Translations under genes and position numbers: made by a program
Notes under the pieces: generated by a model
The model's input: only the letters and a program-made list of their open reading frames with translations
Database searches by the model: none
Told to the model about the DNA's origin: nothing
Assembly (NCBI GenBank): GCA_907163375.1
Contig: CAJQUW010007817.1
Coordinates: 124,001-188,000, forward strand
Reading direction: 5' to 3'
Source: Prostheceraeus crozeri
Taxonomy: Eukaryota; Platyhelminthes; Polycladida; Euryleptidae
DNA: 64,000 nucleotides
Shown here: positions 1 to 64,000 of the stretch, one piece after another
Layout: every line of letters starts with the position of its first letter
Numbering within the stretch: position 1 is the first letter of the stretch

Positions 1-1120
1 AAAATGAATGGAGACCATTTTTAGTTAACGATATTCTTTCTTTACCTTTTTGTATCTACAAATATAATAATGTTATGCGAGATTTAGTTGGTGAAGATAT
101 AACTACTAATTTAACATCCTCCGCTTTAACATTTAACGGTTGGATGAAAACCGTACAAAATGACAATATAAATATTCATTCTCATATAGATTTATGGGTC
201 AGAAATTATATTAGAAAATCTATTAAAGGTGGAAGAGTTTCAGCAAATATAAGAAAATACATATCGCCGTTTTGTAGTATCTTGTTAACAATGTTAAAAC
301 AGTATTTACCCGGAAGTAATTTAATAGATTTAATGAAACAGTATTGACTTTTAGGAGATAGAACTGAAATTTGCAAGAAAATTTCAAATCAAGTACTTGA
401 ACAAAGTAATGAATTTCTAATGGCTTTTGATGCAACATCTTTATATCCATCAGCTATGTATGATGCAAATTCAGCATATCCTACATCTGAATCAGCTAGA
501 GAATTTCGTGAAGAAGAAGAACGAGAAATAGTATATAAATTTAATACTCAAACATTTAGACCTAAAACTGGAATATTTACAGTTGTGTTTCAATATCCGA
601 ATGATATATTTTTCCCAACCAGTCCCTATAAAAAATATAGTTAAAAATCAAAATAATAATTCTCATGAAAAAGTAATCAGGTTGAGGAATGGTATATGTG
701 ATGAGGTATTAACTTCTGTAGACATACAAGAAATTGTTTGATGTGGTGGAAAAATCTTACCTATTACAGATGGTATAATTTATGAAAAATTTATCAAGTT
801 TCACCATTTTGAAAATATATTGAAAAACTTTTCAATTTGAGAAAAAATATAAAACAGAAGGAAACTCTGTAGGCGATGAGTTAATTAAATTACTAATGAA
901 TTCACTATATGGAAAAGCCGTACAAAAAGACATAGCCACTAAATATCATTTATGGAGTGAGAATACATTGAGAAAAAATTTCACTCAAGAAGTAATAGAT
1001 TATGAAAAATTAAATGATTACCAATATTTAGCGAAAGTAGCAATGGAAGATGATGAATTTCTTAAAGCTAATATTGTAAAAGATGGTAAGACCTCATTCA
1101 TGCCATCACACTTAGGTTAG
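1..1120 (+). pseudogene. Protein-primed family B DNA polymerase, central fragment (lineage L)
   Basis: Replicative polymerase of a Polinton-like element, cut by the left window edge. Three open stretches in different frames carry family B hallmarks: a KGGRVSANIRK segment near 228-258, motif A as DATSLYPSAMYD near 427-462, and motif B as MNSLYGKA near 896-919. The reading ends at TAG just after a PSHLG motif, that is, before the DTDS catalytic motif. Several frameshifts and stops make it a relic. The only DTDS-side polymerase piece of this lineage in the window lies at 20625-21122, so this fragment comes from a separate copy or was separated by rearrangement. Family assignment is secure; the exact ends are not. 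Confidence 0.85.
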
Positions 1121-1129
1121 TAATGGATA

Positions 1130-1480
1130 TAAGACCGTTCTAGGACAAGCAAAAAATAAAAAAAATAAGGTACCCAAAAATGCAAAAAAATGAATATATG
1201 ACCGATTCAGGACAACTAAAGAGAAAAAAAATGAATATATGACGGTCCAGGACAACCAAAAAATTAAAAAATAAGGTACCAAAAATAGAGTTTTATAAAG
1301 AAAACTAATTTAAGGATAAAATCAAAAAAGCACTTTTAAGCTCGTTGGGATTTTTTCATATACTGAAAAGAGGTTTCAAAAATTTCACGTGGTCGAAAAT
1401 TTAAGTTGTCTCAAAATTTCACGTAGTCCAAAAATTTACGTAGTCTTTTCACATAGACCAAAAAATATCAAAATATTTAT
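1130..1480. repeat. AT-rich region with short repeated motifs
   Basis: A motif close to ATATGACCG-TCCAGGACAA with an A-rich spacer and AAGGTACC recurs about three times between 1130 and 1285. From about 1385 to 1470 the phrase ACGTAGTC/ACGTGGTC recurs. The last part (about 1440-1486) matches the reverse complement of 30733-30775. It may be part of a terminal inverted repeat of a lineage L element, which is an inference. Confidence 0.4.
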
Positions 1481-1486
1481 TAAAAA

Positions 1487-1715
1487 ATGGAAACCTCAAA
1501 AGTGGAAGAAACCTCAAAAATGGCAGAAACTTCTAGAATATATCCTTCGTCATCACGATTAAAAAAAGTGAAATGGATAAAGAGAAGCACAAAGATAGAG
1601 TTAGGTATATGAAAGCTAAGGAATGACAATTATTATTAAGATTAGAGCATTATAAAAAATTAAGAAAGAGATGGTCTAAAGTTAAGAATGTAACACAAGG
1701 TATTGGAATTGTTCG
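1487..1715 (+). pseudogene. Lineage L small membrane-protein gene, 5' fragment
   Basis: Starts METSKVEETSKM and continues, with frameshifts, into a charged segment resembling RLEHYKKLRKRW. The same gene recurs on the minus strand at 30510-30730 (N-terminal part) and at 15041-15637 (C-terminal part with two hydrophobic segments). Here the match stops near 1715, before the hydrophobic segments, and unrelated sequence follows. Function unknown. It is recognised only through the three internal copies. Confidence 0.5.
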
Positions 1716-2573
1716 TGATGAGATCTCTTTTTCCTCTTACTCATCGACATAACTGACAATCGCACTTGAGAAATTGTTCTCGTGATGCCGCTAATTGTCT
1801 GAGTGATCTGATGTCTATTCATTGTCTTTGTTGATCCGTATGATATGATATGTATATCATGCCATGACATTGTTTGGTTGGACAACTCATTTAAACTTTT
1901 GCGGAGCAGCGTGACTTCTTTTTCTTCCTCTCGATCCTGTCTGTTGCAGGAATATTGTATTCACAATGACATGCATTCTTTAAAACAATTGTTTGTCTTC
2001 AATGAGAATAATTCCCGTATGCTTTTAATAGAATGACCTTGAACGCTAATGGAAATTTACACCAAAACCGTTTTGGGAGCCTGAAAAAGTGTCAGGAAGT
2101 TTGTCGACATGGCTGTCGATGTAAGTGCCGACATGGTTCGACAGTCGGTGTATTTTTCCATTCAAAATAATGTCGCATGAATGATTGTTATGAAAATTAA
2201 AATGAAGAGAAATGCTCATTCATTCATTCATTCATCCTCTCTCTCTCTCTCATATGCCCATTGTGTTTACATTGTATTTGTTCTTTTGTTCTTATAGTGT
2301 GAATGTAATTTCACAACCCGCATTGAAGTGAAAATTAACGTTTTATTTGCGCTTCAAGGTTGTTACTTTAAAAGGATGTGCAGTTTATTGAATTCACTTT
2401 CTTGCAAACCAGTTACATTGAAAATTGTAGTTGTCTGTTTGTGCTGTTATTTTACAATGGTAGGAAATCGAGAACGCGATTTACGGTTGGAAATGAAAAG
2501 GCAGAGACTTACTGAAATAACAAGACAAATAGCCAGACTCTAACCACGGAGTAAAATATTTTCTCACATAAAT
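1716..2573. other. Unassigned sequence
   Basis: No recognisable gene. It contains a short CATT and CT simple-repeat run near 2217-2255. A small ORF at 2328-2543 ends with a charged stretch (MVGNRERDLRLEMKRQ) that may belong with the following ORF, but no family is recognisable. Confidence 0.3.
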
Positions 2574-2870
2574 ATGAGTGAAATTTTTCATAATCTGGGT
2601 GACTTACATGTCAACTATGCAATTGATAAAAGAATATTGAACTTAATGGAACGCAGACAGCAGGCGTACATTTCATTACAAAGGACTTCATTGCAAGAAG
2701 AAGATAAAGTTTTAATTGAAGAAACTCGCCAACGACCATCGTCCATCGTCCAACGTCCATCTAATCCACCAGGTTATGAGCAGGTTCTATTACAAATGGA
2801 AGAAGAACGCACAGCGCAACAACCAACACATCCGTCGCCTTCACATGTATCGCCATCAGGAGAAAACTGA
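2574..2870 (+). CDS. Small hypothetical protein with a PPxY motif
   Basis: An uninterrupted 98-residue ORF. The first half is charged and probably helical; the second half is rich in Pro, Ser and Gln and holds NPPGYEQ, a PPxY-type WW-domain ligand as used by many viral structural proteins for budding, although such motifs also occur by chance. It lies between lineage L fragments and does not resemble the other L genes. No homologous family recognised. It could be part of an unrelated retroelement gag or a host exon. Confidence 0.3.
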   Translation: MSEIFHNLGDLHVNYAIDKRILNLMERRQQAYISLQRTSLQEEDKVLIEETRQRPSSIVQRPSNPPGYEQVLLQMEEERTAQQPTHPSPSHVSPSGEN

Positions 2871-2918
2871 ATTCATTCTTCAAGGGAAATAATGATTTAT
2901 TTGATGCTATTATTGTTT

Positions 2919-3008
2919 CATCTCCAAAAGTGCTATTGAATTATTTGTATTATTTTAGTAAATCATCTCCAAAAGTGGTATTGAATTTTTGTATTATTTT
3001 AGTCAATC
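2919..3008. repeat. Two-copy tandem repeat, 45 bp
   Basis: Copies at 2919-2963 and 2964-3008 both begin CATCTCCAAAAGTG and end near ATTATTTTAGT, with a few mismatches. Confidence 0.8.
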
Positions 3009-3051
3009 ATGACACCGTGTCAGCTAGTTATACATTTTTATTTCATTTAAT

Positions 3052-3513
3052 ATGAATGGTAAAAAACTGACTGAGACATCTCCCAGATTCTTTCGTTTGA
3101 CCAAGTTCTTAAAACTATGTGGGAAGTAAACAACTTCGAATTTCGATTTAAATAAGATCGCAAATCAATTGGGAATAAAGAATTTTCACCTATTGATGAG
3201 GGATGAATTACTATTGATGAAAGATGTACCTGAAGTGAATTTTGTAACAAATCTCTACACGTCAGATCAAAAAGGAGTACATTGGCCAGCAGGTACGTCT
3301 ACTAAAAATGGTGATAATTACTATTTTGACTCATATGGATTGCCTCCAACAAATGAAGTAAGAAAATTACTTGGAAATGGAATTTATAATACATTTTAAC
3401 TTCAAAAACCAGGAACTACATATTGTGGTCAATTATGTCTATATGTTTTGTACAAATTACAAAAAGGAGTACCATTTCTTGATATTATGTTAGAATTGAA
3501 TAAGGGAATTTAA
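3052..3513 (+). pseudogene. Adenain-like cysteine protease (L1)
   Basis: Virion-maturation protease of the Polinton/adenovirus type. One frame of 153 codons starts with MNGKKLTE and carries the expected order of active-site motifs: GVHWPAG (His), YYFDSYG (Asp) and TTYCGQLCLY (Cys). It has in-frame stops at 3127-3129 and 3397-3399, so this copy is dead. The L3 copy on the minus strand (29406-26445) starts with the same residues, supporting the start. It converges with the integrase on the opposite strand, with 24 bp between their stop codons. Confidence 0.85.
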
Positions 3514-3537
3514 TTCCCGAAACGTTAGTTCCAAAAA

Positions 3538-6205
3538 TTAAAAATCACTTCTTTGTAATTCGTTTTCATAAAATCTGCCAGTGATTTTCTGATCATCTAA
3601 ATCTCTAATTTTATAAGTAATCGGATAAGTTTGATTTATTTTACAAACTTCAAATATCTCTCTAGTCCAATAGCCTACAAAACCTTTTTCATATTTATTC
3701 TTATACTTAAATATCCTTACTCTATCTCCAATCTTAAATTTTGGCTTACGTTTCTGTCAATTCGGATTACTCTCATTCAAATAATTATTTTCGAATATTT
3801 TCTTTCGTATTAAATCAGGATCGTCAGAAGCATTCTTTGGAGTTTTTTCAATACCTGAATGAACTTTATTATTGTACTGATCTACAATTCCTGGTAGTAT
3901 CTTCAACCATTTCTGATTCCCTTGTTCTGTAGATTTCTTGAATAATTTACTTTTTAGTGATCTATTAACCCATTTAGCGCCACTGTAACGTTTTCGTTAC
4001 AGCACTTTTCGGAATCTGCTGTCTTCTCCAGCTTGCGACATATGATACGATATTTTGATTACCATACATTACTTATCACATATTTTCAGGTAAACAATCG
4101 CCAATTCAAAATTCATCACTTTTTGGTGCTTATATTTTATCACGAAATTAGACAAAAATGGGCTTAAAATCTGCTAATATACTGAAAGGCTCAGTGAATG
4201 AACGCCCACGTGTAATTTACTGTCAATATCATTTGCGTGATCTCATTATCAATCAAAAACAGAAAATAGCGATCAATACTTGCTCAGATAATCATTCATG
4301 ACATGGCACGTAAATTTTTTTAACCGTAACGTTTTAGTTACACTGGCGTAATATGATATACAAATGTTAAATACAGCAGCAATATAAATGAAGTAAGCGG
4401 TGGTGAATACTATCAATTTTCTTTAAAACTAATGTTTGTTGAATACTGAAAACGAACAATTTCATTGGAATATTGCATTCTTAGTGTATTCTATGAGTCT
4501 GTAATGCTTGTTGATATTTATAGTCTATGGCTTTCCCGTCACAAAATAAACCGAAGTCAATTGCCGTAGTAATTTCCTCAACATTAGACTTGTTAGCTCA
4601 TGTACAGAAGCCAGTCAAAGAGAGATCAAATCTCAAGCATTTCCTCTTATAGCTTAATCATAAACATTGCAGGGTGCCAGTTCGCCTGGGCATAGAATAC
4701 AAACATGTCCTCCGACTCGAGCAATTTCAATCCGAAACTTCTTTGGTTGTAGCCGATGCGTCTCTCCCTACAAGGACACGCTAGAGGCTCGAGATGGCCC
4801 AAAGTGGTTTAAAATATCTCTAAAGACATAGCATGATTGTATCAACTTATGTAGCTATTTGAAGACAATACCCAAGACGTTGGTAACTATGGATAAAGAA
4901 GTTACTGAAATATGCAATAGGCCTAATGCCGACGATCACGGTATATGTTAGCACAAAACCTCCATAAGTAAATGCTTCATCATAGTTTTGAGACGATGAT
5001 GAGTTTATGTGTCTCACAGGTATGTCTCTCATACGATATCTCGGAGGATAGTGACATTGCAAGGCAATGTGAGATTGCAGCGAAAGATGATTTGAATGAT
5101 CATTTCAGTAAACAGAAAGAGCAGTCAACATAATGGCAAATATCGGTAATTTCCATCCTCGCAGATAGGACCAACGTTCTCTGGATGCATTTCAAGGCAA
5201 GAATCTGTATGAGATGCTTGATACGCATGCTAATGGTCTTATCGACATCAGTGGCAGAAACCAGTGACTACCCGAGACAAAAGAATTGTTTAGGCCTACA
5301 TAATACTAAACAATCTCAAATGCGTTCATTTCTTGATGTTCTTTATTTATGTGGACATTGTGAATGACCGAGGCGTCTCCAACTCTACCATGAATTTGGA
5401 GTCGATGCAGAAAAAAAATCAATTTCCCGACATGAATTTCGAAATATAAAACTTGTTCTCATTTCAGCGATAACGACTTCACAGCAAACAGCAACGACAA
5501 GTAGCATAAAGCAGGCCTTTGATTAAATTTGCCAAATCACAGTTTCAACAAATACCTCTGAAATATGATGGAGAGCTTTCATGCTGAAGCCATGTCTCAT
5601 TACTTCGGCAGAAATTGCTTGGAGCAATTCATAAGCTGCATTTGAAAAAAACATGCTTTTGTATATTTTGACATCACATGACGCCATCGTAGCGAAATCG
5701 TTACGGCTTTAATTTCTAAGATAGGGTTATTGTAATGAACTGGTCATCATATATTATTCTCAATTATAACATTCTGAGATACTTACCACCGTTTTTACAG
5801 AAAATTTGCCGATATTTATATAGGCGGCCTTAGATGGGTTAAATCTCTCTATTACTGCAGCCTTTCCAGCATTTTCTGTGGGATAAACTAAATCAAATAA
5901 TGGCATAACATTTCTGTTATAAAACTCAGACCGTTTGTCAACAAACAATTTCTTTGGCTTTCTATTACTTTCTTTAAAGATTTCTTCAAACGCATATTTA
6001 ACTGACAGACCACTTTTGTTTTTAAAGGCTTTACCCAAGCGCATCGTGTATATAAATCTATATCGGTCAATGCGTATTGATAATCCCTTTCATTCGGCAT
6101 ATGAATAAGATCAGCACTCCAAATATCATCTTTATTAAATACTTTTATTTTCAACAGATATTTCGACTTTATAATTTTTATGAATTCCGGAGGCATAAGT
6201 TCCAC
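3538..6205 (-). pseudogene. Retroviral-type (rve) integrase, split by a piggyBac-like insertion (L1)
   Basis: DDE integrase that would insert the element. Reading leftwards: a DDIWSADL motif (first Asp) near 6120, VDKRSEFYNRN (second Asp) near 5930, and the IERFN segment (Glu) near 5850. The gene is then cut at TTAA by the 3965-5842 insertion and resumes with the C-terminal part, ending at 3538-3540. It is frameshifted several times around 5990-6060. The N-terminal zinc-binding region seen in most Polinton integrases is missing, and the upstream end overlaps the PLA2-like ORF out of frame; L3 has the same arrangement. Confidence 0.8.
3965..5842. mobile_element. Non-autonomous piggyBac-type element, TTAA target
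   Basis: Begins TTAACCC and ends GGGTTAA, with TTAA at 3965-3968 and 5839-5842. The terminal bases are loosely inverted (CCCATTTAGCGCC against CCCATCTAAGGCC). Removing it with one TTAA joins the two halves of the L1 integrase exactly as in the uninterrupted L3 copy, which shows the insertion and target duplication directly. The 1.87 kb interior has no transposase ORF. A GTAACG-TTTCGTTAC motif lies near the left end and again near 4324-4340. Confidence 0.85.
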
Positions 6206-6641
6206 TATACCGATCTAGGTCATTCGACATTTCGGACGCGTAGGAAGGATTTTGAATATTATCCAATTCTTCTATCATTTTCCTATCAGCTTCATGTCCA
6301 GAACTTAGGTCATGATTTCGATAAGCTAAATCGTGTCTATAAGCTGTTGCATCAACTCTGTTTATTGGTTCTTCACCTGGTTTTGGATTATTATTCTCAT
6401 CTAGTCTTATATCTAATCGAGTACCTGGACCGCTATATGAATGACCAGGAAGATGTTCTTCTTTTGAATATTTACTCCAAGTAAATCCAGGAAAGTTTTC
6501 TAATGTTTTTTGTATGTTACTTCCGGTGTGCAGCCGACCGGTGTGTGACCGATGGCCAGAATGTACGTTTAATAGATAATTCAATAAATCTAAATTAGCA
6601 ATTTTTAATTTAATTAAATTTTCGGAGTTTGTAGAATACAT
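6135..6641 (-). CDS. Phospholipase A2-like virion protein (L1)
   Basis: Intact frame of about 168 residues starting MYSTNSENL. Its middle has the calcium-loop motif HSYSGPGTRLD and the catalytic His-Asp motif YRHDLAYRNHD, the pair that defines parvovirus-VP1-type PLA2 domains, which are also reported in adintoviruses. Such domains help particles cross membranes. After the PLA2 core the frame runs over the start of the integrase, so its C-terminal 40 residues may be an accident of a deletion shared with L3. An in-frame ATG upstream at 6677 is possible, but the L3 copy supports the start used here. Confidence 0.75.
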   Translation of the reverse strand: MYSTNSENLIKLKIANLDLLNYLLNVHSGHRSHTGRLHTGSNIQKTLENFPGFTWSKYSKEEHLPGHSYSGPGTRLDIRLDENNNPKPGEEPINRVDATAYRHDLAYRNHDLSSGHEADRKMIEELDNIQNPSYASEMSNDLDRYSGTYASGIHKNYKVEISVENKSI

Positions 6642-6810
6642 TTTAAAGATAAAAATATATTTATAACGTAATAACAATATATTTATAACATTATAACAAT
6701 ATATCTATCACAAAATATATTCATCTAACCATACTAGGACTTAGATATATTCCAGAACCATCTTTAGTTTCTTTTATTTGCATCAAGTCATCAACATTAT
6801 AGAGAATATT

Positions 6811-7197
6811 TTAAAGAACTCGTTTTCCTTCATCAACTAAATTTAATTTACTAATAAAATTATCTACTATTCCTTCACCCCTAGCAACTTTCTCTAACTC
6901 TCTATTATGACGTTTTTGTTCTTCTAATGCTGCCTTCTCTGATTTATTTTTATTTACTGCCTGGACAATACCAGCTGTCACACCTGCAACACTTCCTGCT
7001 GCTATGCCACCTATTATTAGAGGAATTAATGGGAGAATTCTACCATTCTTTTCTTCTTGTAATTTAATATTCTCTATCATTGGTTTACTTATGTAATACT
7101 CTTTTTTGTTAATCGTAATAGTTTTAGGTGTATTTTTGTCAACAATGTTACGTAGTTTTAATTCAACAGTTTTATTATTACTTTTCGCTTGCGATAT
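6811..7197 (-). pseudogene. Small membrane protein (L1)
   Basis: A 129-codon frame with a central glycine/alanine-rich hydrophobic segment (LPLIPLIIGGIAAGSVAG) followed by a charged helix. L3 carries the same gene, also 129 codons, at 24597-24983. In L1 the start is ATA where L3 has ATG, leaving only the internal Met at 7080. It sits just downstream of the capsid gene in the same orientation. Comparable small hydrophobic proteins near capsid genes in Polintons are thought to be membrane-active virion components; that role is inference. Confidence 0.6.
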
Positions 7198-7260
7198 TTT
7201 TAATAAAAAAATTTAAGTTACCAAAAATTTTAATCAACTTATCAACGAAGTCTTTGGCTT

Positions 7261-7300
7261 TAGCCGATCGGACCAGGGGTCCTTAGGTTACTAACCTATG
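7261..7300. other. Cluster of three palindromes at the capsid-gene stop (L1)
   Basis: CCGATCGG, GGACCAGGGGTCC and TAGGTTACTAACCTA follow one another and include the capsid stop codon (7291-7293). The same block is kept in L3 at 24497-24536. It could be an RNA hairpin region in the 3' UTR. Confidence 0.5.
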
Positions 7301-8628
7301 CTGACCATCTTTCCATTAAGAATTTCAATAGAATATTTTACATCTTCTAGCAATAAACCATAAGCCATTAATAAAGTTTCGGAATCTTTCTTTTCAATAT
7401 TAATTGTTACATCACAACCATTTTTAACAATATCTTCAGATTGTGCACTTAAATCGAAACAGAAAACAGGATATAAATGTCTCCAATCTCAAGGTGTTAA
7501 TTATGGTTCACCTCCAAATACTATACAAAGATTTCTATAAGCATCATATCCTTCCATAAACTGATTATTGGCATCATCGAATCTTAATGGATCAATTGGA
7601 TATCGGGTTTGATTTAAAGCAACTTGTAAACTTTGAATTGTATTAATATGAAAAAGATTGTTGTTCTTATCAAAACTTGGAGAATTATTTCTTTGAAAAG
7701 TGAGTAAAAAATATCTTGGAGTATTTGATGTCCTTGTGAAATGCCAGTTAAATCTTTGTTCAGAAAAAGTTACAGAACTCGCAGTGCGCTTTAGAAAATT
7801 TACTGGAATTGGTTTGTTAGTGTTTAATCTTTTTGCAATAGTTAATTCAACCTCTAAACTAGGAGTAATATGTTTTATCCACCATTCAAGTCTATCAATT
7901 TCTAAATATGTTTTTTTCCAGTCTTACCATAAAAGATTTACTCATTATTTACTGTGCCATGAATTATTAATTAAAATTTAAAATGATATGATATTCTGTC
8001 ACAATCTAAATATCCGAATAATGGAGACAATGACCAATTTACTGTCTGTTTACTTTTCTTGTTAAACTCACGTCTTTCTTTATATGCAGTATTGTTTGTT
8101 TTATTTAAATGTTTTGCAATGTTTTTTACATCTTTCGCAATTCCTGCTGAATCTGTTCCAGCGTGAGTTAAATCATCAACAATTATACCATCATTATTAT
8201 CTGGAAACCAGCCTTCGATTTTATACTTTCTAGTATTTTCAGCAATTGTTACAAATCTAAGCATTGCATCAATTACGCCTGGAGAATCACTTATTGTTTC
8301 TATATTTTGAGTTGCAACATCTAAACGCATTTGTGTAAATAATCTTGGAAAAAAATTATTCTCTAATGCAATAAATATTATCGGTTTCTGGTAATGGTGT
8401 TGTAAAATTGGCATCACTATATAAAGAATATTCACAGTGTAAAAAGGAATCAGGTAAATGTAAATAACTTTGTTGATTATCAACTTCAAAGATTAAATCT
8501 CCTCCAGTATTTACTCTACTAGAAGATCCGGGATTCATAGCAATTCTTATATAGTCATTCTTTTTTTGATTATAACTGACGAACGGAGGACCGTCTAATC
8601 TAAATTTATTTTCAATCAGGGAAGACAT
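7291..8628 (-). pseudogene. Major capsid protein, double-jelly-roll type (L1)
   Basis: Probable major capsid protein of lineage L, by its position among protease, pVI-like and fibre-like genes and by strings such as ENNFFPRLFTQMRLD, EGWFPDNNDG and LEWWIKHITPSLEVEL. It starts MSSLIENKF. The first 90 codons end in a stop and the protein continues in the +1 frame near 8380; L2 and L3 show the same break. Another break lies near 7980. The C-terminal part (7700-7293) is frameshifted again. It is not obviously alignable by eye with the R capsid at 50064, so two capsid families are present. The fold assignment is inference. Confidence 0.65.
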
Positions 8629-8700
8629 TTTTATAAAACATAATTTGACTTTTTGTTTTTTTTAAAGTAATTTTCTAAGGATTGCTTTTTAGAATATATT

Positions 8701-9131
8701 TTAGAATTTTGCTAAACCATTACCTCTTATTTCTTCAATTGATTTCTCCTCTTATTTACTATCAGCTGCTATGTTAGCAATTTTGTTTTTGGTTTCCTCT
8801 GAGAGTTTTTTTAATTTTTTTAGTTCTTAGAATCATTCTTAAGTTTACGAATAGTTTCCAGTTGTTTTAATTCGTTTTGAGACTTAACAGCATTTGATAC
8901 TGCACTAGCTGTACTACCTATAGCAGCTGCTCCTTTTGCAGCAGATGTAATTAAATCTTTATTATTTTTAATAACATTAACGATACTTCTTTTACCAGAA
9001 AATATACCATTTCCTTCTTTTTGAACTGTTTCTACATTTTTATAATGATAAACAGATTTTATTGATGGTTCATGGGAAATTTTTTTATTTGAAGCCAAAT
9101 GTTTAAGATTGTGTTTATAAATTATAGGCAT
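8701..9131 (-). pseudogene. pVI-like minor virion protein (L1)
   Basis: Starts MPIIYKHNLKHL, contains NGIFSGKRSIV and the Ala-rich helix LITSAAKGAAAIGSTASAV, then a charged coiled-coil-like tail. The L3 copy (22718-23158) is intact at 146 residues. In L1 a frameshift near 8825 truncates it. Small alanine/glycine-rich amphipathic proteins in this position are candidates for membrane-lytic or cement proteins (inference). Confidence 0.55.
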
Positions 9132-9179
9132 TTTTTAGGATTAAATTTGACTTTTGAGGGAAATTATTTACGTTTATGA

Positions 9180-9508
9180 TTAAGATTTACGCTTGTGAAT
9201 GGACAACAACCGCGTGATAACTTCATTAATGTTCTGTTGCACTTTATCTATTGCGTCAAGCAGCGTGTGATGAATTTTAATTTCTCGTTTTTTAGTTTTA
9301 ATAATTTTTCGTTTAATGATTTGTCATTAAGTTTTAGCAACTTCAATTCATTCATCAGTAGAACCAAAATTTTTTGTTGTGGAAGAATAGAAAGATGTAA
9401 TGGGACAGATAAAACGTCTCCAGTTCTCATGATATAATTTTCTATTTCTATTTCTGATTCACGATTATTCGGGATATATGCACCTCCACCAACATTTGGT
9501 AACATCAT
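9180..9508 (-). CDS. Fibre-like protein, internally shortened (L1)
   Basis: Starts MMLPNVGGGAYIPNN and is followed by a segment (YIMRTGDVLSVPLHLS) resembling the GD-x-x-x-GPL-x-L repeat of bacteriophage tail fibres, then a Lys/Leu/Asn-rich coiled coil. It is shorter than the L3 copy, which spans 870 bp, so the coiled-coil stalk has been internally deleted. It diverges from the zinc-ribbon gene at 9569, with about 60 bp between the two starts. Confidence 0.55.
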
Positions 9509-9568
9509 TTTTTAACAATAGAAAGGCAATTTTTTCTCACATAAAAATAAAAAAATGGAAATAGTCAA

Positions 9569-9913
9569 ATGTACCAAATTATGAATCCTAAGTCAGCGTT
9601 CTATGATAGTAAATATCAGTGTACGGATTGTTTAAAAGCAAAAGTAATGTGTTTAGGTTGACAAAAAATTATATTGAAGAAAAAATGGAAAAATGAAATT
9701 TGGAAAAATTATATTCGCCCTTATCATCCTGTTCTTCTAATTCAACGAGATCATCAGGATTTGAAAATAAACGTTTTGATAATAATAATAATAATCCATG
9801 CACAGATGTTAATCTTTTGTTTTAATTACAAGCTGAAATATTTAAAGAACAGACTAAAGGTTTACCTAACATTTAAACAAATTATTGTATATTTCCAGGT
9901 GATCCATTTATAA
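9569..9913 (+). pseudogene. Zinc-ribbon-like small protein (L1)
   Basis: Homologue of the intact 62-residue L2 gene at 17466-17654. The CxxC...CxxC pattern (CTDCLKAKVMCLGC) is visible, but in L1 the fourth Cys codon is TGA at 9659-9661. The L2 stop is also lost, so the frame runs on to 9913. Function unknown; a DNA-binding or regulatory role is a guess from the zinc motif. Confidence 0.45.
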
Positions 9914-9985
9914 AATTTATGGATATTGTGAGTAAATATAATGACGTGGCGTATATGGAATTTAATATAGAAAATATGGTTATAA

Positions 9986-10507
9986 TTGGACATAATAGTC
10001 TTTACGGATTTATCAGAGCAGTTTTGCTTATTAGTAATAATTGATAATAAAATAATTGATTTTACTAATGTTACTGAATTAGTAAAAAAATTAAAATCTT
10101 TTTCGAAAGAAAAAATTAGATTATTTGTTGACGATTTAAATCAATATAATATTCATATTGAAAGCAAAAAACATAACGACGAATTATTATGCCAAGTGTA
10201 CTATAGAGACACAATTTATAAAAAAGAAACATCTGAAATGCCTCAAAGATATGATAATGATACTTACATAGGTCTATACTCAAATTTAATTATTAACTTA
10301 TTGAAATCATATATAAATGGTTTGGCACAACAAGAAAAAATTTATATGTGGACAACACCATATAAACTTGAAAAAGATAGTAGTAATAATAATTTTAATG
10401 ATTATGAAGATACAAAAAATGAAAATGATGATAATAATGATAATATTGATTCAAAATCTGATATTCCAAAACAAACACTTACTAATAAACAAAATAATTT
10501 CAAATAA
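9986..10507 (+). CDS. Hypothetical protein with Asp/Asn-rich tail (L1)
   Basis: Starts MDIIVFTDLSEQF. About 130 residues look globular, followed by a low-complexity acidic tail (NDYEDTKNENDD). L2 has a longer copy at 17883-18605, about 95% identical up to the tail. Upstream frames (9910-9990) also read sensibly (MDIVSKYNDVAYMEFN), so the true start may lie further left across a frameshift. No family recognised. Confidence 0.5.
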   Translation: MDIIVFTDLSEQFCLLVIIDNKIIDFTNVTELVKKLKSFSKEKIRLFVDDLNQYNIHIESKKHNDELLCQVYYRDTIYKKETSEMPQRYDNDTYIGLYSNLIINLLKSYINGLAQQEKIYMWTTPYKLEKDSSNNNFNDYEDTKNENDDNNDNIDSKSDIPKQTLTNKQNNFK

Positions 10508-10510
10508 AGA

Positions 10511-10736
10511 AGTCTATTATTGTATTTCATATCATGATGAAACGGAAATTCATTTCTTATATTTAAATTTCGGGGAATATAAAGATACTATCTCTTATTT
10601 TAAAGAAATTAATGATGTTAAAGAATTTGATGTTGAATTTTTAGAAATTGTAAAAAAACGATTAGAAACTAAATATAAGGTTCATAAGTATTTAGATGTA
10701 ATAAAAAAATTATCATTCCCACGTGCCATCATTTGA
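10511..10736 (+). pseudogene. Continuation fragment of an unknown lineage L protein
   Basis: An open stretch reading SYHDETEIHFLYLNFGEYKD and further charged sequence, following the previous ORF in a different frame. It is not present after the L2 copy. Function unknown. An AATAAA-like signal at about 10758 may end this transcript. Confidence 0.3.
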
Positions 10737-10792
10737 TATTAGAATGTCTATATCTAAAAATAAAACACAATTTTTTTCTTTAAAAACAAATA

Positions 10793-11104
10793 ATGGAAAA
10801 TACCAAGTTTTATTGTGTTTTATGTAAAAGACAGGTACAAACAAAAAGAAGTTATCAATCTCATTTAAATAGTAAAATGCATTTACAAAATGTGGATCGA
10901 GCTGATGAGGGAAATATATCAAAATTAAATAATTACAAAAACTATCTAGATACATTACATACTGATATAAAAGTTGAAAAAATATTTGATGATTATTCAC
11001 ATTCGGAATATAAAAAAGTTTTTAATAGTGAAGATTTTTTGGGGAAATCGAAGGTTCTAGCTTATATATCCTCCTTCAATAATGTCACAATGTCCAACAA
11101 TTGA
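10793..11104 (+). CDS. C2H2/U1-type zinc-finger protein fragment
   Basis: A 103-residue ORF starting MENTKFYCVLCKRQ. The C-x2-C...H-x4-H pattern (CVLC...HLNSKMH) is a U1-type C2H2 finger. The ORF ends where the opposite-strand gene at 11090 begins, so it is probably truncated by a junction. Polinton polymerases often begin with similar fingers (compare 60152-59900), so this may be a polymerase N-terminus, but that is unproven. Confidence 0.45.
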   Translation: MENTKFYCVLCKRQVQTKRSYQSHLNSKMHLQNVDRADEGNISKLNNYKNYLDTLHTDIKVEKIFDDYSHSEYKKVFNSEDFLGKSKVLAYISSFNNVTMSNN

Positions 11105-11530
11105 ACTTATTTCAGTTATTTTAGGAATCTTCTCACCTAAATGATAACCTTGACTATAGGTTTGTTTATCAAATCTTAATAGTTTTGACAATGATCCGTC
11201 ATGATTAAAATTAACTTGATGATTTTCGTCTAAAGTGAGAGAAAATTTATTAACTGCCGGTTCAACTGAGAAATGTAATTTTCTCTTGTCTTTGAATGGT
11301 ATACCTAAATGTCTCTTAATTTCATTTCATATTGATTCAACTTCGTAAGAACCAGGAAGAAAAGTTAGTACTTTCCACGTTTTGCTTTTATCAGTAGAAT
11401 ATCTAAATTGATCATTCACATCTTTGATAACGCTTTGAATAGTGTTAAATGTGGAGAAACTAGTTAATGCAATGTAACGTCGTACTGAATTTTGATGAAC
11501 CCAAAATCTCTGTTAGATTTTCTAAATGAT
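11090..11530 (-). pseudogene. C-terminal fragment of the LPSN/WEVG-type Polinton structural protein (lineage L)
   Basis: Minus-strand reading gives a segment with FNHDGSLSKLLRFDKQTY and surrounding beta-rich sequence. It matches the middle of the family seen in full at 53111-54508 (compare DKTLMDILGFDQNIF there). One stop interrupts it and the conserved C-terminal end is missing. This is the only lineage L representative of that family in the window. Confidence 0.45.
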
Positions 11531-11601
11531 AATTAATTTTTCTAAATCTGCTGAGCACATTTTTTAGATAAAAATTTTTAATAAACATTTTTTTACAAAA
11601 A

Positions 11602-12418
11602 TTAAAAACCGCATATTTTAGCTATACTTTTATAATCCTCTTCATTTAGAATCTTCTTTCCTAATAGTCTTTTTGATATAGCATGAATTTCATTGAAACT
11701 AGAATTATGTCCTTCTTTTATTGCAGATATTAAAATATTTAATATATCTAATAATTCTTGTGGATCATCTGGAAAAAATATAGTAGTTTCTGTTTCAGAA
11801 CCATTTCCTACTTTAGGTGCCGTTGGTAATACATTTTCTAATTGTTTATAACGTCTAAGAGATTTTACTGCACCAACTCTATCTAACATAGCCTTATATT
11901 TTATGAGATCTTTTACAGTAAAATTATTTAAATCTGCTCTTCTTAAAAGATCAACAAAATTTCCATCTAAACTAAAAGGAGATTTATCTGGCGAAAAAAT
12001 TAAGCCTCGAAAAGGTTGTGGAAATATTTCTTTTCCGCCAAGATAAAATCTTGCAAAAAAATTTTTATCTAAAAAAAAGTAGAATGTTCAAATAACATAG
12101 AAGTTGGTAATTTTTTTTCTACATTTGTTTCTAACAATCCATAATCATCTAATAATGTTTTAAGTTCTGGATCTGTTATATTTACTCGGTTATCCTGATT
12201 AGCAAGTTCTTTTTCAAGAGTTTTAAATGGTTGAATAGTTTTTCAAAATCAGTTTTTACTTGTTCGGTTTGCTGCATTTTTTCAAACATATCAGATTGAA
12301 TACCACCAGCTTTTGTCATTCTCTTCTGAGTATGATTTTCTTTCATAATATTTTTTTGTTTTATTAACTCATCTAATTGTTGAATTCTTTTTTGATTATC
12401 AGCTTTAATTTTATCCAT
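11602..12418 (-). pseudogene. Coiled-coil hypothetical protein (lineage L)
   Basis: Starts MDKIKADNQKRIQQLDEL, a heptad-rich segment of about 75 residues. After a frameshift near 12185 it continues through FYLGGKEIFPQPFRGL to an ORF whose C-terminus (KKILNEEDYKSIAKICGF) ends at 11602. Total about 270 codons. No family recognised. The sequence is AT-rich like the other lineage L genes. Confidence 0.45.
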
Positions 12419-12420
12419 TT

Positions 12421-12713
12421 TTAAAATATATTATTTGAATTTTGTGGTAACATTGGAATACAACAAAAACATTTTACTGAACAAATTATTTTACCAACCT
12501 GTTTATTCTTATCATTAACTTGTGTCTGTAATTGAAATGATATTTGATTTACTTCATTAGCTATTTGATCAAATTTTTCAATCTCATCTAACGTGATAAC
12601 ATTATCATCACATACTCTTTGAAGGTAATAATGCAGTTTATCATAAACTTCTTTAACGTGAGAATATTTGAATACTCCTTTTGAATATGCCCATTTCCAG
12701 ATTACATGTAGAA
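12421..12713 (-). pseudogene. Lineage L hypothetical protein, 5' end lost to Penelope insertion
   Basis: The visible part reads SHVKEVYDKLHYYLQRVCDD and ends with Cys-rich VKCFCCIPMLPQ. The ORF continues upstream to 12789 only because it runs into the terminal repeat of the Penelope element; those first 25 or so residues are not part of this gene. Function unknown. Confidence 0.4.
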
Positions 12714-12995
12714 GTCCGAAACTCATGATAAATAGTTTTATTGCCCTGCGCTCGCTGCCTCTTTCAGGGTTGACGGCAGAATGATACAATCGTTGTCACA
12801 CCATAAAATGAATACTGATCATTCCAAGACAGTCAACTGGATATTGGACTCGGAATCATGTAAAATACAACACCACGACACAAAAGTGCAAGAAGAGACA
12901 TACTACTATTCGAAACTAAGAGTAGCAAGAGAGATAATGACTGAGAAGTTTGCAGACCTAAAAGACAGAGACATACATGTACAGTGAAAGAAAAA
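12714..12995. repeat. Left pseudo-LTR of the Penelope element
   Basis: Reverse-complement match to 14708-14999. It carries a small ORF (12781-12987) in the same frame as the reverse transcriptase but separated from it by a TGA, so it could once have been the N-terminus. Confidence 0.8.
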
Positions 12996-12999
12996 AAAA

Positions 13000-14688
13000 G
13001 TGATAAAGTCTTCAAAAGTCTTCAAAAGTGATAAAGGTAACTCAACAGTGATTTGTGACAAGCAGCAATACGTCGATGGCATGACATCAATTTTGGAGGA
13101 TGGTGAGAAATTCAAACATCTACAAGATGACATTGACTGGAACGACAACAAATCGAAAGACTCAGTAATGAGCATCGTGCGCAAGCTGGTACGTGAGAAT
13201 CAAATTACAGGTGACACCGAGAAGCTGATCCCAACAGCTTGTGTATTGCCCAGGTTATACGGCCTTCCAAAGATACATAAAGAAGGATGCCCATTTAGAC
13301 CGATTTTATCGATGGTTGGATCGGCCTATCATCAATTGGCAAAGAAGATTGACGAGTGGTTCTTGAAACCTATTCTTCCAACGTTCAAAGCCAATACAGT
13401 GAAAGACTCGTTTGAATTTTCCCATCGAATGCAGACTATAGCTCCGGCGGAGGATTTGTGCTTCATTTCCCTGGACATCAAAAGCCTGTTTACGTCGATT
13501 CCGGTAGAAGAAACTATCGACATCATATGCGATACTTGGTTTCGGACCTACAGAAGCCCTCCCAAAGTTGATGGCGTAACGATCACAGAAGAGAATCTTC
13601 GTCTCCTTCTGAGATGTGTGACCAAGGATGTTCGATTTGTACACAATGGCCAAATGTATCAGCAAATAGACGGTTTGGCTATGGGTAGTCCTCTCAGTGG
13701 CTCCTTCGCTGACATCTTTGTGGGACACCATGAGCAGCACTTATTGACCTCTTCACAACGTCAATATGACATGGATTCTTACGCGAGATACGTGGACGAC
13801 GTGCATGTGATTATCAAGACTGAAGATAAGGAGAGAATCATGGAAGACATGAACCAGATGCATCCAGCATTAGTGTTCAGCGCAGATAGTGGTGACCACT
13901 TCCTCGATGTACGGTTGATTCGACGTGGCAGTGATATTGTGACTACAATCTACCGCAAACCAACCTTCACTGGCTTGTATTTGAATTACAATTCATTTTG
14001 CCCAAAGGATTTCAAAGTCAACCTGGTCCGAACCCTATTTGTTCGCGCAAGAAAGATATGCTCTCCTGAGATGTATGAAGAGGAATCAGACCGCCTTACA
14101 GCTATCCTTGGCAAGAATGGTTATCCAAAGTGGTTCATCAGAAAATACAGCCAGCTTCGCGATGCACAAATCCCCACAGCGAAGAAGAAAGTCATACGAT
14201 TTGGCCTCGACTATTGTGGCGAAGGTATGACACAAGAAGTGAGGAAGCTGAAGAAAGTTGTGGAGCGAGCTCTCCCACATGTGAACTTAGTTCCATGGTA
14301 CCGCACGCGGAAACTAGCGAGCAATGCGCCCAAAGATTCTGTCCCATCCATCCAACGTCCTATGATCATTTACAAATATCGTTGTGCTTGCGGAGCAAGC
14401 TATATTGGGAGGACAGAAAGAACCTTGGACAAGCGCATGCACGAGCATATTCCCAAGTGGTGCCTAATGGGAAAACAACGACCTCGCTCCAAGCAACCAC
14501 CTTCATCGTCAATAACACAGCATCACCTCATCTGTGATCATCCCCCATCAACAAGTGGCTTCAGTATCATCAAGCAATGTCGATCTACCCTGGATTTGAA
14601 AATCGGAGAAGCTGTCTGCATTAAACTATTCAAACCATCACTTTGTGTACAGAAGGACTTTCTTTTCAACTGTAATCTTATCCACTGA
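13000..14688 (+). CDS. Penelope reverse transcriptase with GIY-YIG endonuclease
   Basis: An intact 562-residue ORF. Order: SDKGNSTVICDKQQY (Penelope N-terminal motif), YGLPKIHKEGCPFRPI, palm motif A SLDIKSLFTSIP, motif B GLAMGSPLSG, catalytic motif C YARYVDDVHV, then C-terminal GIY-YIG nuclease (YKYRCACGASYIGRTERTL). It reverse-transcribes and nicks target DNA. It is shorter than typical full-length Penelope proteins; the region before the DKG motif is mostly absent. The first Met at 13000 follows a small duplicated stretch (TCTTCAAAAG twice), so the 5' end may have been altered. Confidence 0.9.
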   Translation: MIKSSKVFKSDKGNSTVICDKQQYVDGMTSILEDGEKFKHLQDDIDWNDNKSKDSVMSIVRKLVRENQITGDTEKLIPTACVLPRLYGLPKIHKEGCPFRPILSMVGSAYHQLAKKIDEWFLKPILPTFKANTVKDSFEFSHRMQTIAPAEDLCFISLDIKSLFTSIPVEETIDIICDTWFRTYRSPPKVDGVTITEENLRLLLRCVTKDVRFVHNGQMYQQIDGLAMGSPLSGSFADIFVGHHEQHLLTSSQRQYDMDSYARYVDDVHVIIKTEDKERIMEDMNQMHPALVFSADSGDHFLDVRLIRRGSDIVTTIYRKPTFTGLYLNYNSFCPKDFKVNLVRTLFVRARKICSPEMYEEESDRLTAILGKNGYPKWFIRKYSQLRDAQIPTAKKKVIRFGLDYCGEGMTQEVRKLKKVVERALPHVNLVPWYRTRKLASNAPKDSVPSIQRPMIIYKYRCACGASYIGRTERTLDKRMHEHIPKWCLMGKQRPRSKQPPSSSITQHHLICDHPPSTSGFSIIKQCRSTLDLKIGEAVCIKLFKPSLCVQKDFLFNCNLIH

Positions 14689-14707
14689 CTTTAAGTCTAT
14701 TTTTATA

Positions 14708-14999
14708 TTTTTCTTTCACTGTACATGTATGTCTCTGTCTTTTAGGTCTGCAAACTTCTCAGTCATTATCTCTCTTGCTACTCTTAGTTTCGAATAGTAG
14801 TATGTCTCTTCTTGCACTTTTGTGTCGTGGTGTTGTATTTTACATGATTCCGAGTCCAATATCCAGTTGACTGTCTTGGAATGATCAGTATTCATTTTAT
14901 GGTGTGACAACGATTGTATCATTCTGCCGTCAACCCTGAAAGAGGCAGCGAGCGCAGGGCAATAAAACTATTTATCATGAGTTTCGGACTTCTACATGT
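14708..14999. repeat. Right pseudo-LTR of the Penelope element (inverted)
   Basis: Inverted copy of 12714-12995; see that entry. The two are almost identical, which implies a fairly recent insertion. Confidence 0.8.
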
Positions 15000-15040
15000 G
15001 AGAATATTTATTTTTTAATGATTTTTGTTTCTTAGATATT

Positions 15041-15637
15041 TTAAGATTTATCTAACATTGTAACAAGTGAAGTTGCAAAAACACCCGTAACTGTTAAAGC
15101 AGTAGCAACTACTGGAATTACTAAAACACCCGAAGTTATTATATTGTAGATCTTTTGTTGTCTTATACGGGAGGTTCATTATTCAATTTTCCACGATGTA
15201 AACAAAAATATAGCTCTCCTTCAATTTAGACGAGTTTTTTATTTTTTAAAAATAAATAAAGTTCCCCGACGCGTTTCGTCACGGTGGACAGTATCAAGGG
15301 GTAAGTAAATACACAGGCAGTTGGCTTAAATATAAAAATGATAGGCAGTGACTGCATCACCTGAAGTTTAAGCCAACTTCCTGTGTATTTACTTACCCCT
15401 TGATGCTATCCACCGTGACGAAACGCGTCGCGGAACTTTATATATTTTTAAAAAATAAAAAAATCGTCTAAATTGAGGGAGAGCTATATTTTTGTTTACA
15501 TCGCGGAAAATATTATAATTGTGAATACCCCTAAACTTACTGTTATAAAGATTCCAATTCCTTGTAATACATTCTTAACTTTATACCATCTCTTTCTTAA
15601 TTTTTTATAATGTTCTAATCTTAGTAATAATTGAGAT
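15041..15637 (-). pseudogene. Lineage L two-segment membrane protein, C-terminal part, split by a foldback insertion
   Basis: Reading leftwards from 15637: a charged stretch (LRKRWYKVKNVLQ), a hydrophobic segment (GIGIFITVSLGVFTII), then the foldback element, then a second hydrophobic segment (SGVLVIPVVATALTVTG) ending with stop at 15043-15041. N-terminal copies are at 1487-1715 and 30510-30730. At 15637 it joins abruptly to the L2 capsid fragment, so a deletion junction lies there. Confidence 0.5.
15198..15512. repeat. Foldback (palindromic) MITE-like element
   Basis: Two arms of about 145 bp are inverted copies with few mismatches. Shared landmarks are GCGTTTCGTCACGGTGGA on one arm and its complement on the other, and GGGGTAAGTAAATACACAGG near the centre. 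The loop is about 30-40 bp. No ORF. It interrupts the membrane-protein gene. Confidence 0.8.
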
Positions 15638-15640
15638 TAA

Positions 15641-16432
15641 TATGAAAAAGATTGTTGTTCTTATCAAAACCTGGAGAATCATTTCTTTGAAAAGTTAGCA
15701 ATAAATATCTTGGAGTATTTGAAGTTCTAGTAAAATGCCAGTTAAATCTTTGTTCAGTTAAAGTTACAGAACTAGCAGTACGCTTTAGAAAATTTACTGG
15801 AATTGGTTTGTTAGTGTTTAATCTTTTTGCAATAGTTAATTCAACCTCTAAACTAGGAGTAATATGTTTTATCCACCATTCAAGTCTATCAATTATTAAA
15901 TAAGTTTTTTTCAGTCTTACCATAATGATAAATGATTTGCAATGTTTTTTCACATCTTCCGCAATTCCTGTAGCATCTTTTCCAGCGTGAGTTAAATCAT
16001 CAACAATTATACCATCATTATTATCTGGAAACCAGCCTTCGATTTTATACTTTCTAGTATTTTCACCAATTGTTACAAATCTTATTACAAATACTTATTG
16101 TTTCTATATTTTGAGTTGCAACATCTAAACGCATTTGTGTAAATAATCTTGGAAAAAAATTATTCTCTAATGCAATAAATATTATCGGTATCTGGTAATG
16201 GTGTTGTAAAATTGGCATCACTATATAAAGAATATTCACAGTGTAAAAAGGAATCAGGTAAATGTAAATAACTTTGTTGATTATCAACTTCAAAGATTAA
16301 ATCTCCTCCAGTATTTACTTTACTAGAAGATCCGGGATTCATAGCAATTCTTATATAGTCATTCTTTTTTTGATTATAACTGACGAACGGAGGATCGTCT
16401 AATCTAAATTTATTTTCAATCAGGGAAGACAT
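15641..16432 (-). pseudogene. Major capsid protein fragment (L2)
   Basis: Near-identical to the L1 capsid: starts MSSLIENKFRLDDPPF, has the same break to the +1 frame near 16183, an internal deletion near 16090 and a further frameshift near 15930. It ends at 15641, where it is fused to the unrelated membrane-protein gene, so its C-terminal third is missing. Confidence 0.7.
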
Positions 16433-16505
16433 TTTTATAAAACATAATTTGACTTTTTGTTTTTTTTTAAAGTAATTTTCTAAGGATTGCTTTTTATAAT
16501 ATATT

Positions 16506-16940
16506 TTAGAATTTTGCTAAACCATTACCTCTTATTTCTTCAATTGATTTCTCCTCTTGTTTACTATCAGCTGCTATGTTAGCAATTTTGTTTTTTGTTT
16601 CCTCTGAGAGTTTTTTTAAATTTTTTTAGTTCTTCAGAATCATTCTTTAGTTTACTAATAGTTTCTAGTTGTTTTAATTCGTTTTGAGACTTAACAGCAT
16701 TTTTGATACTGCACTAGCTGTACTACCTATAGCAGCTGCTCCTTTTGCAGCAGATGTAATTAAATCTTTATTATTTTTAATAACATTAACGATACTTCCT
16801 TTACCAGAAAATATACCATTTCCTTCTTTTTGAACTGTTTCTACATTTTTAGAATGATAAACAGATTTTATTGATGGTTCATGGGCAATTTTTTTATTTG
16901 AAGCCAAATGTTTAAGATTGTGTTTATAAATTATAGGCAT
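16506..16940 (-). pseudogene. pVI-like minor virion protein (L2)
   Basis: Same gene as 8701-9131 and 22718-23158, starting MPIIYKHNLKHL. An extra T within the run near 16705 shifts the frame after 88 codons; the rest of the coding sequence is still readable to the stop at 16506. Confidence 0.55.
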
Positions 16941-16988
16941 TTTTTAGGATTAAATTTGACTTTTGGGGGAAATTATTTACGTTTACGA

Positions 16989-17405
16989 TTAAGATTTACG
17001 TTTGTGAATGGACAACAACCGCGTGATGACTTCATTAATGTTCTGTTGCACTTTATCTATTGCGTCAAACAGCGTGTGATGTATTTTAATTTCTCGTTTA
17101 ATAAATTTTTTCTCGTTTTTAAGTTTTAATAATTTTTCTTTGATGATTTGTCATTAAGTTTCAGCAACTTCAATTCATTCATCAGTGGAAACAAAACATT
17201 ATTTATATATTTTTTCTTTTAAGTCATTGATTTGTGTATCAACATATTGTTTATTCGTTAACTCATTATTTTGTTGTGGAAGAATAGAAAGATGTAATGG
17301 GCCAGATAAAACGTCTCCAGTTTTCATGATATAATCTTCTATTTCTATTTCTGATTCACGATTATTCGGGATATATGCACCTCCACCAACATTTGGTAAC
17401 ATCAT
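16989..17405 (-). pseudogene. Fibre-like protein, shortened (L2)
   Basis: Starts MMLPNVGGGAYIPNN. It keeps the tail-fibre-like signature more fully than L1: TGDVLSGPLHLSILP followed by NKQYVDTQI. A frameshift follows near 17205 and much of the coiled coil is deleted compared with L3. Confidence 0.55.
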
Positions 17406-17465
17406 TTTTTAACAATAGAAAGGTAATTTTTTCTCACATAGAAATAAAAAAATGGAAATAGTCAA

Positions 17466-17654
17466 ATGTACCAAATTATGAATCCTAAGTCAGCGTTCTA
17501 TGATAGTAGATATCAGTGTACGGATTGTTTAAAAGCAAAAGTAATGTGTTTAGGTTGTCAAAAAATTATATTGAAGAAAAAATGGAAAAAGGAAATTTGG
17601 GAAAATTATATTCGCCCTTATCATCCTGTTCTTCTTATTCGACGAGATCATTAG
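17466..17654 (+). CDS. Zinc-ribbon-like small protein (L2)
   Basis: Intact 62-residue ORF starting MYQIMNPKSAFYD, with CTDCLKAKVMCLGC as a four-cysteine zinc site and a basic helix (KKKWKKEIWENY) after it. It is divergently arranged with the fibre-like gene; the 60-bp gap is conserved in L1 and L3. Function unknown. Confidence 0.5.
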   Translation: MYQIMNPKSAFYDSRYQCTDCLKAKVMCLGCQKIILKKKWKKEIWENYIRPYHPVLLIRRDH

Positions 17655-17882
17655 GATTTGAAAATAAACGTTTTGATAATAATAATAATAATCCATGCAC
17701 AGATGTTAATCTTTTGTTTTAATTACAAGCTGAAATATTTAAAGAACAGACTAAAGGTTTACCTAACATTTAAACAAATTATTGTATATTTCCAGGTGAT
17801 CCATTTATAAAATTTATGGATATTGTGAGTAAATATAATGACGTGGCGTATATGGAATTTAATATAGAAAATATGGTCATAA

Positions 17883-18605
17883 TTGGACATAATAGTCTTT
17901 ACGGATTTATCAGAGCAGTTTTGTTTATTAGTAATAATTGATAATAAAATAATTGATTTTATTAATGTTACTGAATTAGTAAAAAAATTAAAATCTTTTT
18001 CGAAAGAAAAAATTAGATTATTTGTTGACGATTTAAATCAATATAATATTCATATTGAAAGCAAAACACATAACGACGAATTATTATGCCAAGTGTACTA
18101 TAGAGACACAATTTATAAAAGAGAAACATCCGAAATGCCTCAAAGATATGATAATGATACTTATATAGGTCTATACTCAAATTTAATTATTAACTTATTG
18201 AAATCATATATAAATGGTTTGGCACAACAAGAAAAAAATTATATGTGGACAACACCATATAAACTTGAAAAAGATAGTAGTAATAATAATTTTAATGATT
18301 ATGAAGATACAAAAAATGAAAATGATGATAATGATAATATTGATTCAAAATCTGATATTCTAAAACAAACACATAATAATAAACAAAATAATCATAACAA
18401 TTCCGAAAATGATGAAACTTTAAGTGAAGAAAAATATGTATCTCATCAGGAAACGAATAATACTCATAATACAAATTCATCGAAATTTCATTTCTTAACT
18501 ATTGAAAATAATAATAATGGAATAGTTGAAGATACTATTAGACAATTATGTTTTGGATCTACGAAATTCAAATTAGGATTTACATCTAATCAATTTAAAA
18601 TTTAG
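17883..18605 (+). CDS. Hypothetical protein with Asn/Asp-rich linker (L2)
   Basis: Intact 240-residue ORF. The N-terminal about 130 residues (MDIIVFTDLSEQF...WTTPYKLEKD) look folded. About 80 residues of Asn/Asp-rich linker follow, and a short C-terminal segment (EDTIRQLCFGSTKFKLGFTS) ends it. The L1 copy at 9986 is truncated in the linker. No recognised family. The Asn richness fits the strong AT bias of lineage L. Confidence 0.55.
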   Translation: MDIIVFTDLSEQFCLLVIIDNKIIDFINVTELVKKLKSFSKEKIRLFVDDLNQYNIHIESKTHNDELLCQVYYRDTIYKRETSEMPQRYDNDTYIGLYSNLIINLLKSYINGLAQQEKNYMWTTPYKLEKDSSNNNFNDYEDTKNENDDNDNIDSKSDILKQTHNNKQNNHNNSENDETLSEEKYVSHQETNNTHNTNSSKFHFLTIENNNNGIVEDTIRQLCFGSTKFKLGFTSNQFKI

Positions 18606-18730
18606 TCATCTTAAATTAAAACTAAAAATGATTCAGATTATGGATGTGTTATTAAATTTTCCAACAGAGATCGAAGACCAATATTTTTCTCTATTATATT
18701 ATTATCAGATAATAAATATAATTTGTAATT

Positions 18731-19004
18731 AGATATTCCTATTGGGGAATGGCATCCTATACCAAAAAGTGTAATTTATGATGCTGATGAAGAATCAATA
18801 GTTAGTGAAAATAAATTTAAATTATCTTTTAATAAGACTTTATATGATAAAGAAAATAAAATAACTAAAGAACGTGATATTATACGTGAAATATTTCACT
18901 ATCTTCCTAATTATTATTCTAGTCATGAAAATAATGCTACAAAAGAAATTTATAATAATAATAATAATAATGAAGACTATATTTGTCAAACAAAAGCGGT
19001 ATGA
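18731..19004 (+). pseudogene. Unassigned coding remnant upstream of the LINE insertion
   Basis: An open stretch without ATG, reading IPIGEWHPIPKSVIYDADE and ending in an Asn run. A second short open stretch (VQYYDVQEWHMKLQDSER) follows to 19066. Neither matches a family I recognise, and neither is clearly the polymerase N-terminal extein. Confidence 0.3.
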
Positions 19005-19066
19005 CAGTTCAATATTATGATGTACAAGAATGGCATATGAAATTACAAGATAGTGAAAGAAACATT

Positions 19067-19651
19067 TTAAGAAAATCTGGAGTACTTCACAAATGAATTG
19101 TTGTACAGAGTTCCTCTTCTTTGCAAGGGGAGTAAGGTTCGGGAATGTCTGACACTATGAACACGATTTCGCACAATAAAAAATTGGGATATTGGATGAT
19201 TGCTCTTATTGTCAGCAATCTTCCTCAGAAGCTTAATGCATGCATTGTCCAAAAGCTGTTGAAGACTCTGATCATTCATGGAATTCGCCCATCTTTTAGC
19301 AATACGATGTAGACGATCAAGTTTGTTTAAGTCTTTCACATTAAGATCACAAGTAATAGGCCAACAAAATATTAGATGACTGTAGACAAAGGCATAAAAG
19401 GCCTTCAAAATGACCGTGCCAGGATTTCCGTTAACATGTAGGCGTTTTACTAACGACATTCCGTAACAACATTTACGGTATAGATAAGAAAATTGAGTAT
19501 TCCAACGAAGGTCGTGGGAGAAAAATACACCTAGAATTTTCAGATGATCAACTTGTTCGATTACGGTTCCATTTATCACAATATTATTGCAGGAGACATG
19601 GGGAGCTTTCCTAGATTTCCTTATTTTTAGAATAGATAGTATTGTAAACAA
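19067..19651 (-). mobile_element. Non-LTR retrotransposon (LINE) fragment, RT C-terminal region
   Basis: A 194-residue ORF containing VDHLKILGVFFSHDLRWN and later YSHLIFCWPITCDLNVKDLNKL, the thumb/post-palm region typical of CR1/Jockey-type LINE reverse transcriptases. It is 5'-truncated at about 19640, as is usual for LINE copies, and inserted in minus orientation directly before the intein coding region. No poly(A) tail is obvious at its 3' (left) end. Confidence 0.7.
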
Positions 19652-20624
19652 CTATAAAATTAATCCGTTTGAAATTAATGGTGATATGAAAGAAATTTCT
19701 TTAGTTGATCATTTAGAAATTTATACTCATAATGGATGGAGTGAAGTAAAAAAATTATTAGACATTACACAAATAAAAGTGTTTATCGAATAAGAACAAA
19801 AATGGGAATAGTAGATGTTACTGAAGATCATTTATTGTTAGATGAAACAGGTAATGAAATAAAGCCACAAGAATTAAATAAAGGAATCAAAAATTTACTG
19901 CATAATAAATTATTTTTACACGACAATACAATCATATTGAAACAAATTGCAAGTGATATATATTTTAATGATCCACCTAATTTAATATGTAAGCAAGCAT
20001 TTATAGAAGGGTTCTTTTTAGGAGATGGTTCTGCTCGAATCTATAATTATAAATCAGGAGTCAGATATTGTTGTACTTTAAATAACCAAAACCTCAACCT
20101 CTTAAGTAAATTAAAAACATATATTGATGAAGTTTATAACAATGATTGTAAAATATATGATACAATGAGATCATCTAGAGTATACAAACTTAATTTTCAA
20201 AATCCAAGATAATATGCTATATACTTTAGTGAAAATTATTATAATCAGTTTAAAGAAAAACGTGTTCCTTATTATATTCTAAATGCTGAATATAATATTA
20301 GATATTGGTTCTTTGTTGGATTTTATGCAGCTGATGGGGACAAGAAATCTTTCTTTACAAGGAAATATGCAACTATTCGTTTTACACAGAAAAATAAAGA
20401 AACCTTTGGTGGTTTATACAATTTGGCATCATCTCTAGACATTAATTTAGTAGTAAGCGAAGGAAAGGATGAACCATTGTGTTTTAATGCGCGTCAAGTT
20501 AAAAATAATATTACCAAAAAGGTTACCACTGTAAGATATCTAAATAATAAACCACAATATGTTTATGATATTGAAACAGAAGATGGCGCATTTAATTGTG
20601 GTTTTCCTTTAATTGTAGAAAAGC
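19640..20624 (+). pseudogene. Intein with LAGLIDADG homing endonuclease, in DNA polymerase B (lineage L)
   Basis: A protein-splicing domain lying immediately before the TDS of the polymerase DTDS motif. Visible blocks: YTHNGWSEVKKLL and, after a one-base frameshift near 19780, GIVDVTEDHLLLDETG (block B with TxxH); AFIEGFFLGDGSARIY and WFFVGFYAADGDKKS (the two LAGLIDADG helices with acidic residues); YVYDIETEDGAFNCG and PLIVEK (blocks F and G). The start with its first Cys/Ser is not visible because of the LINE junction. A stop lies at 20210-20212. The C-terminal His-Asn junction is damaged by a frameshift, so this copy cannot splice. Inteins at this polymerase site are well known in giant viruses and archaea. 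Confidence 0.8.
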
Positions 20625-21122
20625 ACTGATTCAATATACATTTCTAATGAACTCTTTAATAAATTAGATGCTGCTGGATATGTTGGGGGAGAATTGTGTC
20701 AAGGAAAAAATGATTATGGAAATGGTGGAATTATTTTTGCAATGTTTAATGCACCTAAAGTAAAATACTGTATTGCTGTAGATGAACAAGGGAGACTTAG
20801 TGAAAAGAAAACATTCAAAGGATATTCACAAGATAAAGTAAAAGTAGAAGATTTTCTAAAATTATATTCGGGTAAAACATTATCGACTACAGTTAATAAA
20901 CCATGGAGAAGATCTTTAGAAACTGGAATTAGTATTCCTGATAAAAATAAAAATACTGAAGAAAAAAAATTTTCTGGTCGATCAAATATTCGTAAACGTC
21001 AAGCACCTGATGAAAATGAAATTATGTTACCTTATAACGGAGAAGATATTCAAGCTGAGATATTTCAAACAATCTTCGCTGAGAGTAATTTATTCGATGA
21101 TGATGATGTTACGTGGGAATAA
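20625..21122 (+). pseudogene. DNA polymerase B, C-terminal extein (lineage L)
   Basis: The frame opens exactly at TDSIYISNELF, the motif C catalytic strand, and runs 165 codons to the stop at 21120-21122. Strings such as KNDYGNGGIIFAMFNAPKVKY and KTFKGYSQDKVKVEDF are the thumb region of viral polymerases. The acidic end (SNLFDDDDVTWE) is the natural C-terminus. The polymerase upstream of the intein is missing here; a fragment ending before motif C lies at 1-1120. Confidence 0.8.
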
Positions 21123-21345
21123 TATTTTTTATTACATCTAAAAAATTATATCTAACAATTATTTTGTATCTAAAAATTATTTTATAACTAAAATTTATAT
21201 CTAAAATTTATATCGAAAAAAATTATATCTAAAATTTATACCCAAAATATATAATTAATTAAATATGGCACTCGCACCGTTTATTATTGGTTTTTATCTT
21301 CAATTGTTTGTTTTGCTTCTGCTAATGTAGATTTGGCATCAGATA
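21123..21345. other. Short AT-rich repeats between polymerase and zinc-finger gene
   Basis: The phrase TATATCTAAAATTTATA and close variants recur four to five times from about 21145 to 21250. No gene is seen. It separates two converging genes. Confidence 0.5.
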
Positions 21346-21741
21346 TTATTGGTGTTGCTTTTTGTTCAAGGCATTTCTTTCATCATCGATTCCTGATTTT
21401 AAACATTTTAATGTATCATTATTTGTTAATCTGTTGGGTATTGCTATACCAAATGTTGCAATTGTTGAATATTCGACAAGGATTGAATTTCTTGAACAGG
21501 TTGAATTTTTTTGAACAGGTTGCATATTTTGACCTTGTTGAGGTAGAAACAAATTTTCTAATTGTTGTGATTGACGAATGTATTGCCTATATGTCATAGG
21601 TAGTAATTGTTGCATAGGTTGCATAGTTTGTTGAGACTGTTTTGTAAGTTGACCACATGATGTCTATTTCATATGTGAATATAAGAACGCTTGATTTGTA
21701 AAACGCATATTACAAACTTGACAAATTTGAGTCATTTCCAT
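21346..21741 (-). pseudogene. C2H2 zinc-finger, Gln-rich protein (L3)
   Basis: Starts MEMTQICQVCNMRF with one C2H2 finger (CQVC...FLYSHMK). After an in-frame stop it continues as a Gln/Met-rich segment (QSQQTMQPMQQ) and a C-terminal helix; total 132 codons. Position and the first residues correspond to the divergent gene next to the fibre in L1 and L2, but the body differs, so this slot is variable. It could be a transcription factor (inference). Confidence 0.5.
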
Positions 21742-21801
21742 TTATATTTTTATGTGAGAAAAAATTATTTTTATTTTCATGACATCTTTTAATGTTGAAA
21801 A

Positions 21802-22671
21802 ATGATGTTACCAAATGTTGGTGGAGGTGCATATATCCCGAATAATCGTGAATCAGAAGTAGAGATAGAAAATTATATCATGAAAACTGGAGGCGTTTTA
21901 TCTGGTCCACTACATCTTTCTATTCTTCCGCAAAAAATACAGAGTTAACAAATAAACAATATGTTGATACACAAATCAATGACTTAAAAGAAAAATATAC
22001 AAACGATGTTTTGGTTCCACTGATGAATGAATTAAAGTTGCTTAACTTAATGACAAATCATTAAACGAAAAATTATTATAACTTGATAAAACTGATAGAG
22101 AGCTAGAAGTAAATGTAGCAAAACTTTTCAAAAAATATAGAACAATCAAATATTTTAATATTACTTTCTATAAAGTTACAATCTCCAGTCATTAAAAATA
22201 AACATCAGATAAAATTATTGAAAGAACAATTAGAAAATGAATTAGAAAAACTTCCTAAAAAATTTTTCAAAATTAAAATAGGTTACAGGCTACATTCCAA
22301 AAAAGTGTTGATGAATTAAGTTCTAAAATTACTCAACAAATGAAAAAGATGAATAGAATAATGAATAAAGTAAAGTCACTTAATCAGATAGTTGATAAAA
22401 TGAAAACTCTTAAAATCAATTTAGAAAAAGAATTAAAGAAAAATGATAATGGAAATAAAGAACAGTTAGATGCTCTTAAAATCAGTTAGATATTCTTAAA
22501 ATTAAGTTGAAGGCTCTTAAAACGGATTTCAAAATGAACCAGCAGAAAATGCAAGTTAATAGAAAAGAAATTAAAATACATCACACGTTGCTTGATGCAA
22601 TAGAGAAATTTCAAAAACAAATTAATAAAGTTATCACGCGGTTGATGTCCATTCAGAAACGTAAATCTTAA
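21802..22671 (+). pseudogene. Fibre-like coiled-coil protein with phage tail-fibre signature (L3)
   Basis: About 290 codons with several frameshifts. The N-terminus MMLPNVGGGAYIPNN may be a virion anchor. It is followed by YIMKTGGVLSGPLHLSILP and, in a shifted frame, NKQYVDTQINDLKEKY. This order is the repeat found in bacteriophage tail fibres. The rest is a long Lys/Leu/Glu heptad-like stalk. This is the longest of the three copies and shows that L1 and L2 have lost most of the stalk. Role as receptor-binding spike is inferred from motif and layout only. Confidence 0.55.
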
Positions 22672-22717
22672 TCATAAACGTAAATATTTTTCCCAAAAGT
22701 CAAATTTAATCCTAAAA

Positions 22718-23158
22718 ATGCCTATAATTTATCAACACAATCTTAAACATTTTGCTTCAAATAAAAAAATTGCCCATGAACCATATATGAAATCTGTTTA
22801 CCATTATAACAATATAGAAACTATTCAAAAAGAAGGAGATGGTATATTTTATAGCATCAGTGATAATATGGGAAGCATCCTTAATGTTATTAAAAATAAC
22901 AAAGATTTAATTACATCTGCTGCAAAAGGAGCAGCTGCTATGGGTAGTACAGCTAGTGCAGTATCAAATGCTGTTAAGTCTCAAAACGAATTAAAACAAC
23001 TAGAAACTATTCGTAAACTTAAGAATGATTCTGAAGAACTAAAAAAATTTAAAAAACTTTCAGAGGAAACAAAACAAATTGCTAACATAGCAGCTGATAG
23101 TAAACATGAGGAGAAATCAATTGAAGAAATAAGAGGTAACGGTTTTACAAAATTCTAA
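22718..23158 (+). CDS. pVI-like minor virion protein (L3), intact
   Basis: Intact 146-residue ORF starting MPIIYQHNLKHF. It has GDGIFYSISDNMGSILNV, an Ala/Gly-rich amphipathic helix (LITSAAKGAAAMGSTASAV) and a charged helix ending GNGFTKF. It lies 46 bp after the fibre-like gene and 59 bp before the capsid gene, in the same direction. The layout suggests a virion protein. An adenovirus pVI-like role is inferred from composition, not from clear sequence similarity. Confidence 0.6.
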   Translation: MPIIYQHNLKHFASNKKIAHEPYMKSVYHYNNIETIQKEGDGIFYSISDNMGSILNVIKNNKDLITSAAKGAAAMGSTASAVSNAVKSQNELKQLETIRKLKNDSEELKKFKKLSEETKQIANIAADSKHEEKSIEEIRGNGFTKF

Positions 23159-23217
23159 AATACATTCAAAGAAGAAATCCTAAGAAAAAACGAAAAGTTA
23201 AATTAATTTTTATAAAA

Positions 23218-24503
23218 ATGTCTTTATCTTATCGAAAACGATTTTAAATTAGACGATCCTCCGTTCGTCAGTTACAATCAGAAAAAGAATGACTATATAG
23301 GAGTTGCTATCAATCCCGGATCTTCTAGTAGAGTAAATACTGGAGGAGATTTTATCTTTGAAGTTGATAATCAACAAAGTTATTTACATTTACCTGATTC
23401 CTTTTTACACTGTGAATATTCTTTATATAGTGATGCCAATTTTACAACACCATTACCAGATACCGATAATATTTATTGCATTAGAGAATAATTTTTTTCC
23501 AAGATTATTTACACAAATGCGTTTAGATGTTGCAACTCAAAATATAGAAGCAATAAGTGATTCTCCAGGCGTAGTTGATGCAATGCTTAGATTTGTAACA
23601 ATTGGTGAAAATACTAGAAAGTATGAAATCGAAGGTTGGTTTCCAGATAATAATGATGGTATAATTGTTGATGATTTAACTCACGCTAGAAAAGATGCTA
23701 CAGGAATTGCGGAAGATGTAAAAAAAACATTGCAAATCATTTAAATAAAACAAACAATACTGCATATAAAGAAAGACGAGAGTTTAACAAAAAAAGTAAA
23801 CAGACAGTAAATTGGTCATTGTCTCCATTATTCGTGGCACAGTAAATAATGAGTAAATCTTTTATGGTAAGACTGGAAAAAAACATATTTAGAAATTGAT
23901 AGACTTGAATGGTGGATAAAACATATTACTCCTAGTTTAGAGGTTGAATTAACTATTGCAAAAAGATTAAACACTAACAGACCAATTCCAGTAAATTTTC
24001 TAAAGCGCACTGCGAGTTCTGTAACTTTTTCTGAACAAAGATTTAACTGGCATTTCACAAGGACATCAAATACTCCAAGATATTTTTTACTCACTTTTCA
24101 AAGAAATAATTCTCCAAGTTTTGATAAGAACAACCATCTTTTTCATATTAATACAATTCGAAGTTTACAAGTTGCTTTAAATCAAACCCGATATCCAATT
24201 GATCCATTAAGATTCGATGATGCCAATAATCAGTTTATGGAAGGATATGATGCTTATAGAAATCTTTGTATAGTATTTGGAGGTGAACCATAATTAACAC
24301 CTTGAGATTGGAGACATTTATATCCTGTTTTCTGTTTCGATTTAAGTGCACAATCTGAAGATATTGTTAAAAATGGTTGTGATGTAACAATTAATATTGA
24401 AAAGAAAGATTCCACAACTTCATTAATGGCTTATGGTTTATTGCTAGAAGATGTAAAATATTCTATTGAAATTCTTAATGGAAAGATGGTCAGCATAGGT
24501 TAG
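23218..24503 (+). pseudogene. Major capsid protein (L3)
   Basis: Same family as 8628-7291. The start codon is followed by MSLSYRKRF, slightly different from L1 because of a frameshift. The reading passes through VSYNQKKNDYIGVAINPGS, YLHLPDSFLHCEY, the same +1 break near 23478 seen in L1 and L2, ENNFFPRLFTQM, WFPDNNDGIIVDDL, a deletion near 23835 and LEWWIKHITPSLEVEL, to the stop at 24501-24503. About 430 codons in all. The conserved palindrome cluster overlaps the stop. Confidence 0.65.
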
Positions 24504-24596
24504 TAACCTAAGGACCCCTGGTCCGATCGGCTAAAGCCAAAGACTTCGTTGATAAGTTGATTAAAATTTTTGGTAACTTAAATTTTTTTATTAAAA

Positions 24597-24983
24597 ATGT
24601 CGCAAGCGAAAAGTGATAATAAAACAGTTGAATTAAAACTACGTAACATTGTTGACAAAGATACTCCGAAATCTATTACTACTAATAGAAAGAAATATTA
24701 CATAGGTGAACCAATGATAGAGAATATTTAATTACAAGAAGAAAAGAATGGTAGAATTCTCCCATTAATTCCTCTAATAATAGGTGGCATAGCAGCAGGA
24801 AGTGTTGCAGGTGTGACAGCTGGTATTGTCCAGGCAGTAAATAAAAATAAATCAGAGAAGGCAGCATTAGAAGAACAAAAACTTCATAATAGGGAGTTGG
24901 AGAAAGTTGCTAGGGGTGAAGGAATAGTAGATAATTTTATTAGTAAATTAAATTTAGTTGATGAAGGAAAACGAGTTCTTTGA
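24597..24983 (+). pseudogene. Small membrane protein (L3)
   Basis: A 129-codon frame starting MSQAKSDNKTVELKL, the same length as the L1 copy. Here the start ATG is present but a TAA interrupts it at 24729-24731, just before the hydrophobic segment (LPLIPLIIGGIAAGSVAG). Together the two copies define the full gene, but neither is intact. Confidence 0.6.
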
Positions 24984-25152
24984 AATATTCTCTACAATGT
25001 TGATGACTTGATACAAATAAAAGAAACTAAAGATGGTTCTGGAATATATCTAAGTCCTAGTATGGTTAGATGAATATATTTTGTGATAGATATATTGTTA
25101 TAATGTTATAAATATATTGTTATTACGTTTTAAATATATTTTTATCTTTAAA

Positions 25153-25695
25153 ATGTATTCTACAAATTCTACAAAATCTGCAAATTTTACAAGTTCTACA
25201 AATTCCGAATATTTAATTTTAATTAAAAATTGATAATTTAGATTTATTGAATTATCTATTAAACGTACATTCTGGCCATCGGTCACACACCGGTCGGCTG
25301 CACAACGGAGATAACATTAAAAAAAACATAAGAAAATTTTCCTGGATTTATTTGGAGTAAATATTCAAAAGAAGAACATCTTCCTGGTCATTCATATACC
25401 GGTCCAGGTACTCGATTAGATATAAGACTAGATGAGAATAATAATCCAAAACCAGGTGAAGAACCAATAAACAGAGTTGATGCAGCAGCTTATAGACACG
25501 ATTTAGCTTATCGAAATCATGACCTAAGTTCTCGACAGAAGCTGATAGGAAAATGATAGAAGAATTGGATAATATTCAAAATCCTTCCTACGCGTCCGAA
25601 ATGTCGAATGACCTAGATCGGTATAGTGGAACTTATGCCTCCGGAATTCATAAAAATTATAAAGTCGAAATATCTGTTGAAAATAAAAGTATTTA
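25153..25695 (+). pseudogene. Phospholipase A2-like protein (L3)
   Basis: Starts MYSTNSTKSANF, where an ACAAATTCTAC-like unit has expanded relative to L1. A stop and frameshifts follow, then the PLA2 core is readable in another frame: SYTGPGTRLDI (Ca-binding loop) and YRHDLAYRNHD (His-Asp). It is broken again at about 25535. The overlap with the integrase start is the same as in L1. Confidence 0.65.
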
Positions 25696-26414
25696 ATAAA
25701 GATGATATTTGGAGTGCTGATCTTAATCGTATGCCGAATGAGTCTGATTTTAAATAGGCATTTACCGTCATAGATTTATATACTATATACGCTTGGGTGA
25801 GACCATTAAAAAATATAAGTGGTTTAACAGTTAAATATGCGTTTGAAGAAATATTCAAAGAAAGTAATAGAAAGACAAAGAAATTGTTTGTTGACAAAGG
25901 ATCTGAGTTTTATAACAGAAATGTTAAGCCATTATTTGAAACTGTTTATTCCACTGAGAATGCTGGAAAAGTTGTAGCAATAGAAAGGTTTAATAGAACA
26001 TTAAAAAGTAAATCATTTAAGAAATTTACTGAACAAGGAAATCAGAAATGGCTAAAAATATTAGCAGGAATTGTTGATGATTACAACAATAAGATTCATT
26101 CAAATTTTGAAGAAACTCCAAAGAATGCTTCTAACGATCCAGACTTGATAAGAAAGAAGATATTCGAAAATGATTATGAGAATGAAAGTAATGTAAATTT
26201 GCAAAAACGTAGGTCGTAATTTATGATTTGAGATAGAGTTAGAATATCTAAGTATAAATTTGAAAAAGGTATTGTTGGTTATTGGACTAAAGAAATATTT
26301 GAAGTTTATAAAATAAATCAAACTAATCCGATTACTTATGAAGTAAAAGATTTCGATAATGAGGAAATAAAAGGTAGATTCTCTGAAAATGAATTACAAA
26401 AGACTGAGCTTTAG
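25640..26414 (+). pseudogene. Retroviral-type (rve) integrase (L3)
   Basis: The best preserved L integrase. DDIWSADL (first catalytic Asp) at about 25705, a TAG near 25755, then a clean 140-residue frame with FVDKGSEFYNRNV (second Asp) and IERFNRTLKSKSF (Glu), ending near 26219. The SH3-like C-terminal part continues in other frames to the stop at 26412-26414. It converges on the protease. The N-terminal zinc domain is missing. Confidence 0.8.
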
Positions 26415-26816
26415 CTTCCCTTGAACTTAAATTGCAAGTATCCTTTAGCCAGCCATTGGAGCTAACGTTTCGGGAATTAAATTCAAGCATTCAATTCCTG
26501 CATTCAATTCTAACATAATATCAATAAATGCTACTCCTTTTTCCAGTTTGTATGAAACGTAAATACATACAATGTAGTTGTCCGCAATAAGTAGTTCCTG
26601 GCTTTTGAATTTGAAATGTATTATACACTCCATTACCAAGTAATTCTTTGACTTCATTTGTAGGGGGAAGTCCGTATGAATCGAAATAGTAGTTTTCTAC
26701 ATTATCAATATTCTTTCTCCCCGCAGACCAATGTACTCCTTTTTGTTCTGATGTGTGAAGATTTGTTACAAAATTCACTTCAGGTACATCTTTCATCAAC
26801 TGCAATTCATCTCTCA

Positions 26817-29265
26817 TTAACCCTTTCAGTCCTACCGTATCATATATGATACATTTCAAGTTTGCTTCTGTTTATCATGTAAAAAGGTAAAATAACTGAA
26901 TTGCATCATTGATTTAGAAAGAACATTTACTAAGGAACTTAGTTTTAATAGCAGTTGCCAAAATCTGACGCCATGTCAGATTTGTCAGTAATTTGAATTT
27001 TGAATTTCGACATTTTCGAAAAAAAATCACATACGCTTTGTCAGTTGTCCCGTAGTATCACTTAAATTAAGTATTTATCAAAATAAAAAATCAGGCATGT
27101 GTATGAAATCATAAATTAGTTATCGGCATCGTTATAAAATATTTGTCATCTAAACATTCCGAGAAGTTTGAATTTTTGTTCGTGTATCATGTATGATACA
27201 TCCGGACTCAACGAATTAAATATCATTGATTTCTTATCTCTGTGTCAAGTACATACAAAAACATCGTCCGTCTCTCAACAGAAGAGAGGAACTCAGTCAG
27301 TGGCAAAGACCATAGTAATAAAAGTTATTCAAAGCCTTACAGCAAATTGCGGTTCAGCTATCTCAACTGCAATATTACATTGTTTGGAAACAGTTGTCAG
27401 ATATCTTCTACGGATTTTTCATGAACACAGTCATAGCATCCTGTCGCTCCACTCTGATTGGATGTTTTGAATTTACTGCGATGTTTTGAGTTTTACGATA
27501 TCATGGACTCTATCCATCAAACACACTGAAAGGAAGTCGCTATTTGAAGTCGTGTCTTGAAAGTAATTCACTCTGAACTCATATACTGACATTTGAAGAG
27601 ATGGACTGTGACGTCGAATACAGAATCAACCGTTTTGGCCGTCGGATTCGTACGTTCGTAGTTATTCCTGATGCGGATGTTTCTGAGCCTGAAATTGACT
27701 CTTCAAGGTCAGAACATTGCTCGAATTCATTCGTCGATCATGCTTGAAATTGGAGCCTCTACAACACCAAAGTGTCGACGAGCAAATCATACCATTTAAA
27801 GGTAAAACCAGTCTGAAGCAATAGTTGCCGAAAAAACCTCATCGTTGGGGTTTCAAAATTATTTCTCGAAATCGAGTGGATGGATTTACACATGATTTCT
27901 ACTTTTATGATGGCTCGCCCTTGAAATTTAGATCGTCATCATGTGGATATCAGCCTGGTGATATGGTTTTGAAAGTGTGCGAAATGCTACCTTGCCATGC
28001 AAACCATATAGTATATTTTGACAATTTTTTCAATTTCATTGAACTTCAGATTATGTTGAAGAGAGACTTCGGTATAGAATCAGCTGGTACATTGCAAGCC
28101 AATCGTTTGCTCGGATGTCCTTTGAAATCGGAAAAGGAGCTTCAGACTACGGGTCGTGGTTCGTTTGATTGCCGTCAAGAAAAGAAAACAAATATTTCTA
28201 TCGTCCGCTGGTTCGACAACAGATCAATTCAGCTGAGTTATTCTTATGTTTCAGTTGACCCGATAACAAATGTTCAGCGATTTGATCGAAAGGCAGAGAA
28301 GAGGGTTCAAGTGCCATGACCTGCGATTGTCACTCATTACATCAACATATGGGTGTGGTGTCGATAAATTCGACATGCTGATGTCACTTTATCGCTGCGA
28401 TCATAAAACCAGGAAATTTTACAAACCTGTCTTCTTTTGGAGTATCAACCTGTGTCTAGTAAACGCTTGGATTCATTATAAAAGAGATTGTGATCAACTT
28501 GATGTTGCGGCAAGAGGTCGATTAGATCTTTTGTCGTTTTCTGCGAAGGTGTCAAACTCATTATGTCTCCAAGGTAAGACACCCGAAATGCTCAGCACCC
28601 CACGAAAGCGAGGTCGACCATGCCGAGTCGGGGACGGAGCAATTTCTCCAGCAAAAACACGACGTCGTTCTGCCATCATACCTCAAACTGACATTCGATC
28701 CGATCAGGTCGCTCATTGGCCGGAGATGGTGACGGCTGACCAAAGACAGCGGTGCAAAGTTTGCCATACATTGACTTAGACAAGATGTGAGAAATGTACT
28801 ATATTTCTGTGCATTCGACCAAATCGCAATTGTTATAAACTTTTTCACAATATGTAAATAACTTAGTGAACTAACCTTATTTTCCATCATTTTCTGATGA
28901 AAAGTAATGTTTTTTTGGTTGAATTTGTTTGTTCAGTTGAATTATAGCCTGAACTTCATTTATGAATTTTCACCTTTATTGCGGAGATACAATGATATAA
29001 CTCGAAAATAGTTTGCAAATAATAAAAACATGTAACAATAACAAATTTCTTCTCAAACTCATAGATTAACTTTTAAAACTGGAATTTATGTAAAGATCCC
29101 GTTGAGTCCGGATGTATCATATATGATACATGGTCCTAACTCGTAGCTAAAATCACAAAAACGTTTTCTCTATTCAAATGATGTTATTTGAGGTCTAAGA
29201 AGACTATCTCTGAGGAGAAAGATTTTTTTCAAAGAAAATAAAGGTTGCCGGACTGAAAGGGTTAA
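26817..29265 (+). mobile_element. piggyBac-type DNA transposon, 2.45 kb
   Basis: Flanked by TTAA (26817-26820, 29262-29265) with 12-bp perfect terminal inverted repeats CCCTTTCAGTCC/GGACTGAAAGGG. A 16-bp palindrome GTATCATATATGATAC occurs near the left end (26837) and near the right end (about 29113), with a one-base variant at about 27186. Next to the last two, CCGGACTCAACG and CGTTGAGTCCGG form subterminal inverted repeats. It interrupts the L3 protease. Confidence 0.9.
27601..28856 (+). pseudogene. piggyBac transposase, degenerate
   Basis: Starts MDCDVEYRINRFG with an acidic N-terminal tract, then is largely deleted: a stop comes after about 48 codons. The second half is readable as GFKIISRNRVDGFTHDFYFYDG, HIVYFDNFF (catalytic Asp region of DDE_Tnp_1_7) and, in another frame, STYGCGVDKFDMLMSLY. 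The C-terminal Cys-rich zinc domain (CKVCHTLT, then CEKC after a stop at 28777) follows. About half of the usual near-600 residues are missing, including the region around the first catalytic Asp. Confidence 0.85.
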
Positions 29266-29439
29266 CAAGTGAAAATTTTTTATTCCTAATTGATTAGCAA
29301 TTTTCTTTAGCTCGAAATTTTTAGTTGTTTGTTTGCCGTATTATTTAAAGAACTCAGTCAGACCAAAAGCTCTGGAAGATAACTCAGTCAGATTTTCACC
29401 ATTCATTTTAAATGAAGAAATTCTATTTCATAAATTCTG

Positions 29440-29776
29440 TCAAAAGAATTGTTTGCTAGCATGAATTGAAGTGGTAGCAGCTGCGGCTTGTGGCAGACAA
29501 TAGCGCCATATGCGGGTATGCTTTAGTCGCTTCGCTGGGGGCAAAGGTCATAAAGATTCTCTCTCTCAGAAACAGCTGTCGCCACAACTAGCTTGCCTAA
29601 ACAACTGCCACATATTGACAATTTCATTCCTTCTGTGTGTGTTCTACAAGACTGACTGTGTCTGCAATTTTGTGCGTCCTCCTGCTACTGCAATAATCAA
29701 TTTCGTTTCACCTTCAATTTGTTTATCCTTCATCTCTGAATAAGACATCATCATCAACACGAAGTTGTGACAAACA
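29440..29776. other. Unassigned sequence
   Basis: No recognisable gene. It is GC-richer than the flanking lineage L DNA (for example AGCAGCTGCGGCTTGTGGC near 29475), so it may be a separate small insertion. Confidence 0.3.
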
Positions 29777-30381
29777 ATGAGTGTTTCTATTCAGCGAGAA
29801 TTCATCAAATTTTGTGATAAAATATTTCCACTTATCAAGGACGAGAAAAAGAAATATTCAAAACTCTTATTGTTAATCACGAATTTTATTTTCAAAAGAA
29901 GACCAAACCAGAAACTTAGGACAAGAAGAACGAGATATTTTCTATAATAAGAGACTCTGTTTTCAATGGATAAATAATCCAACAACGGGTTGACATAAAT
30001 GATCAGGCAACATGCGCTATTCAAAACTGTGTTGCAACCCTACAATCTTTGATTCATCAAGAAAAAGTACACAATATTTGTTCTTTATAATTAGCGGTTG
30101 ACCAAGGATTTGTGATAACTAAATTGAAAGCAGTGGAACATTTATCAATGGTGGTCTTCACTAAAAAGTTGGAAAGTGACTATAATACTAAATTCTCTAG
30201 AGGATGTGTAACATTTCTAATGAATTTATATCGTCTTTCTCAAACTAACGCAAAACTTCGAACATCATCTTTAAGCGCAAGCTATGTTTTCAAGAACTTC
30301 AAATATCTTGTAGATTACTTTGATTTTGAGAAAGAGCAACAGTTGCTTCAAACTAACCCAGAAATATTTTCTTCACAATAA
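29777..30381 (+). pseudogene. Unknown protein remnant
   Basis: Starts MSVSIQREFIKFCDKIF. After frameshifts it reads QATCAIQNCVATLQSLIH and then a clean frame KLKAVEHLSMVVFTKKLESD to a stop at 30379-30381. Composition resembles lineage L genes. No family recognised. Confidence 0.35.
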
Positions 30382-30509
30382 TCAGGTACGTCAACTATGA
30401 CTACTGACAAAATGTATGAGTAGCATGCATTAACATTTTATTTTATGAGACGGAATAATAGAATGGGAATGGCATTCCCAGTTTATAAATGAAACTTGTG
30501 CTACATTCT

Positions 30510-30730
30510 AAAATTTAGACCATATCTTTCTCAATTTTTTATAATGTTCTAATCTTAATGATAATTGTGATTCCTATTTCTTTCATATACCTAACTCCAT
30601 CTTTATGTTTTTCTTCGTGCAAACCGAAGGTTCGATTTGTCATATCCATTTCACTTGTTTTTAATTGTGACAACGAAGGATATATTTTCGAAGTTTCTTC
30701 CATTTTCGCGGTCGTCGAAATTTCCTCCAT
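30510..30730 (-). pseudogene. Lineage L small membrane-protein gene, N-terminal copy
   Basis: Starts MEEISTTAKMEETSKIY and continues to KKLRKIW after a stop. It is homologous to 1487-1715 on the opposite strand, including about 50 bp upstream of the ATG. The two copies face inward from the two ends of the left 30 kb, as genes inside a terminal inverted repeat would. Confidence 0.5.
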
Positions 30731-30886
30731 TTTTTAATAAATGTTTTGATATTTTTTGGTCTATGTGAAAAGACTACATAAATTATTAAACCACGCGAAA
30801 TTGATATTTGTAATATTTTTTTTCGCTAAAACTTGCAAGTGTGTAAAATTTGTAAAACACTGAAAAATATTCGAAAAAATTCGGGT

Positions 30887-30930
30887 GGGTATGACATCCG
30901 GTGCGGAGCGAAGCGCCGGATGTCATACCC
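30887..30930. other. Perfect hairpin
   Basis: GGGTATGACATCCGG and its exact complement flank a 14-base centre. It sits at the boundary between AT-rich lineage L DNA and the GC-rich repeat that follows, so it may mark an element end. Confidence 0.6.
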
Positions 30931-30934
30931 TATA

Positions 30935-31372
30935 CTACTGGCCTCCGTTTTCTCGTCCGAGGCTCCTTTCGCCCGCTAGAGACATTTTCGTAAAAATTCT
31001 AACTCTGTCGTTTTTCAGAGATTCCTAAAATCTTAAAGTCACTCTCAAACTTTAAGGAAGGAACGAAGAAACCGGCAGTTTCATCCACTGAATTGGTCTC
31101 ACTCCTAGCTTTAAAACGAGCTATTGCACGACTCTCTACCATCCATACAAGCCAAGATTGAAGACACTGTCCAGCGGGGGGCCAGAACTTTATCTCTCCG
31201 ATTCCGCTGGAGATCAACTCCCTAACCTAAAATTTCACGTAGAATCCGAATATGACCTCCGTTTTTACATCCAAGGCCTCCTTCACCCCACACAACTAAA
31301 CACATCCACCCACACAGACGACCAAGACATACTAGGACAGCCGACCAAGACAAACCTGGAAGGACGGCCAAG
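30935..31372 (+). repeat. Dispersed repeat family, copy 1
   Basis: Similar to the reverse complement of 43560-44105. Shared landmarks are TCTAACTCTGTCGTTTTTC, GGTCTCACTCCTAGCTT and a CCTCCGTTTT motif. The class is unknown; no poly(A) tail or tRNA-like boxes are clear. Its distal end runs straight into the minisatellite, whose unit resembles the family's own tail. Confidence 0.6.
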
Positions 31373-33022
31373 AAGTGACGACGACCACTCGCGCTAAGCC
31401 AAGACCAGAAGACATCCCTGCCGAGAGGGTGGGGCCACAGAAAGGAAGGAAGGGACGACGACCACTCGCGCTCAGCCAAAACCAGAAGACTTCGCTGCCG
31501 ACGGGTGGAGACAGAAAGGAAGGAGGGGACGACGACCACTCGCGCTCAGCCAGGACCAGAAGACATCCCTGCCGAGAGGGTGGGGCCACAGAAAGGAAGG
31601 AAGTGACGACGACCACTCGCGCTAAGCCAAGACCAGAAGACATCCCTGCCGAGAGGGTGGGGCCACAGAAAGGAAGGAAGGGACGACGACCACTCGCGCT
31701 CAGCCAAAACCAGAAGACTTCGCTGCCGACGGGTGGAGACAGAAAGGAAGGAGGGGACGACGACCACTCGCGCTCAGCCAAAACCAGAAGACTTCGCTGC
31801 CGACGGGTGGAGACAGAAAGGAAGGAGGGGACGACGACCACTCGCGCTCAGCCAAGACCGGAAGACATCCCTGCCGATGAGGGAGAGACAGAAAGGAAGG
31901 AAGGGACGACGACCACTCGCGCTCAGCCAAGACCGGAAGACATCCCTGCCGATGAGGGAGAGACAGAAAGGAAGGAAGGGACGACGACCACTCGCGCTCA
32001 GCCAAGACCGGAAGACATCCCTGCCGATGAGGGAGAGACAGAAAGGAAGGAAGGGACGACGACCACTCGCGCTCAGCCAAAACCAGAAGACTTCGCTGCC
32101 GACGGGTGGAGACAGAAAGGAAGGAGGGGACGACGACCACTCGCGCTCAGCCAAGACCGGAAGACATCTCTGCCGATGAGGGAGAGACAGAAAGGAAGGA
32201 AGGGACGACGACCACTCGCGCTCAGCCAAGACCGGAAGACATCCCTGCCGATGAGGGAGAGACAGAAAGGAAGGAAGGGACGACGACCACTCGCGCTCAG
32301 CCAAAACCAGAAGACTTCGCTGCCGACGGGTGGAGACAGAAAGGAAGGAGGGGACGACGACCACTCGCGCTCAGCCAAGACCGGAAGACATCTCTGCCGA
32401 TGAGGGAGAGACAGAAAGGAAGGAAGGGACGACGACCACTCGCGCTCAGCCAAGACCACAAGACATCCCTTCCGAGGGGGAAGACACAGAAAGGAAGGAA
32501 GGGACGACGACCACTCGCGCTCAATCAAGACCGGAAGACATCCCTGATGTAGGTCGGGAGACAGAAGTGAAGGAAGGGACGACCACCACTCGCGCTCAGC
32601 CATGAACAGAAGACATCCCTGCCGAGGGAGGGGGGACAGAAAAGAAGGAAGGGACGACGACCACTCGCGCTCAGCCAAGACCAGAAGACATCCCTGCCGA
32701 GGGGGGAGAGACAGAAAGGAAGGAGGTGACGACGACCACTCGCGCTCAGCCAAGACCAGAAGACATCTCTGCCGAGGGAAGCGGGAGACGGAAACGAAGG
32801 AAGGAAGTGACGACGACCACTCGTGCTCAGCCAAGACCAGAAGACATCCCTGCCGAGGGAGGGGGGAGAGAGAGAAACGAAGGAGGTGACGACGACCACT
32901 CGCGCTCAGCCAAGACCAGAAGACATCTCTGCCGAGGGAAGCGGGAGACGGAAAGGAAGGAAGGAAGTGACGACGACCACTCGCGCTCAGCCAAAACCAG
33001 AAGACATCCCTGGTCCCAGAAG
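31373..33022. repeat. Minisatellite, units of about 74-77 bp, about 22 copies
   Basis: The unit begins ACGACGACCACTCGCGCTC, continues AGCCAAGACCAGAAGACATC, and ends in a purine-rich AGACAGAAAGGAAGGAAG. Starts at 31378, 31455, 31529 and 31606 give spacings of 77, 74 and 77. Variants alternate (for example GCCGAGAGGGTGGGG, GCCGACGGGTGGAG, GCCGATGAGGGAGAG), showing higher-order duplication. Long ORFs on both strands are by-products of the repeat. Confidence 0.95.
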
Positions 33023-33117
33023 ACAACTCGGTGAACCATGGAAACGGGTCCTGCATTTCTGAGACTCCCCCAGGAAAATGGCCGGTGTATCAACAAGAGA
33101 AGCAAATGGAATTTTTC

Positions 33118-34628
33118 AATCCACCAATTGACCTCGAGAGAACAGATAGCACAGAATCGTCCAACTACAGACCGACATCGGTTGTCACTTCTTTAGTTAC
33201 CACAACAAAGATGGAAATTATTCTCCCGGATGTTTCAAGCTGGAAAAGGGCAAGGCGTGCAATGACATACGTATTAATATTCATTGAAAACTGTCGCTCA
33301 GAGGACAAGGAAACAGGCCCACTGAGTGTTGAGGAGATTACAATAGCCGAACTCACTCTTCTGAAAGATGCACAGAAATCGTCACACAAGAAGTTGGAAA
33401 AGAGGCAGTCGTGCAATTTGACTCCCTTGATTATTACTCCTTGACTTATTGATGATGGAGGCTTGATAAGAGTAGGAGGTCGCTTAGCAATCGCCGAATT
33501 CTTAAGCTATGACGCGAAACATCCTGTATTCATCCACGAGATCACCCGGTGGCAAAATTGGTGATACGAGATTACCATGAACGAGGTCATTCCGGAGTGG
33601 CACCTACTGTGTCAAAATCAAGAAGCAAATAACAGATTGCAAATGGACTCAGCATAGCAAAGTCTGTTGTCAAGAACTGCGTATTCTGTCGAAGGCTATC
33701 ACATCAGACTCACTCAACTATTATAGCCCCTCTCCCCCCTGAGCGCCTCAGGCAATTCACGCCCGCATTTTATAGTATCTCGGTAGACTACTTCGGCCCG
33801 TGTCAAGTGACTCTAAGCAGAAACAAATCAGAGAAAAATTATTGTGTCATATTCACCTGCATGAATTCACGGGCAGTACATCTTGACCTGTCTAAGGATG
33901 CCTCTGCTGATCAATTTTTCCAAGTTCTCAGAGATGTTAGAGGTTTTCCTGCATTCATATTAGTGACAATGGCACTCAAATGATAGGAGCAGAGAAACAG
34001 TTACGCGAAATGATTCGAAATTGGGACAAGGAACGCATAAGAGGATTCTGCGAAGACAAAGGAACCAAGTGGAAATTCACTACTCCCCTCGCCCCTCATC
34101 ACAGTTGTGTCACCGAATCACTAGTAAAGACTAGCAAGAGAGCACTAAAAATTGCAACTGACACATTCAGAGTTGCATACAGTATTGCTAGAATGTACAA
34201 AAATTATCAACCAGCGTCCGCTCGGTACAATGAACAATGACTCCAACGACGGAAAATATCCATGTCCCAACGACCTTCTTCTTGGACGAGCCAGCTCCTT
34301 AGTTCCGGCGGGGCCTTTCCGAAATACTAATAATATTTAACATCGTATCCTGTTTATTCAAAAAATAGCGGATAGTTTCTGGAAAAAAGGGTCGCGCGAT
34401 GTTTCACCTATGCTATTCCCAAGAAAGAAATGGCCGCGAGTAAATCGAGAGGTTCGCGTCGGGGATATCGTAGTAACTGCCGATTGTAATCCTCTTAGAG
34501 GAATATGGACACTTGGCAAAATTGAAGAAATTTACATAGGCATGGATGATCAAGTCCGCAATGCTGAAATAAAAATTGGCCAAACCTCTGTCCACAGACC
34601 TATAACTAAGTTCGCTGACAGTGCTTAG
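33118..34628 (+). mobile_element. BEL/Pao LTR-retrotransposon, pol 3' remnant
   Basis: Broken pol sequence. SWKRARRAMTYVLIFIENC and GPLSVEEITIAELTLLKDAQ are the pre-integrase region, DDGGLIRVGGRLA the zinc-linker region, then a decayed rve core. The BEL-specific end follows: CPNDLLLGRASSLVPAGPF and GDIVVTADCNPLRGIWTLGK (DUF5641 type). The gag, protease, RT and RNase H parts are absent; the minisatellite abuts the 5' side. Confidence 0.8.
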
Positions 34629-34638
34629 AGTGCTAACT

Positions 34639-34675
34639 ATTATTCTCCCGGATGTTTCAAGCTGGAAAAGGGCAA
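34639..34675 (+). repeat. 37-bp duplicate of a BEL pol segment
   Basis: ATTATTCTCCCGGATGTTTC and the following 17 bases repeat exactly the sequence near 33217-33253. It lies just after the end of the BEL pol, so it marks a local duplication or junction. Confidence 0.7.
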
Positions 34676-35205
34676 AGGATGTTTCGACTAACTTCGAAAT
34701 TTCTAATTTTGTTTGTGTTTGCTTATCGTTTGTAGTTTATCTCTGAGGTGCATGTTTGACGCTTATCTTTCCTGTATTTTTCCTTCCAAATTCTGTTCCT
34801 TGCCTTGTTTGAGTATAGTTTAGTATGACGTAATGTTTGTCTGACCTTTTGGTGCGAGTATAGTTTGCGTGTTGCGTGTGTATGTCAAGGTCTCCGTGCG
34901 CGTCACAGACCCGCTCCCCTTTTTCTTCTTGCCTTTTCTATTTGTTGATAGGCGACGCATCGACTTGTAATACAATTGTGTGGTTATTTTTGAAGGTTGG
35001 AACTCCGAGCCCTCCACACACTTTGACTCCCAACAAATTTGAATCGTCTCTCTGTCATTCTCCGCAGCGATGTAATTGTGCAATGCTTGATAAACTTTAA
35101 TTGCGATAATACCAATTTTTAGGGTTTTTTCTTTGTCAATTGGCACAGGAGGAAAGTTGTGAAACATACATTGTACATGTAATGTACGTGCGTATGTAAT
35201 ATGCA
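34676..35205. other. Unassigned; possible BEL 3' non-coding sequence
   Basis: No coding signal. It could contain 3' LTR sequence of the BEL remnant, but no matching 5' LTR is in the window. The last 45 bp (35161-35205) resemble 38341-38388. Confidence 0.3.
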
Positions 35206-35685
35206 TACAAGGTGTTTCAAAAGTAGGCTAACAGTAGAAATTGGCCTTGAAAAGCTATTTCTTAATGCTATAGATTAATAAGCTATGTCATAATAATCTT
35301 TTTCACGATGCCACAGATAGCTAATATGCTTTGTATTCGTAAGGGGCAAAAATTCAATACTCTTTGACATCGCGTAAATCATATTAAAATATCTCATGAT
35401 CTCCAGTGTTTTCATGCCTACATATTTCACTACAACCCAATTTGAATCTATACCGATCATGAGAAGTCGAATAACTATCCAACATCTATCAAAAAAAAAT
35501 TATTAGGAAACCATGTAAACAAGATAGTAGTTGTTTCAGTGTTACTGCGGAGAAGGAAGAACAGCTGACATTCGAATGTCCTCCGCGCCCCTCAGCCTGG
35601 TGCACGAAGACGCTGTCGTCAACACAAGACAGGGAGGCGAAGAAGGAAGAACAGCTGACATCCAAATGTCCTTCACCTTTGTTAA

Positions 35686-35745
35686 TTCCAGCCTCCTCTT
35701 AGACCATCGTCAGAAGCTTCTGACGATGGCCTAGAGGAGGCTGAA
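35686..35745. other. Hairpin inside the mariner element
   Basis: CAGCCTCCTCTTAGACCATC ... GATGGCCTAGAGGAGGCTG form inverted arms meeting at AGAAGCTTCT. A 20-bp direct repeat GAAGGAAGAACAGCTGACAT (about 35550 and 35642) lies next to it. Confidence 0.7.
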
Positions 35746-35876
35746 ATTAATAAAGGTATTAACATTAAAACAACTACCATTTTGTTTGCTTGGTTTCCTA
35801 ACAAAAAAATGAACAAATGAATAACCAAGGCCTATTCAACATATCAAAAAATTAATCAACTTAAAGTTGCAAAAAT

Positions 35877-36941
35877 TCACGAACGCAAATGCTCAAAATG
35901 TCCACCATGGACATCGGCACATTCTTGTAGTCTTTCGGCCACACTGTGGCACACAGTTCTGCATAAGTTCCTGTCATCACTGATCTCTTGACAGGCATCT
36001 GTGATGTAGGAGCGGAGTTGAGAAAGTGTGTGAGGTTTTCGTCCGTACACTTTCTCCTTTACAACGCCTCAAAAGAAAAAGTCCATCGGAGTTAGATCGG
36101 GAGAGCGAGGATGCCAAAGGATGCTACCACATCTCCCGATCCACTTTCCTGGAAAAGTGTCATTCAGATAGCTTCTGACACTCACTGCAAAATGCGCTGG
36201 TGCACCATCCTGCTGAAAGTACAGCTCATTGAAGTTGTTCAATGACTGCATCTCAGGAATCGCAAAGGATTGGAGCATTTGAAGGTACACCTCAGCCGTC
36301 ACAGTTCTTTCAAAAAATACTGGCCCAATCACACCGTTGCTTGACATACCGGCCCAGACGGTTAAGCCAGGCTGGTTCAGCTCATTTGTTGATACCATGT
36401 GCGGATTTCCAGGGAACCAGTAGACACAGTTATGTCTATTTACGTGACCTGATAGTTTGAAACTGGCTTCGTCAGACCAAACTATCTTGTCAAGCAAATC
36501 TGGGTTCTCCCGAATTTCCGACAACATGAGCACAGCAAACTGCAAGCGTCGTTCAGCATCATCCGGTAGAAGGTGCTGCAACAGTCTGGGTCGGTATGGT
36601 TTCAACTCAACTTTCCTCATCAGTCTCCAAGTAGAGCTTAGAGAAATGTCCAACTCCAATGAGGCTCTTCTTGTTGACTTCTTCGGACTTTGAACAAATG
36701 TTTGGGCCACTAGCTCCTCGTTTGATGTTATTGAAACTGATCGAGGGCGTCCTGACTTCGGTGCATTCTCTACCGAACCGGTCTTTTCAAATTTATCTCG
36801 AATGCGATAAATAGCAAATCTTGATGGAGAATTGCTGTGAAAGGCATCTCTCCATTCCATTCGCACCTTTTCAGCATTCTTGTTTTTCCAAAAGGATTTC
36901 AAAATCCATTTTCTCTGATCATCTTTTAGATGACCTGACAT
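35877..36941 (-). pseudogene. Mariner-type transposase with a single nonsense codon
   Basis: Starts MSGHLKDDQRKWILK. It has an N-terminal helix-turn-helix region with RIRDKFEKTGSV and SGRPRSV, then catalytic motifs IVWSDEASF (first Asp), FQQDGAPAHF (second Asp) and RSPDLTPMDFFF (third Asp, about 36 residues between the last two). A TGA at 36071-36069 replaces the Trp usually found after DFFF. The frame then continues for about 63 more codons to the stop at 35879-35877. Otherwise it is a complete 350-codon gene. Confidence 0.9.
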
Positions 36942-37639
36942 GACAGAAGCAACAAATTCAAAAAAGCTTCAAGCTTGTTTAATTCACTTCAAGTCAAACT
37001 AACAGTGTTTGATTCAAATCAAATTAATTGAACATATCCATGTACGTAATGTCAGATTGGTGCTATATCTTGTCCATGATAGATTTCAAAATTCCTTTGC
37101 CAATGGAATGCTACTGCATAGACTTCTAAATGATAGTAGCAATTACTTCGAAGTCTATGGCTCATGTTGGACTGATCATGGATATCCATCGACTGATTCA
37201 GGTGTAAATCGCCAATAGAACGGTCAACATAGATTTCCTAGGGCAAAATCAACTGTTAGCCTACTTTTGAAACACCTTGTATATATGTATACAAAAACAG
37301 AGTAATCAAAATGGAAATAATATAAATAGTAGAAAAAAACTCAGGAAAAAGTCATTAACTTAATTTCCAACCGGTTTCACCTGTTGATGCAGGCTATTCA
37401 TGGAAAATGAATGTATTTTAAATCAATAGCACATAATATAAAATAATACATAGAAATAAACTTAAGGTGGTCGTTCATTCAATGTGGGATGAAGGAGCTT
37501 GATCATAGCTTTTTCTTTTAGTTCGCGCTCTATTCGAGTGGCGCCTGGATGTAATTGGTAGATGGGAGCAGCCTCAAACATGGGATTCATGCCGTTCGCA
37601 CAAACAGCTATATGCCTGCTAACCTCTAAAATTCTGTAG

Positions 37640-37985
37640 TTAGCATGAAAAAATATGTTGTCTATGGACAGTCAGTCTGTTTCTAAATAAATCGCCAGTC
37701 TGCCCCACATAAAACTCATTGCAAGATCTACATCTCAAAATATAAATGACATTTTTGGACAAACAATTCAAGTTCTTCTTGATAGAAAAAGTCCTGGTAT
37801 AATTGCCACACTTTAAGTTGATAGGTGTGCCCGTGATCAAAAAATCGCAACAACCACAGCGTGGGTCCCCACATCTAGAGACGCCGGTAATAGTAGGGCG
37901 ATAATTCTTATTTAAAATTCTGAGCAAAGATGGGGGTTTGACGGTATGATCTGAAGATTTTACGATCCTGGAAAGGGGTTATCAA
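37640..37985 (-). pseudogene. Penelope-like GIY-YIG endonuclease fragment
   Basis: Reads MLRILNKNYRPTITGV, a Cys pattern CGDPRCGCC, and the nuclease core YILRCRSCNEFYVGQTGDLF. This is the C-terminal module of a Penelope element from a different family than 12714-14999. Confidence 0.8.
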
Positions 37986-37999
37986 TTTCAAGCTGTCGG

Positions 38000-38365
38000 A
38001 AATTTCGCCTATCTGATTTTTATAAGGACGATGTTGATGAAACTTCTAGACATTTCAAATCTAACAAATCAGATTTTGTCCCTCCGAAAGGGGTGAATAG
38101 CCAACTTGATACTTTGATAGATGTGATTACTAATAGTACGGCTAATATGGTAGACGATCAAAATAGACGTCATTATAATTTGTCTAAACTCGAGAACAAA
38201 TGTTTGAATAACCTTAAGAAGAATGAGTCACTACACATAACTAAGGCTGATAAAGGTGGTGCTATAGTAGTTCTTGATTATCAGTTCTACAGAATGAGGA
38301 TGTTTGAAGAACATTTACACGATAATGATGCATACATTGTATTGTACATTGTACATTTAATGTAC
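38000..38365 (+). pseudogene. Penelope-like reverse transcriptase N-terminal fragment
   Basis: Reads FRLSDFYKDDVDETSRHF, then NESLHITKADKGGAIVVLD, the Penelope N-terminal motif. It ends near 38340. It is divergent from the GIY-YIG fragment at 37640, so the two cannot be one collinear copy. Confidence 0.75.
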
Positions 38366-39600
38366 GTGCGCATGTAATATGCATATATAGTATAGGCCTA
38401 CATCTATCTACATGCAGATAATATTGAGGAAATGAATTTTTGTGACATGAAACCCATAGAAGTGCAAATTGTGTATCATCATTCGAAAGATTTCATTTGG
38501 GATGTCTGATAACATTGTCTTTATAGCGAATAAGCCATTAGAATGAGACACAAAGATAGAAAATGTAGTAATGCATGAAAAGATATCATTTACGTTCAAA
38601 TTTCAAGTTGCTATTTAAAGTACTAAAATTAATGTAGAATGTTGTGCTTATAGCACCATAAAGATCTGCTTGACCAAACAAATTGCAGAAATACTTTAGA
38701 ACAGTTTTTGAAAACGATAAAAATCGCCCGGTCCTGATACCGTTAACGCTTTGTGCAAGTTGATGTGACTACAATGGACAATAGCTGTTTGTTGATGACA
38801 ATTTCAACTGCTGGTCAGACACCGATCTGTGTAAATGTTGCTAGATCTTATGAAGAATCAAAATGTGTTGCGCCTACAATAAATTCTGTAAATATTATTT
38901 TGCGATCATGAGAGACTGCTTGTTTAGCTGCCACAGTAACATCAGTTGTCATGACGTTTTCATTCATTATCTTTAGCAGCAAATCGGTCAAGCTAACGGT
39001 ATAGACAAATGTCGTATTTCTGCCCAATGATGAACTATTCTACCATAAAAGTGCAATCATAATCCTAGAAATGACAAATTTCATTTTGAGATTTCAGATT
39101 CATGTTGGATCAGGTTTGAATATTATGTTATTTGTGCTATGAGTATATGAAACTCGAAAGTACATGGATCTACAGAAACAAATGGGATTTTGCGATGTTT
39201 GAGGCTCTGTAACTTGCAAGACAACTGACGTTACAACTTAAGAATTGTTGTTTTACTGATGTTGGATGACAATCTGTATATCAACAATAAAAAGAAGCTC
39301 ATGGGCGGGAAGAAGCTCAACCCACTGCGCAGGTGCTGTTCGGCTTGCAGATTCCATGCTCCTTTGGTTGTTCGCAGACTGCCCAATATGTAAGCCTACC
39401 GGTACACAATAGCCCCCAAATGGACCATCCTTGTTCTCTCATCGATCTCGACAATCCCCGCCTATTTCGTGCTTTAAATTTTGAGTCAAACACGCATGTC
39501 ATGTGATGTAATGATGTAGAATCCTAAGACTCTTGGTTTATCGCTCCGTGAAGTATGAAACAGAAAATCTGAAAACATATCAGAAATTACCTCTAATTCT
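38366..39600. other. Unassigned, probably host intergenic or intronic
   Basis: No protein family or repeat recognised. Base composition is moderate. Short ORFs look random. Confidence 0.3.
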
Positions 39601-39608
39601 CATTTCAG

Positions 39609-39851
39609 CTCTTCCTTCGCCGCTAACCCATCATCTTCATCGGAATGATGTGTCCCGTGGCAAACAGGTTGTAGTACGCCCTTCTATTTGGTTTGGATAC
39701 TCCGACCTTATCACTGATGGCAAGGCTAGAGGCAGCATGTGCGTCGTTGCTACTACAGGCAGTCCAAACAAAGGGAGAGTTTTGTCATTTGCAGTTAACC
39801 TTAAGAAGACGTACCGCATCCAGTCTGTTACAATTTGGAATCGGCCTGAAG
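39609..39851 (+). CDS. Possible host exon: F5/8C (fucolectin-like) domain
   Basis: A 243-nt exon candidate preceded by CTCATTTCAG and followed by GTGAGT, with phase 1 at both ends, the symmetry typical of shuffled extracellular modules. It encodes NDVSRGKQVVVRPSIW ... LITDGKARGS ... VNLKKTYRIQSVTIWNRPEG. The last part resembles the 'vdLg..y.I.sVtI.NR' signature of discoidin/fucolectin-type carbohydrate-binding domains. Neighbouring exons were not found in the window. An old domesticated or transposon-carried exon is also possible. Confidence 0.45.
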
Positions 39852-41210
39852 GTGAGTCCGACTTTTATTGTTTAATTCATAACTGTAGATAAAATTGATT
39901 TTGCGGTTAAGCAAGAAGGTAATCAGGTTATGAAAACGTCCGTTTCCATAGGTCCCTAGAGTAGCTATATGGGGACCATGTGGTCGATGTTTATTAAGAG
40001 TCCGCATTAGTTTGGGGTCCGTTTTGAAGGTAAAAAGGGGCTTATAGAATAATAATATTGTTTTAGTAAAAATGATTTAAGGATCTATGTGGTAAAAGAA
40101 ATTATGATGATAAATGATTTATGTGTTAAAGAAAATAACAACTGTTTTCTTTTCTACAGATTTTTCCCATCCGGATAACTATTTGATAAATGTATACTTA
40201 ATCCGAAATAAAATGAGCCTTAGATAACTTTGTCTGTCAGTAGGTATTTCAGCGCCTGTGAAATATGCTCACAAAACTACTTATAAGCTCATCGAACCCG
40301 TTTTCTCTTGTGTACCTCTTATGTATGCTCATCCAGAATACGGACTACATTTGTTACTTCGGACATTTAACTACGGACTGCATCCAGATTTATTCAGAAG
40401 AGTATATTTCTAGCAACGTTTCTTTGCATCGCTCTGCATCATTTTCTTGTCATGTCTGGACAAACCATATAGTTACAAAGAATATGCAATTCAGAAAATG
40501 TGTCTGATAAATTTCGGATGCCCTTTTATAACCGCAATACGGATCAATTTGCCCAACAGTGAAGTCACTCCTAGCAACGATGACCTTCCTGCCGACTCCA
40601 ACTCGTATGCTTTCGGGGTTCGACATCTGGGTCAACATATCGCCAGTCCAAGTATTAACCTACATCATGCCACGGAAGCACTTTTCGTTGTGATTCCTTT
40701 TAAGTGATCGGAAAAATAACAAAAGCAATATCCTTTTAATACAATATGCTTTCATTGCAAGAAAATCGAGAACATAGAACTGACGCCCGCAGTAGACGGC
40801 CCTGCGTAGACTTCTGTTTATAATCAGTGAATATTTTACATCCAATTATCCGGTAGCGTTGAAGTTAGGAAATATGCGATATAAACGTCAGCTATCTTTG
40901 CATTAACACATCAGAGAACAAGTATCCATAAATTTCATGTAGTGGTAAACAGACGAACTGAACAGATATACAGAAGTGGATTTGGTTTGCTATTTCATCC
41001 AATATCAGGGAACATCTCATAGTTGCTTCTACATACTTGATTCTGCATTCTGGCATCTTCACACATATATTGCATATCGAATGCTACTAAATATCAAACC
41101 CTCATATTGTACAAGTGCATGTAGCTCGTCTTTTTCTATTGACCAACGTTATCTTACAGAAGGTAGGAAATGCTCGCAGATCTATTGATAAGGGTAGATG
41201 ATGAAGTAGC
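39852..41210. other. Unassigned sequence
   Basis: No recognised gene. Short ORFs near 40265-40707 on the plus strand lack family resemblance. Confidence 0.3.
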
Positions 41211-41930
41211 ATGCGAGCGTGAAGCTTGGTTATATGATCGCTTAATTTCGAAAGTTAGGAATCCCAATGTACTTTGTATGACGGAGTCTTAGCTTCATAG
41301 TAGCATTGATGATGGCCTTTTACTTTTAAATGGATATCGCATTTACAGAGCTGACAGAACCAACCGACCAGGCGGTGGAGTTTGTATCTGGGTGGAAAAT
41401 ACTTACAAGTTACTTACCGTTACTTCTAGCATTCATCCTCCAGACTGTATTAAATGTATCACTTTACTTTTTCCTGTCATCGGGAATATGTCTCTTGAAT
41501 ATTCCTCCATGTATGACTGCATCCCAACATGAACAGATCAGGATTTTCTCATTTGTCATCACGATATTTTTGTTTTGATAATGTCTGATATCAAGTTTGT
41601 ATTTTGCGGGGATTTCAACAATTTTAATGCGTTGTGTTTTAAATATTACCTCGCTTCTTGTAATTAAACTTCCCTGTCCAACTAGAGGCACGTTATTTTT
41701 AGATCAAATTTAGATTTCTGAGTATTTAAAATCTTTTTATACTTCAGACGCTGAAATTGGTCCGCCACTAAAGACATCAGTTCACAATTATCTTTTCTTG
41801 AGTTCAAATGTACGTGCAGCATCAGAAAATACTCGCGTTTGTACTGTTTTTGACTATAGAAGATCTCATATGTCTAATTTCATTCAGCCGCTATGCATTA
41901 GCGTAGGTCGAAAAATACTTTTTTGAGATT
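41211..41930 (+). mobile_element. Non-LTR retrotransposon (LINE) endonuclease remnant
   Basis: Across frames: DDGLLLLNGYRIYRADRTNR and PGGGVCIWVENTYK, then KFVFCGDFNNFNA. These are the apurinic-like endonuclease signatures (the RADR..RGGG.C segment and GDFN) of CR1/Jockey/L2-type LINEs. Heavily decayed; the RT is not present here. Confidence 0.65.
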
Positions 41931-41936
41931 TTTTTA

Positions 41937-42300
41937 ATTCAGAGTACTCACTAAGTATGCCTCTTGGTATAAGCAATTACCATGTGCAATATCAAGAAAA
42001 AATATATTGATATCTTATGGTGCCATAAATCAAAATTCAAATTCTAATTTTAAAAAATGAAGTAATTTACCGATAAATACTATTTAAATTTGATTATGGC
42101 GACTTTGTAGCGATTTTAAAGTTCAGAGTACTTACAAACTATGCCTCACGGTAAAGACAATTACCCTGTGAAATATCAAGAAAAAATTATTGATATCTTA
42201 TGGTGCCATGATTGAAAATTTTAAATTAAAAATTACAGTAACTTACCGAAAAACACTACTTAAATTGGATCACGGCAACATAATATGGCATGACTTTTTC
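41937..42300. repeat. Two-copy tandem duplication, about 184 bp
   Basis: CAGAGTACT-AC-AA-TATGCCTC and TTGATATCTTATGGTGCCAT recur with a spacing of about 184 bp. The copies are diverged, so the duplication is old. Confidence 0.65.
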
Positions 42301-42473
42301 TGAAATTGAACATGAGCGGCAGCCAAGTCATACTTAAGTATTTAAGAGCGCTCTGTAATCAAATTTTGCTTTATAAACGTTATGCATTGCTTAAAGAATC
42401 CCTCATAACGTAGACTATAGGCTTACTTAACTTGACAGACAAAAGCAAATCATGATGGTCAATCGGGTTCAGC

Positions 42474-43561
42474 TTAACCCTTATCCTGGCACATTTTGTA
42501 GCTTTTTGAAATTCTAAGTTAAACTAATTCAAATCCACTTGATATGGGTGGTCGATATTTCATGACAATAGCTAACTATCCTAAGGCATCTGTTTGACTA
42601 TGATCACTATCTATATTTGTTGAGCACTGTCAGACAAAACTAAGATAGCCCCTCAACCTGGTAACCGCTACATTTCGTAGCTGACGTACGTATCTGCTGT
42701 ATCTATTGATTCATGCTTCCTTCAGGCCACTCGCATCTCAATTGCAATGCGTCAATTAGCCAATAGAGTGCACGAGCTGATGCATCAGTCAACCAATCAG
42801 AGACGAACATTCTTCTACACACAGTGAATAAATGACTGCGGTGTGAGTCTACATTATTTGACAAAATGTCTCGTCGTCGCTTCGCAGCGGAAGTTGCACT
42901 CCAACGCTTACTTGAACTCGAGAACTTGAATGAATTAGACTATGTTGAAAGTGATGGTTTGGAAGAAGATTATGCTCATTTACCTGACGAAAATGCAGAT
43001 GAACAAATCAATGACGATTACGAGGGAAATGACTTCGAAGGCGACATCTAACTATTTGGAGGTGCTGAGACGGAATCCTCTGACGAGAGTGAAAATGAGG
43101 ACATGCATGTACAATCTGATAATATCGCTGATATGGTAGCAAATGGAATCATATATAGTCGTCAACCTTTCATCAATCGCCGTCGTAATCGCAATATTGT
43201 TGAAAATGAACCAAGAAGTCTTGCACACCCAAGAACTCCGAAGGAAGCTTTCCATCTATTTGTCAGTGAGGAAATGATTCGTGAAGTACTTCGTTACACA
43301 AATCGTAAAGTGTCGGACCTCAGACGTGTAGTTCCCCGCATCCGAGGGTATATGGCGAACTTCACATTCAACGAAATATGCGCTTGTATCGGAATATTAT
43401 TGAGAGCTGGCGTTGATCGCGATAACATGACGGATGCAGGGGATTTGTGGAACCCCAAGGAAGGAAGACCATTTTTCCGTGCGGTGATGTCGTCGCAGCG
43501 ATTTATATTCTTTCTCAGGAGCCTACGATTTGACAATTTTCGGGATCGGCATCAGAAGTAG
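42474..43561 (+). mobile_element. piggyBac-type transposon, 3'-truncated
   Basis: The left end TTAACCCTTATCCTGGC at 42474 is typical of piggyBac. A CCTGG...TACATTTCGTAGCT motif repeats at about 42656 as a subterminal repeat. The transposase start follows. The right part is lost at about 43556, where the dispersed repeat copy 2 begins. Confidence 0.75.
42866..43561 (+). pseudogene. piggyBac transposase, N-terminal part
   Basis: Starts MSRRRFAAEVALQRLL and has a long acidic tract, as in many PGBD proteins. One in-frame TAA lies at 43049-43051. The DDE_Tnp_1_7 N-terminal region follows (HPRTPKEAFHLFVSEEMI, RSLRFDNFRD) and ends at the truncation. The catalytic residues lie beyond the lost part. 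It is not obviously the same family as 27601-28856. Confidence 0.8.
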
Positions 43562-44105
43562 TAAGCAAGTGACAAACACCAGATAGCGCAAGATGGCCGC
43601 CATCGCTGACGTCCCCCCCCTCTGGAACGACAGAGTGTCGTGGTGGACTTGGGCGACCGCCAGGATTAGTCTTGAGGCTATAGTGTGTGATGTTTTTCGT
43701 GCAATCTGCTGAATGTTGGGTTGTAAAATGGGCTGTTTCGAGTGGAAGGAGTGGTCGGATGAGAAAACGGAGGCCAGATTCGGATTCAGCGTGAAATTCT
43801 GCATCGGTATGGTGAATTTGAACGCCATCGGAGAGAAAAATTTTCGCTGACGTCCCCCCCCCTCTGGACAGCTCGCTTCGATTTTGGCTTCCAGTGGACG
43901 GATTTAGTCGTGCCATAGCTCGTTTGAAAGCTAAGAGTGAGACAAATTCACTGAAAGAATCGGCTTGTTCCTATCTGTCTTCGTTTAGATGTGAGACGCC
44001 ATTTAAGATTTTGGGACATTGGCGAAAAACGACAGAGTTAGAATTCGGGACGTTTTGGGCTGTAGCTTCAAAACGAAGCATCGGATTGGAAAACGGATTT
44101 CAGAT
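43562..44105 (-). repeat. Dispersed repeat family, copy 2
   Basis: Reverse-complement relative of 30935-31372. It includes AACTCTGTCGTTTTTCGCC and, twice, GCTGACGTCCCCCCCCTCTGG-like GC-rich boxes near 43605 and 43845. It abuts the truncated piggyBac on the left and the R element promoter on the right. Confidence 0.6.
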
Positions 44106-44129
44106 TTGGAATCAGCTTGATGTTATTGT

Positions 44130-44177
44130 CCAATGAGGATCATCATCCAATGAGAATCAAGCATTTCTATATAAATA
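44130..44177 (+). promoter_or_regulatory. Promoter of the leading R gene: two CCAAT boxes and a TATA box
   Basis: CCAAT at 44130-44134 and 44147-44151, TATATAAATA at 44168-44177. The ATG lies about 96 bp after the TATA box. The polymerase promoter at the other end has the same order of elements. Confidence 0.65.
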
Positions 44178-44272
44178 GCGAGCCTTCCACAGTGAGAATC
44201 ATTCCATCGTTGAATCACACGAGTGACGGACGCATATTTTCTTTCTCTATTCTATTCTATTATCCAACTAAA

Positions 44273-45047
44273 ATGGTAAGTCGCTACTTTCATCCCTCTC
44301 CTCCCTTGAACGTAAACTTAATACAATCTTTTCCATTTTCAGGCATCTACTCCATCTGCTACACTAGTAGGACAAAATGGCGGTCAAACGTTACAAGGTT
44401 CGCTACGGTCAGATCATCTACAACTGAGGCCAGTGGAAGAAACAACCAAGGTACATAATCCTACACCGCTACAGCGTAAATTTAAACAAGTCTTGCGTTA
44501 TGATGATCACAGCGTAGTACTCCAAACGGGAATGCTCTCTTCCACAGATGTCAAGATAATGCGCAATCAGTATGGGGACTACATACTGATCCCCGTGAGT
44601 CCGTACATTCGCCACCAACTTGATATTATTGAGGAGTACGTGACATTAAATATGGACATTCCTACTCCTCTTGCTCAAGAGTGGAAGGCTAGAGATGACA
44701 AGGATACTCCCTATAGAAAGATTTGGGATGTTAATCACATTTGCCTACCGGTATCACATTGGTGTACTTACTATAAGAAGGATGTAGATCATTCAATACC
44801 CATCAGATGTGATGAGCTCGGAGAAGGTACTTGGGATATCCTTTTCAAAGTGAATGGGCTATATTATGGTCGACACAAGGATAATAAAATAGCCTCTCTC
44901 TCCATGCATATGGAATCCATCCTATATATTCCAAAACCACCCAACGTGGATGACATAATTGATCAAATCCTTAACAGCAGTGGTACGAAGCGCAAGTCGG
45001 AGAAGAATGCTGCATCAAAACGCAAATCAAAGAAGGAGAATTACTAG
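44273..45047 (+). CDS. Leading R-element gene, unknown function, intron after the ATG
   Basis: Exon 1 contributes only the ATG (44273-44275). A 67-bp intron with GTAAGT and a pyrimidine-rich TTTTCCATTTTCAG end follows. Exon 2 (44343-45047) is open for 234 codons: ASTPSATLVGQNGG, then a globular part (QYGDYILIPVSPYIRHQLD) and a Lys-rich tail (KRKSEKNAASKRKSKK). Without the intron no good ATG precedes the conserved-looking frame. No family recognised; the basic tail suggests nucleic-acid or nuclear association. Intact. Confidence 0.65.
44276..44342 (+). other. Spliceosomal intron directly after the start codon (gene at 44273)
   Basis: ATG|GTAAGT at the 5' side and TTTTCAG|GCATC at the 3' side; 67 bp. 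It is matched in length and position by the first intron of the polymerase gene (60339-60273). Confidence 0.65.
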
Positions 45048-45081
45048 TCCTTTCCTAACTCTACCCTATGACAATTCGCTT

Positions 45082-45207
45082 ATGTGCTTTGAGTGTCGTA
45101 GACGTGGTCTTATTAGATACATTTTACTTCTTCGTTGCCATCATATCATTTGTGTATTTTGTCGTGAAAAGCATCGATGTAATTCTTCATTTTGCAATAT
45201 GTTATAG
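45082..45207 (+). CDS. Small RING-like zinc protein
   Basis: A 41-residue frame starting MCFECRRRGL, with CxxC, then CHHIICVFC and a final Cys pair, a compact C3HC4-like pattern. The same frame is open further upstream to 44959, overlapping the previous gene, so the start is uncertain. A partial RING, or a spliced second exon of the preceding gene, is possible. Confidence 0.4.
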   Translation: MCFECRRRGLIRYILLLRCHHIICVFCREKHRCNSSFCNML

Positions 45208-45258
45208 AACGTTTCCTTAGATATGTAATTTCCGTTTTAGGCTTCTATCATCATTTTT

Positions 45259-45789
45259 ATGGATTGTGAGGGTGAACCTGTACAGGAGCTCAGTGCTATT
45301 GCTATGAACAATTGGACATATCAGATTGTTAGTGTCTATCATCAACATGCCAACTGCGATCCCAATGTTGATCAATGGGCGAGAAAACACATTCATGGAC
45401 TTAATCTGAAATATTTGCAAGACTATGGCTTTTCTTGTGAGAGTGCTCTTCTTATTGACTTTAAACGATGGTTAGCTGCTTTCAATGTTATACGCATCTT
45501 TTGTAATAATCCTGGTAAGGAGAGGAAAGTATTTCCCAATCTAATCATTGATGATATTTTGCTCCCGCCTTGGGATAGTAGAGTGAATCAACATTATCAT
45601 GAAGTCACGAAACGTTTTAAGGATTTGTGTGTTCCTATTTTGTCTATTCGTTGTAGTAGCTACGTTCATAACCAATGCTTCTTTCCTCCTTACCTCAACA
45701 CTGCCAAAGTCCTGTATGGTTATCATTGCTCGCTGTATGATAGTTACCAGCTGTATCTATTTTATCTCTTTCAAACCATTGATTTATAA
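45259..45789 (+). CDS. DEDDh-type exonuclease-like protein
   Basis: Intact 176-residue ORF. FMDCEGEPVQEL at the N-terminus gives the D-x-E of Exo motif I, IRIFCNNPGKERKVF resembles the middle strand, and YHCSLYDSYQLY near the C-terminus matches the H-x4-D of motif III. That is the layout of 3'-5' DEDDh (DnaQ-like) nucleases. The middle Asp is not certain, so activity cannot be assumed. A DNA-repair or proofreading role is inference. Confidence 0.55.
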   Translation: MDCEGEPVQELSAIAMNNWTYQIVSVYHQHANCDPNVDQWARKHIHGLNLKYLQDYGFSCESALLIDFKRWLAAFNVIRIFCNNPGKERKVFPNLIIDDILLPPWDSRVNQHYHEVTKRFKDLCVPILSIRCSSYVHNQCFFPPYLNTAKVLYGYHCSLYDSYQLYLFYLFQTIDL

Positions 45790-45867
45790 TGCATGCTTGT
45801 TACCGTTATTCAATAAATGTTACTATGAGAAGAGTTGTTGTTTTCATGCAATGGATGGGTTAGATAA

Positions 45868-46287
45868 ATGGCGATCATGTCTTTCTCAAACGACTGCGGA
45901 ACATTACATTTTCATAGGCAAAGTTTAAAAGGAGCTGTTCAAGATCATGTGATAAAATTTCATAAAGATGAGACCGACATCGAAACAGTGGTCGATGATG
46001 CTAGCACTCTATTTCTAGAGTTAATGAATACATTCTCTGATAGCACTATCATGGCGCGATATGTTGCGGAAATTAAGTTTAGTCATTTTGGAAAGGAAGA
46101 GGTGGAAAGTCGCTCTTTCCATTTTGCTTCTTATTCAATGGAAGTGGTAGATCATCCCCAAGAATTTTTTAAAAGACATATGATAAAAATTGCTGAACGT
46201 CTTAACGCATTTAACCATCATGGTAGCAGTCTAGTGATTGAAGCGATTTCAGATATTCACATTCAACTTTCCATAAAGAAAAATTGA
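45868..46287 (+). CDS. Stand-alone paralogue of the polymerase N-terminal domain
   Basis: Intact 139-residue ORF. AEIKFSHFGKEEVESRSFHF ... SMEVVDHPQEFFKRHMIKI ... AFNHHGSSLVIEAISDIHI follows the same pattern as polymerase residues 80-158 (KIKYVK...IERLEFHI...VVDYESWINFHI...FNERDSGLIFDGIES). The N-terminal domain of Polinton polymerases is shared by other Polinton proteins of unknown role. The Met at 45877 is an alternative start. Confidence 0.55.
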   Translation: MAIMSFSNDCGTLHFHRQSLKGAVQDHVIKFHKDETDIETVVDDASTLFLELMNTFSDSTIMARYVAEIKFSHFGKEEVESRSFHFASYSMEVVDHPQEFFKRHMIKIAERLNAFNHHGSSLVIEAISDIHIQLSIKKN

Positions 46288-46616
46288 AAATGCAGTGGTA
46301 CTTGATTGTAGCACAACTGGTTATCGAGCTATGTCTGCTCACTCTCGAAGTATATTCCTTCTGTACATGTGTCTATTATTTAGAAAAGGCTAGCAAATTC
46401 ATATCTTCAAAAAGCTATGCCATGGACGTTACCAGTAACGGTGAAACTATGTGTTGTGATGTATGTAAGCGAAAGGATGGAAATGAAAAGCGCATCTTCA
46501 AGAGATGTAAGCATGCTTTTTGTCAACGCTGTTTCATACGTAATTGCATTCAACTTTGCAAATGTAACCACTGTGATATTGCTCATTTCGAGTGTCACTT
46601 ATGCCGCAATAGTTAG
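46284..46616 (+). CDS. RING-finger protein with N-terminal membrane segment
   Basis: Intact 110-residue ORF starting MKMQWYLIVAQLVIEL, with a hydrophobic N-terminal segment that could be a signal anchor. The second half has CCDVCKRKDG, then CKHAFCQRC and CNHC...CHLC, a C3HC4 RING arrangement. RING proteins are usually ubiquitin ligases; in large DNA viruses membrane RING proteins often act on host proteins. That role here is inference. It overlaps the preceding gene by 4 bp. Confidence 0.65.
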   Translation: MKMQWYLIVAQLVIELCLLTLEVYSFCTCVYYLEKASKFISSKSYAMDVTSNGETMCCDVCKRKDGNEKRIFKRCKHAFCQRCFIRNCIQLCKCNHCDIAHFECHLCRNS

Positions 46617-46667
46617 TACCTATGCAAATGTGGTAAAGATAGGTTTTAGCAAAGACTAACACGGAAA

Positions 46668-47018
46668 ATGGCGAAACGTAAAAGTCAAAAGTCTTCAAAG
46701 TTTTCTTCAGCTATTCAAGCTCTCTGACGAATGAAAGCAAATCAGCGATACAATGCTATACGACATGCTAACGATAAATTCATTTGTGAAATTATTTCTC
46801 ATGTGAGGAAGTTGAGGACGAAGAAATTAGCGCCAAAACAACGAAAGTTACTGAAGCGATATGCTACGAAATTGCGTTTCATCTCCAATCCTAAAGTCAC
46901 CCTTCAAAGAAAGAGGAAAACTCTAACACAAAAGGGCGGTTTCCTTTCAGCAATACTTCCAATGATAGCTCCTGCCGTGGGCAACCTATTGGGTAATATC
47001 TTTGGCTCTAAGCGTTAA
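46668..47018 (+). pseudogene. Conserved Polinton GGFL protein (putative membrane-active virion protein)
   Basis: A 116-codon frame starting MAKRKSQKSSKFSS with one in-frame TGA at 46725-46727. The middle is basic (KKLAPKQRKLLKRYATKLR). The end is QKGGFLSAILPMIAPAVGNL, a Gly-Gly followed by a hydrophobic amphipathic helix. This type of short protein, with 'KRK..L.QKGGFL', recurs just upstream of the ATPase in Polintons. Gly-Gly could be a site for the element protease (inference). Confidence 0.65.
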
Positions 47019-47049
47019 TTATGCAAATGTTGAATCTCAAAGTAATAAA

Positions 47050-47667
47050 ATGGATTTCAGACTTCAATGTGATAAAGTTCTGACTGTATCAGGTCCATCT
47101 CATGCAGGTAAAACTGTTTTCACGCTGAATTTATTGGATAAAAGAAGGGAGTTGTTTAAGGAACCTATCAATCGAGTGATTTGGTGTTATGGTATTTATC
47201 AACCGTCGCTGTTTCAGGAATTGCAAAGTCGCAACTTTATTTGACATGAAGGAATTATTCCAGTGGATAAACTTCAGTCTAATGATGTTGTTGTATTGGA
47301 TGATTTATTAAAACAAAGTAAGAATTCAAAAGATGTTACAGATATGTTCACTCGCGCAGCACACCATAAAAGGTGCTTTATCATCTATATCACACAAAAT
47401 TTGTTTCCTGATGGAAAAGAAGCTCGTACACGAAACCTGAATACACACTATTATGCTATTTTCAAGAATCCGCGAGATAAAAGTCAATTTGAAATTTTAG
47501 CGCGACAAGTTGCACCCAGAGGATCAAAAGCCTTAATTGAAATTTTTCAAGCAGCTACTGAAAAACCACACGGTTACTTATTCATTGACTTTACGCAAGA
47601 GTGTCCGGAAGAATTTAGATTTCGAAGTGATATTTTGAAAACTCCCATGATTATCTACAAACTATGA
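47050..47667 (+). pseudogene. FtsK/HerA-type packaging ATPase
   Basis: Starts MDFRLQCDKVL. Walker A is SGPSHAGKTVF (residues about 17-26), Walker B VVVLDDLLKQS, and a sensor-like YITQNLF follows, as in adenovirus/Polinton genome-packaging ATPases. One in-frame TGA lies at 47242-47244, right after NFI. The rest is intact to 47667. Met at 47050 is chosen because the longer frame from 47002 overlaps the preceding gene. The stop overlaps the next start by 4 bp. Confidence 0.9.
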
Positions 47668-48296
47668 GTTCTTATTCTCGCATGATTGTTATTCCTCAGG
47701 ATGAATATGTACAATTGACTGCCATGCAGCAAGTAAAGCAACCTCCACATCGTGCTGTATTATTACAATCGGAAACTGTTGAGCAATTGAAAAACTTGAA
47801 GAATAAGATGCGTTACTCTGTATCGACTGCTACACCTTTAGCATCTCGCGCACATGCCATATCTCTTTTCAATAGTATTGAACCCCATCTCAATGTAAAT
47901 GATAGAGGAGAAATCATTACAGATGAAAATAAAGTGATTGATGCTTCACGTTATGAAGACTTGATTCAGTATGCAACACGTAGAAAGCGCCGTCAGGGCT
48001 ATGTTCCACCTGGTTGGACAGACTTTCTTAAACTATTGAAAAAGCATAATGTGCCAAAATTTGCTTTAAATAATGAGACATTGAAAGAACTTGATTCAGC
48101 AGTGGCTACTGCTCCAATGCTTCAGACGATGAAAATGCCAACAAATTGGTTTAAGTCGTCACCTGCTACATCCCCTCCCACACTCACTAAGCAAACAAGA
48201 GGAAGAACTCGACGTAGATCTACATCACCGCTAAAACTAGTAAAAGGAAAACGTAAAACAGCTCCTCCCAGGAAATACATGTTCTCAGACTATTAA
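47664..48296 (+). CDS. Conserved Polinton protein of unknown function
   Basis: Intact 210-residue ORF. MIVIPQDEYVQLTAMQQVKQ, AVLLQSETVEQLKNLKNKMR and YEDLIQYATRRKRRQ are hallmarks of a family that recurs next to the ATPase in animal Polintons. The C-terminus is basic and Ser/Thr/Pro-rich (RGRTRRRSTSPLK). Probably a virion or packaging factor (inference from neighbours). Confidence 0.7.
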   Translation: MSSYSRMIVIPQDEYVQLTAMQQVKQPPHRAVLLQSETVEQLKNLKNKMRYSVSTATPLASRAHAISLFNSIEPHLNVNDRGEIITDENKVIDASRYEDLIQYATRRKRRQGYVPPGWTDFLKLLKKHNVPKFALNNETLKELDSAVATAPMLQTMKMPTNWFKSSPATSPPTLTKQTRGRTRRRSTSPLKLVKGKRKTAPPRKYMFSDY

Positions 48297-48297
48297 T

Positions 48298-48513
48298 ATG
48301 AAGCAGATGTGTTGCTTACCATGTAATGAGCCGCCAGAGGTGAATGTCGTTGTCACTTGCACTTCCTGCGCCAGCTCTCATAATGAAACCCCTAAGCAAT
48401 GTGAACACGATCGCAAAACCGCTAAAGCTAAATGCTGCAGTTGTTGTAAATGTAGAAAGGCAAGAAAACAAAAAGATGAGAAGGAGGAAAAAGAGTCAGT
48501 CGTCATCGACTGA
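48298..48513 (+). CDS. Small cysteine-rich protein
   Basis: Intact 71-residue ORF starting MKQMCCLPCNEPP. About a dozen Cys, including CTSCASSHN and CCSCCKC, then a charged tail. Its 3' end overlaps the integrase start in another frame. Metal binding is likely; no family recognised. Confidence 0.45.
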   Translation: MKQMCCLPCNEPPEVNVVVTCTSCASSHNETPKQCEHDRKTAKAKCCSCCKCRKARKQKDEKEEKESVVID

Positions 48514-49564
48514 ACGTTTGAAGTCAATCTATTATGATGTAAAACATCCGGCAGGATTTGCATCTATCAAGAAATTATCAAAAGCGAGTGGTCTTCCACA
48601 ATCACAAGTGAAATGATGGTTAAAGGGTCAGGCTACCTATACACTCCACAAACAAGCGAAAAAGAAGTACCGCACCCGTCATTATATTGTTCATGACATC
48701 GATGAACAGTGGCAAGCAGATTTGTGCGATGTCGCCTCCATTTCAAAACATAACTCGGGCAATAATTTTATTTTAACCGTCATTGGTATTTTCTCACGTT
48801 ATGCGTGGGCTCAACCTTTAAAAACTAAAGAAGGGAAAGGAGTAGCAAAAGCATTCCAAACAATTTTTCGAGAAGGTCGGATTCCAAAAAGAATTCAGAG
48901 TGATCAAGGAAAAGAGTTTGAAAATCAGCATGTGCGAAGATTATTTGAGAGGCATGACATTGAGTTGTTTAGTGTAAAGAGTGCTTATAAAGCTGCACTC
49001 GTTGAACGTTTTAATCGCACATTAAAAAATCGCTTGTGGCGACATTTTACTGCCAACTTGACACAAAATTGGACAAAGGTTCTACAAGATACACTCCATG
49101 CCTACAATCACTCTATCCATCGTTCTATTGGACTCAGACCAGTAGATGTAAATGCTGACAATGTAGATAAAGTGCGCGAATCATTCCAACGTAAACGCAC
49201 TCATGTGAAAAGTGATGTGAAAATTGCCGATAAAGTTCGTATCTCAAAAGTGAAAAGTGTTTTTGCTAAAGGGTACCTTCCGAATTGGACAGAGGAGGTA
49301 TTTACAGTATCAAGGATTAATCAAAAAGACTCTCCGACCACCTACAAGTTGAAAGATTACGATAATGAAGAAATTGAGGGTAGCTTTTACCGCGATGAGA
49401 TTGAGGTAGTCACTGAAAGTGAAACATATTTGGTAGAGAAAGTCATTCGATGTAAAAAACGGCAAGGTGAGGAATGGTGTCTTGTTAAATGGACTGGTTA
49501 TCCTTCAAGTATGAACTCTTGGATGCATCGTGCCGACATCTTTCATCTAAGTGATCGACAGTGA
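48476..49564 (+). pseudogene. Retroviral-type integrase with C-terminal chromodomain
   Basis: A 363-codon frame. Starts MRRRKKSQSSSTERLK; an HTH-like GFASIKKLSKASGLPQSQVK segment is followed by a TGA at 48614-48616. The rve core follows: EQWQADLCDV (Asp), QSDQGKEFENQ (Asp) and VERFNRTLKN (Glu, about 33 residues on). The C-terminus has YLVEKVIRCKKRQGEEWCLV and KWTGYPSSMNSW, a chromodomain that could target histone marks. Only the one stop breaks it. The ORF from 48722 alone is an artefact of that stop. Confidence 0.9.
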
Positions 49565-49605
49565 TTCATGCAAAGTTGTAACTAACAATGTTTAGGGTTT
49601 GAGCT

Positions 49606-50061
49606 ATGAATCCAACTACCTCATTTTATTCACGACCCTCCTATGTAAGTGGTGGAGGACAAATTTACATCGGCGCTCGCCGCCAACGTGGAGGTAGCAT
49701 ACTTGGTGCACTGAAATCTGTTGTAGCACCTCTCATATCCAATGTCGGTAGATCTTTAAAACGAAATGTTTTAGGTAATGCCGTTGGCTTTGCTGGTGAT
49801 GTTGCTAGTGATCTTTCCAGAGGTAGAAGTTTTAAGAGCAGTTTGTTGAATCGTGGGAAGGAACGCGGTTTAAAAACATTGAAGCAGACCTTTGCTGGTG
49901 TTACTCAAGGAAAGAAATCACCTAAACGAATGAATAAAGGAAGGAGGAAACATCGCGGAGCTGGTAAGGTGCGATCTTCAGTCAAAAGGCATTCACGCAA
50001 ACGTCGTAGAGGCTCTAATCATTCATCAGGCGCTAAACGACGACGCTGCTATAACTTCTAA
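49606..50061 (+). CDS. Basic minor virion protein upstream of the capsid gene
   Basis: Intact 151-residue ORF. After YVSGGGQIYIGARRQ comes GGSILGALKSVVAPLISNVG, an amphipathic hydrophobic segment, then NAVGFAGDVASDLSRGR and a very basic C-terminal 60 residues ending AKRRRCYNF. Similar proteins precede capsid genes in Polintons and adintoviruses and may combine membrane-active and DNA-condensing parts, like adenovirus pVI and pVII/X. Gly-Gly sites could be protease targets. Start and stop sit 2 bp from the capsid gene. Confidence 0.65.
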   Translation: MNPTTSFYSRPSYVSGGGQIYIGARRQRGGSILGALKSVVAPLISNVGRSLKRNVLGNAVGFAGDVASDLSRGRSFKSSLLNRGKERGLKTLKQTFAGVTQGKKSPKRMNKGRRKHRGAGKVRSSVKRHSRKRRRGSNHSSGAKRRRCYNF

Positions 50062-50063
50062 TC

Positions 50064-51341
50064 ATGGAGTGTAAAACTTCCGGTTTTTGTTTGTTCGATC
50101 AACAAGCCATACAGACAGATATTCTTAGTTCAAGTATTGTAGATTATCATCCTCGAACAGCTGAGAATGCTGGCCCCATTGAATTTGTTATTCCTGGTGG
50201 TAGTGATGACTACATAGATTTGAGTTATGCGATGCTTGATTTGAGGTTTAGAATTCAGCAAGCAGATGGAACTGCTATTGATGATGCACATAAAGTTGGA
50301 CTGAACAATTTACCATTGACTACATTACTTCGCGATGTTTCTCTAACGATTGGATAGCAGCAGGTAGAAGGTAGTCAAAGCGATTATCCCTATAAATCAT
50401 ATTTCAATCATGTATCACAGTTTCATCCAGCAGCACAAAAAAGTCATATGGAAGCCATGGGATGGTACAGAGATGAAGCAGGAAAATTTGATGTTGAAAC
50501 AAACAGTGGCTTTGTAAAGCGATCTGCTATGATTAAAGATAGTAAAGTATGTCAGCTATATGGTCCGCTGAATTTAGACTTCTTTAGACAGTCAAAGTTT
50601 TTACTCTGTAATACCAGCATGCGACTCAAGCTGACATTGAATAAGCCTGAATTTGCGCTGAATGCATTTGCTAAAGTTGACAATTTTAGAATTCATGTGG
50701 AAGATATTGCACTTTACATTCGTCGAGTAGTACCGAATCCAAGTGTCATTAGAGGGCATGCTGAAGGCCTTAACCGCCAAAATGCCATTTACCCCGTTCA
50801 GCATACAAAGCTTCTCACCTTTACAATTCCGAAAGATCAAAAGAGTTTCATGAAAGATGGCCTCTTTCCATCGGAAGCACCGAAGCTCCTCATGGTGGCA
50901 ATGGTTGAAAATGATGCATTTAATGGTAATATAAAGAAGAATCCTTTCAATTTTAAACACAATCAGTTAAGTGAAATTGCTTTACGTGTAAATGGTGTGA
51001 GTCATCCTGGTCCACCCTACAAACCAGATTTTGCTTCGGATCAATTTATGCGCAGTTATGTTGATTTTATGGATGTCTTTGGCTTTTACAATACGGATGA
51101 CATCAACGGACTGACTATGAAAGAGTTTAAGAGTGGATATACTATTTATGCATTTGATTTGACTGCTGACAGCGATATTAGTGCACCCTATCGTCAAGCG
51201 AACGTGCCTCATAATATTCGTTTGGATTTGACGTTCAAAAGAACACTACCTGAGACGATCAATGTATTAATTTATGCAGTCTTCGATTCAAATATTGAAA
51301 TTACAAAGTATCGTGACTTGATTCTTCAGTATAATCGTTAA
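50064..51341 (+). pseudogene. Major capsid protein (Polinton double-jelly-roll; F54H12.2-like)
   Basis: A 426-codon frame starting MECKTSGFCLFD. IEFVIPGGSDDYIDLSYAML, NLPLTTLLRDVSLTIG, YPYKSYFNHVSQFHPAAQKS and DLTFKRTLPETINVLIYAVF are typical of the protein annotated in nematode genomes as F54H12.2, recognised as the Polinton capsid protein. One in-frame TAG at 50355-50357 (a CAG-like context: GG-TAG-CAG-CAG) is the only defect. The stop overlaps the protease start as TAATG. Confidence 0.9.
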
Positions 51342-51802
51342 TGAGTTGGTTGACTGCTGACGATATTAAGACTAAAGTGCAGCGTAATGCAGACGAAGCG
51401 ACGTTGAAAGCTTTCGATAATGTCTATTCACTCGATACCTTACCACCTGCAGTAAATCACTATCCCATCTTTATTGTGCTAAACACTCATTCGCAGAATT
51501 TAGGCGGTGAGCATTGAAAAGCGATCTTTATTGGAGAAGACCGACGTGGTGAACTATTTGACTCTCTTGCTCAACCTCCAAATATACCAACACAGCAGTG
51601 GTTGAGAAAACATACGCGTCAATATCAGCGAAATGAACGCATACTACAACATCCACTTTCATCAACGTGTGGTGCTTTTGTACTGTACTTCATCTTAAAA
51701 CGTTTACATGTATCTCGATTTGCATCTATTATTCAAAACTTTTCATGTAATCCATCCTCTAATGAAAAAATGATTTGTAAGTTCTATCATGATTTGAAAT
51801 AA
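51341..51802 (+). pseudogene. Adenain-like cysteine protease (R)
   Basis: A 153-codon frame starting MSWLTADDIKTKV. LGGEH (His) is followed at once by TGA (51515-51517), where related proteases have Trp. RGELFDSLAQPP (Asp) and LSSTCGAFVLYF (Cys) follow. It matures virion proteins. Only the single stop interrupts it. The start overlaps the capsid stop. Confidence 0.85.
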
Positions 51803-51832
51803 AAACATCATGTTGGAAAAATTGTTTTTTAT
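51797..51832. terminator. Shared polyadenylation region of two converging transcripts
   Basis: AATAAA overlaps the protease stop on the plus strand (about 51798), and AATAAA on the minus strand lies in TTTTTTATTTTAC at about 51826. The 41-bp gap between stop codons serves both directions. Confidence 0.6.
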
Positions 51833-51843
51833 TTTACAATCCG

Positions 51844-52374
51844 CTAGGTACGTACATACTCAATGAGATAGTCTAGGATCACATTTGCTTGTACATGAGA
51901 TTTTAGTCCAGTAATGATCACTTTACTATTATGAAAGATTGCCACATGCACAGGTAACCAACAACTAATGAGAGCTGCAGGAAAAAGTTCGGGTTCATAA
52001 CACAAATTGTTATTGCTGGTACGAATCTTCAAAAATGATAGACTGTCACTCAATTGAGTAGAGATCACCATATTGTCCACAGTCAGATTCGACATCACAC
52101 ACCTCTCCCTCTTCCATATCCGACGTAGTAGTCTTTGTAGCTCTAAGCGCATTGACTGCGCCGATAAATGAGAAAGGGCGCCGAGAATCTGTACAGTCCC
52201 ATTTGGGAAGAGTTGAAGATTCCGTGAATTGTTCATCTTCACCACTAACATTTGAGGTCGGCCCGGGTAATACTTGCTGTTTGGAAGGTGTTTGTGCAAT
52301 GTTGTGAGATCGATTTTGGTGTAGAGTCTGAAGCGACGGAGAATGTTGACGATGGTGTAGCGATGGCGCTTCAT
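51844..52374 (-). CDS. TATA-binding-protein-like (TBP-fold) protein
   Basis: Intact 176-residue ORF from MKRHRYTIVNILRRF, about the length of a TBP core. Repeat 1 (residues about 5-88) has IVNILRRFRLYTKIDLTTLH, PNSKYYPGRPQMLVVKM, and LQLFPNGTVQILGALS. Repeat 2 (about 95-174) has LTVDNMVISTQLSDSLSF, CYEPELFPAALI and FHNSKVIITGLKSHVQANV. The order and spacing copy the two saddle repeats of TBP, including the YEPELFP and the SGKVVxTGxKS-type strands. TBP binds TATA DNA and recruits RNA polymerase; the element's own promoters have TATA boxes. The upstream part of the ORF (to 52518) overlaps the neighbouring gene and is left out. Confidence 0.75.
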   Translation of the reverse strand: MKRHRYTIVNILRRFRLYTKIDLTTLHKHLPNSKYYPGRPQMLVVKMNNSRNLQLFPNGTVQILGALSHLSAQSMRLELQRLLRRIWKRERCVMSNLTVDNMVISTQLSDSLSFLKIRTSNNNLCYEPELFPAALISCWLPVHVAIFHNSKVIITGLKSHVQANVILDYLIEYVRT

Positions 52375-52696
52375 GATGAAAGAATGAGTAAATTGAGCGA
52401 TGTACCTTTCTTTTATACTTTTCCCAACTACCTTGATGAAATGTGAAGTTAGTATGAAGTTGGGAATGATAGAGTTGAATTCGCCGATTGTTGAGGCGCA
52501 GCCAGATGCGATTTCCAATACGTGAATGTCTTTTCATATAGAAGTATTTCAACTCCTTCATGATATGATGTAGAGATTGAAAATGACGATAAGATAAAGC
52601 AAACTCTCTTCTCACATTTCCAGTTGAATCTTTGAAATAGACGTTTCGATCATGATCCGTTTCAATACGTTGTAGGGAATCTAATTTCCAACTCAT
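52046..52696 (-). CDS. PC4-like DNA-binding protein 1, overlapping the TBP-like gene
   Basis: 216-residue ORF starting MSWKLDSLQRIETDHD. The first 105 residues are paralogous to the next gene: FKDSTGNVRREFALSYRHFQ, SLHHIMKEL and SWEKYKRKVHRSIYSF. The GIxLTxxQFxxL-like strand-helix resembles the PC4/p15 single-stranded-DNA-binding fold, though weakly. The C-terminal 109 residues are Ser/Thr/Gln-rich with an acidic patch and overlap the TBP-like gene in another frame; either dual coding or a lost stop. Confidence 0.45.
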   Translation of the reverse strand: MSWKLDSLQRIETDHDRNVYFKDSTGNVRREFALSYRHFQSLHHIMKELKYFYMKRHSRIGNRIWLRLNNRRIQLYHSQLHTNFTFHQGSWEKYKRKVHRSIYSFFHHEAPSLHHRQHSPSLQTLHQNRSHNIAQTPSKQQVLPGPTSNVSGEDEQFTESSTLPKWDCTDSRRPFSFIGAVNALRATKTTTSDMEEGEVCDVESDCGQYGDLYSIE

Positions 52697-52718
52697 GGTG
52701 CGTGGTAGTCATGTCTGA

Positions 52719-53087
52719 TTAAGATTTGCATAGTAGGGCGATGAACTCACGACGAATAAATGTCATGATGGAGCGATGTATGTATCTTCTATACTTCTCC
52801 CAATTGTATTTGCGAAATGAGAAACAGTTTGCGGAATGAGAATGGCAGATTTGAATTTCATTTCTGTTATGTTGAAGCCAAACTTGATCACCCAAGGAGA
52901 TGAATCTTAATGTTTCAAAATATTCCAAATCCCTCATGATATCATTGAGGTTGACAAATTGTCGCCATGTTAATGTAATACCTCTTGATGTATGACCATG
53001 AGAATTTTTGAAATGTACGTTTCCATCACGATCAACTCTGATATATTGTAGAGAGTCCAAAATCCAAGTCTTCATGATGTTATGCAA
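52719..53087 (-). CDS. PC4-like DNA-binding protein 2 (paralogue)
   Basis: Intact 122-residue ORF starting MHNIMKTWILDSLQYI. RVDRDGNVHFKNSHGHTSRG, ITLTWRQFVNLNDIMRDLEY and WEKYRRYIHRSIMTF align end to end with paralogue 1. GITLTWRQF resembles the KGISLTxxQW strand of PC4. Tandem duplication is clear; the PC4 link is tentative. It lies head to head with the structural gene at 53111, with only 23 bp between the start codons. The Met at 53072 is an alternative start. Confidence 0.5.
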   Translation of the reverse strand: MHNIMKTWILDSLQYIRVDRDGNVHFKNSHGHTSRGITLTWRQFVNLNDIMRDLEYFETLRFISLGDQVWLQHNRNEIQICHSHSANCFSFRKYNWEKYRRYIHRSIMTFIRREFIALLCKS

Positions 53088-53110
53088 AGCCGCAGATCAG
53101 CAATATAAAA

Positions 53111-54508
53111 ATGTCGTTTTATCATATTTTGCTTAGCAATGTGGCTATAAAGAGATTCGCTAGTAATCGAGTCGCACTCTTTTCTACTCCCATTGATCAT
53201 ACACAACAGCTAAATGGAAATTGGGAAGTGGGTGTCACTCAACTTGTTTATAGCAACTGTGTCTATACTTTTGATCATGAGGTAATGACTATTAATATGA
53301 GGCGTACAGCTGCTTATCAATGTGAAAAGGGGTGCCGAGTATACATTCCACAGTGGCCAAAGAAAGATCTCTTATCATGTAAAAAGTTTATATATGATTT
53401 CTTGAATAAAGCGTGTAAACATATTGTCCAATTTACTCCGCACAATGATGATCATAATTATGTACATCATGTAGTTGAGAAAGATTGGATTGTTGGTTTA
53501 AGTCCAAGTTTAAGAAATGATTTAGGTTACCTCGCTAGCGCCTTAACAAGCTATGATAATTTTAACGTTAATTACCACATAAGTGGTCATAAACAGTTAA
53601 TATATCGAGAGGAAGCTTATTATGTAGATCTTATTCCAAAAAATGAGAAGACGTTGGTGAAGAAGATTGTGATTAAGCCAAGAAAGACAAACATGACTCC
53701 TGAAACATTATTGGTGAAATTTAATTATCTCCTTCGAGTTGATGGTAAACAAGTGGCAACATTGACTTATATCAAATCATCTAATCATATTGCAATAAGT
53801 AAATTAAATGATGATGATCTAGTATTAGTTTGTTCAAAAGATTTTCATCAGTTCTTACGACATCGTTCTGCAGCTGTTCATGGAAAATCTGATATGCAAC
53901 ATTTACCATGTGAAAGGCCAAATCAATTTGATACAGAATGGACCGTATCTTTATACAGAAAGTGTGTAGAGCCTTTCGGTGGTATCTTACATGAAACAAG
54001 AGTGTTGATGCCTCGCATTATTACTTCGGTTAAATTGGTTGTAGATTATTTAAATGAAGTGATTAATAAGCAACATATTTCATTTTCTGAAAAAGAAGGT
54101 ACTTTGTCTCTCACTATAAGTGGAAAAGGTATTGAACTAATTATGGATAAAACTCTAATGGACATTTTGGGTTTTGATCAAAATATCTTTAAAAGTGGTA
54201 CTGTAACCAAAGCTAGCGGAGACATGTCGCTATCCCGTCGTATTAACTATTTTCAGATATATTCCAATATTGGTGAAGATGTACGTGTGGGAGATGTTGA
54301 AGCTCCATTGCTAGCAATGATACCATACCAGCCAAAAAGCTGCAGTATTTTATCTGAGCATACTTTCAAGAAAGTGCATTGTACAAAGCTGAAATCAAAC
54401 TACATCCCACAAATTGATAGTGCCATTTATGATGATGCTGGTGCGTTGATTCCTTTTCATAAAGATGCTGTGACAAGTATCACACTCCATTTCCGAATGA
54501 AGAGTTAA
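53111..54508 (+). CDS. Large Polinton structural-type protein, WEVG family, copy 1
   Basis: Intact 465-residue ORF. It starts with the pattern IDHTQQLNGNWEVGVTQLVY and ends with the family signature: MDILGFDQNIF, FQIYSNIGEDVRVGDVEAPL and PFHKDAVTSITLHFRMKS. This beta-rich family is widespread in animal Polintons and its function is not established; a spike or penton-associated role is plausible. It is followed 40 bp later by a paralogue. Confidence 0.65.
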   Translation: MSFYHILLSNVAIKRFASNRVALFSTPIDHTQQLNGNWEVGVTQLVYSNCVYTFDHEVMTINMRRTAAYQCEKGCRVYIPQWPKKDLLSCKKFIYDFLNKACKHIVQFTPHNDDHNYVHHVVEKDWIVGLSPSLRNDLGYLASALTSYDNFNVNYHISGHKQLIYREEAYYVDLIPKNEKTLVKKIVIKPRKTNMTPETLLVKFNYLLRVDGKQVATLTYIKSSNHIAISKLNDDDLVLVCSKDFHQFLRHRSAAVHGKSDMQHLPCERPNQFDTEWTVSLYRKCVEPFGGILHETRVLMPRIITSVKLVVDYLNEVINKQHISFSEKEGTLSLTISGKGIELIMDKTLMDILGFDQNIFKSGTVTKASGDMSLSRRINYFQIYSNIGEDVRVGDVEAPLLAMIPYQPKSCSILSEHTFKKVHCTKLKSNYIPQIDSAIYDDAGALIPFHKDAVTSITLHFRMKS

Positions 54509-54547
54509 TGCAAAAGTATGCTAATATATTTTTCCAATGTGAATAAT

Positions 54548-56068
54548 ATGGAAAGTGAAAATAAGGACTCGTTTCTAATCTACTTGCCCAGTAATGCTTC
54601 TATGAATAAATTTCCCAAAAATAAACCATCAGACTATCGAGTAGAATTAAATCGCCCACTGAATTTAGAAGGTGAATGGGAGGTTGGCGTTTCTAGTATT
54701 TGCTATGATAGCAATATTCAGAATGTGAATGATTTGGAAGAAATGATATTGACTCCTCGCACCCATGATGGAATAACGATGAATAATGCATTCCAGTTCC
54801 CATACAATTTAACATCAGATGGAAAGTGGAACTATGAATGGATTCAGATAAAATCAGATTCTTATGAACCATTTGGGAATGAGAAAATTATTAAGGCATT
54901 CAACAGTGGTAATACTTCCATCATGAAGAATAAAAATTAGAAAGCTTATGAGTTTACTATCTATCATTGGAGTGGGAGACAGTTCCTCCGCTTTCATTCT
55001 TTTACTAAAGGTCTTACGCTGAGGTTGGATAATGAATTCTATCCACATCTTGGTTTTGGTCATGGACTACATCTAACGTCAATTGCTACTGCAAATGTTA
55101 AAAAAGTTTATTCAAATCGAATCAACAAATTTCATTATAGATTTAAAATATTTGATGAAGATGTTGTAGAATGCGATGAACGCATCATTTTGAAAAAGCG
55201 TGGTGTTCAACCTTTATCACTTATTGAGTTAGTAAAACGATGGAATGAGACTGTGGGTAAGAAGTATGGAGAGAAAATTATGGCGGACAAAAATAAGTTG
55301 GTCATTCAGAAATATAATGACAAACTTACAGTTTATTTCTCTCCAACCTTGCGTCATTTTGTAAGACATTATACACCTATTATTGGAAGCGGTGTGGTGT
55401 ATGCTTCTCATGAATATCACACTAAAGCTGATTCAGTTAATGATGAATGGTGGGTGGACATCTATGGCGATCGCATCAAGAAAATTTACCACTCTTATGA
55501 AAGATCTAAAGTTGCTATCAATATAATGCCGCGTCTATATCATACAGTTGAAAGCTTCATTCATGTAGTAAATCCTTATATGCAACAGAAGTTGAAGCAT
55601 GTGATGAAAAGTAAATATGATGTAAAGACACACCACATTTCGTTTTCAATTGAAAATCAACGCGTTGTTCTGAAACTGGGTGATGACATTCAATGTCAAT
55701 TGAGTAAAAATTTGAAAAAAATCTTTGGTTTTTCAATGCTACAAACTGTGTTTGCTGCTGCGCATACGATTGGTATAGAAACACCAATGACACTTGATAA
55801 ACATGAACAGCACCTTTACATTCAAAGTGATTTGATTCTACCTATTTCTGTTGGTGAGAAAAAAGAATACATTTTGCGTGATTTCATTCATGATAAAGAC
55901 GCTTCATATGGAATAGTCGAGAAGATGTTTGAATCTATTTTCTATCATCCCGTCGTCAAACAAACTATATCCTCTATTGCTATCAAAATTACCAATGGTT
56001 TACAAGAGTGCATCCATGTGAAAGATACTAAATCCCTCGTAACTTTAGTGTTTCGGAAAACAAAGTGA
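54548..56068 (+). pseudogene. Large Polinton structural-type protein, WEVG family, copy 2
   Basis: A 507-codon frame starting MESENKDSFLIYLPSNASMN, then LNRPLNLEGEWEVGVSSICY, a TAG at 54938-54940, and a clean frame to 56068 with KNLKKIFGFSMLQTVF and HLYIQSDLILPISVGEKKEY. It is a paralogue of copy 1, diverged to low identity, so the duplication is old. One nonsense codon is the only defect. Confidence 0.65.
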
Positions 56069-56231
56069 AGTCTTTATACAACATTTATTGAAATATGTAC
56101 ATGAATGTGAAGCAATAGACTTTATACAACATCCACTGAAAATATATACATGAGCGCACTTCAATAAACATTGCTATATACAAAAAGTCTTTTTACTTCG
56201 TGAAGGGTGGAAATATACAGGGATAGGAAAA
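56069..56231. terminator. 3' region with short duplication and AATAAA
   Basis: GACTTTATACAACATCCACTG repeats (as GTCTTTATACAACATTTATTG) about 45 bp apart between 56072 and 56155. AATAAA lies near 56164. Likely polyadenylation region of the preceding gene. Confidence 0.5.
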
Positions 56232-56400
56232 ATGTCTTTCAGTGGAAAAGTCATCACATGGGGAATGTACAGATGTGGACACATATTCACGAGGAAAAAA
56301 CAATCTCATGCGATACATAAAACAACAATGTTTATCTACAGAAATCAACATCAAAATACTAAGTTAAGGATGATTATGCTAAGACGTCTCCTGAATGTGG
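56232..56400 (+). pseudogene. Zinc-finger fragment resembling the polymerase N-terminal finger
   Basis: MYRCGHIFTRKKQ (frame shifts by one base in the A run) reproduces the CGHIFTRK of the polymerase finger encoded near 60100 on the other strand. It lies next to the polymerase 3' end. Probably a diverged inverted duplicate of the polymerase 5' coding region or a lost zinc-finger gene. Confidence 0.45.
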
Positions 56401-59400
56401 TAGTGTGGGTTTAATTCTTTTGGATGGTGGTATGCCTGTATCAGGATGTCCATGTGGAAGAGATATGTTATGTCCTATCCAACACCTCTTATCCTCCCAT
56501 GCTGAAAGCGCCCGTTTCTTAAAAGTATAAGTTTTGATCTCATGCGACTTAGATTTTAAGATTGTCATATTGACAAACGTTATATTTTTATTTCTATAGG
56601 CTCCCTTGAAATTCTTATGTTTCATGATTTGCACAATGGATTTGATATGCCTTTAGCGCGCTTAATGCTATCATCACTATCCTTTAATTTCATAGAATAC
56701 ATTTTAGGGCGGAGGAGAATCATTTCAGCTATCTCCTTCCCTGCTGTTTCATCCTGAAAACAACCAAGTTTGGCCTTATTTTTGATGGAGTATAGTGGAT
56801 GATCAGCAGGATAATTTGATCTATCAAAATATCTTTCTAAAGATTTTCCTACTTCATTAAAATTTAAATCTTTTTGAGTGGCAATACCTAAAAAGAAACT
56901 ATCTGTGTCACCACCCAACAAACGAACCTCTTTTACGAGAGGACACGGTTTTAGTATTTTATAGAAGAGTTGATACATTTCAAGCTTGGAGTAATCTAGA
57001 ACAGCTTGACCAATATAGATGGGTTTGCACAACTCAACTTCAGATTTTATCATTTTAATACCTACAAGATCCTCATCGATTATGTCTCTATCGATGAATA
57101 GAGGTGATGAGGTCAATTTGTGATACTTTTGATCATCATTAACTAGTTTGTAGTTTACGCGCTTTCTAACATCCTCCATCGTCTTACCAAATAGACTGTT
57201 GTTCTTATATTTATAAAAATCTTTTTCAAAATTATTTTGGGCGAGTGCACGTTTCTGGCTGTTACTATCTATGTAGGGTTTGAGGAAGGCTTTCTGTCTA
57301 AATTTAATAATGCGGTGAACTCTTTTTAAAATCATGCCCATTTCTAAATAAAATTTTAAGATGCTAAAGTGGACTAGATAGTTTTCTTTATCATATTGAG
57401 TGAGCAAAAGTTTGCGGCAAGGCTTATACTTGGGTTGTTCACATGATTCTAAATCTTTATGAAATTGTTTCATAAAGTCGGAAACATATCTTTACTCACT
57501 TCACCTGATTCGGGTGCGAGTGGAAAATCTACGGTTTTATGTTTAATATTATTTGGATAGATTAGATCTATCTCAAAATAATATTCCCAATCACCTTCAT
57601 CTGGAATTGCTAGTATGTTAGAAGGGTTGGAGAAATGTTGAATTTCACTATCATCTAACCAGCTAAACTCAGAGTGAGGTAGCGGTTTGGATAATGAACT
57701 ACCATACAAATTATTTTGATCATAATACTTAAGATGGGTATGATCATTACCTACTGTTTCAGATTTTAACCTATGTTTATTTACAAATGTGAGACCACCG
57801 CGAATTCCTCGCTCAAATAAATTATACATCTCTGGATCTTGTAAGAGATGAATGGTCTCACCAGTCATTTTAAAAGCAGACTTAAATGATATGGCTGGTA
57901 GACTGACAAAGTGGACGCGATCTAACTTATCTTCTTCTAATGCCACTCGTCGAAACTCCTGAAATACATCAGCCAGCAAAAATACATCTAACTTAAGGTA
58001 GGCAATCATATATTCGCCAAATGTATGGCAGTCAAATTTTATCCATGCATCTTGTGCATGATCATAATCTTCAGTCTTACATTCTGCGCCGGTCAAATCA
58101 TTTTTAAATTTATCTATGGGCGGAAGAGAAGTCTCGCCGAGTTTACTAATCGCATCAAAATATGCATATGGAAAGACTCCTTTCCGTGTGATGACTTCAT
58201 CGGTTAGATTTGGATATTGTTTCTTAAGATTTTGTGTTAGTGGAAGAGACTTTAGATTTTGTACGAGAGAGGCCAGTGATGCAGTCATAAATTGGTAGGA
58301 ATCTAAAAATTTTATATCAAAATAGACCGTCTTATTTGATTTAGTTTTATCGACAGGCACTTTTGCTGTCATGGCCATAAACTTCTCTCTCGTTTGTGCT
58401 ATTACATCAAGCTTCCACTCTTTCATTTGACCTAAACCTCCTTTTATTATCATATGGCTGTCGTAGCCCTTGAAATTATGGAAAATGACGGGTAATGTAC
58501 GCCGTTTCATCCTAAGTGAAAAATTGCATTTTGAACAGAGTGCGTTTCTAAATTTACCAGTGATGTGATCATGGTCGCGCACTTTCTTAATCTTATCATC
58601 GTCAAATGTTTTCCTACATTTGGGGCAAACGCTGCAACTATCAAATTTTGCTTGATCATCTGCTGTCATATGCAATGATCTGCGATAGAGTTCACCATCA
58701 TGTTTTTGTTGAAATTTTACAGCCTGTTCGAGGAATTGTAGGAATTGGTAAATACAATCCTCACCTTGCCAGAAGCGCATTTTATTTTGCCTACTCCTAA
58801 AGTGATCATGCCATACTTCATAGCAGGAAATGGCTGCTGGTCGATGGATGTTATCATCGATATAACATTCGATGTCAGCATAGATGACACGAAGAGGACT
58901 TAGTTCATCGCCATTCTCTCTATATGAAAACTCCTTATCTTTGGGCATGCGTTCCATTTGCAGTTTAACTCGCTTACACCACTCATAATGAGTTTCAAAT
59001 TTAGTTTTCCTCCTAAAGTGGCGAATACATCTGTCGCAGTAATATAACTCTCTACTAGAGTTTTCTAAGTGGTGGTATAAGCGAGAGATTTTGGGAATAC
59101 CGCAGTAGTGCCATTCCTCACTATCATTCTGTTTTACTAATAACAGGTTTACTGTACGTTCATAACAACTCGAACGCGAGTTGTAGCACACACCCTTCAA
59201 TCCTTTTTCCCAAACATGGAGAACTATTTTAATGTTGTTCAATTTTTCAAATTTTTCTATATCTTTAATTTTCATATCGTCACTATTACAGTCATCGAAG
59301 TTTAATTCATTCTCCCACTGCCTATAGCTATATGTGCTATTTCGATTCGCATTGATGTCATTATAGTGGTGATTGGAGAGGACAGCATATTTAAAACATT

Positions 59401-60152
59401 GCGATTCGCAATCGACATTGATGACTGCTGTTTTGTTTTTTAAATTTTTTGGAAGTTTAAAGGAGCCTCGACCACTATGATTTCCTAATAAACTGATTTT
59501 AAATAAGGCGGACTCAATGCCGTCAAAAATGAGACCGCTATCGCGCTCGTTAAATTTATCAATACTTAATTTTAATCCTTGGATGTGAAAATTTATCCAA
59601 GACTCATAGTCTACAACCTCGGTTGCAGGAGAGGAGGGTATGTGAAACTCCAACCTCTCTATTATTTGTCCAGTATGGTGGTCGATTTTTACATATTTTA
59701 TTTTAAGATAGATGAGCGCCTTCATCCTAAAATTGTCTAAATTGTTGAAGAGCGCTTCTATCAATGATGAATTTTGATGAAACCATTCCTCAAAGTTAGC
59801 AATGGTTTCTGAGGAGTCCATCTGGTAGTTCCTCACTAAATTATTTATGGACACTTCAGTGAGTCGGATAGAGGAGGTGCCGTTGGTGTAGGTATCGTTC
59901 GTGTGTGTATGTTGAAGTCTGTGCGAAGATAGTTCAAAACGTGTCTCGAAAGACTGAGCGCACAAGTCGCAAGAAAAGGAGACGACGTTAACAGAATCAT
60001 CCCCACCTTCGAGATTGATGCCGGCTTAGGTCGACAAACACCTCGCTTGATGTGTCGGGTGAGATCCCATTTCCTCGTGAAGATGTGCCCACAGTCAGCA
60101 CATTCCCACTCGTTGCCATGTCGCGACAGTTCTGAGGTGGAACTCACATCAC

Positions 60153-60211
60153 CTGAAAGAGAAATCATTCTATCATCTCTGTTCAAGCCTCAGTGTATTG
60201 TTACAACCTAC
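60153..60211 (-). other. Polymerase intron 2
   Basis: CAAG|GTAGGT ... TTTCTCTTTCAG|GTGATG; 59 bp. Splicing joins phase 1 ends in the frame that leads into the first zinc finger, which supports it. Confidence 0.65.
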
Positions 60212-60272
60212 CTTGACTCAATAACTCTAAACTTTCCTCGAGAAGGGAGGGCGTTGGTGATGAAGTTGATGC

Positions 60273-60339
60273 CTGAAATTGAGGAAGATGCTATTAGCCA
60301 CACGTTTGAGGGAGATGAGAGAGGAAATCTTCAACTTAC
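60273..60339 (-). other. Polymerase intron 1, directly after the start codon
   Basis: ATG|GTAAGT ... CCTCAATTTCAG|GCATCAAC; 67 bp, the same length and position as the intron at 44276-44342. The exon it opens into begins GCATC in both genes (Met then Ala-Ser-Thr). Confidence 0.65.
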
Positions 60340-60512
60340 CATTTCAACGAAATCAAGATTAAGGTTGATACTTCAACAAGATAGAGACTTCACTCAAATT
60401 TGGAATTCACGAGATAGCAGTTCACTTGTACACCTCAAATAATAACAGAATTCGCTAGAGAACACTTCACTTATACGTCTCAAAGACAGCGCGAAATGAT
60501 ACGGATGTCACT

Positions 60513-60547
60513 TTACATATATACTTTCATATTCATCATTCATTGGC
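60513..60547 (-). promoter_or_regulatory. Polymerase promoter: CCAAT and TATA boxes
   Basis: On the minus strand, GCCAATGAATGATG is followed by GTATATATGTAAAG. The ATG lies about 170 bp downstream. The oppositely oriented gene at 60621 may share this region. Confidence 0.5.
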
Positions 60548-60620
60548 TGTTTATTCTGATTGATTGCTTGTTGATACTTAAGAATTAGAAAACATTTCAA
60601 AGTCATTATTCACAGTCAAC

Positions 60621-61070
60621 ATGACAAGCGCTCCGACAACACCAAATACAAAATTCTCTTCTCCATGCTCAACACCAAAGGCGCTCGTTGCACCAAACTC
60701 TCCAACGAAGGGGAAGGTAGAGAAGATGTACCGACTGGACAATATCAGAAAGTTATCATAACCAGCGGACGAGGAAGAGGAGAGTGTATGTGAGAAGGAG
60801 TGTCCCGACTTAACAGGCGTGAGGTGGAAGTATCTCCAGTACGATACTGACGATGTGATGGAGATCACCAGCTCGAAATTCCTCCACCAATTATGGGAGT
60901 AGTACACCCCTAACTCCCAGCCACGAACTATGGCAGAGTGGGAGTATATTGACAAAGTGAGGCTCGCAGTGGAAGAACGATTAAAGCAACTGAACTGTTT
61001 TTGTTATCTATGTGAAGCCAGACTCTGGGACGATATTGACGATGAAGACCTTTTGAAATACATACCATAA
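60621..61070 (+). pseudogene. Accessory protein of unknown function (R)
   Basis: A 149-codon frame starting MTSAPTTPNTKFSSPC, with stops at 60759-60761 (TAA) and 60900-60902 (TAG). The N-terminal part is Ser/Thr/Pro-rich; the rest reads ECPDLTGVRWKYLQYDTDD and LKQLNCFCYLCEARLWDDID. AATAAA overlaps the end. It diverges from the polymerase. No family recognised; accessory genes in this place vary among Polintons. Confidence 0.5.
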
Positions 61071-61127
61071 TAAATTTTTATTTCGTATTATCTTTGCTTT
61101 CATACTGACTTACTTGAACGGGACTTC

Positions 61128-61523
61128 AGTGGATGATTTAACCATGTATACTTTTTCATTTGGAAATAGTAGCACGCTTAGTCTAACTTGTAAATCTTAT
61201 AACATTTCATATGGGCGATGATGGTAGATGAAATAGTGTTAAATAAAATTAAGATAGCTTACATGATTCTGGGATAGCAATCGACTGCGATCCATGTGTA
61301 AAGAGCTTGTTAGACTACGGATGGGGTTAAGTGGATGATTTAACCATGCATACTTTTTCATTTGGAAATAGTAGCACGCTTAGTCTAACTTGTAAATCTT
61401 ATAACATTTCATATGGACGATGATGGTAGATGAAATAGTGTTAAATAAAAATTAAGATAGCTTACATGATTCTGGGATAGCAATCGACTGCGATCCATGT
61501 GTAAAGAACTTGTTAGACTACGG
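61128..61523. repeat. Two-copy tandem repeat, about 200 bp
   Basis: The unit begins AGTGGATGATTTAACCATG (61128 and 61330, period 202) and ends AACTTGTTAGACTACGG. The copies differ by only a few bases, so the duplication is recent. It could be part of the R element end. Confidence 0.9.
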
Positions 61524-61635
61524 AAGAGAGAAGTGTGTTATGTTGCGTGTGGCGCGTGAGTGTCCTCCCATTTCATTTCATTCATCAATTCGTCTCATTG
61601 ATAGAGACAGGTAGAACTCATGGTTCTCATAACGT

Positions 61636-62043
61636 ATGCAATGGAAAGTTTTAGGCAACCTTCGACAGTTGGCTAAATGTCGCCCTGGCGCGAATGCATA
61701 CTACGTTGAGATAGAGGCAATCACTTGCAAACATGACGCAGAGAGGTTTAACAAGATTGACCATTGCCGAATGTCCCTTGCGGTATACATAGCTACGGGT
61801 TTCACCGCCGCCCTTTACAGGAACGCCCGTCGAAAGGAAGTATTACACCGAACTTCATTTGCAACGTTCAAGTTGACTGATAGCAGATTCAACTTAATGA
61901 TAGTATTCGCCAGTCCGAAGACTGCCCAGGGCAAACCGCGTGGAGGTTCTATCATGTCTTGCCCCATGGTGGCCCTTAAGAGAGCCGGTGGTTCGTTCTC
62001 GGGAGTCGTCATCAGCAATCTTACTCCATACCGATTCTGCTGA
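61636..62043 (+). CDS. Hypothetical ORF overlapping a direct repeat
   Basis: A 135-codon open frame (MQWKVLGNLRQLAKCR ... TGFTAALYRNARRKE). Other frames through its 3' part are also open on the minus strand, so which strand codes is not clear. No family recognised. Confidence 0.25.
   Translation: MQWKVLGNLRQLAKCRPGANAYYVEIEAITCKHDAERFNKIDHCRMSLAVYIATGFTAALYRNARRKEVLHRTSFATFKLTDSRFNLMIVFASPKTAQGKPRGGSIMSCPMVALKRAGGSFSGVVISNLTPYRFC
61863..62001. repeat. 139-bp direct repeat, copy 1
   Basis: From AACGTTCAAGTTGACTGATA to GGTTCGTTCTCG; the second copy at 62344-62482 differs at only three or four positions. Confidence 0.9.
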
Positions 62044-62343
62044 GAGAGAGTCCAAACCGTTCAACCTCAGCAGTGTCGACTTCAATCCTAGTTGGTATGT
62101 GAGTGGAGGGTGGAATGTAGCACCATTCCATTGGATTGGCAACACTTGCTGTCATCGCATTGCCAATCTGAGCAAGATTGTTGTGAACTCTGTCTTGCTC
62201 CTCTATTCTAGCAAATTCATTAAATAAATTTCGCGGTCTTAACTGCGGTCAGCGAGGAGAGTTGACTGCAGCGTTTGGCGTCTCCATGATTGAAATGAAA
62301 TGAAATGAGAGGTAGTGGTTTATATACCTCTCTAATGTGATGT

Positions 62344-62482
62344 AACGTTCAAGTTGACTGATAGCAGATTCAACTTAATGATAGTATTCGCCAGTCTAAA
62401 GACTGCCCAGGGCAAACCGCGTGGAGGTTCTATCATGTCTTGCCCCATGGTGGCCCTTAAGAGAGCCGTTGGTTCGTTCTCG
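62344..62482. repeat. 139-bp direct repeat, copy 2
   Basis: See 61863-62001. On the minus strand this copy lies just after a splice-acceptor-like TTCTATTTTCAG, so it may be an exon of a gene on that strand. A matching donor ATG|GTAAGT lies at about 62550. Confidence 0.9.
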
Positions 62483-62561
62483 TCGTATCTGAAAATAGAA
62501 GGAAAAATAGATGAAATTATATTCAAGTGATAGAGATGATATTAACTTACCATAAATCAAT

Positions 62562-63668
62562 TCAACCGGTTCGTTGAACCCTCGATGGCAAGTATTCGCT
62601 GTACTCGCTGAGGCAAGTATTTGGCCGGCAGTTTCCGCTTGCGGTGGCGTAATTTTTGATGTCACCATCATGTTTTATTAAGAGATGAAGGCATCGCATC
62701 TCCGCCATCGCCCCATCGTAGCACTCGAATGTGGTATCCAAGTCCTTACTCTCAAGGATGACGCTGTCGACGATTCTGCTCTTGATGATGGGAATGTGGA
62801 GCGTTGTTCGTCTCTCTTCTTTCTTCTGACTCTCAGTCAGGCTAGCCTTTAGTTGCTCGATTTTTAAATTTGACACCTCTTCCTGAGCTTTTAGTGATTT
62901 TATGTACGTCGCCTGCTCTTCAACTCGTTTTTCGCTGGCAAGCGCCCTTTCGCGGAAAGGTTCTAAGTTAATTACTTGAGTCTTGAGGGCCCGAATCTCG
63001 GCTACCTGACCCTTCAGGAGGAAATTGTCATCCCTAAAGGCCGAACATTCGTTTTTGTAACGAGTGAGCTCATCTTTTAATTTCGTGAGTGCATATTCCT
63101 GGCTCACTTTTGCGATCTGCTCATCCTTATTCCAGCTGTTCATCTGCTGCTTAATCCCCTTCTTTACTGGGGAAGGTGCGATCACTTTCTTTTTCGGGAA
63201 GACTGATTTGTCGGTTTTCCTATCTCTTCCGCGTTTTTTAGTGATGACGACCTCCTCAGAATCGGAGTCATCTGAGCTGCCCAAATCGCTTAGTGGGGCC
63301 TTCTCTTCTGCTGTTGATGAGGTAGTGACCGAAGCAGCAGGTTCCAAAATTGTTGCAATAGCCTCTTGTAGTGCTGCGTCTAGATCGACTGTTTCTTCGT
63401 TGAAGAAGGGTGCGATCACTTTGCCGATGTCTGATGTTATATAATTGTTAGCCTTTTTGAGCGGACATTCGGCGTGGGCGATGTAAAATTCCTCATGCTC
63501 CTTGCCTTTTAAAAATTTCAGGCAATGTGTACAGCCGGAAATAACGGCTCTTTCCTCGTGGAAGTGAGGAGTATTCTTATACTTATTAATGTGGCGTTTG
63601 AATTCGCCACCCCTCTTTATTTCTCCGCAAGAGCACTTTTTAAATAAAAATTTTGAGTTGCCTCCCAT
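62562..63668 (-). CDS. Hypothetical zinc/coiled-coil protein
   Basis: Intact frame; MGGNSKFLFKKCSCGE (63668) is preferred over the Met at 63725 because a splice-acceptor-like CATCCTTCCTTTACAG lies between them. The N-terminal about 75 residues have CSC...H-x3-H and CTHC patterns. The middle is acidic/Ser-rich with a basic nuclear-signal-like run (KKRGRDRKTDK), then about 120 residues of coiled coil. Function unknown. It may belong to another mobile element or to the host. Confidence 0.5.
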   Translation of the reverse strand: MGGNSKFLFKKCSCGEIKRGGEFKRHINKYKNTPHFHEERAVISGCTHCLKFLKGKEHEEFYIAHAECPLKKANNYITSDIGKVIAPFFNEETVDLDAALQEAIATILEPAASVTTSSTAEEKAPLSDLGSSDDSDSEEVVITKKRGRDRKTDKSVFPKKKVIAPSPVKKGIKQQMNSWNKDEQIAKVSQEYALTKLKDELTRYKNECSAFRDDNFLLKGQVAEIRALKTQVINLEPFRERALASEKRVEEQATYIKSLKAQEEVSNLKIEQLKASLTESQKKEERRTTLHIPIIKSRIVDSVILESKDLDTTFECYDGAMAEMRCLHLLIKHDGDIKNYATASGNCRPNTCLSEYSEYLPSRVQRTG

Positions 63669-63753
63669 TTTGTAATTTATGCATCTGTAAAGGAAGGATG
63701 AAATAGAATTACTAACAGGCGACATTGGCAGTCATTCTTATAATCATACAGCT

Positions 63754-64000
63754 AAATTGTGAGATTGGTGGAAAGTGTCGAACCTTTGAATCCGTTACAG
63801 GCATTACTTAGAGGGGATCTTATCCCAACTCCAAGGCCTCGGCCCACAAATCCAACCTCCCGCGGACAGAGCGTGCGTCATATCACTGTGTTGGTATCCG
63901 GACCCCGTTTTGACATGAAAACCAGTGGATTGTTTACAAAGGTTGCAAATTCCAAGCCGAAGCTCGCCTCCCACAACTTGATAAAGGTCTTTATTGAAAT
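63754..64000 (+). CDS. Partial ORF running off the window
   Basis: Open from 63754 to the edge: VESVEPLNPLQALLRGDL, then a Pro/Arg-rich stretch and GPRFDMKTSGLFTKVANSK. No ATG is visible in the open part before residue 59. Could be an exon. No family recognised. Confidence 0.25.

What the first reader, a model, noticed from the sequence alone, without database searches (positions are those of the whole stretch)
51844..52374. A Polinton/adintovirus-like element encodes a TATA-binding-protein-like factor
The 176-residue ORF shows both TBP saddle repeats: NGTVQILG and CYEPELFPAAL...NSKVIITGLKS. Length fits a TBP core. The element's own terminal promoters carry CCAAT and TATA boxes, so a self-supplied TBP could bias host polymerase II to viral promoters. 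TBP homologues are known in giant viruses; I am not aware of a described one in Polintons.
Basis: partly seen in the sequence, partly recalled or inferred. Interest (0 to 1): 0.92.

Follow-up and report, generated by a model that had tools for sequence, protein, structure and literature searches.

The report
Virus-like transposon carrying a TATA-binding protein
A virus-like jumping element in this genome carries its own altered version of TBP, the protein that marks where gene reading starts, which suggests that the element can steer the host's gene-reading machinery to its own genes.

The parts
51844..52374 (-). TBP-family protein, 176 aa in this copy (181 aa in seven other copies)
   Evidence: Pfam PF00352, PDB TBPs by sequence, AF2 model and fold searches, copies
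52719..53075 (-). 118-aa protein with a tentative PUR-alpha/Whirly-type nucleic-acid-binding fold
52046..52696 (-). Paralogue of the 118-aa protein (first ~107 of 216 aa); the rest overlaps the TBP ORF in another frame
   Evidence: 42% identity to the 118-aa protein; only a sub-threshold Pfam match, Nudix_hydro E 0.089 here and 0.018 in the L002 copy
51341..51802 (+). Adenain/Ulp1-like cysteine protease gene, interrupted by an in-frame stop in this copy; open for 153 aa in 5 of 7 other copies
   Evidence: L002 frame: Pfam C48 E 0.0012, C5 E 0.012, both below cut-off; ASFV protease S273R E 0.03
50064..51341 (+). Putative major capsid (hexon-type) gene, frame broken between 50357 and 50448 in this copy
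   Evidence: 282 homologues, of which 110 of the 120 listed are 416-436 aa; alignment A3; the capsid label is recalled, no named hit
53111..54508 (+). 465-aa 'WEVG' protein, divergent neighbour
   Evidence: ORF list; no Pfam hit
54518..54940 (+). 140-aa second WEVG-type ORF
   Evidence: ORF list; no Pfam hit
56622..59821 (-). Protein-primed-type DNA polymerase B in two open pieces (frame broken near 57470) with an endonuclease VII domain
   Evidence: Motifs DxNNLYG, NSLFGK, GGDTDS read in the sequence (motif names recalled); Pfam Endonuclease_7 E 3.8e-7; no PolB Pfam hit
47344..47667 (+). C-terminal piece of a packaging-ATPase-like protein (by eye, recalled)
   Evidence: ORF list; no Pfam hit at E up to 0.01
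49606..50061 (+). Basic core-protein-like ORF (by eye, recalled)
   Evidence: ORF list; Pfam scan without a credible hit
43557..44120 (.). Left end of the element: AGTAGTAAG terminus and TIR sequence; the right TIR lies beyond 64000
   Evidence: Comparison with copies on C2020 and C5929 and with L013
53082..53088 (+). ATGCAAA site 29 nt before the 53111 start; others before gene starts at 46622, 49568, 54508 (+) and 52731 (-): speculative target box
   Evidence: weak

Best explanation
A Polinton/Maverick-type element encodes its own TBP-family promoter-recognition factor. Shown by computation: TBP fold with two saddle repeats, conservation as a distinct family, location inside a multicopy TIR-bounded element. 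Inferred: the C-terminal lobe binds and kinks the first half of a TATA-like box as cellular TBP does, the conserved stirrup Glu-x-Glu-Leu recruits host TFIIB and so Pol II, and the rewritten N-terminal lobe changes recognition of the second half of the box, so that element genes are favoured over host genes, perhaps at one stage of the cycle. The neighbouring PUR/Whirly-type proteins may be single-strand-binding cofactors of transcription or replication.
For: TBP profile and fold. 61 of 61 members match PF00352. Residue mapping to yeast numbering (recalled) over the 61 rows: N69 kept in 49 of 49 ungapped rows, N159, V161, F116 and F207 in 61 of 61, F190 and T215 in 60 of 61; E186 60, E188 61, L189 54 of 61. 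N-lobe replaced: F99 to P in 57 of 58 ungapped rows, V122 to Q in 61 of 61, T124 to L, M or F in 61 of 61. In 12 other viral loci (10 distinct sequences) F99 is F in 10, V122 is V in 10, T124 is T or S in 10. One side of a 100/100 branch in a tree with 22 of the 61. Element context and copies. Precedent: the herpesvirus TBP mimic ORF24 contacts host Pol II (PMC7498053, abstract read).
Against: No binding, expression or promoter data. Residue roles and yeast numbering are recalled. The C-lobe is not untouched: L205 is A, T or S in 61 of 61 and V213 is mostly I or M; the TFIIA-side position K138 is variable. TATA-like boxes are sparse before element genes (2 of 18 TATAAA, 2 of 18 TATTAA within 120 nt) and no hexamer stands above random start sets; ATGCAAA is only weakly enriched (5 of 150 random start sets as good). 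Several genes of this copy are broken, so this copy is unlikely to be functional itself.
Confidence: 0.62

Rival explanations
1. It is a decoy or inhibitor: a TBP-like protein that ties up host TFIIB or TBP partners, or blocks host promoters, rather than starting transcription on element genes.
For: TFIIB-contact residues kept while the N-terminal DNA face is altered.
Against: Both Asn, three of four intercalating Phe and most C-lobe DNA contacts are kept across a deep family, which a pure decoy would not need.
Confidence: 0.17
2. It is a DNA-bending replication or packaging factor that uses the TBP fold at the terminal repeats, not a transcription factor.
For: Beside it lie tentative PUR/Whirly-type proteins that could serve as single-strand-binding replication proteins.
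Against: Stirrup residues used for TFIIB contact are invariant or nearly so, which a mere DNA bender would not need.
Confidence: 0.13
3. It is a recently captured host TBP or TBP-related gene.
For: TBP family membership; the host must have TBP (established knowledge).
Against: About 20-21% identity to human TBP in structural alignment, a long 100/100 branch to the cellular and viral TBPs used and family members down to 32% identity. The host's own TBP was not compared because the search tool did not complete.
Confidence: 0.04
4. Chance ORF overlapping the true 216-aa gene on the same strand.
For: The two frames overlap by 329 nt.
Against: E 1.6e-20 TBP match, confident TBP model, 60 homologues in this frame.
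Confidence: 0.005

Closest known systems
Cellular TBP core domain (archaeal and eukaryotic; PF00352)
   Different: F99 to P, V122 to Q, T124 to L, L114 mostly Q, L205 to A/T/S; 20-27% identity
TBPs of giant viruses and large uncultured viruses (e.g. Heterosigma akashiwo virus 01; IMG/VR loci L016-L027)
   Same: Virus-encoded TBP fold
   Different: The 12 loci compared mostly keep the canonical N-lobe DNA face and group apart from this family; their contigs are 17-175 kb against a 21-22 kb element. Named giant-virus TBPs were matched by fold only
Beta/gamma-herpesvirus TBP mimic (KSHV ORF24, HCMV UL87)
   Same: Virus-encoded TBP mimic that directs host Pol II to viral late genes (PMC7498053 abstract; HCMV UL87 binds TATT, PMC8360532 abstract start in a listing)
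   Different: ORF24 has an added N-terminal Pol II-binding domain; here the protein is the bare TBP core; the herpesvirus proteins among the fold matches, ORF75 and U58, have 440 and 1005 residues
Mirusvirus TBP
   Same: TBP is reported in 59% of mirusvirus genomes (PMC10132985 passages)
   Different: A large-virus phylum; named mirusvirus sequences were not compared here
Polinton/Maverick and adintoviruses
   Same: TIRs, 6-bp target duplication, PolB motifs, weak protease match, putative capsid gene
   Different: No TBP mentioned in the text I could search (PMC11071296: term search and section 16); no integrase found here

Membership tests
TBP family (PF00352) | Profile score above curated cut-off with two repeats | tested here: met
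   73.2 bits against 22.9, two stretches; 61 of 61 members match at E up to 0.001
TBP family (PF00352) | Saddle fold of two alpha-beta repeats | tested here: met
Canonical TBP | Four DNA-intercalating phenylalanines (yeast F99, F116, F190, F207; recalled) | tested here: not met
   F99 is P in 57 of 58 ungapped rows; the other three are kept. So it is filed as a TBP-family variant, not as a canonical TBP
Canonical TBP | TFIIB-contact residues E186, E188, L189 (recalled) | tested here: met
   60, 61 and 54 of 61
Canonical TBP | Binds TATA DNA and supports pre-initiation complex assembly | not testable with these tools
   needs a bench assay
Polinton/Maverick | Long TIRs with 6-bp target-site duplication | tested here: met
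   C2020 copy: ATCCAA on both sides, AG...CT termini; the C5929 copy has TIRs and a repeated flank but a slightly different right end; of the window copy only the left end was defined
Polinton/Maverick | Protein-primed PolB | tested here: inconclusive
   Catalytic motifs readable, endonuclease VII domain; no PolB Pfam hit at E up to 10
Polinton/Maverick | Adenain-type protease, capsid protein, packaging ATPase | tested here: inconclusive
   Protease below Pfam cut-offs, ASFV protease E 0.03; capsid family without named hits; ATPase by eye only
Polinton/Maverick | rve integrase | tested here: inconclusive
   Not found in the frames scanned; not every frame or piece of the element was read
Adintoviridae | Integrase with chromodomain and PolB with OTU-like domain (PMC11071296 section 16) | tested here: inconclusive
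   No integrase found in the frames scanned; OTU-like domain not tested
PUR/Whirly/PC4 fold (neighbour proteins) | Whirly-type fold | tested here: inconclusive

The most novel reading that the evidence does not exclude
A lineage of Polintons carries a self-made promoter-switching module: a TBP whose N-terminal DNA face was rewritten to read a private core promoter element (perhaps TATGCAAA-like), working with PUR/Whirly-type cofactors to build a viral pre-initiation complex on host Pol II. This would parallel the herpesvirus TATT system in a virus-like element of only about 21-22 kb.
Probability: 0.25. Interest if true: 0.87.

Novelty: new variant of a known kind. Interest (0 to 1): 0.74.

Why it matters
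Polintons are seen as close to the root of many eukaryotic DNA viruses and are thought to rely on host transcription (established view, recalled). A conserved private TBP in a 21-22 kb element would show that even small elements can carry a core promoter-recognition factor. It gives a compact system for testing how changing one TBP lobe changes core promoter choice, and a candidate reason why this element reached high copy number.

Tried and rejected
No relative was found in IMG/VR with P0001, A1 or the capsid alignment A3, in GTDB contigs with A1 or A3 or in phage records, so the DNA context of relatives could not be read. Gene context of homologues was instead inferred from shared longest-contig lengths. 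Over all 60 TBP lengths the overlap with the 120 capsid homologues listed (of 282) is not unusual: 2 shared, and 12 of 100 shifts give 2 or more. Restricted to contigs over 5 kb it is: 2 of 14 shared, and 2 of 1,000 shifts give 2; that restriction was chosen after the first result.

Literature: TATA-binding protein with adintovirus 0 papers, with Polinton 3, TBP with Polinton 2, with Maverick 1 and 1, with virophage 5, the phrase 'viral TATA-binding protein' 1. Of the five papers I saw passages in three (PMC10675990, PMC11464507, PMC10132985), and of the adintovirus list passages in PMC11071296 and PMC11071308 and section 16 of the former; none of these passages reports a TBP in a Polinton or adintovirus. 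The rest were seen as listings only. The original adintovirus paper PMC8502044 is not held, so it was not checked.

Full report

SETTING. The gene runs opposite to a putative capsid gene and an adenain/Ulp1-like protease on its left, and lies beside two minus-strand paralogues on its right; beyond these are plus-strand 'WEVG' ORFs and a minus-strand PolB with DxNNLYG, NSLFGK and GGDTDS motifs and an endonuclease VII domain (motif names and the capsid label are recalled). Comparison with other copies gives the element's limits: left end at window 43557, right end beyond 64000; copies on contigs C2020 and C5929 span about 21.2 and 22.3 kb, with termini AG...CT and the 6-bp duplication ATCCAA in the C2020 copy. 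The terminal repeats of the window copy hold tandem units of about 487 bp. This is a Polinton/Maverick-type element. No integrase was recognised in the frames scanned, and adintovirus membership as defined in PMC11071296 section 16 is not shown. The species of the genome was not determined.

COPIES. The genome has 2.05 Gb in 14,165 contigs. Of 11,831 first-look candidates the tool scored 150, and all 150 are full length, without stops, at 97-100% identity; since the best are scored, this says nothing of decayed copies. The eight loci fetched (the window copy and seven others) keep the order capsid, protease region, TBP, two PUR-like genes, but not all frames are open: the capsid is in pieces in L005 and L007 and the protease frame is shorter in L004 and L005. 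Over 3.5 kb the others are 96.9-98.3% identical to L002, L004 in two pieces. The window copy is damaged: interrupted protease, broken capsid and PolB frames, and a TBP ORF five codons shorter than in the seven other copies.

WHAT IS SPECIAL. Mapped on yeast TBP (numbering and roles recalled), the family keeps N69 (49 of 49 ungapped rows), F116, N159, V161 and F207 (61 of 61 each), F190 and T215 (60 of 61 each), and the TFIIB stirrup E186, E188, L189 (60, 61, 54 of 61). In the N-terminal lobe F99 is P in 57 of 58 ungapped rows, V122 is Q in 61 of 61, T124 is L, M or F in 61 of 61, and L114 is Q in 57 of 61. The C-lobe is not untouched: L205 is A, T or S in 61 of 61, and V213 is I in 43 and M in 12. 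TBPs from 12 other viral loci (10 distinct sequences) keep F99 (10 of 12), V122 (10) and T or S at 124 (10). In a tree of 35 rows (22 of the 61 family members, 10 other viral, 3 cellular) the family is one side of a branch with 100/100 support, of length 0.89 plus 1.88 on the two sides of the midpoint. So the change is old, specific to this family among the rows compared, and strongest in one DNA-binding lobe.

CO-OCCURRENCE ELSEWHERE. TBP and PUR-like homologues share a 1771-nt longest contig (P0002 and P0063); TBP and capsid homologues share 7106 and 20463 nt (P0009 with P0145, P0020 with P0182); PUR-like and capsid homologues share 12876 and 11119 nt (P0062 with P0067, P0065 with P0068). 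For TBP and capsid among contigs over 5 kb this is rare by chance (2 of 1,000 shifts), though without the length cut it is not (12 of 100 shifts).

MECHANISM. Shown: TBP fold, family conservation, element context. Inferred: the C-lobe binds and kinks the first half of a TATA-like box, the stirrup recruits host TFIIB and Pol II, and the altered N-lobe changes the second half of the box. The heptamer ATGCAAA is the most enriched before 18 element gene starts (5 of its 8 occurrences in 44300-60500), but 5 of 150 random start sets do as well, so it is only a lead. The working model is the herpesvirus TBP mimic (PMC7498053 abstract).

NOVELTY. Viral TBPs are known in giant viruses, mirusviruses and herpesviruses. 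In the open-access library no paper was found that reports one in a Polinton, Maverick or adintovirus (most seen as listings only; passages; one section); the founding adintovirus paper was not readable. I rate it a new variant of a known kind.

Noticed in passing
window 6135-8492, 15621-16516, 22646-24293: A second virus-like repeat family in the same window: near-identical ORFs at 7501-7923 and 23871-24293, and a phospholipase-A2-like stretch at 6135-6704 by eye.
   Followed up: no
window 25758-26219: Integrase-like (rve) ORF by eye, near the second virus-like family.
   Followed up: no
window 12988-14688, 36069-36968, 43052-43561: Penelope-like reverse transcriptase with GIY-YIG end, mariner-like and piggyBac-like transposase ORFs, all by eye.
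   Followed up: no
window 31332-33089: GC-rich minisatellite-like array, open in several frames on both strands (by eye).
   Followed up: no
L013 (C6492:187500-193500), about 935-6001: About ten tandem units of ~487 bp in the right terminal repeat of the window copy, matching the left end at 97-99%; the array may run on past the stretch fetched.
   Followed up: partly
window 45259-45789: Element ORF with an exonuclease-like DCEGEPVQELSA start by eye; no Pfam hit at E up to 0.01.
   Followed up: no
window 46290-46616: Cysteine-rich, RING-like small ORF by eye in the element; no Pfam hit at E up to 0.01.
   Followed up: no
window 56274-56297 and 60070-60093: Inverted 24-nt match, 92% complementary; the second arm lies in a C2H2 zinc-finger ORF.
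   Followed up: no
P0068: A capsid homologue (87% identity) is filed in NCBI under a Pseudomonadota MAG, probably a contaminant contig (inference).
   Followed up: no
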